Part shown: piece by piece, positions 1-64,000 of the stretch
Numbering within the stretch: position 1 is the first letter of the stretch
How the letters are laid out: every line of letters starts with the position of its first letter
Origin: Acanthochlamys bracteata
Lineage: Eukaryota; Streptophyta; Magnoliopsida; Pandanales; Velloziaceae
Length of the DNA: 64,000 nt
Assembly (NCBI GenBank): GCA_019914995.1
Contig: CM034130.1
Location: 1,116,001 to 1,180,000, forward strand
Reading direction: 5' to 3'
Notes under the pieces: model-generated
What the model saw: only the letters and a program-made list of their open reading frames with translations
Told to the model about the DNA's origin: nothing
Database searches by the model: none
Made by a program: the position numbers and the translations under genes

Positions 1-29
1 AATGCACAATTATAACATAAGGAAAATAC

Positions 30-2109
30 CTTCCAGGCAAGTGTTTGCCAATTTCTGCCCATTTATTGCCATAGAGCTGATGACAATAGATCAAAGTTCT
101 CTCTTCCTCTTCTGTCCATGCGTCCTTTCTGATTGCAGGATTCAAGTGGTTGTGCCATCTGAGAAGGAAAACAAGGAGATTGAGAATTTAATGAAGATCG
201 ACATAGAAAACTGCTGTATATCACTTGCCAACTATTGATGTTTCTTATCATGATTATGCCTAACTATACTGAAACTACATATTAGCATACCTTTCTCTCA
301 ATTGCTTGCCTATCCGACCTGGCATTGACTTTGCCATTTCTGACCACTTCTTAACACCATGTATCGTTACTAACTCCTTAATAAGGTCATCTTCCTAAAC
401 ACATGTACGATTAATGTATAAATAAAAAATAAATATGTATAGTCTCCCCATTTTTAGCTACACAGGCTACAGTATTGTCATACCTCTTTAGTCCATGTTC
501 CTTTTACTAAGTCAGGATTAAGAACCTTCTGCCATCGGTGCAAGCATTGGACATCTGTTCGACCAGGGAAATGCTCAGCTGTAGAAGGTAAGAGGAACTA
601 CTTAAATCAGTTGATCATCCACAATCTTCCTGGCATATAATAATTCAAACTTAGGCAAGTCAAACTCCAGCTTGCTTTAGAATGCAAGGATGATAATGAT
701 GAAATCACATTCGACACTAGTACAAGCTATTTTAAGACTAGTTGAGGTAAAAGGAGCTGAGACACTATGTAATTACAAACTAGAGAAAATACTGTTACGT
801 TAAATATGTTAAATAGAAAGAAGCATCTTGCAAATGAGATGTCCGCACAAGATTTATGTGAACAGAACCTAAGAGAAAGAAACTTCACCATGTAAAATGC
901 AAAAATCAAACAATTACATGGATAGCTGATTAGTTCTGCAGTATCTGCCAATAAACAGAACAATTGGGTGGTGTAGACTAAGTTAGTGCCTATGCCTCAT
1001 CAACATAATTTGATGGTTCACTTTATGTCTTTCCTGTTATAACCATATGGACCAGAGAAAAGACATCTGACAAACACAACCGAAACAGAAAGATGTAATC
1101 ATCAGAGAAGAAAATTTCCAACTCATAGTTAGACACGGCCTGAATCTACTTGAATGCCAACATCAGATGTTCCATACACATATCTGAACAAGGAACATGT
1201 CTGCGATTTACACGCAACATTAGCATTTACCAACCATGAATAGATCGATTATAAGAGCTGAATAAAGACGACAAGACTGGTACTAATCCAGACATAACAG
1301 ACAAAAGAACTATACTAAGGAATTATTCAGTATGTTCATCAGTGGCATCCGAGGGATATGCAAATGGAAGTTACCTATCTTCTTCCAATGTTTTCCATTA
1401 TATTGCCTCACAACCTTTTCCAATAGCTCATCCTGTTGAAAAAAATTATATTCAATAACATCCAAAAAGATAACTACAACACAACACCTTCATTAAAAGG
1501 TTATCATACTACTTGCCTCGTCTTTCATCCAGCCACCTTTTGTCGACTTTCTTGCAGGACCAGTTGTTCTCCTGAATATTCCAACAAATTGGAAAAAGCA
1601 GACCAAATAAGCGTAATCAACTAACCCTAATTACACATAAAAAAGTAAAAGAAAGATTCTTCATGCCAGCTCTAGCCAATGCTACAATACTACGAAAGCT
1701 AACTTTCCTTATAATTCATCAAAAACACTAAAAAGACTAAAAAGCTACAATATTTGTTGATCATACCACTTGCACAATAAAAAATTCAACAAAATCATCT
1801 GTTCAAATCAAAATCAGCCCTAAAACTGCATCTAATCTTCAAAAAGATTCCAACTTTTCGAGAAAAAACCACCAGACAAGAAATATAATCAAACTAAAAA
1901 GACCTATTTCATGTAATTGTGTAAAATTCAAGCAGGAAAATCATATAACAGAATAAACTAAATTCTTCTCCTCACCTGATCACAGAACTGGGCTTCGATT
2001 CATAACTTAAATCGGAGGCCTCCGGCGACAACGGATTATTATCTAATTTCTGAATTTTCTCTTCAACCTTTTCAACATCACTGACACCTCTCTTATCAAT
2101 TCCTTCCAT
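30..2109 (-). CDS. MYB3R-type (three-repeat) MYB transcription factor, 3' part beyond window
   Basis: Nuclear DNA-binding protein of the MYB3R class, which in plants controls G2/M genes through MSA elements (family knowledge). Six exons can be placed, all read on the minus strand: 1976-2109, 1517-1571, 1375-1432, 484-578, 291-394 and 30-158; the gene then runs off the left edge. The start MEGIDKRGVSD opens a 50-residue leader. Repeat R1 contains GGWMKDEDELLEKVV and ends DVQCLHRWQKVL; R2 has KGTWTKEEDDLI and RERWHNHLNP; R3 has KDAWTEEEERTL and GNKWAEIGKHLPGR. The regularly spaced tryptophans of all three repeats are present. Two oddities: intron 2 (1433-1516) has a GC donor, and the usual GKQC of R2 reads GKQL. 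Frames join cleanly across every splice. The family is certain; the subgroup (MYB3R1/4 or MYB3R3/5) cannot be set without the C-terminal half. Confidence 0.93.
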
Positions 2110-2487
2110 CTCTTTCTCCAATCAGCCAATATTAAATCATCAAGAAAATCAACAACCACTACCAAGAACAAGTTCAATAAAACTTAATCAATCACTAAAA
2201 ACAGAAAAAATAAGTTACGAAACTGACGAAAGAAACGAAGTAAGAAAGGAGGAACGGAGTTGAACGTGGGGAAGAAGGGGGGAGTCGAAACGTTGGAGAA
2301 AAAAATTAAAAAGATGAGATTATTTTTGTTTGGGGAGTTTTAGATTCTGCTAGGCTTGATTTTATTGTAGAACCTTTTTAATAGGTTGGGTTCCTTGATT
2401 TTATTCGGCGCCGTTATATTTTGTAGCCACGTTGGATTTCTTAAAGAAGAACACATCGGCCAACTTATTAGTGATTACTTTTTATAA

Positions 2488-2498
2488 TCCAACGGTCA
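2488..2498 (+). promoter_or_regulatory. MSA element (MYB3R-binding consensus)
   Basis: TCCAACGGTCA fits the M-phase-specific activator consensus YCYAACGGYYA at all 11 positions. It lies about 380 bp upstream of the MYB3R start codon. MSA sites are the known targets of MYB3R proteins, so self-regulation is a natural inference. An 11-base degenerate motif can occur by chance. Confidence 0.5.
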
Positions 2499-2588
2499 CA
2501 AACCCAAACCTAAGTTAATAAAGATAAGGCCCATTAAGTAGAACCAATACGGCCCAAGTAAGCTTTAACATATCAGCCGACTCTGTAA

Positions 2589-2599
2589 TTCAACGGCCA
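2589..2599 (+). promoter_or_regulatory. second MSA-like site
   Basis: TTCAACGGCCA keeps the AACGG core and matches YCYAACGGYYA at 10 of 11 positions. It is 101 bp from the exact match and in the same orientation, and pairs of MSA sites are common in G2/M promoters (family knowledge). Confidence 0.4.
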
Positions 2600-2940
2600 C
2601 AAATTGTTCAAAATCTCCATTTATAAACCTAGACTAGATTAATTGTTATGATTTGACTACAGCATAGGCCCACTAATTAAAAGCCCAATGATGGTTATGT
2701 TTTCGTGCTCTCAAGCAACAGAATAGCTTGTTCGATAGATACTGGTGGTAAACAGGCTGGAAAACATTGGATTGATTAATCGATTCAGACACATTTTTTG
2801 GTTTAGTTTTGAGCTGTCGTGATCAATCTTGTTAATTTATTGTGTTTTGTTGAAGAAATGGAACAGTTTGATCAAGAATGTAGAAGATATATGATAAGTA
2901 TTGAGATTAGAGAAAGAAGAAGAAAAAAGAGAGAGGAGAA

Positions 2941-5524
2941 ATGGTGAATGGAACACTGGAAGTGCTCCTTGTTGGAGCAAAGGGTCTTGAAGATTCTGAT
3001 TTTCTCGGTTAGTTTGATACCTGTCTCTAGATTTTAGTAAAGATTTAAGTTTTACCTGGTTTTAGATCATGTGTTTGTGATGTTGACTCCTTGTGTTTCG
3101 ATTTCCTCATTGAGCTTTGCTACTGATCTCCATATCTGTTAAAGATTTGATTTTTACCTGATTTTATTTGTGGTGTTTGACTTTTGTGTTTTGAATTATC
3201 AATAACCATGTCTGATTTTTCACCATGCTGTGAACGTTAGGAAGTTGGATTTTGAGTTATAGATCTGCTATCAGATTAGAATTTCGCAAGAAGTTCTATT
3301 TTTTCACATAGATGTCATAAATCATAACTCAAAAGATGTATGTGTAAACTTGAAATGCCATGATTTTAACACTGTTCCGCCATGGTACATGTGTAGTGGT
3401 GTGTGAGGTTGTTCTAACAATTTTTGAGATTTAGTTGCAGGCTTGATCACGATAGACATAGTCCCATCTTACAGGGAAGGTAGTTTAGACTTCAAATTTT
3501 GCTTGCTTATGGTTATGATCTATGATTGCTCAGTTGATCTGTGTTAGGTTGAGTTTTACTTTGCATATTTACCTGTTATATCTGTTTTACCAAATTGAAC
3601 ACTCAAGGAATTGAAGTAACTACTATGCAGGAAACATGGATCCATATGCTATCTTGATGTGCAGGACCCAAGAGCAACGAAGTAGCACTGTCAAAGGTAT
3701 AGCATCAAAAGTTTGATGGCTTTGATTTCTTATTTTTGTTTCTGCATGAAATGAGCAGCCCTACCATAACATAACAACATAGCAATTCATCATAAGTGAA
3801 TACAAAGATGTTATTATATTTTGGAAATCTGTAGAAAAGCTGCATGGGTGAGTTCCCATTTCATCTCAGTAAGTTATTTCTCAGAAATCAGGTCCACTTA
3901 AAGCTGTTTAGCAACGATAACCTTTATCTGATTTCCAAGTAAATTGACGAGGCAAGAGTAAATTTTTTTCTTTTTCTTCTAAGCATTACCTATGTTTAGA
4001 AAGAATAATGGTCAGAATTGATATTCAAGACTGCGGTCATGGTATTATGGAGTTTCTTTCACAAAATATACCATGACGAATGGGAACAGAGGAACATTAA
4101 TTTCTTTCAAAAAATATAAATGGTGCCATAAGAAACTTGACTAGTTGTGCAGAAATTCCTTCTCCATCCTTAATTCAGATAATCAGTCTTCGATGCTGCT
4201 CATTTCTCTGTAGTAATGTAGATAGTATCAGATGGCATGCTTTGTCTGACATCAGTTGCAACATATTTGCCACTTTGGTGGCATTGTTTCAGTTTTGTCA
4301 AACTATTTCTGGAAAGGGTATTGTTTTGTGTTTGTTTTACTAGTGATTCTTTGATACAGGTCAAGGGAGTGAGCCTGAATGGAATGAGACATTTGTGTTT
4401 ACAGCTTCAGAAAATGTTGAAGAACTTGTCATCAAGTTAATGGACAGTGATGCTCTATCAGATGACGATTTCGTTGGTGAAGCAAGGTGAGATCCTACTT
4501 AATTTATCTGCTCTAGGGCCTTAAGAAGATACCCACAATTAAAGTTCTTGGCTTCGACTCCAGATCCTATGTTGTTGGAGATTTCTTTTGCTCTTAGTAT
4601 TCATTTCAGCAATCTTTGTTTAGTATTTTCATAGATAGAGAATACTACTGCAAGGAATTTTGGGAATATAAAGAAATGATGTATGTTATTTCCTCCTCCA
4701 GGATCCCTTTAGAGCTAGTATATGCTGAAGGTAGTCTTCCTCCAACTGTGTATAATGTGGTTAAGGATGAGGAATTCCGTGGAGAAATTAAAGTTGGCCT
4801 TACTTTCACCCCAGAGGTATTCCTGAGTAACAGTTCCAAGTTAAAATTGAGTTATTTTGTAATTATTCCTTTAGGCGTTGATGTTTTGTCTGTGACCCAT
4901 TGTGCATGTGTATGTAGAGTTGCTCAATACATATGTTCATGACCAATACTTTGTAGCAAGTCATATGTTGCTTTCTAGGAAAATACAAGTTACCCTGCTG
5001 CTCTGCGCCGGTCTACCTTAAATTGGCGACTAATTGTGATTAAAATATATTCAGTTCTTGTGAAGTCCAATTTGCATTGTCGGTCAGTGTGTCCGTATAG
5101 AGCTGTAAGCTGAATGTTTTAACTTTGTTAATTGGTTTCTTTGAGCACTTCGATTTCAAACTATAAAGGCTGCCATTCCTCGCATAAATTTCCTATTTCA
5201 TTTCTTTCCAACCAAGTGCCAAAGATCCTTTCAGCTGAGTTAGTTCTGTGCATTTGTACTGCTCCGTCTCCAAGTAGACTAGGCTTCTTCGTCAGCTATT
5301 CCCAACTTCTTTGTGAGTGAAAACACTAATGATTCTTATAAATCAGTTCTTCATTGTCCTTTAGTTTCACTCAAATGGTTACATTACATATAGTTCAATT
5401 TTCATAGTATACTGTTCTGGAGTTTGCTGGAGTTGACATGACTTACATGTTAAAGTTTGTCCTTATTCAGGATTCTCACAGGAATGAAGAGACTGATGAA
5501 AACTATGGCGGATGGAGAGAGTAA
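2941..5524 (+). CDS. small C2-domain protein (elicitor-responsive / 16 kDa phloem-protein type)
   Basis: Single C2 domain protein of 142 residues, predicted to bind Ca2+ and membrane phospholipid. Exons: 2941-3007, 3631-3696, 4360-4486, 4702-4816, 5471-5524 (429 nt with stop). It begins MVNGTLEVLLVGAKGLED, as in rice ERG3-like proteins, followed by NMDPYAIL, PEWNETFVF and VKLGLTF-like strand ending EIKVGLTFTPE. Acidic Ca2+-loop residues are visible in LEDSDFLGNMDPY and MDSDALSDDDF. The tail of 17 residues (DSHRNEETDENYGGWRE) is acidic and follows the domain. There is no signal peptide or membrane segment. It is divergent from MYB3R and converges on catalase. Family proteins are linked to defence responses or phloem transport; the role here is inferred. 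Confidence 0.92.
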
Positions 5525-6657
5525 CATATTCCAGGAAGAAGTACCTTCTATTTGACTAGTTACTTAATGCTGATGCTTTTGTTGTTATTAGTGTGATATA
5601 CATGGCAATATATGTAAGGTAGTCAAAAGTTGTCGAGAGAAGAAGTCTTGCCCTTCTTTTGTAAAAATGAATTAACATGCAGTACCTCTTTTGAATTGTG
5701 GTGATTTCGACTTGCATGGTTATATATTGATATTATTTCTTGCTATACACTAGTTGTACTGTCTCTGTGAGTGCTGAGTCTATGTTAAGCTGTCTTATAC
5801 ACACAAAATCCAATACAGTTAACATCCAAATGACGATGATGGCGTAGCGTTGCCAGGACGATACTAGAGTTTATCATCAGTTCATGCTGCCTCTGGTGAA
5901 AATACAGGTGTATTTCCTGTCACTCTAAAGCAATGTTTGTTAATTGGGATCAGCAGAATTGTTTCTGACAGTAGAGAATGTAATTGTCATTTGTTTCTAA
6001 AATTTGCAGGGATTGCTATCTGCATACTCCCTCTATACCAGTGCTTCATATAGTTCAATTTCTGAGACTGCTAAGACTGACAAAGTTTCGTTGATAGAAT
6101 TTGGTTTCAACAGTACGCACCCAGTATGACTTGCTGCTGCTGTAGGTTATGTTTTATGTACTAAGTTTTACTTCTGCTAGATATTTACATCGATAACATT
6201 TCTGAGGCGATCAAGCTGATAATACATTGTTCTTTCTTTTTTTCTTCTGCGGCACTTTCAGGTATTCAAATGTGAATCATTGTTTTATTTCAACTACCTT
6301 TTAATATGTAAAATACTCACTGAAGTGTTATTTTTGTAGATATTCTAGTATCAGGAGTAAATCAAATGATACACTTAATGTGTATTCATTTGCTCAAGAA
6401 AGAAAGGAAACACAGGTCAGTTTTTCTGCCTTGTTTCTATTTCCTTGGCATCATCATGGACCTGCACAAGCTCGACTTTTTAAATTGGAACCCTCAAAAA
6501 GTGAATGAATTAGACTCAAATATCTTTACATAGACTCAAAATATCACAAATATTCATAGTAAGAGTTGCCCGATACAAATAGTTCACTGACTGCGATACA
6601 GCAGTCTCTTGTTTGAAGTAGAATATCTTACAAGAGCTATAGTAGCAGTAAAGATTT
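5525..6657. other. intergenic, tail-to-tail between C2 gene and catalase
   Basis: Both neighbouring genes end here, so this stretch must hold two 3' UTRs. I see no further coding exon, inverted repeat or RNA gene. Confidence 0.5.
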
Positions 6658-8888
6658 TTACATACTTGGCTTGACATTCAGGCGATTGCCAACCTTCTGC
6701 CCGAGGCTTCTATCACACTGCATCGTCAATAGCGGACGCATCAGAAGATAAAGTCTTTGAATGTTTTGATTACTGAGAGTTTGAGAGAGATCAAAGTATC
6801 AGAAACAGAGTAGTTTTTACCTGAGAGAGGTACGAGACCCAAATGCTTCGAAGTTCATGGCTAACTTTTGGATGACTTAGTGCTTGAATCCAACGCTGAA
6901 CAAACCGTTCTTGCCTGGACAAGTAACACAAGAAATTTTTATTCATCATGTTAGTTGAATTCTGTTACGTTTACTTTTGATAGATCATAGTAGCAGTGAA
7001 TGAACGTATGTAAGTGAATTACCTGTCAGGTGCCCATGAACGATATCTCTCCCCAGGTTGCTTAAAATCATTTTGTTTTGGAATTACTACCTGAAAATTT
7101 TACACTCCAGCTCTTACACACTTCGAGCAAATATCCATCAAATTATCATGAAAAATTTTGTTGTCTTTGATTTAATAGGAATTTCACCTTCTCTCGCCGG
7201 CCGGTGATAACTCGTCTTGGGATCAGAAACCTCTGAGCATGCCGAAGAGTATCATGCCTTGAAGGGAAGTAATCCACCTTTGATAAGATATTAAAGGAAA
7301 ACCAAACAAATCAATCAACAAACTCGAATTACAAAATGAAAATTTGCACACGCGAATTTTTGAAGAAAAAAAAGTACCTCTTCATTCCTCTGCATGAAAT
7401 TCATGGCGCCATCATAATGATTGTTATGGAACGCACACTTGGGTGCATTCACAGGCAACATCAGGTAGTTCGGTCCGAGCCTGTAACGTTGCGTGTCGGC
7501 GTACGCAAACACCCTGCACTGAAGCATCTTGTCGTCAGAGTAATAAATTCCCGGAACCACAAGCCCCGGTCCGAAAGCCAGCTGCTCGTTCTCAGCGAAG
7601 AAGTTGTCAATGTTCCGGTTGAGCACAAGCCTTCCGACCGGTTGCAGTGGCAAGATGTCTTCCGGCCATGTCTTGGTATCGTCGAGCGGATCAAAGTCGT
7701 ACCTATGAAATTTAAATAACGTCTTTCTTTGAAATTTAAATAAATTAATTAAAAAACTAGGAGTTAAATAGTTAATAAGCTGCGTTCGTATACGTACCTG
7801 TCTTCTTCATCAGGGTCCATTACTTGTACGAACAGCTTCCACTCGGGATAGTTTCCGGCAGCTATGGAGTCGTAGAGATCTTGCGTGGCATGACTATGAT
7901 TCTTGCCACCGACGATGATAGCCTCGTCTTCGAGCAAGCACTGGACTCCACAGGTCGGCTTCCAGTGGAACTTAACATAATGAACCTTGCCTTCTTTGTT
8001 GATGAAGGTATAGGTATTGACACCAAATCCTTCCATGTGTCGGTAATCAGAAGGAACACCGACATCGTCGAAGAGGAAAAAGAACGTGTGCAGGCTCTCC
8101 GGGTGGTGCGACAAGAAATCGAACACTCTCCAGTATTCCTGGATGTGCGATTTTGGGCTCGGCTTGAACGCGTGGATCACGTCGGGGAACTTAATTCCGT
8201 CTCTGATGAAGAACACCGGGAAGTTGTTGCCCAGCAAGTCCCAGTTACCCTACGTGAAAACCAAACAAAGTCCGTAATCAGCAGTGGCTCATATATGGAA
8301 ACTGATCTATACGAAGGTTTCGCTTATTACCTCGCGAGTGTAGAACTTGACGGCAAAGCCACGAGGATCTCTGATAGTTTCAGGGCTGCCACGCTCATGA
8401 ATGACAGTGGAGAAACGGAGGATGATAGGAGTTTGAACTCCAGGAGCACGAAGGAAATCGGCGCAAGTGAGATGAGTCACGTCGTGAGTGCACTCGAAGA
8501 ATCCTTTGGCACTGGCGCCTCGAGCATGGACGACACGTTCAGGAATACGTTCGCGAGCGAAGTGACCTATCTTCTCGATCAAATGGTAATCCTCAAGCAA
8601 GATTGGTCCTCGAGGGCCGACGGTGAGAGCTTGATCGTCGTTCCAAACAGGTCCTCCGGCGTTGGTTGTAGTGTACTTGGTGTTGAATGCGCTTGACGGA
8701 ACATGCTGCAGTAATTCCCAGAAAAAAGCAAATAGAACAAAAAATGAAAGAAGATTATTCAAACAAGTTATATATAACAAGTACTTAGTTCATCGTTCTC
8801 GGACAATGATTTTCTACTTCATAACAGCTGTGCAATTCTATGATGTTTAATATGTTGCTGAGAATTAACTAACCTTCTGTGGATCCAT
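6658..8888 (-). CDS. CAT: catalase (peroxisomal haem catalase, 492 aa)
   Basis: Decomposes H2O2 to water and oxygen in peroxisomes. Eight exons, minus strand: 8874-8888, 8331-8705, 7798-8249, 7378-7702, 7188-7277, 7023-7090, 6821-6914, 6658-6717. They sum to 1479 nt, which is 492 residues, the standard plant length. The first coding exon is only 15 nt (MDPQK). The catalytic His is residue 65 in [15 protein letters not shown]; the distal Asn lies in [12 protein letters not shown]; the proximal haem signature is [17 protein letters not shown]. The C terminus is [16 protein letters not shown]. In other plant catalases the tripeptide at -13 to -11 is QKL, reported as the internal peroxisome signal in pumpkin; here it is QKV. 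Strong similarity to plant class I-III catalases over the full length; the class is not decided. Confidence 0.97.
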
Positions 8889-10670
8889 GTTCTATATAGA
8901 GAGAGAACTTCCTTTGGTTGAATGATGATTGAACACTGCAGTGGGATATTATTGAAGCTTTGGGTATAGTGTATAAATAGACGAATGAACAAGGGATAAG
9001 AAAGAAGATGGATTGAAATTTCAAAAGCAGCCGGATCAGTGAGAGGCAAGTTGTTCCGGGACATACACACACCAATGGAGATGGTGATGTTTCATTATTT
9101 TTGGTAATGATAGTCCAGATCTACTCATCATCATATAGATCTTCAGATAAAAGTTTGGTTTTAGTTGCTGGTATTATCAGTGCATGTTTTGGTAATTATA
9201 AAAGTATATTTTACAAAAATAAAATCCAGAGTTTACTAAAAAATAAAATTTAATAAAAATAGAGTTCAATATAGTAACTAAAATACAGAATAAATATAAA
9301 AGTAATATTAAATAAAAATAAAATTCGATATTAAAATAAAAATATTAAAACACATAAAATATTAAATATTTGAACTTAAAATCTAAAAAGAAGATGTGGA
9401 AATCGGTGGTATTAAAATATGCCCTATTTTATGTTTCAATTGGGGAAGTGGTCATTACCTACAGTGCTAGAGACACATGTAGAGTTGGTGGCGTTATCAC
9501 GTTGAGGAAATTTTACGAGGTTGGCAACAAAGGAATCAACTCATAAAGATAGATGCAAAAGAAAAACATAACTTGGTTCAATTATTAGAGATAAAGAAAG
9601 GCATGCGCTAGAAGTCAATGTTACTTTAGAATTGAACTGTTAAGCTTAATCAACATTCTTGCCGTTTCTTTGCCATCACCAACCAGTACATTTCTCCATT
9701 TGGATTATTGCGTCAATGTAGGATTTAGAGGTTGTTTGAGAGTGATTATGAAATAATCTTTTTTTTTAAATAGAAAATAATTTTTTGATTATGAAATAAT
9801 CAAATGATAACCGGCCCATTTTAGGCCCATAATAATAATACTAACATGGGCCGGATTAGTTATCGCTGCCAGCAAATCTTTTGTTTTTACTTTTATATAT
9901 TTATTTTTAAAGTAATATACTGTTGCGAAAATTGAAATGGGTGTTGGGGTGGATTTAGAGAAGGGTGTACACACGATTATCTTTATCACAAAGAAGTAGA
10001 AACTAGAAACTAATGAAATCATGTATAGATTTTTCAAGCTAGACAAAATAGTTGTGGTAACTATTATTATTAAAAAAACTAAAGCTAGTGCAATCCTGTT
10101 GATGCCGGTCTATATCTTACAAGATTAAACAAATATCAACTTAATATATTTGTAACGGGTGGCGAGTTAGCTTATGCAATCAGCAACTAACTACTTTTTT
10201 TTATGAATTTATTAACAATTTCGGACTAGTTAGAGTGGACCGTCCAAGAAAGAATGCAATGGAACTCTCTTTCTTACTATTTTGATACTGACATTAATTA
10301 AAAACAGCGCGTTCTTTTGACTAATTTTTTAAATATTAGTTTTAAAAACAAGTTATTAAAAATAATATTATTAAAAAATAAATTTTTATATATTATTTAT
10401 ATTTAAAAGTAAAATGTTAAAAGTAGAAGGAAGTGAATTCTTTTGAAGAAAAGAACACACCCTTTAGTAGAGCGTCTCTTTCATATTGAAAATTTCCTTT
10501 GAAATTTGGCGAAACATTCTCATTTCCAGAACAAAATATTTTTGCCCTGGAATACATATGCCAAACAGGCAAATATCATTCATTTTACTCGTAAAACACT
10601 ACATATATTTGAATAAAGTAATAAGTTCTAGTTATCTACAAATTGAAGAAAACCACAATTATCATCATCA
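8889..10670. other. intergenic: catalase promoter, AT-rich DNA, 3' flank of RMA gene
   Basis: Bases near 8971-8980 carry a TATA-like TATTTATA on the minus strand, about 85 bp before the catalase start. Bases 9185-9420 and 10310-10430 are very AT-rich with no clear terminal repeats. A 15-base direct repeat sits at 9744-9758 and 9787-9801. No coding exon is recognised. Confidence 0.5.
9744..9801. repeat. pair of 15-bp direct repeats in AT-rich spacer
   Basis: GATTATGAAATAATC occurs at 9744-9758 and again, identical, at 9787-9801. The unit is partly palindromic (GATTAT...ATAATC). No function is evident. Confidence 0.6.
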
Positions 10671-11339
10671 TCAGAATAAGAACAGGCAAAGAAATACACA
10701 ACAGAGAAGAAACACCCCCATATAGTGTAATCTTCTCTCAGCTCTCATTTCCTGCCTTCTCGCCGTTGGATTATTCCCGCCAATTAGTTGATAAGGACTT
10801 GAGTTCCTGAACGTCCCAGGGAGCAACAATATAGCAATCCCTCCAAGCGCGCATCCGGCTGTTGAATGGAGTACAGAAGTCATGTAAGAAGGATCAGAGC
10901 GGTGGTGGTGACCTCGTCTTTGAACTGATGGTGCGATGTTGGAGAACATCTCCTCTGCGACCGAATTGGTGTAGTCTGCTTGAGCTAATGGCCTCCTGGG
11001 TACCTTGATAGATTCCTTGGTGATGGTGTTGCCACGACCATAGAGAGGGACGAGAGTGTTCTCTGAGAGGGATGCCTTGCAGACAGGGCACTGCTGGGTG
11101 GGCATTTTATCTAGTTGCATCCACTTGTAAATGCATGGCCAGCAGTACAGGTGCCCACAGAGCGTCACCACTGGGTCAGATGCAAAATCAAAGCAGATAT
11201 TGCAGTCGAAACAGCCGGCAGAGGATGATGGCTCGACTTCATTTTGATTGCAGCCCTTTGGCGGTCCTTGGTTAGCCTTCCGCACACTAACATCATCATT
11301 GAAGCAAGCCTGGATTTCCATATGCCCCAGCACAGACAT
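10671..11339 (-). CDS. RMA-type RING E3 ubiquitin ligase, ER membrane anchored
   Basis: E3 ubiquitin ligase of the RMA/RNF5 family, 222 residues, coding sequence in one exon. The C3HC4 RING spans about residues 46-87: CNICFDFASDP, CGHLYCWPCIYKW, CPVC. A second membrane-prone stretch (TAGCALGGIAILLL) and a hydrophobic C-terminal anchor (YMGVFLLCCVFLCLFLF) fit the family's tail-anchored ER topology. Pepper and Arabidopsis RMA proteins retain and ubiquitinate aquaporins at the ER (family knowledge). I start at 11339 (MSVLGHMEIQ); Met7 is an alternative. The exon continues upstream to an acceptor at 11365/11366, so the 5' UTR is split by a 1.39-kb intron (11366-12754). The leader exon begins near 12920 and ends at 12755 with a GTAAGA donor. 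Confidence 0.93.
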   Translation of the reverse strand: MSVLGHMEIQACFNDDVSVRKANQGPPKGCNQNEVEPSSSAGCFDCNICFDFASDPVVTLCGHLYCWPCIYKWMQLDKMPTQQCPVCKASLSENTLVPLYGRGNTITKESIKVPRRPLAQADYTNSVAEEMFSNIAPSVQRRGHHHRSDPSYMTSVLHSTAGCALGGIAILLLPGTFRNSSPYQLIGGNNPTARRQEMRAERRLHYMGVFLLCCVFLCLFLF

Positions 11340-11365
11340 GGCTGCCTTATCTAGGGTCCGTCTCT

Positions 11366-12754
11366 CTGCCACATACAAGGAAAAAACAAAAATCAGTCAC
11401 TACACTAGCTAAAAATAGCACGCGACTGATGCTATAGTAGAATCACGAAGGCTACTACACACATAGCAGAAGGCGTAGATTATAATCTGCATGAACTTTC
11501 TTATTTTCCTGAAATTATCAAGATTCTGGCAATTCATTACAGACATCACTTAGGTTCAGTGTATTAGCAATGTCGAGATACATGCTGATCCATGTCTTAT
11601 TTGTACATGCATATTCTACAATGTATGAGACACTCTATTATCACTTAGGCTAAGGATCAATCATTGGTACTACATGATGAAGTTCCACAGTCTCTTTGGC
11701 ACTTTCCATGACCAAAACGATCAGAATTGCAAGCTTTGCACATAAACATTTATCCCAGCCCACATGCCTTGTCAACTTGATTAGATTAGAAAGTATCTCT
11801 TCATAATTTCAAAAATTTTTACAGAGTCAACTAATAGGGAGGACAGAAAGACCAGAAGCAATTTTCACTCCTAAATTCCCAGAATTCAATATTCACCTAC
11901 AAAATTGAAGAGAAGCTCAACAAGAAAAGGTAAAACTGGTGAACACATGGTACAGAAGGAAGTAAACAAAAGTGCAGATTTCCTTATAGGCCAACTACTC
12001 AAACAAGTAATTTTAAATTTGATTTTCTGATTAAAAGCAAATAACCATCTTACCAACAGAGCTTATCTGGATTACTGAATGAGATACAACGAAATACTTT
12101 TACGGAAACAGCAAAATATGATAGCGTCTTCATCAAAGGAACAGAAATGACATAAAAAGTAATGGTTCTAAAAAGTGTAAAGAGAGATGAGCAAGAGAAG
12201 CATATACCAACCATAAGCAGTTACGTCTCGCATACATAACTTCTAAATTAATATTTCACTTTATTGTTTAAATCCCCAAGCAACATAACTGAAAAAGAAA
12301 GCAACGGAAACCCATCAACTACTTTGTTTGAACCGATTACCAGAAAGTTCCAAAAAAAAAAAAAATTCTTTTTCAGAAAACAAAAAAATAATAATAATCT
12401 GATATTCAATACCAAATTGTGAAACAGAAGAAAAAAGAAAGAGATGAAGTTGAAGAATTAGCTAGCTAGATGACAGCCATGGAAAGTATTGAACCAGATA
12501 ACAAAAAAGAAAACACTAAATAATTGAAAATAAACCCAAAAAAAAACCTAGAATGAAATTCTGCCTCTCGCCTAGTACTTACCGATCTTATCTATTCCAA
12601 CAGCTAAACCAAAACAATTGCAACAACAAATCACCGAATTAACCAAGCCACTGACTCCAAAACCATCAAACCAAAATATAACAACAATCAATCAATCATC
12701 CATGCACCAATACATACACCAATCATCTCGAAACTTCGTTTCTCTTTCTCTTAC
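11366..12754 (-). other. 5' UTR intron of the RMA-type gene
   Basis: On the minus strand the donor is at 12754 (CTTCAG followed by GTAAGA) and the acceptor TGGCAG ends at 11366. The intron is T-rich on the coding strand, as usual for plant leader introns. It contains no exon or repeat that I recognise. The alternative of an unspliced leader is unlikely because a strong TATA box lies just upstream of the proposed leader exon. Confidence 0.6.
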
Positions 12755-12941
12755 CTGAAGCCTGAACCCTCTCTGTTTCTCTTCGCTTCACTTCTCCTTC
12801 TTCTGTTAACTTTCTCGTGTTCGATAACAGTAAAAACGCCAGCGAAGATAGCCGGCGGCGGCGGTGAAGAAAAACTTCCCGGAGAAATTTTGAAGAAGAA
12901 AAAAAAAGGTTGACGGTAGAAGTCAGTAGAGTCACCGGTCG

Positions 12942-12950
12942 ATATATATA
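12942..12950 (-). promoter_or_regulatory. TATA box of the RMA-type gene
   Basis: TATATATATC on the minus strand lies just upstream of the proposed non-coding leader exon, at a distance compatible with transcription starting near 12915-12920. Confidence 0.55.
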
Positions 12951-12959
12951 GCGAGCGAG

Positions 12960-14910
12960 AAAGAAAAAGCTTAAAACATCAGCTCTATCGCACGTGCCAA
13001 AACTAGTTTGTTTAGAGAGTTGGTCTTATCTTAATAAAGTTTGGTCACGTTTTAGCCGTTTTAGAATTTTTCAGAAAAATATTTCGTTTCATAATTTTTA
13101 ATATAATTTGTGATAAAATATTTATAAAATACTATTTTAAATAAAAATTATTTATATATTATTATATATTTTAAAATATTGTTTGTTTTAAAAATATTTT
13201 ATTTCATAAATTTGGACAAAGCATCACTGTCTTTTTGATGTTCACAGCTGATCTTTTAACTCCAAAACTAATATGCGGTACAAAAGAGACTTCATAATAT
13301 TCTTATCATCAACACAAATTCAAATGTTTGGTAGGCCAAAAACAACACTAGTCACCGCAAAAAAGTGTTACAACTAAAAATTCCTAGTTACTAGCAGCCA
13401 ATAAACACATGCAAGTCTTGAACCAAGTAAACTCTTATTTAAGATGATTGATAGAATCAAGTTAGCTGTTTAAGTAAAAAAATTTCTGCAAGAAAAGAAG
13501 AGCAGAGAAGATACGGCGGGCAGAAGCCCACTGCATTGGTCCTGCTCTTGCAGAAAACCATGAGCTAGTTGAGCTCTTTTGTAAATGATGACCTTCTCCA
13601 CATGGTGATTCAATGGTATCTACCTTGACCTTGAGCAATGAGCCTGCAGCTTTCTTTCTACTTTCTACTATATGATTTTATATGAATTCAGTGATCCATA
13701 TCATATAAAAAATTTGATATACTTGACTTGAATAGAGATACATATAGTTGCAAGGTAACTTTCATGTTGGTGACTTGTCAATGTTTGATATCCCCAAGCT
13801 GTTTCAATCTTGGTTATGAAGGCAACTACCAACCACACCTTGTTCCACAAATTGCGTCTTCTTATGATCAGAATTGAATCTTGTTTACGGCGAACGGAGT
13901 CATGAAAGAAGAACGAACACTAGGGGCACCTTCTGCCATCTATGTAGAATACAAATGCCTACTTTGCTTTATGCATAAGAATCCTTTAATTAATATATAG
14001 AACAGTGTAGCAGGAAATTCAACTTTTGGGACATCAGTCATTGAAGGATAATGTTTCAGTATCTCCATTCGTTTGCCATGTTCCGTACGTATTCCTTGCT
14101 TACTTGAGCAGCTAGGTAATGGGTTCATGAAGTGCATTTGCTGCAAAGGCATTGATTTTGTGGCTAGATTTTCTCCAAAATCTTTGCCGCCAAGTTGGTT
14201 TACCAATTTGTGAGTATTTAAGACAAGACTTCTGCGAGTATGCTAGACATTGTGTTTGGTGAAATACAACTATATGCATAATTATCATGGACTTACCAAA
14301 ATAACAACAGTTTCCAAATAAATGCAAGCATGATGGTGTTACAATTTGGGTGTGGTTTTTTATTTTTTTGAGAAATAATTTTTTAGGTAAAAGAATTATA
14401 TAAAGTAAATTATTTCAAGAGACTAAAAAATCATCCAAGAATAAATTTTTGGAATGCAAAAAAAAAAAAAAAAAAAAGGAAAAAAGCACACACCTTAGCA
14501 AAAGAGCGATACATGCGGCCCTTGCGGGTGCTCTTTTTGTACAACTAGCTGAAAGCAGCTTTCACCGAAGGGTAGTAACTCATGACATAAGTGCAACTAA
14601 TGAAGAGAGATAGCAAAGCTAGAAGCCTAAATCAGAAGGATAATATATCATGGAAATAAGGCATGCTTGTCATAGGATGCCCGTTAAAAAAGAATATAGA
14701 AGTCATGCTTTGCGTAGACATTCTCTAAATGTAAATAAGCATGCATAAAGGAGCTACATATTAGATAATTTTGGAATCACATTTCCCAAATATAAATGCA
14801 AACCTATATTCATATGATTAACTGGAAACTTTTAACTCCAACCAGCTTTTAAATTGACAACCAAAACATACATAGACAAGCTCAATGCCAGAGAAAGTGA
14901 GATATTATCT
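12960..14910. other. intergenic between RMA-type gene and thioredoxin m
   Basis: Bases 13060-13215 are AT-rich repeat-like DNA. An A-tract of about 19 bases sits at 14459-14477. Bases 13500-13660 and 13940-14330 contain short open stretches on the minus strand that I could not match to a family. The 3' UTR of thioredoxin m must lie at the right end. Confidence 0.4.
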
Positions 14911-17766
14911 CTACAGGAACTTCTCGATGCATGTGACGAGAGTAGTTTCTGGTACTGCACCGATGATTGCATCTTTCTTCTCCCCATTCTTAAAAATTAT
15001 GATAGTTGGGATACTACGGATTCCATATTGGCTTGCGATTTCTGGGTGGTCATCGGTATTCAGTTTCAAACACTGCAATCTTCCTTCATAAGTCTTAGAC
15101 AGTTTGCCAATAATGGGAAGAATCATACGGCATGGTCCACACCAAGGTGCCCAGAACTCAACTAACACAGGACTCGTAGCTTCAATTACCTGCGACTGCC
15201 ATGTTTCCTTTGTCACATCCGCAACTGTAAAGGAGCAGATAAGAACAAAAGGCAGTTAATCGAAAAAGAAGACAAGTGTTGCAAACGTTTAAAATTGACT
15301 AATTACCTCGAGCAAAAAATTCTATAATGATCCAAATTTCACTAATAAGGAGCTCAAATTTAGAGGGCATGTCAGCAGAAATACACGAGGAAAAGCTATC
15401 TTTAAGCATAGACTACAATATTGCTACCATGTTTCAAGATTGACCAAACAGATTCCTCAGAATTTAATGGACAGTTTTGTGAACATTCTTATCCAAAAGC
15501 AGCCATCCACAATTCTGACCTTGTCATTTTATGTTTAGCAAGTTTCCAGCACGACAGCAACAACAGACTGGCATCAAGGCGCTTGCAGCTGAATTACCAA
15601 GGGGGGTTGCGACAATTCTGTCAGAAAAGTAAGTTACCTCTTCTTACAAGTTCTTGGTAGTTTTAAGGAGAGTGCTATCATCTTAAACATTGAAGGCAAT
15701 ACTAGAAAAAGAAAACCGAAGTAGTCTTCATTTAGACCAATTACGTGACCTACCCTGGAATAATCTTAATTCTCGTAAACCTTATAAACCTCAGAGGCTT
15801 GAAACCTTGCAACTTCTTCCAGTAATTCCACTTATCGATCTTCCATAAACATGAGATTTTAAGATTGCGTACATTCTATATGAGTAACGACCACCTGGTT
15901 TTACTGAGCACTCTAGACACATATAGCTGATAATAAGTTTCTGTTAGTATAAATCAGGCAGATTACATTCTCGTGTATTATGTTTCCAAATAACAAGAAA
16001 GTTGCCGCTATCTACCATAGTTTGAGACAGTAAACGAGAGTTAGGAAATTATAGAGCTTGCGGTCAATGGTTTGTTGCAGCAACTCCTCCATGAAAAGCA
16101 TCCATTTTATAGCTGAATGCACTGTGACAAATCAAAATAACAGATGCTTCTTAAGAAGAAACTGAAGACAACTTTGAATAAATTTATATTGGAAGCGTCG
16201 ACCATTCATGTAACTATGCATATTGCTTTTGACTACCGCCAAAAGATGAAGTTTGGTCTCTCTAAACTTCTCTTGCATCTGCAGGTTAAGTGCCAAAGGA
16301 CAAAGCAAAGGACGCGATGCTGGATGTATTTACCATAACGATACAAGTGATTTGTTGGTAGCAGTGCCATGTGATAGCTGTCTTAATAGAAGGACAAGCT
16401 AACGTGTGGATGGATATTGCCAGTGTACACCACACCTTCAACATGTTCATAGCTCGTGGGACTTGGGAGTCCCTCTGGACGTATAATGTTAGCATCACGT
16501 TGACACAGACTGATATGTGGTTCATTTATTGCGTGGACACTATATGTCACACACATACCCAAGATTATTATCTAGACATGGATGGCATCAATGATAGTTA
16601 GAGCCAAAAATTCTGTATAGTGTATACATACAAAACTTAACAAAGTTGCCAAGGATACTACATCTTGTCATACTGAAGAACACAAAAGGCAACCAAGTAG
16701 CAAGCCTCTGCTAGGTTAAATATGATCAGATGTATTCATTTATCACATGCTGATGGCAAACTCATACAATGCACAGACTGAAACTTGTAATATGCTAATT
16801 TGAAGTGAATGTGATATCAAGGGGGAAATATATTATTGTTAAAATGCCTAAGGCTTTGGAAAAACTTAAATTATGGTTTTAGAAGACAACGATAGTACAA
16901 GTGAGATACCATCATACTATCTTCAAATGACATAACCAATTCTTGAAGTGTTTAGCTGTGACGGTATCAAGACACAATAATGCATTAAGTAAGTTACTAG
17001 AAATGTGCACAATAGCTTACCATTAATAAATTAGCTTAGTAACTAGAGATTGTGCATTCTAGTTTACCAACCCCTTTTCCAGGGCTTAAACTGATTTTAA
17101 CGCCCATCCTATCTCATTCCCACAAAAGACAGTTACTAGAGAAAGCACACTAACCACAAAACTGTTGCAAGTCCAACTACAGTAGTACAAGCTAAACTAA
17201 CTCTTTCATCGTTCTTTATAAAAGGTGCAATGACCTTCAAGCAAGACTCAGTCACTAATCAGGATTACCATAATTAGTTGAAATTAGGGATACTCCAAAC
17301 TATCTGTCCACAACAGATACTGATAAGCACTTCGCTTAACAAACAAAGCAATCATCAAAAACGAAGTACAACTTACAGAATACTCCATAACCACAACTAA
17401 TGTTAATAATCCAAGCAACACTAATGCATGATAGTATAAACCACTCAACTACGTAACAGAATCCATACTAACAACAGAAAACTAGCAAGTTAAGAAGATC
17501 GAGCAGATTAGCTTACCTTCAATAGAAGTCTCCTGTGCCTCGCAAACCACAACCGGTCTCCGGCGTGATTCCTTCACAATCACAGAGCTCCGTGAAGACA
17601 CCACTGTCCGCAGACGCCGCGAGATCCTCAAACCACTGACTTCCGGCAAGGTTGTTCTCAAGCCTGCGGGAAGAGCAGTGCAGACAGAGGCAGCACGTGG
17701 GGCCAGAGATCTCACGCGACCTGAAGTGGTGCGGGGAACGGCGTAAGATTCGAGCAAGGCGGCCAT
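14911..17766 (-). CDS. thioredoxin m-type, chloroplast
   Basis: Light-linked disulphide reductase of the chloroplast stroma, reduced by ferredoxin-thioredoxin reductase (family knowledge). Two exons: 17517-17766 and 14911-15224, joined by a 2.3-kb intron; 564 nt, 187 residues. The first roughly 75 residues are rich in Ser, Arg and Ala, as in a transit peptide (start [16 protein letters not shown]). The thioredoxin fold follows, with active site WCGPC at residues 111-115, the cis-Pro in [13 protein letters not shown], and a C terminus ending CIEKFL. The intron (15225-17516) holds nothing I recognise. The m type is chosen from [14 protein letters not shown] and SIPT...FK(N/D)GEK; x and y types are less likely. 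Confidence 0.94.
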
Positions 17767-19010
17767 GGCAATCTGACGATCGATTCAGAGACGAGACTGA
17801 AATTTGGGGTTCGATTCTCGTAACCAAAGGAAAACAATTAAGAAATTAGAAATGGCGTGGAGAGAGTGAGTGAAGAGATTGTTGGATAGCGAGAGCAACG
17901 CGAGCTACACAGCAAATGTACATGACGATTTAATTGGGCCGATTCGTATTACTGGTCGAAGGTCAATAACATAAAAGGCTGGAGAAATTAACGGCCCAGT
18001 CTAAAAAGAAACTTGGAAAATTAAACAGAGCTAAAAGTTATTCATTAAAAATTTTCACAACAGGGGCGTATTTATCAACACCCTAAATTCATTTTTTAAA
18101 AAATTTATTTTTAATATAAAAAATATATATAAATTAAAATAAAATTTTTGTATTAATAATTTTTTAAAATTTTATTTTAAAACTTACTATAAATATTAAA
18201 TTAATATATAATTTTATTTTTATTAAATATTTTGAATTTTGAATTTAATTTATAAAAAACTTATTTATCTATTTTATCTTCTAGGTAAACACGCCCCAAC
18301 TTACCGGAGCTTCTTCAACGCACGCACAACTTTTAACTACAAATTGATAGAAGAGTGTTCATTAAACCTTGACCAACATCTATCAATTTAATCCAATACA
18401 AAAAGTTTTCATCGCCGACAAATAACTATTCCATTCTTTCATTTATCAAACTTAATCAAAATCAGTAAGAAAACAATCCCAAAAACAATTTTAATTCCAT
18501 TTACATTAGCCCACATAAAAACCTAATTTGTTGAAACAGAAAAGACAACAAATGTACGCCCAGCATAACGGAAAACGTTAGGTGTATTTAAAAGAAAAAA
18601 AATTCTGAAAAAAGTTTATCTTAAAATCTTTTAAAAATAATTTTTTAATAATAACATTTATAAAATATATAACTTAATTATTTTCAAATTTGAAAATTTT
18701 CTAGTGTAAAATTTATTAAAATAATAACATTAAATTAAATAATATAATGAAATTAAATATTTTGCCGAACATATAGTGATAAGCCCTCGACGTACTGTAG
18801 AGATTTGACAAAAGCCTCTCTACCAAATTTACAAGGAAGCCGCAAATATGTTAGTCTTATAAAAGGGCCCAACTTGTTTCTATTAACAAGCCCAATAACT
18901 TGATTCTATTTTTAACTTATAATCTGATAGTTAACTGTCCGGTGGCCGCCCATTTCTCATAACCGCTCATCAACTACCTCGGTGGACTCCGGCGATCTGC
19001 AACGGGATGA
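17767..19010. other. intergenic between divergent thioredoxin m and calumenin-like genes
   Basis: Contains both promoters, the MITE at 18063-18297, and a further AT-rich stretch at 18590-18770 without clear terminal repeats. No coding exon is seen. Confidence 0.5.
18063..18297. mobile_element. AT-rich MITE, family B (GGGGCGT(A/G)TTTA ends)
   Basis: The left end reads GGGGCGTATTTATC and the reverse complement of the right end GGGGCGTGTTTACC, so the ends are inverted repeats of about 14 bp with two differences. The interior is nearly all A and T with no reading frame. Flanks (AACA and AACT) do not give a clean target duplication. Confidence 0.65.
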
Positions 19011-21035
19011 ATGGTGAAGCCGGAGGTCTTCTACGTTCTCCTGTATGTCGCCATCCTCCTGTTGCTCGCCTTATCCAATTCTCCACAAGCAACAGATCGT
19101 CACCGTCGCCGCGGCAACCGCCGTCTCGCTCACGTTCCCCACCACCGCTTTCATTTCGATTCAAAAATTAATCAACTCGAAAGAACTGCAACTGAGAAAG
19201 GCCTTCTTGATCTACAAACCTTCCAAGAAAAACTCGATAAGGCGATAGCCGGCGGGAACAGTCGCGAATTTCCAGAAGATATCGGTGTGCTGGAAGATTA
19301 CTTTGGTGAAGAGGGACGACTTAATTTGACGGAACGGCTGATGTATTTGTTCTCTTTGTTGGATAGGTTTCCGAAAGACGGTGTGGTTAGCTTTGATGAG
19401 CTCGAGAAATGGAACCACAGGCAAGCAATGGATCAGTTGGCTTATAATGCTGACCTGCGCATGAAGGAGTTGGATAAGGATCGCGATGGACATATAACGC
19501 TTCTCGAGTTTCTAAGAACCAAATCTTACGATGAAATTGGTAAGCGGCATTTTTCTTAACGTACGTCTTCCTAGATAAATTTCTGACTTTGCTTAATTAT
19601 TCATGACTTAAAACTTTTCCATAAACTGATTAATAGCTAGCTACACTGCTCTACGGTAGATGTACTGATTTTGGTCCACAGAAATTGTTTATGAGAGTTT
19701 AAAAAAATGTAAAGTTATTAACTTATAACATGTAGCAGACTTGAAGGACATGAGAGAAAGCAAGGGTGGATGGTGGAAGGAACGGTTTGAGAATGCGGAC
19801 GAGGATCAGAATACGGTCTTAGATGCAACTGAATTCAGGAAGTAAGGCAAAACATATATATATATATATATGGTTCATCCATCCAGGCACTTTGCTTTGG
19901 TTTTCTAATTAGCTAATCTAGTATAGGTTTTTTCATTTCGCTTACAGCTTCTTGCATCCTGAAGATAGTAGAAGACCACAGTTGGAGATGTGGCTGCAGA
20001 AAGAAATGATCAGGTGATCTAATTAATTAATTTGATGTCCTCTTACTTCCGTTTAAATCTCTGCAAATTGAATTTAGGAAATGTTCGGCAGTGTTTATTA
20101 AAAAGAACTTTTATAGAATTAAAGATATCTTAAAATATTTTGTAAAACATCTTTTATTTTTTTGTCTACAAAAGTGAAACTAATACCAATAAAATTTTTT
20201 CTGTATTTTTTAATTTTTAAATTTTTTTTTATAAATTATTAGAGAAAGTTTGTTGAAAATTTGAAATGAGAAGAAGTTGAAAATCACTCCCGAACATTAC
20301 AGTTCTGCAATTAATCTGAACTATAGGAACTTCTTAAACCTTCAATTAGTCCTCGATTAATTTGTATAGATATTCCCTTAACACAATTAATATTGTTAAC
20401 CTACTACTGGATCGACTTGCAGAAAAATGGATCAGAACGAAGATGGTAAGCTAAGCTATGAGGAGTTCCTGATTCTGGCGGAAATATATTACAAATCATT
20501 TGAAGCTGACGATGTTCTGGAGGCTGAAGTTGATAATGCAGAAGAACTGTTTAAAGAGCTCGACGTGAATAACGATAAGTACGAAATCGATCTAGCTACC
20601 GATTCCTACATTATTCGATTTAATTAATGATAAATAACTCAAGTTTTCTTGAGATTTATTTGCAGATTTGTGAGAGCTGAAGAACTGAACCCAATCATCC
20701 ATAAGCTCTACCCAGGTGAATTTCTGCGGGCAACACGCTTCACCGGATTCTTGATGAATGCGGTTGGTATACATATCCATAGATGCAGATTCGATTAATT
20801 CAACGTGTGTCTTCTTTTCTTTTTAACTGAATTTCAACTACTGAAAGTGATCATAGATATTCTTGGTTTTGTTATTGGAAAAAAATTGAAGGCTGATGGC
20901 GACAGAGATGGGAAGCTGACGTTAGAAGAGATGTTGAATCACAAGTATGCCTTTTACAGCACTGTTATGGAAGAAGGACGCTACGATGAAGATGAGTATT
21001 ACATCGACGACAATATTTTACATGTTGAACTTTGA
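19011..21035 (+). CDS. calumenin/reticulocalbin-like EF-hand protein, secretory pathway
   Basis: Predicted Ca2+-binding protein of the ER/secretory lumen, 364 residues. Exons: 19011-19539, 19739-19841, 19948-20013, 20423-20578, 20666-20762, 20892-21035 (1095 nt). An N-terminal hydrophobic segment (VLLYVAILLLLALSN) acts as signal peptide or anchor. Six EF-hand units are visible: a degenerate one (RFPKDGVVSFDEL); DKDRDGHITLLE, intact; DEDQNTVLDATE, with T where Gly is usual; DQNEDGKLSYEE, intact; DVNNDKFVRAEE, with K where Gly is usual; DGDRDGKLTLEE, intact. The C terminus is HVEL, resembling but not matching the HDEL/KDEL retention signal. An out-of-frame ATG lies 4 bases before the start; I prefer 19011 because only that frame gives the signal segment. 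A MITE lies in intron 3. Confidence 0.93.
19854..19871. repeat. (TA)n microsatellite in calumenin-like intron 2
   Basis: An uninterrupted run of about nine TA units starts 12 bases after the donor of intron 2. Confidence 0.85.
20080..20298. mobile_element. MITE, family C (AATGTTCGG ends), in calumenin-like intron 3
   Basis: Left end AATGTTCGGCAGTGTT and the reverse complement of the right end AATGTTCGGGAGTGATT match at about 15 of 17 positions. The 219-bp body is AT-rich and non-coding. A target duplication is not clear. It lies wholly inside an intron and leaves both splice sites intact. Confidence 0.65.
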
Positions 21036-22047
21036 TAATAATGCCTAAAATCTTCATGTTATGTTCATACACTTCTTCTACCAAAAATTATTTTCGAATG
21101 ATTTAAATGTTTTCAGTTTTGAGTAGTTTTGGAGTAAATTTAGACCAAAATAATTCTGATATATGGAAATTTTCTTTGCTAATCAAAATGAATAGCTACT
21201 AATTAGACTTGACTTTCACATAGAACTAATTTTGTGAAGCGTTCATTGAAAACTAACCACCAAAGTCGTATGAAATTCTCAAAAAGGAAAAATAAATATT
21301 TCCTGTGGTGTTCTTCCATTTCAAAATTTCGGACCCTATATTTTTGCGGAGACTCAAGAGTGATACAATATTTATTTGATCTTTTGTATTCATGGTATCA
21401 AAATAAATCAAATTAGTTCCTCTCCAGACGCAGACTAGCCAACTATTTAAGAGCGTGTATTAATATCATCTACATTTTCTCAATCAAAATTTTATATTCG
21501 GATCAATTTATCATATTTTAATTACTACTTTCAATTTCATTTTCATACCAATTTTTATTTATATTAAAATTTGAACCTAAAATGTCAATTTACATATTAT
21601 ATGTATACTCTTAACTCTACTTCTATTGAAATTCTTTTTTACTAATTTTTACTTTTACAAAATGTATTTTTAAATAATTAAAATACGCCTAAATCAATAA
21701 ATTTAACTTAATTAAATTGTCTACAATTTAAGAATGTGTCTGTTTTGAAATAAACTCATTTTTAAAAATAAGTTTAAAACTTACATAAAAAATTAAAATA
21801 TAATAAAAGTAAATTTTTTTATTAATTTAATGTTAATAATAAATTTTAAAATTGAATAAAAAAAATTTAATTAAAAATTTATTTTAAATTATTTATTTAT
21901 TTTATAAAAATTAAGTTTGAAAAAAAAAAGTAGAATTTGGATTCCTAAAAAACAAAAAAGAAGAAACAATAAGAATTCCATATGGGCCAGACCATTACCT
22001 TAACCCATATAGGATCGTTACTAAAGCCCATCGTGATCATCTTTGAT

Positions 22048-22055
22048 CCACGTGT
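22048..22055 (+). promoter_or_regulatory. G-box-like ACGT site in BiP promoter
   Basis: CCACGTGT contains the ACGTG core recognised by plant bZIP factors. It lies about 130 bp upstream of the ERSE-II site and about 350 bp from the start codon. Role inferred only from position. Confidence 0.4.
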
Positions 22056-22181
22056 TTTTCATCAACCCTGATACAAAATTTTACAAGACTTACCGACCGT
22101 TAGATGGAGAATGAACGGCTTCTATCTTCACAACAATAGGTTGTTTTCTAATTGGTTCTGACCCATGGATCTCTTAATTCC

Positions 22182-22197
22182 ATTGGTCCACGACATC
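22182..22197 (+). promoter_or_regulatory. ERSE-II / plant UPRE in BiP promoter
   Basis: ATTGGTCCACGACATC contains an exact ERSE-II (ATTGG-N-CCACG, 22182-22192) and differs at one base from the plant UPRE ATTGGTCCACGTCATC reported from Arabidopsis BiP promoters. It is the expected binding site for the membrane-derived bZIP28/bZIP60 factors with NF-Y. It sits about 100 bp upstream of the TATA box. Confidence 0.85.
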
Positions 22198-22202
22198 ATA
22201 CT

Positions 22203-22210
22203 TGACGCGT
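22203..22210 (+). promoter_or_regulatory. pUPRE-II core in BiP promoter
   Basis: TGACGCGT equals the core of pUPRE-II (GATGACGCGTAC) and lies five bases after the ERSE-II/UPRE site, making a compact stress-response module. Confidence 0.6.
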
Positions 22211-22281
22211 TTACCCGCTCGTGTTGATCGTTAACGGGTTCGTTTCTAGGCGTTTCTCTTGACCCGTACCCGAAAGCTCTC

Positions 22282-22288
22282 TATTTAA
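22282..22288 (+). promoter_or_regulatory. TATA-like box of BiP
   Basis: TATTTAA lies 124 bp before the start codon, at a suitable distance below the stress elements and above a leader of roughly 95 bases. Confidence 0.5.
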
Positions 22289-22405
22289 GTTTATGCGAAG
22301 CTGATCCGAGAGCATATCGTATTCGCTCTCGATCTCGAGAGAAAGAAAGATATTGATATCGTTGTTGTTTCTCAACGAAAGGAAAAAGTTTGAGATCGGT
22401 GTGTG

Positions 22406-25995
<3,590 letters not shown>

Positions 25996-26850
25996 ATTTG
26001 TCCGTAAAATTTGTTCCTGATGGGATATAGTGAATAGGTAGACGAGGAATTAGGCCATCAAATTTCCTGTTTATTTGTTTGTACCCTGAAGCTGTCGAGC
26101 TATGGGGCTAATGTTATGTGGATATCAATCTGTAAGCAGGATGAGTGCCTGCAGGATTTTGCATACATCGTCTTCACCGGGTCCATAAAATAGCTTGAAT
26201 TGGATCTCTAATTTACGCTTTTGGAAACCTATGCTGTTCACTTTTGTTACTGTACTGAAGGCTACGCACAGTGAAGTTTTAAACAACGGCCAAGTGCACT
26301 ATTGTTTTTAGTAAAAGCTTGTGCTGTTTGAGCAAAAGCTAGTTGCATGGTTAATTGAAATTCTAGCTTGTAATAGAGAGTTGAAGCACCTGCTTGGTGG
26401 TTGTAATGTAAGAGCTAGAGTAGTTTCACTTTCCGCACGGGCTGAAATCATCAACCTGATGTTTATAACTCTTGCTTACAATTAAAAATTGTCGGATCAG
26501 CTGCTAACATGAAGAGATAGATTATCTTTTCAGTTCATAAGTAATCGATGATTATAAGCCCGTCCAGGTAATCGCAGAAAAGATATAAAGAAAGATAGTG
26601 CAAGTGGGAACAGAGAAATTCTACATGGTGTCAAAATACAAAAGAAATTTCCTTTACACCTCAGGCCAATGAGATAAAGAAAACTGTTCCAATGGCCATG
26701 GACTAAGGATAACTATAGGCAAAAGCTCCATATATATATATATATACATATATATCAGCATTCTAAAAGGCAAATTGTGGATCACCTAGATTTTCCATTA
26801 AGTCAAGAGCTATATACATACAAATTCCTAAATATTCTTCAGGTCAAGGT
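25996..26850. other. tail-to-tail spacer between BiP and ACBP gene
   Basis: Holds the 3' UTRs of two converging genes. A TA-rich microsatellite lies at 26730-26755. No other feature is seen. Confidence 0.5.
26730..26755. repeat. (TA)n-rich microsatellite
   Basis: About ten TA units interrupted once by CA, in the 3' flank shared by BiP and the ACBP gene. Confidence 0.8.
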
Positions 26851-29800
26851 TTATAAGTTAGATGAAGGCATAAAAGTCCATCGTAGTCCACAAAGATCGC
26901 TAGGAGAATTGCCATCATCATCTTTGGCATAGCAGTCAGCATTGTATTTGACAAGAAGCTCAGCAATTGCTTCTCTCTCACAGACAACAGCATAGTGCAA
27001 AGGCGTCTGACCCTCATTGTCCTGAATAGCAGAATAAGGAGATATTTCATTAAGGAATTGTCAATGTAAGAGGAAATAGAAAACAATATCGTAGTTGGAG
27101 TTGTAACATAATCCCAGTAAAAGTATAAATAATATCATAGAACAGCAACAACTGAAAGATTTAGCTTGACATCCATGATGCAGATGTAATGTTTTGGGAA
27201 AAGGAGTAGCTAAAGAAATTTCCTAGGTTCACCGATGACAATAAGTGCTAACATGAAAGCTGGATGTAGTAATAACCTGTTAAGTTAGCCTACTGGAATA
27301 CTTCGGCTCTAAGAAGAGCAACTTATAACAAATCCGCTGACAAACTAGCATGCATAAGTAGCTGAACATAAATGTACTTTCATGAAATTATTTTCTAAAC
27401 TATCTCGTGCTCGTCTTTGGTCGCCCATGTAGTTACCTTTCCATCATACCCCTTTTTCATGCTCCGAAAGCTTGAACTAGACTTAAAGATGGTAAAAATG
27501 CTTGGAAACAGTGATATCTCCACCTTGCGAAAAGAAATTTTTTAGGCTTATTTTAGAAAATCGTATAGCGGATTGTTATAATATCTTAAACATTGAGGTG
27601 CAAACTAGTTTGAAATAGAGGCATTTGTATCCAAATACTAGAACCTTCTATTCTAATGGTCTTGCTATGGCTCTTGAGAGAGAAAAAAAAATCTGGTTTG
27701 TCAGAAGAATGGATTAGGCTATATATAAATCACTTTGAAAAGTGCATCGTAAAATGTGTGGAAGGACCATTCTAAAATGGTTATCAAAGAACATCAGGAT
27801 TGAACATAATATCTGAATTCTAATCATTTTCCAAGCGAAGTGATATAACAAAGGTAGATGCATTTTTTCTAACTTCCTATTGTACCAGAAAATGTTGTTT
27901 CAAACAAAGTTATTTCTTGCTAATTGAGAATCTTAAAACTTGCTGCCATACTGTTCCACTCGATACTAGGTACAGTTCTAATGGTGTATCTGGCACATCC
28001 AAGGTTCTGTAAGACTACTGATCCAGTACACAAAATCCCCTACCTATAGAATTTGCTCTTGAATCTTGCAACATCCAACCCTTTGCATATCCAAGTAGTT
28101 GGGGATTTCCAAATCAGTTGTTAGTATTTGTAAATGCCATTGCAAGGCCTCAGCCATGTACAATGTTTAATTCACAAGCGCCAACTGACTCCAAAGGCAC
28201 CAACCAACAGAAACAAGGACAAATACGAGCATCAAGCTATGAATCTACCTTAGCATTGACATCAACATCCTTATTGATCAGAATTTCCACTATTCTTTGA
28301 TGGCCCCGGTCCACAGCCCAATGTAATGGGGTTCTCCCTTCACTATCTGTACATTAAACAGTAATAAAATGAATGAATAAATTAAAAATGCCACAAGAAA
28401 AAGAATCATATCAATTTACTAGAAAATGATATGCTCATAACAAGAAAATTCATATCGGCAAAGCCAGCTCATCCATTCAGTCGGAAGGAAAGAAGGTATA
28501 CAGGTACACAACCACAACATTTTATCAGAATAAATGAATTCCGTAGTACTGAAAACCATTAAGTTATAAAATATAAGATTATGTATCATATTAACCCGAA
28601 TTGCATCAACATGCATCATATTGTGGAACGTCACAAACCAAAGGAGAAGAAATCTCATGATGAATGACAATTAGTAGTCTACGTAATTGCTAATGCTGGA
28701 AAGCGAGGGGCTTCATTTGAAAAACCTTTTTGAACACTTAAACTGAAAAACAAAAGATGAATTTGAGAATGGCATACCCCTTGAATTTACAGAATTCCCA
28801 TTCTCAATATGCTTCAGAAGGTTACTAATATCCCCTTCTCTTGCACAGACATGTATTGCATCCAGCTTTCTACATAAAATTCAAGAAAATGTTAAGTAAT
28901 TAAAGAAAAATATAGTTATCAAAGAAATTGTGAATTTCTAATTATGAGTATGAAGTGCAAATACAAAGTCATTGGATAGGGTGAATCTTAGAGCTAAGTC
29001 AGTGAGCTAGAGAAAGAATTCACAAAATTGTATTGTGCACACAATCTAAAAAAGATTCTATTTCTTTCAAGATGTGTAAGGGTGCATCAAGAGACTTACA
29101 GATCATTGTTTGATTCTTCTTCTTCATGAACAAAGCTGCTAAAAACTGGGCCCATTGTCCCCTCAGCAGCTGAGCTAGAACCAGCAGGATCTTTATCTTT
29201 CCTTATCTATGGACAACAACAGCAATCAATGAAGAAATATTACCAAAATACTTAAATGCATAAATGAAAATAGCTGAAAGTGGTAATTTACTTACGGTTC
29301 GAGAACCATTAGCCCAAGTAGGAAATAACTCGTTTACAATCAAAATATACTGTTCCATAGCTTCTTCTGGAGGCATACCACCCAATTTCTGCCATGCATT
29401 CCTTGCACATGTCACAAAACAAAAGCCCATGTTTAAATCTCCAAGGAGCCAATGTAGCAACATACGGAAATAAAAAGAACACACAATTAGAATAATTTAT
29501 CTACAAGTAGAAATGGTTGCTTTTTCAGATTAACCAAACCACTAGAACTTTAAATTTACAACATAAATAAACAACATGTGCCCTCTAATATTCAACTTTT
29601 ATCCATAACAATGAGATGAGATTATACAAAATACTTGCATTCAAACTAGGAATGACCAAATAATTTCGTAAATTTCAATAATAAGTTTCTTTAGACTAAT
29701 GACAATTTGCCAACGCTAATCAAATACCATTCTCAGAAGAGACAAAAGGAAACTAATTATACCATTTTGCTCGCGCGGTGACCCTGAAAGCTGGAGGCTG

Positions 29801-30232
29801 CGGAGCAGCGCAGGGTCCCTCTGTTGCAATCTTATACAACCCGTAAAGCTGCAGCTGAACATCGTTGGACACCTTCGCTACCGTCCGATCAGCAGCAGTT
29901 GCAGAGACCAAAGCCGTCGCGGCACTAAAGGTTTCATCGAGTTCCGTGCTCTCTATCCTTTCCCAATCATCATTATCATCTCCTTTTCCCATCAAATTCT
30001 CTTCCTCTAATTCAACTTCTTCTCGTTCCTTCTCTTCAACTTTAATCGATTCTTCAGGCGTCATAGAAGCCAATCGATCGTCCGATTCTATGCTTTCTTG
30101 AGATTCATCTTGCCGAACAACTCTGAGATTATCTTCACGGAATAAGATCACTGTCGAGATTAGCTTCGCTACAAGGAACGCAAAAATTAGACCGATGAAC
30201 ACTGACTGCACGATCTCTTGCCAATTATTCAT
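26851..30232 (-). CDS. acyl-CoA-binding protein with ankyrin repeats, membrane anchored (ACBP1/2 type)
   Basis: Binds long-chain acyl-CoA esters, probably at the ER and plasma membrane as for Arabidopsis ACBP1/ACBP2. Six exons: 29763-30232, 29296-29401, 29100-29206, 28778-28869, 28249-28346, 26851-27021; 1044 nt, 347 residues, close to ACBP1 (338) and ACBP2 (354). N-terminal membrane segment in SVFIGLIFAFLVAKLISTVI. An acidic stretch rich in Glu follows. The ACBP domain shows YGLYKIATEGPC, ARAKWNAWQKL and PPEEAMEQYI. Two to three ankyrin repeats follow: KLDAIHVCAREGD, DSEGRTPLHWAVDRGH, DNEGQTPLHYAV. The protein ends DLCGLRWTFMPSSNL. The 1.2-kb intron 27022-28248 contains no other gene that I recognise. 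Confidence 0.95.
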
Positions 30233-31316
30233 TGCACAAAATCAAACCTACTAAAAATATATTTGAAGAAATCTTGATTCGTGATTAACAAAACCCTGGG
30301 TGAGATTTAGCGATGGCGTTCATTCGACTGAAGAACAACAAGAAAAACGAACGAGAGATCAATCATGAGATGGCAGCGAGGCAGACTGCAGACAGCGAAA
30401 GGAGGATTAGTTTTGCCATTCTCCATACTTTAAGTACTGTTTACGCCATTCTAAATATCTGAATTTCGTAAAAATAAAAAATAAAAACTAGAATTTAATA
30501 AAAAATAAAATAAAAATAAATTTTAATATTTACATTTCAATAATTTTTAAAATTTATTAAAAATTAAATATATAATTATATTTAAAAATATATTTAAAAA
30601 ATTAAAAATAAAAATTTTGTAAATGAAATTCTAAATTTATATAATTAAAAAAATATATAATTTGTTCGGAATTTAAAATTTAGCGGAGAAAGTGGGAGCG
30701 TTTGAAACGCCTAATAGGATCTTTTTTATGTAGATAACACTTTCCATCCGTCCGTCGCCGAAAGCGATCCAAAGAAAGAAGGACTTATTTTGCAGGTTAA
30801 TTATCATGGGTGTTTGATCTTGCAAATAATTTATTATATCTAAAAGAGCCACAGTTTGTTGTTGGGGGCCTTGGGCTATATGATAACTAGGATATTTAAC
30901 TATGTTAGCCCATTTCCTGACTACTTTGGCCTGACCGTTTTTATTTAATGGCTCTGATCCAAAAAATTAGTCCATATTTGTTTTATATTTTTCTAATTTT
31001 TCATGTTTTTTTTAATAACTTTTAAATATTTCATTAAAATTTATAAAATTAAAAAAATATAAAAAAGTTCGCTTCATAAAATTTTATTATTAATATTTTA
31101 TTTTTTAATTAAAAATTTTTATTTTTTGAAAAAATATTTTCTTTGTTTCGGAAGAGTTTCTTTTCAAAAGCAACATACCCTAGCCTATAATACGGTTGGC
31201 CAATTTATAACTAGGTCTGATCGGAGTTTGTTGTTGGGCGTGGTCCAGATTCAGACATATAACTCTGCTGCCGCCTTTTATTTTCACTCGTTTCTTCGCC
31301 GGAGACGAAACCAGCG
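30233..31316. other. divergent promoter region between ACBP and ABCF3 genes
   Basis: Both start codons point outwards. Bases 30465-30665 and 31000-31130 are extremely AT-rich with no clear terminal inverted repeats. No coding exon is seen. Confidence 0.5.
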
Positions 31317-34300
31317 ATGGCGGAGGTAGCGAGCGCGGTGGTGCACGAAGTTCTAGGCCGGCGAGCGCTCGATGTAGACAAGCCAATTATCAACTACATA
31401 ATCAACGTTCTTGCCGACGATGATTTCGATTTCGGTCTTCATGGTGAAGGTGCTGTTGAAGCTCTCGGTGAACTTCTCATTGATTCAGGTTGCGTTAGCG
31501 ATTTCGAAGAGTGCCGTTCGGTAATGTTTCTTTGCCCGTCGATTTGTTTTGAGCCATTGCTTTGATTGAAGTTGGTATTATTGAAGTTATAGTTTTTGTT
31601 CGTAGAGAAAGCTTTGATTTGTTTCATTGGTTACTTGTGGGGATACACGGAAAAGTAGCAGATGGGTAATAGATTTTTCTTCCTCATTTAGTACAGTAAG
31701 AAATTGCACTTGAGTTAGTGGAGAATTTTAGTTGTTATAATTACTGGTCTATTAGAAAAGTGAAAAAGATTTGAGTTGGAGCATGATTTCAGTTCGACTC
31801 GAATTTTTTAATTAATCCATCTGTGATTGTAATAGAAAATTTACTTTAGTATATGCATGTTTAGCTAATGTATTGACTAGTGGGTATTCATCTGGTAGCA
31901 CCCCTAGGAAGAAGTCCTGCATGGCAAGCTTACCATGGAGAAGGTTTTAACCATCCCATTCAAATGATTGCAATTTGAACATGCAGGTTTGCAGCTTGCT
32001 TTCAGATAAGTTTGGGAAACATGGGTTAGTGAAACCTAAACCAGCTGTGAGGAGCCTTGCAACTCCACTTCGGATGTTTGATGGGATGGATGAAGAGCAA
32101 GCTCCGAAGAAGCAAGCTGAGGTGTTTGATGGTCCTGTTCTATCCGAACGTGATAAAGCAAAGCTTGAAAGAAGAAAGAGGAAGGAGGAACGCCAGAGAG
32201 AGGTAATTGCTCATCTTGTCCACTTCTTTCGCTGCTTCCACAACATTCATAATACATGTCAACCTCATTGGGAGTTTGTCATGAAGAAGGACCATGTATA
32301 TTCCGCTTGTAGCTGGATTAGTTTATATTTTAATTTCCGACATTCGTAATACTTGACAACTTCGTTATGGAATCCATGCGCCTAGTCTGGTTGAATCTAT
32401 AGAGCATGTCCTCTTCATAGATATCTGAAGTTTTCACAATGTATGCCTGAATGAGTAGTTATTTGCAGCAAGCTGCATCAATGACGCTAACTGCTCTCAT
32501 ATTGTGTGGAGCAGGCCCAATATCTGATGCATTTAGCGGAGATGGAAGCAGTTAAAGCAGGAATGCCTGTCGTAGCCGTAAGACACGATGGAACTGAAAG
32601 TGGTTCTAATGTCAGGGATATTCACATGGAGAATTTCACAATATCGGTTGGTGGACGTGATCTTATTGAAGAGGCTACGGTTACTCTTTCGTTTGGAAGA
32701 CATTATGGTAAGTGCTGTCTATCTCAATAACCAACCTAGGATACATCTTTAATGTTCTTCTGCATTAGTATCATAGTGTGGTTGGTCTAAGTTTGAGTTT
32801 TGAGCACATACTTTTAATTTCAATTTTATAAGGTTGATAAGACACTTTGGGTTGCATGTTTTGGAAATCAGAACAGGTGGTGATTTTTTCCCCTCTCTGC
32901 TGTTCCTATTCTTTTGCAGGCCTTGTTGGTAGAAATGGTACTGGTAAGACATCTTTCTTGAGACATATGGCAATGCATGCTATTGATGGTATACCCTCAA
33001 ACTGCCAAATACTGCATGTGGAGCAAGAAGTTGTGGGTGATGACACCACTGCGCTGCAGTGCATCCTGAACGCTGATGTTGAGAGGGTCCAGCTCTTGGA
33101 AGAGGAAGCCCGCTTGCTTTCTCTTCAGGTTGTTGATGATTATAATGTTCAAAACTTTGTGAATTCTTTTATTGTTTGTTAATTTTACTGACATTATGAT
33201 TTGCATGTAGAGGGATCTAGAATATGAAACTGAAACTGACAAGAGGCAGATTAATGGAGGTCTCGATAAAGATGCTATTTCAAGGAAACTTGAAGGGATT
33301 TATAAAAGGCTCGAGTTTATTGATGCTTACTCTGCGGAATCTCGTGCTGCATCCATTCTAGCGGTTAGTTTTACACTTTGAATATTTTAATGGAGTTGAT
33401 TTTGGTATCTTTCTTCTCATAGATAACCGTTACTGCAGCCTACATTCCAGCTAATTTGCTTGTAGCATGATGCATAAATAGATAATGACCTACTCACCTG
33501 TTAGCATATTGTGCTAATTTGCAAGCCAGAAGCTTCATAGCTGAATTTAGCATAGTGTGTTCTCTTTTGAATTTAGTAGCAATAAGGAAGCATTTATATC
33601 TTATGCCTTTGTAAGTTGCTTCCATTTTCGCTTGCATAAAAGGGTGTTTTGTTGCAATTTCAAGATGATTTCTAGGATCGTGAAGTAATGTGACTGACCT
33701 GCAAGAACAAAATATGAAGAGGAATTCAACTTGTTTTTGACACCACTATGTAAGATTTTATTCTGTTAGTCGTCACTAGTACAAAATATGTTGATGTGCT
33801 ATCTTGATCGGGTGCATCTTGCCTTTGCTGACTTATTTTACTCTAGTCTTGATTAATTCGTAATCTTTATCAAAGATACTCAGAACTAATGTCATTAGTA
33901 GTTACTGAGAATTTTAGCTGGTCTTGTACAATGTGCAATACTTATAGCTTTATTTGATGTTTATGCTGCTATTATCTTTTAGAGAGATATATTCTCTCAT
34001 AGTGGAGCTTACTTCTTGTGACATGTCTATACAAATTTCAGGGTCTTAGTTTTACCCAGGAAATGCAGAAGAAACCTACTAAAGCTTTCTCAGGTGGATG
34101 GCGTATGCGAATAGCTTTAGCTCGCGCTCTATTCATTGAACCTGATCTTTTACTTCTTGATGAACCAACGGTAATGCTCAAAATCATGGATTATATGTTC
34201 AAAGATATGAAATGCTGTGTGTATGTGCGGGTCAGTATGCATGGGTGCATAATGAACTTGTGATTATTTGGTATCTCATCTTTTTCGCAGAACCATCTTG

Positions 34301-37300
34301 ATCTTCACGCTGTGTTATGGCTGGAGTCTTACCTTGTGAAATGGCCAAAGACTTTCATTGTTGTTTCTCATGCTAGAGAGTTCTTAAATACGGTATGCTG
34401 GATAAAGTTTCCATGTAGATATTTACAGAATGTTTTATAGGAAGTAGTTAGAAGGAAATGCTTCCATTTCTCTAAAGAGTTATCTGAAATAACCATCTCA
34501 GGTAGTGACAGATATCCTCCATTTGCACAATAAGAAGCTCACTGCTTATAAAGGGGACTATGATACATTCCAAAGGACACGAGAGGAACAACTCAAAAAT
34601 CAACAAAAGGCCTTAGAGACAAATGAGAAAGCTAGAGCCCACATGCAGGTTCATCTTCATACTAGAAGTACTTGAGTAATCATCTAGTCAATATTTCATG
34701 CTTTTAATTAGCAATCTTGTATATTGCAATGTTCTGTAATATCTTATAGCTCACACAGGCCTTATTTAGATATCCTCGGAATTGTTATCTGTTTTATTGA
34801 CATGGAGACTGCTTCTTCCATGATAAGTTGTGTATGTTAAATCATATTGCAGAACTATGCATGCTATTGATCATTCTAGGAGAGAAGGGAAGGGAATAGA
34901 AACAATCTTATCATATATAGTAGTCAGTAACTTACATGTGCAAAAGAATACGGTAGGCTAGGTATGTTGGATTCTCGGTTAAAAAATGTTTCATAGCCAA
35001 AGTATGTTAACCATGAGAATCTTCCTGAAAATGACCAAGCACGGCATTATTGTGCTAAAAGTATTTCACTTTTTACTATCAAGTTTGCATGTTATTTGTT
35101 GATTCACTCGACGATTGATTATTCTACATGAAGGGGTTTAGTTGGAAGCATTGTGGCATTTATTGTGTTCAACTTAAGATAAAGTAATGATTGGGATTCA
35201 TTTAACAAGTGTCATGTCATCGATATGCTGCCTGATGGTGGATGATCTTACTGTGAACATCTATATTCAGACTTTTCCATTTTCTTTGTTGTGCAGGCCT
35301 TCATTGATAAATTCCGTTATAATGCTAAACGAGCGTCTCTTGTTCAATCGAGAATTAAGGTGATTTATTCCTGTGGCTTCTTTCATACTTGAACATGAAA
35401 GGATTCTAAAAATCTGCTATAAAACCTTAAAATGAGAAGATAGTATGTTTAATATCCTTGCACAATCATATTCTCAATTTGTTCTAAATGCTATTTTGTC
35501 TTACAGGCATTGGATCGAATGGGCACAGTTGATGAAATAATCAATGACCCAGAGTAATACTTTCTCTTGCATTGTTGGTTTCTAGTCTCTCTAGAAGCTA
35601 GAAGGTTTACATCTTGTTTTTGTATTTTGATTTTAAATTATTGTTTTTTTGGTCTTGTCCTTGCAGCTATAAGTTTGAATTTCCAACTCCAGACGACCGA
35701 CCAGGGCCCCCTATTATAAGTTTCAGGTTTGTTGTAAATTCATTTCAGTTAAATTAGTTGATATCTAGCGTGTAAAGTTTGTCTGTTTATATAGAATGAA
35801 ACTAAGTTATGACATGAATATTCACATTTCTAGTTCAACTTTTGCCTCAATTTCCTCCTATCAAATTGTCTTCAATGCATCAAAAAGCTTATGACAAGGG
35901 TGGCGTTTGGCAAAGCGTTTCCCAAAAGCAGCTTTTCAATTTTCTATTTCACGTTTTTAAATATATTTTTTATAAATATTTCGAGAATTTATTTAAAAAT
36001 TTTAAAAAGTATAGAAAAATTTTATGTAGTAAGATTTTTTTTGCTTACTTTTATTATTATTATTTAAGTTAAAAAAAGGAGCTCGTTTTTTAAAAAAGAT
36101 AAAAATATTTTCCGTTCTAGAAAAGCTCCATTTCGAAAGCACTTCCAAATGCCCCCAAGAATTTCTCCCTTACTTGCATTGACTTCCATATGCCATTTTT
36201 TACTAAATATGCCTTAAGGTTAAAAGTGTCAAAATGGTAAACTTGTTATTGTTTTAATAGTGTCATTCATAATGCTGTGTTATACAACTCAGAGTTGTTT
36301 GATTCTATTTGCAAAAAGGATGATAATGATTAGCTCAACTCTTTAAGGCCAAGTACGTGGTGCATTAACTTGTTTTAGGGGGCGTTTGGCTAAGCTTTCC
36401 AGAAAAGTAGCTTTTCAATTTTTTAGTTCACACTTCTCAATACACTTTTTATAAGCATTTAGAAAAATTATTTAAAAATTTTAAAATTATAGAAAAATTC
36501 TATGTAGTAAGATTTTTTATGCTTATTTTTTTAGGTCAAAAAGGTAGAGCTTGTTTTGCAAAATAAACAAAAATACTCTCCGTTCCAGAAAAGCTTCATT
36601 TAAAAGCACTCCCTAACGCCCCCTTAGTGTCTATTTTTCCCTTTTAATAGTTGAAGACTAACTGGCACAGAACCTTTTGCAGATGGGATGTTTATTTCTT
36701 TGAAATCTGCTTTATGCTGTGATTCATGAATAGTTTGAAGTAAGCAGTGTCTTCTGTTTAGGTCAGGCATCTAGATGTTCTTGTTGATGTTTAATAGAAT
36801 TTATCTAGGAAGTTTCATATGTCAGAGTGGAACCTTACTGCCTTGTGCTAATATTTTGGAAAAGTTTACACGAGTTAGCTATTCAGTAAGCTTGATCATG
36901 AGTACCATTTTTCATGAGTTTAGCACTTCTAGCATGCTACTATTAACCCTTCCACATCAGGCTTATTTTATCAGTGAATTACTAATGTCAAGGAGTGTAT
37001 TCATATAGATTAAATTTCCTTTTTAATAATTTTCCACTGAAAGTAATCACTTGATGTTAGAGGAATTGATGCAAAATTAGAATAGTGCAACTCTAAGATT
37101 TCTTTTAAAGAATATTTTACACAATAGCTTCCCTTTCTTCAGACAAGATAGATGATTTCATCGGAGGCCAACTGATGGGACTCATAATATACTGCAGAAC
37201 TTGCTTTAGAGCCATACATCGTATTATCTGGTTGTATAAGTTATGCATGTTTAATTAAGACTCTCAGCAGTATGTGATGCTAAGTTCTTTCTTCTACTTC

Positions 37301-39915
37301 AATTTATTATGATTTCTTGTTGCCCAGTTTTCTGAAGTATCTAGTGATATTGCATTGTTATTGTTTCAGTGATGCATCATTTGGTTATCCAGGAGGGCCC
37401 CTTTTATTTAAGAACCTGAACTTTGGCATAGACTTGGACAGTCGTATAGCAAGTAAGATTTTCTCTATCATCATTCAATCAAGTTCTAAATGTTTTTTAA
37501 TGAAAATTTTATGAAAACTTTTACTGAGTTATTAGTAAATAGCCATTCTGTTTCGGTTATTTAATAGAAGTGCTTTAGGAAGCACATTTGTGTAAGCTTT
37601 TGCTTCCACAGTACATGCTTTATAAGTGTTCTTCTCTTAACATGGATGAGAAACTCGATACAAAATGGAAAATAAAGCTATCTCCTTGGTCTAAACTACA
37701 TGTAATGAATGAAACTGCATGACCACTAGCTGCAATGTAGGTTTATTATGAAGGTTGGAACTTGACTGGACTTCTAGTAGAGTTCAAGGACCATAGGAAG
37801 GCTATCCAATCTTCTTGGAGTGTCTTTGCTAAATACTAAATTTCATACTCTGATCATTCTGTTCATGGTAGTGGTTGGCCCAAATGGTATTGGCAAGTCT
37901 ACCATTCTTAAATTAATCTCTGGAGATCTTCAACCAACTTCTGGGACAGTTTTTCGTTCTGCGAAGGTATATGTTTGCTTAGTACGCGAGTTCAAATTCC
38001 ACCTAGCTTTCACCCATATGAAATTGAGTGATTGTTTTTTCTTTTTAACAGGTTCGTATGGCGGTATTTAGTCAGCATCATGTTGATGGGCTGGACTTAT
38101 CTTCAAATGCTCTTCTCTATATGATGCGTTGCTACCCGGTAAGTAAGAATGTTGACATTGTTTATTATTGAGATATACTCAATTTCTTTGCAAGATATGT
38201 AATAATGTAATAACACTTCCTCTACAATCGTCACCGTTAAGTAAATAGGCTATGACTTTTTCATTAGTGAAAGGATTATGCTGTTGAGATATAAGCCTGT
38301 TACTGTTTAATATAGAAACCAGGTCCATCCTTCAGAGGAGAGATCTTCATGAGATTTCTTTAGTCTGATCTTTTGACTTTGAAGCTTTTAGTTGGGTTGA
38401 TCATTGAGTTTCTGAGAGTGCATTTTATAGATCTTATATATGCTTTGGTAAATGAATGTGGTCATGTATTATTGATTAATGTGTCTGAGACTGTATGGCC
38501 CAATTTGTCAACATGGTTCATATAAGTCATTCACTTGCTTCATTTTCTAGTTAATCTTCCATATCTACTCCGACTCTGTTGATGGTAAGTTCATCTACTA
38601 TATACTTAAGTTTATCCAAATTACAGAAGGATATAGTGAATGCAGTCATTACATGATTCTTGTGCATGGCAAATTCCGTATAGATCGATGTATCTTGTTA
38701 ACTAATACTATATAATACTTGCCAGGGGGTACCTGACCAAAAGCTCAGAGCTCATTTAGGTTCTTTTGGCGTGAGTGGTAATCTTGCACTACAGCCAATG
38801 TACACGTTATCTGGTGAGTATTAGGCTTAATGGTACATAGTTGTTACTGTTGCTATTAGCATTTTTAACAACCACTTATCTAGAGCACAGAGAGTCTTGA
38901 TTGAGATCTTCAACCAGAAAATGAAACATTAACTTATGAGCTCTTTTATGCCTCAGGTGGTCAGAAAAGCAGGGTTGCCTTCGCAAAGATAACTTTCAAG
39001 AAGCCACACATTATTCTTCTTGATGAACCTTCTAATCATCTTGTAAGTGCTTCAATTATTGAATTCTAAAAAGTACTGTGTATTTTTAGTGAATCAGCAC
39101 ATAGTTTGGTATAAGTAACACTTTTTGCTAATTAAGTACATTTTTTTATTGTTTGTTGGAAGTTTGTCATGCCAACGACAGAATGAAGGCCCAAATAGAC
39201 ATGGTTAGGAACCTTTTAAGTAAAATGATATTTTTAGCGATCAGTGACCTTTGCAAAAGTAGGTGATATCTCATTTTGGTAAATGATGCATGTGCAAAGA
39301 TTTAGTAACCAATCGCACCTAGTGATTGTTTGCATTAGCTTAAAATTATTTAGTCTGGATCTTTGGCCATGTTAGTTTGCATAAACTACCATGTAGATTC
39401 ACATTACAGCTTACAAGTTCTACAATCTTGATTTCTAACTCAAAACTCTTTTGCATCTTTTGGACTATGGTGTGCATAAGAGTTACTCTATTTCAGCCAT
39501 GGATTCTTTGGCTGTGTTAACACCAGAACTGTGCAACTATTCTTCTATTTCAGTTGTCTTCTAAAATATTTGTGCTTAAACAAGACATCCATAAAAAGTG
39601 AGTTGGGTTTGATTGCAGGATTTGGATGCAGTTGAAGCCCTTATTCAAGGTCTTGTGCTCTTTCAAGGCGGTGTTCTGATGGTAATTCTTTATCCTCCAA
39701 TAAGAGTGCAGTCTGGTTCTAGGCGTCGTTTCAGAACAGCTAACTCTTATTGTTTCTTTGTTAAAGGTCTAATTCAGCTATATCAATTGCAGGTAAGCCA
39801 CGATGAACATCTAATATCAGGGAGTGTCAGTGAACTATGGGCTGTATCAGAGGGCAAGGTCACACCATTCTCTGGAACGTTCCAAGATTACAAGAAGATG
39901 CTCAAGTCGTCTTAG
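31317..39915 (+). CDS. ABCF3: ABC-F family protein, GCN20/ABCF3 type
   Basis: Soluble twin-ATPase ABC protein without membrane segments, related to yeast GCN20, a translation regulator acting with GCN1 on eIF2alpha kinase GCN2. Eighteen exons: 31317-31520, 31987-32202, 32515-32707, 32920-33128, 33211-33363, 34042-34170, 34291-34392, 34502-34648, 35297-35359, 35507-35553, 35667-35726, 37370-37452, 37872-37966, 38052-38138, 38726-38813, 38957-39042, 39619-39681, 39793-39915; 2148 nt, 715 residues, the length of Arabidopsis ABCF3. First cassette: Walker [10 protein letters not shown] (about residue 206), signature [12 protein letters not shown], Walker [13 protein letters not shown]. Second: [11 protein letters not shown] (about residue 536), [24 protein letters not shown]. 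The usual GCN20 N-terminal region and a charged linker are present. Intron 11 (35727-37369) carries two MITEs. Confidence 0.96.
35898..36156. mobile_element. Tourist-like MITE, family A copy 1 (ABCF3 intron 11)
   Basis: Left end GGGTGGCGTTTGGCAAAGCG; reverse complement of right end GGGGGCATTTGGAAGTGC. The inner sequence aligns with copy 2 (shared AGCAGCTTTTCAATTTT-like start, TATAGAAAAATT, ATGTAGTAAGATTTTTT). Flanks do not retain an exact three-base duplication. Confidence 0.75.
36378..36623. mobile_element. Tourist-like MITE, family A copy 2 (ABCF3 intron 11)
   Basis: Ends GGGGGCGTTTGG and, as reverse complement, GGGGGCGTTAGG. It is flanked on both sides by TTA (36375-36377 and 36624-36626), the target duplication typical of PIF/Harbinger elements. 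The 246-bp body is non-coding. It is 222 bp from copy 1 in the same orientation and clearly related to it. Confidence 0.85.
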
Positions 39916-41184
39916 TATCCTATATCAAACTATATAATTCGAAATACAAGATTTATTAAGGGGCTATTTGGTATTGCTTTTCTAGAAAGTAATTTTTTAA
40001 TTTTTAATTTTATATGTTTTATTACATCTTGTATAAGTATTTAGATAATCTATTTAAAATTTTTTAAAATATAAAAAAAATTTTATATAAGGAAATTTTG
40101 TATTATATATTTATTATTTTTTTAAATTAAAAAAAAGCTCATTTTTAAAAAAAATATTTTTTTATTTTAAAAATATTTTCAAACGTTCCCTAAGAAATGT
40201 CTCTGTTGTTCTTCAAAACTATCTTTATTATTTAAATTTTGTTATGAAGTGCCCCGTCATGCTTATCTTGTATACCTCAACCACTGGGATAAAAAAAAGC
40301 CGTATTTATTATACAACCAGCGTTACTACTCAGTAGCCACTTTTGTATGTACTAAGTTTATTACATATCTTCACAAGCAGATAATTATTTGATTGGTTTT
40401 TGTTGTTAGTGTTCTAATTGAAGTAGTTGTGTAGATGCAAAAGTTATCATTCTTAAAAGCATTTTTAATCACATATGGTTCATTTTCTTGTTTAATAACT
40501 TACCAGATGATAATCATTAACTTCTTCTGCCGGCACTATCTTCCATCTTTTGGGACCAAACCATTATCTTCCAACGTAGGCATTTGGCCTAGTTATAAAT
40601 CAAAGTAGGCTAAAGGAAAGTTTTTCAACGTTCGTAAAAACGAAACTTTTCAAAATAAAAGATATTTTAAATTTTTTGTATTTTTTTAAAAATAAATATA
40701 AATAATAATAACATAATTTTATGATATATGTAATTTTTAAAAATTTTAAAATTTTTTATACAATTTATTTAGTATCAATTTTTTTTAAAAAAATACTTGA
40801 AATACTATTTATATAATTCAGTCATTAACCTAAGTTAGTTGGTAGTAAATTGAGCTGTTCGCCTTCTATCGACAGTTGTTAATTTTTCTGACCAGAAGCT
40901 TCTTTTTCTCCTGGATTAGGATTTTTTTTTTTTAAATTTTATTTTTGGTCATTACGGAACCCACGATAACAACAATGAATTAACCTGCAACAAATGAGCC
41001 ACACGCACCAGCCATAAGTGGCCTTCTTTTTCTTCAACGGCTGCTCGATCCCTTTCTTTCTCTCTCCCTCTCCTAACACGTTTCTCTTTCTACCTGCAAT
41101 CAATCAATTCTCAATTCAGATTCAACCAATTTTTACCCTAATTCCTCGATCAAGGACAAAAAAAGCTGAGAAATTTGCAATAAA
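39916..41184. other. intergenic between ABCF3 and the 79-residue protein gene
   Basis: Contains the MITE at 39960-40190 and another AT-rich stretch at 40620-40820 without clear ends. The last 250 bases are pyrimidine-rich and should be promoter and leader of the next gene. Confidence 0.5.
39960..40190. mobile_element. Tourist-like MITE, family A copy 3
   Basis: Left end GGGGCTATTTGG, right end as reverse complement GGGAACGTTTGA. TAA flanks both sides (39957-39959 and 40191-40193). It starts 44 bp after the ABCF3 stop codon, so it may lie in the 3' UTR of that gene. Confidence 0.8.
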
Positions 41185-41424
41185 ATGGAGAACGGCGGAT
41201 TCATGTCGTGTGAGACGCTTGACAGGATGGCGAATTGGTTAGGAACAAGCGTTGCTTCTGCCTTCTTCGCTTCCCTTGAGCGATGCTCTTGCATAAATCT
41301 GAGCACCACTGATGTCGACGATGATCCACCTGAAGAAGCCAAAGATCGCCCGCTCATGCTCACCAAACCTATTGTCCTTGATGATTCTTCAGTCGCTTGC
41401 CACGAGAAGTTTCCCCCTGTTTGA
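41185..41424 (+). CDS. small plant protein of unknown function, 79 aa
   Basis: Single-exon frame with start [15 protein letters not shown]. The sequence [19 protein letters not shown] looks like a conserved core (a small-residue, amphipathic helix followed by Cys-x-Cys); it is followed by an acidic stretch, [16 protein letters not shown]. There is no signal peptide or clear membrane span. I believe similar short unnamed proteins exist in other eudicots, but I cannot check that here. Codon use looks like neighbouring genes, and a pyrimidine-rich leader precedes the start. No function can be proposed. Confidence 0.7.
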
Positions 41425-43502
41425 TCTATTCGCCGGTCGATCAACCTCTTTCATCGCTAATTGGTACAACTTTCTAATCGAACCATGTGTTGGTTTGTCG
41501 ATCTCGATAGGCTGTGGCTTGCTTGATCTAGCTGGTCGGGTTTGTACTTGTTTTTAAGTCTGTGTGTGTTTTGTGGTTTTACGTTAATTGTAATGTGCTC
41601 ATGTAATTGGCAGGGTTTGGTATCTAATCAATGATGATTGTGTGTGTTGGAATTGTGGAAGTGAATTGAATCACAGTATCTGAACCTATAAGAACTAAAC
41701 GTCACTTTGTTGTGCAATTATTGTGACTGCTGAGGTAATGCATAGCTGATAATAGATTCCAGCTATTTAGGATTGGAAACATCTGAATGTTAAGTACACA
41801 ATCAAATGGCTTGCCTTATATTTGTTAGCTAGCCATAGCAGATAGCTTTTTTCCTAGTGTGATTTAGTTTTTTGAGCTCAATCTATTCTATGGTTCTTAG
41901 AGTTAGATGTCAATTTGTTTTAATCTGGATGTGAATGCTTGCTTTTGTTGTGTTAGGAATCAGGGATTATGGTGGATTTTATGTTTATTTCATGGGACTT
42001 CTTTTCCAACCATTACTGCTTGTCTTTTTGGTCATGGAAAAATGGAAATGGCATATTATCTTTGTGCAGTCAATATAGGAATTGTGGGTGATCCGTTTAG
42101 ATCATGGGTTTTCTCTCTCATGCATTTCTTATTTTACATCTGCTTTCCTAATTTCGCCTCATGCTATTCTCTCTTTTATTATGGCAAAGGGTCACTACAA
42201 GCAACGCTACTCAACTTGGAGCATCTTTGCTTTTCACTTATTATGTCCTTCTTGTAGCTAGCTTGCGAATGTTTATGTAGATTCAGCCCTACTGTAAAGT
42301 TAGTCTGCAAGCCTTTGCCTTTTTTTTTTTTTTTTTGCATTTCTGTTTTTTCGTAGCAACTTGTCGTTTATGAATAGGTTAATAGGGCAAGTTGAAAATA
42401 GCGTAATGTTTTTGTTTATTTTAGCATAACTTTATCCCTAGACTGATCCTTCTTTTTAGCAAACTTGCTCCTGTTCACCACAAGTACGGTAGACCTGAAC
42501 TGGTAGTTAGCTTGCGTCTTCTAGTTAGGCAAGAACATTAAGTTTATTTTCCACAGTACACGATAGTGTAGTGCGACCACTATGAAGTGGGATATATAAT
42601 GTGGGATTTTACCATGGACCTCTTAGATGCAAACAAACTAATGGACTGATGTTTTTATAAACCTCCTACCAGGTTGTGCATTTCAGGGGCACTTTGAAAC
42701 AGCAACTTGGTGTGTTCAGCAACCTCTCATACATTTCGCTTTTTGTGATTAATAGCCTTCGACTGCTGTTGTTGATAAAAGCTCATACACGCTAATTTTC
42801 TGTAGCGCAAAAGATATGGATGGTTATTGACATTCTTATGCGTTTTTTACAGCACAGTGTTGATGCAATTGCAGATTGTGGACAAAAATCCGAGTTTTAG
42901 TACAGCAAAAGGTACGACGTGTGTTGCAGTCTTTACGGTTCCTTTTTCTAGTAGAGTGGAAGAATCCAATATGTTGCAGCTGGTAGTGAGATTTTGCAAC
43001 CTTTTTGTTTAATTTGCTTCACGAAAAGATATTGTTGTGAACAGAAAATGCTTATTATACTCTACAGCGCTCAATTTACCTCCACGCCTCACTTTTCTGT
43101 AAACCAAAGTAGCTCGTATATGTTTCTCGGATCCTGAAATTTGTTACAAAATATTAGTAGATGTTAGCGCATTCACGACGAGTATAAAAAATTGTGAAAA
43201 ATATTGGAGTTTTAAATATGGGCTTTGTCAGATTGGCCTTGTTGGGCTGAGAAGTAATATTTGGATTGTATTATTGCTTTCTCCAGCTAAAGTAATGTGT
43301 TTATTTTGAAATAAATTTATTTTTTTAAAAGTAAATTTAAAATTAAATTAAAAATTAAAAACGTAATACAAAATAAATTTTAATATTAAGTTTGTATTAC
43401 TAGTAAGCTTTAAAATTAAATTTTAAATTTTTTTATTGATTTTATATGAAAATAGTAAATTTTGATTGGTAGATAAGAAAGAAAGTAGGGTGTGAAAATT
43501 TA
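41425..43502. other. 3' flank of the 79-residue gene, mostly featureless
   Basis: A T-tract of about 18 bases lies at 42319-42336. Bases 43294-43500 are AT-rich and resemble family B ends (GTGTTTATTTTGAAATAAATT). I see no coding exon; the 3' UTR or a spliced non-coding transcript could lie here. Confidence 0.4.
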
Positions 43503-43744
43503 GGGGTCGTTTGGAAATTTTTTTTTAAAAGCTCATTTTTATTTGTTTAGTTTACAATTTTCAAGATATTTTTTATAAATATATAAAAAATTTATTTAAA
43601 ATTTAAAAAATATAAAAAAATTCATGTAATAAATTTTTTTATTATTTATTATTATTATTATTTATTTAAGATAATCTAATTTATTTTTTAAAAAATATAA
43701 AATATTTTTCGTTTTTTTATTTTATAAGTATTTCTAAACGCACC
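43503..43744. mobile_element. Tourist-like MITE, family A copy 4
   Basis: Left end GGGGTCGTTTGG, right end as reverse complement GGTGCGTTTAGA. Left flank TTA; right flank TTG, a target duplication with one difference. Its right end abuts the exon-like fragment at 43745-43877. Confidence 0.7.
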
Positions 43745-43877
43745 TTGTCAGCCTCGGTGACTTTCTTGTTGATCACTGCGAGCAGCTCATAGTGCAGGTT
43801 GACATGCGCAGATGATCCAAGGCTTTTGCATATGGTTCTCAAAGCAGTCCTTATAACAAGATGATCATATCTCCTTC
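43745..43877 (-). other. unidentified exon-like fragment (possible gene remnant)
   Basis: On the minus strand an acceptor-like CACTTTTTAG is followed by about 41 open codons with protein-like composition (includes RRYDHLVIRTALRTI and NLHYELLAVINKKV), ending at a GACAAG/GTGCGT junction. That apparent donor is also the terminal repeat of the adjoining MITE. It lies downstream of the broken GRXS17 gene on the same strand but does not look like glutaredoxin. I do not recognise the family. It may be a lone exon of a destroyed or displaced gene. Confidence 0.35.
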
Positions 43878-44219
43878 CTAAAAAGTGTAACCATCAACAA
43901 AAAGTGAAACTTCAAACTCTACCTATCTCAATTTTGTTAACTTGAAGTAACTTGTTCTCTTACAAATGTCAAATACATAGATTGCAACAAGTAACAATTT
44001 GCAAAACATGAAGAAGGAGCAAAATTGTGGTAGGCAGGTAATTGAAACAGAAAACTTTGAGAAATAGTACCAAATAGGCTTGAAACTTATTCGGCATTTC
44101 ACCAAGAATACTTAAAAGCTTCAATCTAATTGTCATGAGTTTTGGACAGATATGAACTAACATTTTAATTAATATTTAGCTTAGACTGGTAACGATTCCA
44201 CGCACCGTCAGATATCCAT

Positions 44220-47200
44220 CTATTCAGAGAGGGTGGACTTCAGCTCACCATCGCGCTGCAGTTGCAGCACAATATCACAACCTCCGATCAGCTCGCCTTT
44301 GTAGTACAGCTGAGCAAAAGTTGGCCAATTTGAGTACTTCTTCAGTCCCTGTCTCACTTCTTCATTGTTCAGGATGTCAAAATAACCAAAGCCGATTCCT
44401 TCATTCTTCAGCGCATCAACGACCTTGGAGCTAAAACCACAGTGGGGGGCATCAGGTGAACCTTTCATGAAGAGCATAGTTGGTGCAGAGGATAGCAAGG
44501 TTTTTAAATGATCTCCGAGAGTTCCTTTCTGAAGAATCCCCTTTTCAGCAAGCATCTTTTTCAGCTCTCCGCTTTTCTGCATCTCCAACAGGATATCAGA
44601 TCCTCCAATGAGTTCGCCCTTTACATAAACCTGAGGATAGCTGGACCAGTTAGAGTAAACTTTCAGGCCCTGCCTTACTTCTTCATCCGAAAGAATGTCA
44701 AAGCTCCCAAAGTCAACATTCTCTTGTCGAAGGATCTCAACAACCTTACGGCTAAAACCGCACTTACGTTCATCTGGCTTCCCTTTCATGAACTTATAAG
44801 GCTCTCGATTCTAGACGTCAATGCTGCGCTCAAACCTGTTGCTTCAGTTATACCTCCACCCTTTGGAGCACTAGCAACCTCATCCAAAGACTTGACAGAT
44901 TCTGTAGCTTTTCTCTCATTTGAAACAAGACTAATCCCATGGTCTCTAAATACCTCCTTTAACTCACCACTTTCATGCATAGCAAGTACTATGTCGCAGC
45001 CACCAACAAGTTCACTATTGCAGAAGAGCTGTGGGAATGTTGTCCAGTTGGCAAACTTCTTCATCCCTTCTCGAACTTCATTATCTGTGAGTATGTCAAA
45101 GCTTCCGAACCGAACCCCCTCATTTCTCAATACGTTGACTACCTTGCGGCTGAAACCACTTGGGGCTGATAAGGAGTTCCTTTCATGAAGAGGAAAACTG
45201 GGTGTGGATTGATCAAGAGCTGCAACCGAGTTCTCAGTTGATCAGTAAGTCCAGTGTTGGCATTTTGTTCCTGAAACAAACCATTTCCTTTTGCCATCTC
45301 TTTTACTGTCTCAAGTACTGCAGGTCCAGCAGCCATCCAAGACTGGCAGGAGAAGCTGATTCTGCATGCTCTGCAGATCCAGCAAGTTTTGCAACCTTAT
45401 TTGCCAGACCAGATGGATTTGCACCCTCCATTGTGTCAACAGTTTTTCCATTCTGACACAGCAAGTAGAAATAGTTAAGTTCTCCCCTGTACTGTATACA
45501 TGAATATAGGCACCCTGAATTTGCCTGAATCACGTCTATTAGACAACCAAACCCCACTGCAGCATAAAGAAAGATGGAACATGGTACTTCTACATAACAA
45601 TGCCTACAATAAACTTGGCTTCCTCTCCATTTGTTTCTCCAGTGCAGTCCATTTTAATCTATATAAGATAACGAATTTTAACTACTCTTCTAAGAGTTTG
45701 TCATTCGGGCGAGGGCAAAATATTTAAACTTCAAAGTCTACGCTATAGGATTTTAGCTACAAAATCATCATATAATAATGCTGTACACAATATGACTATC
45801 AACTGCATTATGTTTCTCAGTTTAATGAACTTACTCTCAAGAAATTACTATGTTTGATTTTCTTACAACTAATCATCTGATCATTTATCAAGAAGGGTAA
45901 TAACGCCTTTTTCATCTGATCAATAATCAAGAAGTAACAATGCCTAATTCAGATTAGTCAGGGCCAGAAATTATCAAATAATATTCTAGAGACTTTATAC
46001 GATAAGAAAGATCCATGAAGCCATCCTATGTCATCAAACATAGATTCAAAGAGAATGCTCATAGTTATTATCTTTAGTTGCAATTATTCAACAAGAGCAG
46101 CATGCAGCAAATATCAAGCCTAATCAACCAGTTGGAAATATTTTGTTGGATCACTTCAAAATGTCGCTCTGTTTTAAACCGTAGATCAACTTCTCAACAA
46201 AGTAGACACCCATTTCAATGCTCAATATATAGAAATTAAATGTGAGATAAGTGTCCGCCACAGCAATGATTGTTACATTTAAAAAAGAAAGTTACCAAAG
46301 GTCTCTGATGAAGTTCCAAAAGCAACACTTCCTATAAATTTTTACCACATTACAAGCACTAGATTAGAAAAGAACAATCAATTTGGGCTTGATTACTTGA
46401 AAAACAAGACCTTAGCTCAATACTAACCAAAAGCAATCAGAAGCACCTGATGATTCACAAGTAGCAAGTTTCAAAGTAACAAGCATGAAACTGGTAACCT
46501 TGCAGAAGGCGAAATACGGGACTGCTGAAACAGAAAATGCCTCTGAGATTTCTGGTTGTTCCTCTGCCTCAACCTAATAAAATGACAAACAAGAAATGAG
46601 AAATGAACTAATTCTGATTTGTTTTCTGATTGAAAGATAATCTTTCAATCTAGATGCAAAACAAGATATAAACCCATACTATAACAGGCATGAGTAAATT
46701 GTCGTATTTTAACCAAATACAAATGAATTCATGTACACATATATAAAGGCGGTATCATGTCAAGTAATCTTTTCATCTTCCAAATGAAGCGCTATTTCAT
46801 TGGTTACTCACATGTCTCTCACTTGAAATCATGTACAATCTAGTAATATATCAACCAACTCATTACAAACGCTTCAAGAAAAAGGCCAATATTTAGTTGC
46901 ATAATGACTGAGTTATGCAGAGAAATCTAGACATCTAGCCGAAGTGAAAGTCTCAAGAGAAGGCTATTTCTAAGAGTCATAAACTAGTATGTTCAGAATA
47001 GCATGTATAAATTTTGAATGCAAGATCCCGTCTATGTAAGTGTTATGGTAGATTATGTCAAAAAACAGTAAACTAATTGTCCCCTGTAGGACTCAGAAGT
47101 AAACAGACTGTAAAAAGCGTTAACTAGAAGGCACTGATATACTAGAAAATCTCACAATACACAAGAACATTCAGAATTAACTAGAAACTAAGATCTTAAA

Positions 47201-47742
47201 CAAAACATAGTACACAATAACAAGCCATTCAATAAACCTCTAATTTTACAAGATTCTACACAACAAACAGTGATCATTTCAGAGATTAGAAGAATTGGGC
47301 AATCTACTCAAGCCAGTGAACAAAGCACAAGAGTGGGAAAACTTCGGAAAAAAATCAAGCATACAAAATTACACTGCAAAGCACAACAAATAAAGCAAAA
47401 TAATACTAAAGATTATTTGAATTCCCTCTTTCTCTTCCTTCTTCCTTGATAGAAGGAAAAGTTTAAAACTATAAACATGAACAAAATAAAGCTCTCTAAC
47501 TACAGACTAGGGAGAGAGAGAAAGAGAGAGAAATCAATTAACGAATCGAAACGAACCCTGAGGAATCGAGCATGAGGGAAATCAGTAGCGAGGTGAGTAA
47601 AAACTTGGTCCATCTGCTTTGAAGCTTCACATCAATCAGCCCAAAAGTGTAACACCGCCGGCGGCTTCCCAACATCGATCAACTCATCCAACTCCACCTT
47701 CGATTTCACGTCCTTCACAACACCGCCCCCGCCGTTCGCCAT
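44220..47742 (-). pseudogene. GRXS17: GRXS17-like monothiol glutaredoxin (PICOT type), degenerate
   Basis: In other plants GRXS17 is a thioredoxin-like domain plus three CGFS glutaredoxin domains, binding Fe-S clusters in cytosol and nucleus. All parts are here on the minus strand: exon 1 47557-47742, exon 2 46499-46573, and a large last exon 44220-45452. Splice sites are intact and the N terminus (MANGGGGVVKDVKSK) is good. Breaks in the frame: TGA at 47632-47634 where the family has Trp of the WC motif; a one-base loss near 45335, between ASLG and MAAGP; a two-base loss near 45158 that removes the CGFS cysteine codon of the first glutaredoxin domain; and a loss of about 19 bases near 44797, just before FMKGKP of the second. 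The second and third domains keep CGFS. Because introns are retained it is not a retrocopy. A functional copy presumably exists elsewhere. Errors in the assembly are a less likely explanation. Confidence 0.88.
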
Positions 47743-48382
47743 TTCGTTCGATTGCTTTCCGTATTATTCAAATTAATCGAGAGCACAAGCTATGAAATCT
47801 CTTTGCGGTCCTGTGTTGGTTCGTTCTCAAATTTGGATTTTCTTCACGAACGCGACCATGATAAATCACGCTTTTCCGAGATTCGCGATCCGAGAGACGC
47901 TTGCCTGCATTAATGACTCATGGATTGGGTTGCGTTTAAATATAATGAACTAAAGCCCACTATCTTATTACGGTGGGCCTTTGGGTATATGGCCCATAGT
48001 TAATCGGCCTTGTGGAATATGGGTTAAGTCGGCCGAGTTAAAACGGCGATTCTTGAAAACGACAAGGATACGAGGACGAGAATTAAAAGGGTTTTGTTTA
48101 CTTTGAAACTAACAGTCCTACTAATCTCGCAATAGATACTCACATAAACCCGATGTTTGTCGTCAACACTCTTAATCCTAAAGCGCAAGATTAGTCTAAA
48201 CGTGTTCCTTCACAATATCCATGGTTATTTTTGCATAACAAGACCTTGACTAATTATCTTCGCTTTATCTGGGCTTCCAAGTTAGTAGTACTGGGATCCA
48301 GCTCCCTTTTAACTATGAAATCGTCAACTAGGAAATTGCTTAAACCCTATGCACAAATATTGCTTAAATATTTATAACTTTA

Positions 48383-48565
48383 GGCACGTTTATCAACCCA
48401 CCAAATTTATTTTTTTTAATTTGATATAAAATAAATAATTATTTTGATTAAAGTTTATTTTTTAAAATTTAAAATTAAAATTTAAGAAATAAATATAAAA
48501 TTTTATTTTTATTTATTTAACTTTTAATTTTATATTTTAAATTTATTTTAAAAATAAACACGCTC
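48383..48565. mobile_element. AT-rich MITE, family B
   Basis: Left end GGCACGTTTATCAA and right end as reverse complement GAGCGTGTTTATTTT share the CGT(G)TTTAT core also seen at 18063-18297. Left flank TTA, right flank TTT. Interior A and T only, non-coding. Confidence 0.55.
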
Positions 48566-48621
48566 TTTCTCTTGTTAGCAAAATCTTAGTGATAGTATCA
48601 AGAAAACTAACCCAACCTAGA

Positions 48622-49262
48622 CATAGTTGTAAAATCCAACTTGGTGTATGATCCGAAAAAATTACCGGATCACCGGATGGGTCATTGAGTCGACCCACTA
48701 GATCAAATTAAATTTATTAAATAAATATTAATATACAAATATAATTATATGTATTATATAGTATCTTTTATAGTAATTATCAAAGAAATAAAAAATTAAT
48801 TGTATACGAGAAATATTGAATATGTTTTTAAAATTACTACAGTACTTAAGACAACAGTCAAAAAACCTAACTTATAGTAAAATCTCTATACTTTATGCAT
48901 TAAAAAGAACAAATTATCTACACTATATATTTTATTTATTTATTACTTTCTAATAAAATATAAAAAATAAGAAAATAAATTATTAACGAAAGAGTACCCG
49001 ATAAAGTGTATATTTTAGAATGCTAATAAAAATATTTTTCTATTTTAAATAAACAAATTTTTTTTTCCTTTTTTTTAAATATTACAAATGGGTCAACCCG
49101 TCCAATCGGATCACCGAGTTGATCCGAAACTCGGCCGGATCGATCCGGGTCTTACTGAGTCGCTTGCGCGATCCGATTTTATATTAACTCGGTCCGAAAT
49201 CGGTGCCGAATTGTCGATTTCCGATCCGATCCGGTCGGTCCGGGCCGAGTTTTAAACCTATG
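48622..49262. mobile_element. non-autonomous hAT-like DNA transposon
   Basis: Ends are imperfect inverted repeats: left CATAGTTGTAAAATCCAAC, right as reverse complement CATAGGTTTAAAACTCGGC. They begin with CA, as hAT elements do. An 8-bp target duplication flanks it: AACCTAGA at 48614-48621 and AACCTAGG at 49263-49270. Subterminal parts are rich in GATCCG/CGGATC motifs on both sides (48680s and 49100-49240), while the middle is AT-rich. No transposase coding is seen in the 641 bp, so it would depend on an autonomous relative. Confidence 0.8.
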
Positions 49263-49885
49263 AACCTAGGTTCTCGTTAGAGATTCTTTAGCTATTATGT
49301 ATCATTTGAGACTACTTATCACTATTTTACAAAAAAATTATATATTAAAAGTTAATAAATTTAGTATAAGTTCTAATATATTCTAAAAATGCTACCAAAC
49401 ACAAATAATATAAGCTTAATTAGATATTTAGAAATACTTCTGAAAAATAATTTTTTTAAAGTAAAAGTATTTTAAAATTTTTTGAAAAAACAAGCCTTTT
49501 TTTATCTTTTTATTTTTATCAAAATAATCAAAATACGTAATAACTCACGACTTAAGTTTTTATTTTATAAATTTTAAACAAAATTTTATAAAATATTATT
49601 GAAAAAGGTGATTTAAAAAATTGAAATAAAAATAATTTATAAGTAATACCAAACGGGCACTAATTCGTGAGTTATAGGTCTTATACTGCAAATCGTTCTA
49701 GTAATATCACAGTCATCGTACTATTCAAAGAATTCGGCGCCCCCGCGGTGCACCAGATCAAAAGCCTGCTTTTCCTGCTTCCACTGCTGCTCAGCGTTCA
49801 GTATAATCTCTGTGTTCACTCTCCGAATCTCGCTCTCTTGCTTGTTCTATAACAACAAAGATCTCGAGCTCATTGAACTTCTCTG

Positions 49886-49906
49886 AAGAGAGAGAGAGAG
49901 AGAGAG
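49886..49906 (+). repeat. (GA)n tract in CTL1-like leader
   Basis: About ten GA units end directly at the start codon of the next gene. GAGA tracts are common in plant 5' UTRs and can bind BPC proteins (family knowledge). Confidence 0.8.
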
Positions 49907-52900
49907 ATGGGGGGCCCACTAGGGGCAATCATCGGAAGATATCCAACGAGCGACGGCCAGATTTCCGACGGAATCATTCGACACAACCGAAGGTGTCGAG
50001 ACGTTGCTTTTCTCGTAATCTTCTCTGCTTTTTGGATAGCCATGATCGTTAACTCAAGCTTTGGGTTTAACCAAGGAAACCCACTCAGGTAGTCATGATC
50101 CGTGATCAATTCCAATTCTCTTTCTCTTCTGCCCTGTTCTGTTGTCCTGCATTATCAGAGAGAAATTGTTGGGGTTGTGAATGCGGAGTTCTCTTGTTTT
50201 AATTTGGGTTTGGAGTTATGTTTTATTTGAGATGAGAATGTAAAGCATTATCAAACTAGTAGTTTGTAATTCGGGTGTTTTTTTTAAAAGATGAACTAGA
50301 ATTGTGAAGCTGTTTGTAGGTTGTTACTTCCTTCGAGTAACTTGGTTAGAGATTTTTGGTGAGTGGAATAGTTTGGGTTTGTGGAATGCATAAAGCTTCA
50401 ATTTTGTTTGGTTATATGATCTGTTTCAGCTGAGATAGTAAAAGCCTGGAACTTGTCAATTGTAATGAGGTTTTTGAAAATGAACTAGAATTAGTTTGCA
50501 GGTTGACACTTTACTTTGGTTTGGATGAGAGCATTCTCTGAAAGCAAAATTTACATACTTGAACACATAAGCAACTTAGGTTCTTTGTACTGGTTATGGT
50601 TACAAAGAGATTTTAGCAGGAAGGATGTATGTCTGCTGTCTTTCCTTAAGGCTCAATTCAAAGCACTCATTCTGCAAGCTTTTATGATATATGCAGTAAT
50701 TGTTTCTGTGCTAAGCCTGATTGATCTCTTCATTCATCTATTAACATTGGTCTTGGTATAGTGTAAATAATTTCAGTGAAGATCTTGGGCTACAATTGGA
50801 GGACACAACATTGAGAAGAAAAGAGGTTTATAGATTATTAAAGTGCATGCCCTTGTCATTTTATTTTCTCGATGCATAGCTAAGTGGGTTTAGAACCTTT
50901 ATCTGAGATGTATATGTTCTTTCTTTATGTGCTAAAATTCGGTGAATGGTCAATTTGAGGCATTAGTCTAATGCAGGTTAACATATGGACTAGACTATAA
51001 AGGTAATATTTGCGGTGATAAGCATGGTGATCCAGATCTACGGGAGTTAGAGGTTAGATATTGGCCAAATCCTAACCAGGTTTATCAAAGTGGTCTCAAG
51101 GGTAGCCAGTTCAAGTTTGCTGATTCGAGAAGCATCTGCTTGATGGAGTGTCCTCTTCCTGCAGAAGATGGTTTGAACTGGGTTTGTGATTATCCTGAAG
51201 GAGATATTCGGATGTCGGTAGATGATTGGATTGACAGAGATTATGATTACTTCGAGTTTCTTACACCAGGAATGCGGAATAGCTCTCTCCAGCTTCAAGG
51301 ACCCTGTTATCCAGTTATATTTCCTAGTGTTAATGGTAAGCATTATTTTATATTTTGGGAACTGTTTTTCAACCAGATTCTGCATGAATATTCTTTGTTA
51401 TACACTAAGATTGCAATGACCTTTATATGCTTGCTTAGAATTGTCAGGTTGAACTTGTTGGTGAAATGTAAAGTTAAGTTACACGACGATATCATGTGAC
51501 ATGTCCCAAAATTGAAAACACATTCCTCGTAATTTGCTTGATGTGTCTAATGCAGACAATTTCTCTTGAGTTTTGCTTCCTCCCCCCTAGTTCATTTTAG
51601 CATACACCTGGAGTGAGTCGTAAGTGCAACTATCTTTGCAGGACAGTTATAGTTGTCCTGTTCTTTGAAGTTTTTGAAGTAATGATTTGCTCTTAAGTAA
51701 CAGTGATTTTTTTAAACCAGTCATTTGCTACTTATAAATCTTGCTTCAGTAGATATCATGCATTTAACCTAATGCAGAGAAGTTATTCATTTCTGATTCT
51801 TCTATGGCTATGTTTTTCATTGTCCTTTAAACGCAGTACAGTTTGCCCCATGGTTCATAAATTAGTGTTGGGATGCAGTGTTCCTTTTATGCAACCTCCT
51901 ACATGATCAGATGCAAGACAAAATTTTGAAAAGGGCATAAATTTTTACCAAAAGGAGTTAACAATAGTTACTTACTATCAATGTACTTGTGGGATTTCAG
52001 AGTTCAATTTTATGCGTTCTCTGAAGCCCTTGATCTGGAGATGCTAACACAATTTCCACAATTGGCATTCAGTTCTTTTCTTTTCTTTCTTTAACTATTA
52101 TTTTAATTTGTTGGAGCTAAGCAAGTGCCTGACATATGCCTCAGTCCTCTGGAACTGCCAATTCATAGCACGTGCATCAAACATCTCCTTACGACATTGG
52201 CTGGATATGGGTGGGGTAGCTATTGAGGAGAATATTATCATTGATAAAGCTATACATGGAGCTATAAACTCCCCATCATCCGTCTTGAAGGTTAGAGCTT
52301 GCTACTTAGACTGTGCTAATGACTACATACGATGCAACAATTACTTTTAGCCCCTTCATTGGTTGGAAATTATCTTTTTGCTTTCCTTGTAAATTGTATT
52401 ACTTATCCTATATTCTTTTCCCCATTGCTTATTTCCTTATTGCTATAGATTGAATGACTTGCTTTACAATTCTTGTGGCTGCACATTAGTTCCTGTTTCC
52501 AGTGTCTTTTTTGTTAGAACTTTGAATATTTATAAAGTTTTCGGCATGCTATGCAGAGGTATGTGGCTGATATCGGGAAGGCATGGCCTGTTCTCATTGT
52601 TTGTGGAGGGATTGTCCCACTTTTTCTTTCTGTGATATGGCTTATGATGATTCGTCATTTTGTGTCTGCAATGACATGGATCACAGTTATACTCTTTGAT
52701 GTTCTTATAATAGCAGTGACTATGCTTTATTATGCAAAAGGTCAGATGATGTTCATGCAATTTAACAAGCATCGCTTATTTTATTATAATTTAACATAGT
52801 ATTTTTTATGTTATATCAACAAATATGTTATCAATATAGAAGGTCATTATTCCTGTTTGTGGCTATGGATTTAGGTGTCGTTTGGTAGTGCTTATCACCG

Positions 52901-55900
52901 ATTATAAAAACTTCATTTCAATTTCTCGTTTTCCAATAAACCTTCTAAAGTATTTTAAAAACACTTTTAAAAATTTTGAAAAGTAAAGATGAATTGTAAA
53001 CCATAAATTATATGTATAATTTTTTTTCGAGATAAAAAAGTCAAGTTTGTTTTCCAAAAAGCTCCAAAATAAGCTCCTTTTCAAAAAAGCTCCTTATTTT
53101 AATCACTCCCAAACGTCCCCTTAATAAGCTCTACTCCAATATTTTTCCTATCATCATCTTGTGGTATCTGAAAATTTTCTAAATGATTTTCCCTGAAACT
53201 AATTATTCTTCCTTTTGACTATAGCTGGTTGGATAGGACATGATGCTGTATCTGTTGTCATTGGTGAAGCTGATCCATATTACAACACAAGTGGGAGGGT
53301 GAGTTCTATGTGCAACAGCCATCATCGTGTTGATTCTGCTATTTACTCATTTATCAAAATATTAGTGCAGGAATTAAATCATCTTCGAGGTTTAGCTGTG
53401 CTTATGACAGTTGTCATGATTCTATCAATCCTCTGCTCAATAGCCATTATCCGCCGAATTCTAATGGCAACATCAGTCTTAAAGGTATGGTGATCAAACT
53501 AGCAGAATTACTGATATTGTTGAAAACTGATCTTACACACTTTAATCATTTTGTGCAGTAAATTTGTAGCACAAGTGCCAAATAGACTTCTGATTTCAGT
53601 ATCTTATATCCTATATTTTAGATTCAAAGTCATTTTTTCATCACAATTGAAAATATTCAATTCAAGTTTACTCAGCCTGGATTTGGATTTTCAAACTAGT
53701 TATATCTTGTCATTCTAGTATGACATGATTCTTGTACTATCTATAGTTTTAAACAAACTGAGCTCTTTTATCTCTATGCAGGTTGCTGCAAAGGTGATTG
53801 GTGAAGTTCAGGCACTTATTATTTTTCCTGTTCTTCCATATGCTATTCTTGCAATCTTCTATATGGTCTGGTTTTCTGCTACACTTCATATGTTCAGCTC
53901 TGGTCAAATTGTACGAAACGAGTGCAGTGGCAATTGCTGTTCGTATGACCTGAAGACTAACCGGGTTAATTGTGACAACTGCTGTGGGTTTACCATCCGT
54001 TATACATCTCACATTGCACTTGCCATCCTTTTTCACCTATTTGGCTGCTACTGGGTGACACAGTTCTTCATTGCATGCTCTTCTACTGTAGTTGCTGGTT
54101 CAGTTGCATCCTACTACTGGGCACGTGGTGAAATATCGGTAAGTTAATTCTAAGAGTGCACTTCTTACTTAGGAACTCATGGAAGGAACACATTGATAGT
54201 CCTGTAATAAGGGAAGGAATGGATACTATCTTTTGCTTGGACTTGGTTGTACCTGTGACTTTTAAGTGTGCAAAGTTAAAGGACTTACTGGAAAGTGGAA
54301 ACATAAGGTAGATAAAAGTTCCTCTAAAAGTTTACTTCAAATTAGCTGCTTCTGTGGCATTTAATAACGTGATGTTAACTCCCTGAACTCTGAGACCAAA
54401 AGTTTCTGTGATTTAACTTTACTTGTATTAATTAACTATTGTTTTCTAAAACAAGGTAGGGGCCCTCATCCGCTCCCTAACAGGATTGCAAGAGTTTCAG
54501 ATGCCCAAGATTTCTATGATTTCTGACCTCTTATTATTATTTATTGCAAATGCATATGGAAACTAGCTGAGGCTTGAAATTTGGGGAATTATGACAACAC
54601 CCACATAGTAGACATGGATATCAATATAATTATTCATTCTAGTGGTCTCAAAATCATTAAATGTTGTTCATATCAGCTACTTATCACAGGTATTTTTACA
54701 AGTCATATTACTGTAAGGGTGCTTAGTGTGTTGCCATGTTCCTAATAACAGAATGCTGTGTATTTTATGCCGTGACGTTCATGTTTTTACTGTTGCTTTA
54801 TCTCTTGATGAATTTAGATGGTATCGCAGAAGCATTTCTGTGGTTAACTTTCAAGTACATATGTCAAGATGACCTTCATTGAAATTTTTTGTAATTTGCA
54901 ACCATACTTCTTGTTGTGCTGAAAGTAAGTTGACTTGTTTCACTAGAAGCAGAAAGTCAATTGGAGTGAGACAAAAACCTTTAGAATGGAAACTTTCTTT
55001 AAGCCAGTTGGTATTACATGCATGCACAGTTATGAAAATTGACCTGAGAACTAATATGTTTTGCAGGAAGAGATTCCTTTTCTTCCTGTACTTTCATCTT
55101 TGAGAAGACTGTTGCGATACAGCCTGGGTTCAGTGGCTATTGGATCATTGCTTGTGTCAGTTATTGAATGGGTTCGATTTATACTTGAGTCAATCCGTCG
55201 GAAGTTGAAATTTACTGACACTGATTCTTCTAGCTATATGGGAAAGGTGGCATCCTCTTCTTCTCAGTGTTGCCTTGGATGTGTTGACTGGACCATCAGG
55301 TCTATAAATCGGAATGCGTATATCATGGTAACTTCTTTACTATATCCTTTGAAATATATGAATTTGTTTTTCTTTGTGACATCTCCTTCTGATACTATTT
55401 GAGCCCTCCTCTTTTAGTGGCAAGCATGATATATATTTCCATGAATAACAGACACTATAGTGGTTTGTTTCTGCATTTTCATATATTGATCAAGCAGAGT
55501 AAGGGATCAGTCAGTAAACGTTGTCCAGGAAATTGTTCTCGCATCTTTTAATACTTTGTTGAGATCCATGTTCCTGAGAACTTCTTATATAGTTGTTTAC
55601 TGCTGAAGTCTTAGTCCACGAGATTAGCATTAATAGAACAGTCCCCATAAAGGTACTTTTGTTATAAACCTGCCCTATTTTTCCTAGCTGCATTGCGGTC
55701 AATATATGAGGTGAATGTAACTTGAGATTTTCTCTTTGACAGATCGCAATCACAGGAAAAGGGTTTTTCAAAGCGTCTGAAATTGCGACAGGCTTAATCA
55801 TGAATAACATCTTGCGTATAGGAAAAGTAAATATAATTGGAGATGTCATTCTCTTTCTTGGAAAGCTATGCATCGGCCTCTTCTGTGCTGTGTTTGCATT

Positions 55901-56505
55901 TCTCATGTTGGATACTCACAAGTACAAATCAGCCCACAACAAGATCTCATCTCCTCTATTCCCTGTTCTGGTAAGTTATGTTTGAGTTTTAGAAAAAAAG
56001 AAGAAAGCATCATTAAAGTTGACGTTATTATCTGAATGATATGATAGAAACTTTCTCTTCTGAAGACCGCTACTGGCCTTTGAACAGATCTGAAATTTGC
56101 ACTGACCCTGCTATAGACTGATTGCTGTAGACTTATAACAAGGTTCGAGATTGGTGTAAACTGATTTATATAGCCATGTTGGGTCCCTTTGTGCTTTTAA
56201 ATATTCCTGTTACCCTGCCCTGTGACTCCCTTGCTTTTTCAGTGTTTTATGTTTCTTTTGTTCATAGACTATCTTAACTTTTACCCAGTGAACTCATAAA
56301 AATTTTACAGATCTGCTGGGGCCTTGGGTACATAGTTGCAACTCTTTTCTTCGGAGTCGTGGAGATGGCGATTGATACCATCATTCTCTCTTTCTGTCAA
56401 GATGCTGAAGAGCATCAAGGAACGGCACAATATGCGCCACCCCTTCTTATGGAGACACTGGAAGGTCAAGGAGAACTGCAGAGGCTCACGCAAGGTTCAT
56501 CATGA
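49907..56505 (+). CDS. choline transporter-like protein (CTL1/CHER1 type, SLC44 family)
   Basis: Multispanning membrane protein of the SLC44 family, 699 residues (Arabidopsis CTL1, 700). In Arabidopsis it moves choline and affects sieve-plate, plasmodesma and secretory-vesicle function. Ten exons: 49907-50088, 50977-51335, 52145-52290, 52557-52740, 53225-53298, 53371-53484, 53782-54138, 55067-55327, 55743-55970, 56311-56505; 2100 nt. Start MGGPLGAIIGRYPTSDG; first span VAFLVIFSAFWIAMIVN; a large extracellular loop with RNSSLQLQGPCYP and several Cys; then spans such as WPVLIVCGGIVPLFLSVIW, MLYYAKAGWIG, GEVQALIIFPVLPYAILAI and GYIVATLFFGVVEMAIDTII. The SLC44 region with NRNAYIMIAITGKGFF is intact. 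It ends ELQRLTQGSS. A MITE lies in intron 4. Confidence 0.96.
52874..53120. mobile_element. Tourist-like MITE, family A copy 5 (CTL1-like intron 4)
   Basis: Left end GGTGTCGTTTGG, right end as reverse complement GGGGACGTTTGG. TTA flanks both sides (52871-52873 and 53121-53123). The 247-bp body is AT-rich and non-coding. It sits about 100 bp before the exon 5 acceptor. Confidence 0.85.
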
Positions 56506-57145
56506 GATCATGATCAGCACACACTTTCTTTTATCTTATTGCTCATGTTGTTCAGCTGGAAGATGAAAGATTAACATATTTTTTGAGCTGATCAACTTTT
56601 GTGCGAGTTTGTTGGTGTTTGATTATGTACTAACATATTGTCGTAGGCAATGATCGGTAAGGGTATTGGTTCCGAATGAATTCTAACGTTATTGTTTTAG
56701 TTTCTTTGCTTCAGAGCTAGCTTCAGGTTGTCTTTAGATGCCTATGATTTTAAGCATAATCACCGGGCATTAGTTGTACAATAACTTGGAATAGCATGAA
56801 GAAGTACGGGGTTATTAATTTCTTCTTGTAATACTACTTGAACTACACAGTACAGTCTACAAACGACAACAACAGAAACAACTGTTCTGCAATGAGAATA
56901 GATAACAGGTTGGTTATACATAGAAGTGCAGCAACAAGGCATGCGTACGTGCATGAGACAACAGATTCAATTGTTAGCAACAGACGATGAAATCCATTTA
57001 AATAAATTGTTATACAAAGAAAACGAATCCCATCAAACGGGTGATTAAGAGAAAATGAGGAACAAATCAACAAACATACAGATCTTCAATGAAGAAGAAG
57101 AAGGACAAGAACAACAACAACAATGGCGGTTGAAGAATGAAATTT
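56506..57145. other. tail-to-tail spacer between CTL1-like gene and small Lys-rich gene
   Basis: Should hold the two 3' UTRs. No repeat, RNA gene or further exon is seen. Confidence 0.45.
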
Positions 57146-57322
57146 TTAGCTTGCGAGCTTGCGAACCTTGTGCCAACCTTTCTTGCAAATTGGTCCGACA
57201 ACCTTCATACCTTTCTTGACACCCTTCTTAATAGATTTGGTCCCTTTCTTAACTCCCTTCTTCACAACAACCGCGAGCTCCTTCACTTTCTCCTTCAACT
57301 CCTTCATCTCGAACTCCCCCAT
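57146..57322 (-). CDS. small lysine-rich protein of unknown function, 58 aa
   Basis: Single-exon minus-strand frame, start MGEFEMKELKEKVKEL, stop 57146-57148. After an acidic/basic amphipathic helix of about 16 residues comes a strongly cationic part with an 11-residue unit repeated in tandem: KKGVKKGTKSI then KKGVKKGMKVV, followed by GPICKKGWHKVRKLAS. Lysine makes up about a third of the residues. There is no signal peptide. The opposite strand also has an open frame, but its product is hydrophobic low-complexity sequence, while this strand gives a regular amphipathic design, so I favour this one. A role in membrane or nucleic-acid binding could be imagined from charge alone; none is established. 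Confidence 0.65.
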   Translation of the reverse strand: MGEFEMKELKEKVKELAVVVKKGVKKGTKSIKKGVKKGMKVVGPICKKGWHKVRKLAS

Positions 57323-59166
57323 TTTTTCAGTCGTTCGCCCGCTCGCAGGCTCGCTAACTCGCCAGTCAAGAAGAAAGAACAGCTAGCCGGCTAGCTTGCC
57401 GGAGGGAAAGACTGACCTTCGTTTTCTAACCTTTTACCCGATCTTTGAATCAATGGTTCTCTCTTTGGAGTAATCCGCAAAGATTGTTTGGTAATGATTA
57501 ATTTGAGACGGACAATGATAACAGTGGCTGGAATGATTTTTTGGGAGAGAAGATAGCGTTCTGCCGCACGTTCAACTTCTTCACGTAACGATCTGCATGA
57601 ACACGAACATGGGCCATCCAACATGTCCTTCCATGAAAACGAGTCTTTGGAAAGTCAACGTTACTATAGTGGCAATTCACTATAGAAACGTTTGAACGAA
57701 AAATTCTTTTAAAAAATATTTTTCTAAAATAAGAATATTTTTATTCAATTTTAAAAAATAATTTTTTTAAAATAATAGTAATAAGTAATAATAAAATTTT
57801 ATTTTCTAAAATTTTAAATAAACTTATACAAATTTTTTTAAAAATATGAACTTGAAAATTAAAAAAGTAATTTTTAAAAATGCAATGCCAAACAGCTTTT
57901 GAAAAACTGAACGTAATCTTCTGTCTATAAAAGTTACCAAAAAATTTATTATTGCCAGACCCGATAAAGAACATTGTTTGGAAACACAAAAAACCAAATA
58001 TGAAAATAAATGAAAACAAAAAACTCTTTGGTTCAAAGATATACATCATATCACGCTATTCCAAAGATATCAACCTTCTTCTGAAGATATTGAAATTGAG
58101 AGGGATGATAAGCTCAAAGAACGAATTAGTCAAAATAAAAGATTCAACTGGTCTGGAAGATCATAAGCGAATAACTTCCCCCGAAATTTAGGGACCATGG
58201 TTGCCTGCTGCATTAGCCTTTGAACAAGTAATTATTAAATTAAACTCTTTGGATTCTAATTTTCAGCTGTGTTGCATTGTTTTCTTACCAGATGCATTAG
58301 AGACGAGCTCACTTTTGATTCTGGGTAGACCATATTGTGAAGCATATGCTGGACAAAATTGGGTTCTGAATGTTGGTTGTCAACTCGCTAGACCAGGTTT
58401 TCGGTGGTTGCGCATTCCTTGTACATTCAAATGTCTGCCAGAAATCCTTCCAACAAGAGAGATAGGAAAAAAAAAAAGGGTCGCATGATATGTCAGTCTG
58501 AAGCATGAATTTGCAAGAGTTGGAATTAAAAGCGTTAGGAGTAACATGCCAGAGTAGAAAATAATACATGCAAGCACATAGCAAGATAATACTTGAACTT
58601 TTGTGTATATGAACTATGGTCCAAAATAAGCTTGAACAGGTCCTACATAAGTACAAGGGGTAACAAATAGACTATAGTACAAGCCATAAAGCACAAAATA
58701 AGTTATGACCGTTTCTATACTAGCATGCTATGTTCCATGACAATGCTATGTCTCTAACACTAGAAAGAATCGCATAGGCTATCCAATACAAACCCAACAT
58801 GGTTAAGCCAAAAAGAGGGAAAACGTCAAGAAGCATACCAGTTTATCAAACCAGAATCTTGCTAGTCATATCAATGAGAACAAACGACAGATAATAATCA
58901 GACTTTGGATTCATGTTATTTTGTCAGGAATTGCTCAGACAATGTGTAATGCACCATTAATTATCCTGAGCTGAATAATCATGACAATAATCTCAGAAGG
59001 CCCATGTAAGTTTTCTTGCCCATGCTTTAAGCTGACTCACATGGCTTGATACTGATGTCCAGATCCCATCGTATTTATCTTTGCTTTCAAAGTATTCTAT
59101 ACAACCGCATCATCTTCTCAAGCACAAAAAGTGCAATGTGGCAGAATCGAGCACATTAAGATTTTT
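57323..59166. other. intergenic between small Lys-rich gene and MutS2
   Basis: Bases 57685-57900 are AT-rich and may be a worn family A element (ACGTTTGAAC at the left, CCAAACAGCTTTT at the right). Bases 58201-58490 hold a short open frame that I cannot assign. The rest is featureless and includes the 3' flank of MutS2. Confidence 0.4.
57685..57899. mobile_element. possible worn MITE related to family A
   Basis: AT-rich body with ACGTTTGAA near the left end and TGCCAAACAGCTTTTG near the right, similar to the GTTTGG ends and CAAAAGC subterminal bases of better copies. No target duplication is visible. Confidence 0.3.
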
Positions 59167-62100
59167 CTATTTGATATATGCAATTGTGCATCCATAATTC
59201 ATGGGGCTTTCATCTTCAAATTTGCTGACACGGGGGTGGTTTCTAAGTATGTCAATTGCACATTGCTTGACAGCGCCTGTCCCCATACCATGAACAACAA
59301 AAAGGACAGTATAAGGCCTGCTAGCAGCAATGGCTATCTGAAGGCAACGAGATGCTTCTTCAGTTCGCATTCCACGAAGATCCACTGTGTTCTTAGATGT
59401 CTGCAGAACTGGTCCATAAGATACGTCTTCATGTTTTACTATCTCAGAAGTGACCCTCCTATAAAGCTTTCTCTGGTCCTAAAGGAAATCAAGATTAATT
59501 TATCGATTATTCATGACTGTCAGTAAAACATGTTACAAGGACAAAAATAGAGAATTTGAGCAACTTATTAATGATTTCAAACTATATTCACTAATGAGTA
59601 AAATACCACCAATAAGAGGACATACTTGCTCAGAGTTGTACTGAGCTTAATTTACATTAGTTGCAGATTTAGGTGACTACATATTTGGGTTATTTTAAAC
59701 ACAAGCTCACATTAAGGTTAGCACGCATTTGGATTAAGGTGAACATAAGTTGATAAGTACTGTATATATTCATTATGGAACTTTACATAAAGATGGGGTG
59801 TAGAGTACTAAACATATAAGGGGAGGGACTCAAAGCTGATATAAAAAGTAACTATTTCCTTGACCTCGAGGTAAATGTTAATTTACTGAACTCCTATGAG
59901 TTGCTCAAGATAGCAGGTACTTGCTTACAAAGATAAATCAAGAATGCATAAGTTACATGTTTAGATAAATATTTCTTACTTCTACTGACTGATGTCTTAG
60001 ACTGCACAAATTGTTTAGCCAAGTTTCCAAATGATGATCATTTATAATAATTCAAATATGCTGCATGCATGGGAGCAAACACAAAAACATGTGCATAAAC
60101 CATATAGGCAATTTCTTGTAAGTACAAAAGGTAAAAGTTTTAAGAAAATCAATTAGTAAGTCAACTGTAGAGTCTTTCATTTTCTTTGTGAAACCCAAAC
60201 ATGAAGTAAGCCATGTTTTAAGCAATACCTGCCCCTTCAAGGCTGTCGAACTATTTCCTGTACTTTTTGCGATACTCTGGAAAAGCTTCATGTCATTTTT
60301 CTTCACACGCAATCTAATTTTTCCATACTGTACCATACTCGTTCCATCTTCAGCAGGCACTTCCACAACAGTAGCTACCTTATCTCCAAGTGATTTAAGG
60401 TACACCTTGTCTCCAATTTGGGGTATAAAAGAATCCTTACTATCTGACTTATCCCGAAAAGCATCATAAGTAGAGCGGTGAGCAGCAATAATAGACGCAA
60501 TAGCAGCGTCACATTCTCTAATAACTGCACCAGCTTGTTCAAGACTGATATGTTGGAGCCTTTTTTCAAAATCTTCAATTATTGCATTCATACGAGTTTT
60601 CACACTTTTAAGCTCCTCTTGCACCAGAAATGTTTCTTTTGCTTTTAGGGAAGCCACACGGTTGTCAAGATCTTCAGCTTCAGATTGCAACTACAGAAAG
60701 AAGTAGAAGTAAGGTAAAAATTCGACCATATGCTCTAGGGACTTCTAAATGGCCAAGAAATTATACACATGTGCAGAAGCAAATCCAAACTTGTTTACTG
60801 AACTTCTTTTCCCAAATCTGCATAAAAATTCCTTTTCCCACTGCCACACTTACATTACGTACATCTGTTTGGTGCAAAAAAGGCTGTTCCTTTGAGCAAA
60901 GTTGTTGACATCATACTGATAAAAGAATCCATACTAGCACCTATACTTTAGACATTGATCATCGTATTCTTTCTTGTGTTCTCTTTTGCAAAGTAATATC
61001 ATTAAATAGTTATCCTCTTTTTTTGGTAATTCACTTTACACCTTTATGCAGAGCTTCATCTAAACAACATTAGCAAATTCACATCAAGAATGCAAAGCAC
61101 AGCGAAGTTATTATCCCTCATCGTCAGGAGTTGATTGCTAACATATTATTATAGGAAAAGGAGATTTATACTTCTAATTGAGTGTTAAAGGATAAATTAT
61201 GCATTGATTTTCGAGATGTATAGTCACGCTTATGTATAGACAAAAGATAATTATGATGTCAAGAAACCTAAAAGCATCAGTTCCAAATTTCTATTTCGAT
61301 CAGCTAAATGAAGTAAATACCTCAAGATGTAGCTTCTTGACCTCTGATAGAACAGATGCTGCTTCTTTTGCTTGGGCTTGTAAGGCGTTCTTTTCTTCTA
61401 AAAGAAACTGGTAAAGCAGGCCCTGACGTTCCTCTTGTTTGTTGGGGTTTAACTTCTCTACCCAATCTTGTGCACTGTTCAGAACTTTTTGATCAAAACC
61501 AATTGACTTGGCTATACTCAGGGCATTTGAATTACCAGTACTTCCCCATAATACTCGATATGTAGGCATTAGTGTCTCCAAGCAGAACTCCATTGCAGCA
61601 TTTTTAAATCGTGAATTTTTAGCTGATAGAAGACTGAGATCAGTATAATGTGTTGTAACAACAGCTAGATTGACACTGTCAGCAAGGTGCTGCAAAATGC
61701 TTGTTGAAAGAGCAACCCCTTCAGAAGGATCAGTGCCACTCCCAATCTCATCAATCAGCACAAGGGATTCTTTTGAGGCAACTTTAATAATTTTGCAGAG
61801 GCGTGAAATATGGCCACTAAAGGTTGAAAGATTGTGCTCCAGAGACTTCAATTGAGAAAATAGCAATTTCAGAATAAATCAACACCCAAGAAACTGTGCA
61901 GGCTCATTTCTATAGGAGAAAAGACAGTACCTGGTGATCACCAATATCAGCAAATATTTCGTCAAACCATGGTAGAATTGGCCTTTTCTTAGCAGGCAGA
62001 AAAAGACCAGCCTTAGACATAAGAGCTGCCAAGCCCAAAGTTTTCATTGTTGCAGTTTTACCCCCAGTATTAGGCCCAGAGATTACCACCACTTTCTTAG

Positions 62101-63556
62101 CAAACTCTATTTTGATGTCTAAAGGCACAGGAGCATCAACTTCTGAAAACTTTCCTGAATCCGCATATCTGTCTTTCCTACTAAGATGTATGGATCTCCC
62201 TATTTCTGGCACTGCGTCTGATGACAATCTTCTGAGGAAAGGTTCAAGAAGCAAAGGGTGTTGGATGCCGTCGATATCTACAGACATGCTGCTCCTTACA
62301 GCATCACATTGTATATTCCCATCATTATTACTGAAAACTGGACAAAATGCACTCATCCACACAGCATACGCACCTCTTGCACAAGCAAGATCCAATTCGA
62401 TTATCTTCGCCATCAAGCTTCTTATTGTTGCCTCTGAGTCAGCTACCTTTGAAGTAAGATTTCCTAAGACAGCAAGTTCTTCCTCCTTCTCGGTATTTGA
62501 AAGCTTAACTTCCATGTTGTTCAACTCAACAGCAGCTCTTGGCTCCATAAAGTATGTTGCTCCAGAGCTACTGACGCTTAAAATAATGCCTTCTGGAAGC
62601 AAAGACTTGTGTGAAGCTTTTATACCAATGCACATTCGAGACCTCCGTTTGGTTATAAGAGAGCTATCAATACCGTCCGCCTGGAAAACCCTTACTGCTT
62701 CTCGCTTAAGAAGTGAGTCAAGCTCCTCCATGTTAGCCTTCCTCTCCAACCGAACAGATTCCAGTTTCTTGCTTGCTTGGTCCAGTACCGTGTACAACTT
62801 ACAGTTGATACAAAAATCTATGTCCTCAGCTAGTTCTATCATAAAATCACAATCTCGCAATATATCAAGAAGGGCCGTGAACCTGTATGGTAAAAAGACA
62901 TTTATAAAAAGTCACGAACATCTTCCACATGAGTATACCAAGAAAACTAACAACTACTTATCAAATCAACTTATTACCAATCCAAACAATTCAGAAGGGT
63001 TTCTATTAACAATTTTTCACCTTCCGGCATTCTCACTGTCCGACTTGAACCACTCCAGCTGCTCAGAAACCTTTTTGGCTGACCAAAGGCTCCGCGACAC
63101 CGTACAAAGCTCTCGTGCACCGAGTAATTCACCGGAAACAGCAGCATTAAGCAAAACTGTTAGATCTTCAACAGAAGACAAATCCAACGGCTGCGGTAGA
63201 AAAGTTGCTGAAGCAGTCTGGCCCAACAAGCTCCTACTTTCTTCCACATGACGACCAACAGGTAGTTTCCCAGCTCGACACGTGTCAATTCCGGCGGCGG
63301 TGGATGCGAATTCAGATATCTGAGAGCAAACAGATCGCCATTCCAGTGATTCTTCCGTGTCTTTACGGAGTGATTCGATGATTTTGATTCTATCATCTTC
63401 GGATTCATTGTTACTGTTGGTGGTGGTGATCGAAATCGATTGAGCAAATTTGAATTTTCTGTTTGCGAATTTGAGATTATGGAGTTGCGAAGATTTGAGC
63501 GGGAAGAGAAAGCGCGACGAATTCGTGATGGAAACGGAGAAGGTGAGATTCTCCAT
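59167..63556 (-). CDS. MutS2 protein with C-terminal Smr domain, probably organellar
   Basis: MutS-family ATPase of the MutS2 type, lacking the mismatch-recognition domain and bearing a C-terminal Smr nuclease-like domain. In bacteria MutS2 acts in recombination control and ribosome rescue; the plant proteins are thought to be organellar. Five exons: 63021-63556, 61931-62882, 61321-61845, 60229-60690, 59167-59478; 2787 nt, 928 residues. N terminus MENLTFSVSITNSSRFLFPL resembles a transit peptide. Walker A GPNTGGKTATMKTLG (about residue 447), Walker B LVLIDEIGSGTDPSEG, then VVTTHYTDLSLLS. A coiled region with many Lys/Glu follows. The Smr domain has TVDLRGMRTEEA and FVVHGMGTGAVKQ. An upstream in-frame Met (63643) is possible but less likely, since transit-type sequence begins at MENLTF. 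Confidence 0.95.
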
Positions 63557-64000
63557 TTTGTAAACTGAGATAAGAGAGAACGGATTTTCGTTTATTTCAC
63601 CGTCTATCATTAATGGGCCGAACTGTTTTGGTTCCAATAACAATCTGTATGTTGGCCCATTTCTTCAGTTTTATGATCACATTGCTAGTTTAATTTATGA
63701 ACAATAAAACAGAAAATTATAATCATATACTACCAGTAAAATTAAATCATCTATCCAAGAACGAAACTACACCATGAAAGAGTTACAAGTAGCGATCACT
63801 TGAGGCGTCCTACATTTCGTTTCATTCCATTTCCAAAACTCTATTTTATTTCACATTTTCGATAAATTTTTTATAATATTTTATAAATTTTATTTAAAAA
63901 ATTTAAAATTAAAAAATTTTATTGTAAAATAAAAAAATAAAACTCGTATATCAAAATAGAATAAAAATATATTCTACTTTAGAAAATTTATATTTAAAAG
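63557..64000. other. MutS2 promoter and AT-rich right edge
   Basis: The first 250 bases should contain the MutS2 promoter. From about 63800 the sequence becomes AT-rich and begins GGCGTCCTACATTTCGTTTC, which could be the left end of another MITE cut by the window edge. Confidence 0.4.

What the first reader, a model, noticed from the sequence alone, without database searches (positions are those of the whole stretch)
44220..47742. GRXS17-like gene is a broken, intron-bearing copy
All exons and splice sites of a GRXS17-type glutaredoxin are present, but four separate lesions break the frame: TGA for the conserved Trp at 47632, a one-base loss near 45335, a two-base loss near 45158 that hits the CGFS cysteine codon, and a loss of about 19 bases near 44797. 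Ten other genes in the window read through all their exons without a break, so random sequencing error is an unlikely cause. GRXS17 is often single copy in plants, so either another copy exists or this lineage has altered a conserved Fe-S/heat-tolerance protein.
Basis: partly seen in the sequence, partly recalled or inferred. Interest (0 to 1): 0.7.

Follow-up and report, generated by a model that had tools for sequence, protein, structure and literature searches.

The report
Dead duplicate of glutaredoxin GRXS17
This is a decayed second copy of a plant glutaredoxin gene, left over from an old duplication of a chromosome stretch or the whole genome, while an intact copy survives on another contig; it is an ordinary outcome of gene duplication.

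Summary
At 47742-44220 (minus strand) lies a three-exon GRXS17-type gene with GT-AG introns, broken by TGA for a conserved Trp, two one-base net losses and a 19-base loss. One correction: the change at the first CGFS motif is a net loss of one base, not two, so the three losses total 21 bases and the last 189 codons return to frame. The copies lie in collinear blocks over 10.6-48 kb of the window, with matches resuming just past its end, so this is a segmental or whole-genome duplicate, not a retrocopy. Pair Ks is 0.33, like neighbouring coding pieces; overall Ka/Ks is 0.20. Of 35 Grx-domain amino-acid differences, 20 can be polarised: 17 fall on the window copy, 3 on C3. Best reading: a duplicate kept under selection for much of its life and then lost. 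There is no sign that the lineage lost GRXS17. Reads and transcription could not be tested.

The parts
47557..47742 (-). Exon 1 (Trx-like domain, first part), ATG kept
   Evidence: Alignment to intact C3 exon 1, 91.8% identical over 183 ungapped columns
47632..47634 (-). TGA in place of TGG (Trp36 of the intact copy); leaves a 36-aa open frame from the ATG
46499..46573 (-). Exon 2
   Evidence: 90.7% identical to C3 exon 2; intron borders GT..AG
44220..45452 (-). Exon 3 (end of Trx-like domain, Grx domains 1-3, normal stop kept)
   Evidence: 88.9% identical over 1231 ungapped columns to C3 exon 3
45338..45339 (-). Site of one-base loss (GGG to GG)
45159..45160 (-). Site of net one-base loss that destroys the Cys codon of the first CGFS motif
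44789..44790 (-). Site of 19-base loss at the start of Grx domain 2
44220..44789 (-). Residual open frame of 189 aa: truncated Grx domain 2 plus Grx domain 3
   Evidence: two Pfam glutaredoxin stretches
44313..44315 (-). Ala codon where the intact copy and the other Grx domains have Pro (position 473; the name cis-Pro of the TFPQ motif is recalled, from no call)
10627..48068 (.). Block collinear with C3:10398003-10431098, with the broken gene near its end
   Evidence: blastn: 21 of 25 matches in order and same direction; one off-diagonal minus-strand match and three cross-matches between Grx domains

Best explanation
A non-processed pseudogene of GRXS17. A large duplication (whole-genome or segmental) gave this plant two collinear copies, one on C3 and one on C5. 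Both kept their introns and were under purifying selection for much of the time since; the C5 copy (window) then lost function and collected a nonsense codon, three frame-breaking deletions and amino-acid changes at conserved sites, while C3 carries the GRXS17 function. Shown: intact C3 copy, collinearity, lesions, asymmetry of change. Inferred: order of events, loss of function, and that C3 is the working gene.
For: Intact C3 copy with one thioredoxin and three glutaredoxin Pfam stretches. DNA search of the genome with 44220-46575: four matches, all at this locus or C3. Protein search: 20 matches, only C3 and this locus cover all four domains. Block 10627-48068 collinear with C3 (21 of 25 matches); C3 sequence further on matches C5:1180109-1181971, 109 bases past the window's end, in three pieces of the same order and direction. 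Introns kept in both. Pair Ks 0.33, Ka 0.067, Ka/Ks 0.20 over 493 of 504 codons. Nine neighbouring pieces (of 56; at least 59 codons, no stop, Ka/Ks up to 0.31) have Ks 0.33-0.72. Of 35 Grx-domain differences 17 are polarised to the window copy and 3 to C3 (binomial p 0.0026); at positions invariant in the other domains it is 7 to 1, the one on C3 being position 315, beside the 19-base loss.
Against: No reads or RNA could be examined. 13 of 35 differences could not be polarised and 2 were seen on both sides. No outgroup species was available: sister domains served instead, which favours finding changes at conserved sites. The last 189 codons are open. The locus keeps its ATG, its splice borders and an alignable upstream stretch, so it may still be transcribed.
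Confidence: 0.93

Rival explanations
1. The lesions are assembly or sequencing errors and the window copy is a working second GRXS17.
For: One loss is in a short G run; reads were not available.
Against: A 19-base loss, a nonsense change and a destroyed Cys codon in one gene; excess of amino-acid changes on this copy; no further match of 44220-46575 among the 557 contigs.
Confidence: 0.03
2. The residual 189-codon frame is expressed as a short protein with a truncated Grx domain 2 and a full-length Grx domain 3.
For: Open ATG-to-stop frame with two Pfam glutaredoxin stretches; fewer-domain forms exist elsewhere: a rice splice isoform with two Grx domains (PMC5698295, passages) and one-Grx yeast orthologs (PMC6071589, passages). 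Ka/Ks between the copies over this piece is 0.12.
Against: It starts inside exon 3 and lacks the Trx-like domain and the first part of Grx 2. In residues 315-503 the polarised changes are 6 on the window copy and 1 on C3, with residues invariant in the other domains lost at 322, 408, 456 and 473. The low pair Ka/Ks mostly reflects the time before the loss. No promoter evidence was sought.
Confidence: 0.03
3. A processed (retro-) copy or a recent tandem duplicate.
For: None beyond being a broken copy.
Against: Both introns kept at the same places; the copy lies in a long block collinear with another contig.
Confidence: 0.01

Closest known systems
Plant GRXS17 (Arabidopsis AtGRXS17, rice OsGRXS17)
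   Same: Trx-like domain followed by three Grx domains, as described for AtGRXS17 (PMC6071589, passages) and OsGRXS17 (PMC5698295, passages); the C3 copy has all four in one spliced frame. No plant GRXS17 sequence was at hand to align.
   Different: The window copy cannot encode it: 36 codons, then TGA, then three frame-breaking losses.
Human GLRX3 (PICOT)
   Same: The best PDB matches by sequence are glutaredoxin-3 domains (2yan, 3zyw; Trx part 2wz9).
   Different: Two Grx domains in the human protein (PMC6071589, passages), three here.
Non-processed pseudogenes left when one duplicate is lost after a large duplication (fractionation; recalled, from no call)
   Same: Collinear intact partner, introns kept, disabling lesions, asymmetric amino-acid change.
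   Different: Nothing tested sets it apart.

Membership tests
GRXS17 (functional gene) | Trx-like plus three CGFS Grx domains in one open frame | tested here: not met
   Window copy: TGA at its codon 37 and three frame-breaking losses. The C3 copy meets it.
GRXS17 (functional gene) | CGFS in each Grx domain | tested here: not met
   Cys codon of the first motif destroyed in the window copy; motifs 2 and 3 read CGFS.
Non-processed pseudogene of a duplicate pair | Introns kept at the partner's positions | tested here: met
Non-processed pseudogene of a duplicate pair | Disabling lesions relative to an intact paralog in the same genome | tested here: met
Non-processed pseudogene of a duplicate pair | Both copies in collinear blocks | tested here: met
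Non-processed pseudogene of a duplicate pair | Relaxed constraint on the broken copy | tested here: met
   17 to 3 polarised changes of 35 differences; sister domains, not an outgroup species, were used
Non-processed pseudogene of a duplicate pair | No functional product | not testable with these tools
   No RNA or protein data
Whole-genome (rather than segmental) duplication | Genome-wide collinear pairs at the same Ks | not tested
   Only this block was examined

The most novel reading that the evidence does not exclude
The broken locus still gives a product: either the 189-codon two-Grx frame, or an RNA that acts on the intact C3 gene through its close sequence match.
Probability: 0.03. Interest if true: 0.45.

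Novelty: new member of a known kind. Interest (0 to 1): 0.12.

Why it matters
It is a clear small example of duplicate loss, useful for annotation (the locus should be marked as a likely pseudogene), but it does not change what is known of GRXS17.

Tried and rejected
Gene conversion: residues 87-144 (start of exon 3) are unusually alike between the copies (3 synonymous differences in 42.8 sites, Ks 0.07 against 0.33 overall), but the best low-divergence tract (residues 103-144) is not significant in a permutation test on synonymous changes (p 0.12, 2000 shuffles; the script gave a numerical warning in the likelihood). No claim is made.

Altered GRXS17 in this lineage: rejected, intact C3 copy. 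Retrocopy and tandem copy: rejected by introns and collinearity. A second assembly of this copy with an open frame: no further match of 44220-46575 (exon 1 was not in that query, but the protein search found no third place for it).

Papers: searches for GRXS17 with pseudogene (1 paper, maize transcriptomes), with single-copy and duplication (0), with whole-genome duplication (1, chestnut), with glutaredoxin, Arabidopsis and heat (40, 15 listed), and for two of glutaredoxin gene family, GRXS17, segmental duplication (8). In what the listings show, none reports a broken GRXS17 duplicate; four papers were looked at in passages only, none read whole. The library lacks most subscription papers. The species was not identified.

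Full report
What is there. On the minus strand at 47742-44220 lies a three-exon gene with exons at 47742-47557, 46573-46499 and 45452-44220. Both introns begin GT and end AG. The genome holding the window (195.5 Mb, 557 contigs, unnamed) was searched with the glutaredoxin family: 45 matches at E up to 0.001, among them three domains in one 431-residue open frame on contig C3. A DNA search with 44220-46575 gave four matches, all at this locus or at C3:10426897-10429490. The C3 locus splices to 1512 bases without an internal stop, and its protein carries one thioredoxin and three glutaredoxin Pfam stretches (which also lists three weaker or overlapping families). In a protein search of the genome (20 matches) only C3 and this locus cover all four domains; the rest are single-domain or short pieces.

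The lesions. Aligned to the intact copy: TGG to TGA at 47634-47632; one base lost at 45339/45338; a net loss of one base at 45160/45159, which destroys the Cys codon of the first CGFS motif; 19 bases lost at 44790/44789. The three losses sum to 21 (exon 3 is 1233 bases against 1254), so the last part is back in frame, and an ATG at 44789 opens a 189-codon frame to the normal stop. Read from its own ATG, the gene gives 36 residues. Two substitutions stand out: Pro to Ala in the TFPQ motif of domain 3 and Pro to Thr just before that motif in domain 1.

Where it came from. Comparing the window with 63 kb around the C3 gene gave 25 blastn matches; 21 run in order and in the same direction from 10627 to 48068 of the window against C3:10398003-10431098, one is an off-diagonal minus-strand match and three are cross-matches between Grx domains. 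Upstream of the gene the match stops at about 48068. C3 there has a gene whose last exon weakly matches the Mlo family, below Pfam's cut-off, with no counterpart listed in the window. Further C3 sequence matches C5:1180109-1181971 in three pieces, starting 109 bases past the window's end. So the pair sits in duplicated blocks. Whether the whole genome was duplicated was not tested.

How it decayed. Pair Ks is 0.33 and Ka 0.067 over 493 codons. Of 56 matched pieces, nine outside GRXS17 have at least 59 codons, no stop and Ka/Ks up to 0.31; their Ks runs from 0.33 to 0.72. Exons are 89-92% identical; introns (81-82%), 500 bases upstream (80%) and 300 downstream (79%) are less so in a gap-tolerant global alignment that inflates non-coding identity, and local alignments give about 69-76% outside exon 3. 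So coding constraint acted for much of the time. Using the other Grx domains as a stand-in outgroup, 35 amino-acid differences in the Grx domains divide into 17 on the window copy, 3 on C3, 2 seen on both sides and 13 unresolved; p = 0.0026 for 17 of 20. At positions invariant in the other domains the count is 7 on the window copy (169, 181, 257, 322, 408, 456, 473) and 1 on C3 (315, beside the 19-base loss, where alignment is least sure). Both human glutaredoxin-3 domains aligned keep the C3 residues at 408, 456 and 473 (read by eye). A hand estimate (excess of 14 of 20 scaled to 35 differences, over about 705 nonsynonymous sites, against Ks/2 of 0.17) puts the relaxed phase at very roughly the last fifth of the time since duplication. 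This is a rough inference, not a computed date.

Reading. This is a non-processed pseudogene of a duplicated GRXS17. [quoted passage not shown] No read or RNA data were available, so assembly error and residual expression are unlikely rather than excluded. The finding is well observed and ordinary.

Noticed in passing
window 45280-45452: The first 58 codons of exon 3 are nearly identical between the two copies (Ks 0.07 against 0.33 overall), a hint of gene conversion that a permutation test did not support (p 0.12).
   Followed up: partly
window 31490-41164: About 9.7 kb here correspond to about 1.7 kb in the collinear C3 block; a repeat scan of 31000-41600 listed one three-copy 109-base direct repeat and no other of 80 bases or more.
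   Followed up: partly
window 48068-64000: Collinearity with C3 stops just upstream of the gene and resumes past the window's end; a Mlo-like exon on C3 (L009:6767-7210) has no counterpart listed in the window.
   Followed up: partly
window 48622-49262: A dispersed repeat of about 640 bases: 40 other places at 79-92% identity are listed, from 40 scored of 1807 candidates.
   Followed up: no
window 44508-45188 (+): A 226-codon open frame antisense to the broken exon 3; probably a by-product of the coding strand's codon use.
   Followed up: no
window 23679-24011: A homeolog-matched piece with one stop (Ka/Ks 0.38) between two well conserved stop-free pieces; perhaps an intron, not examined.
   Followed up: no
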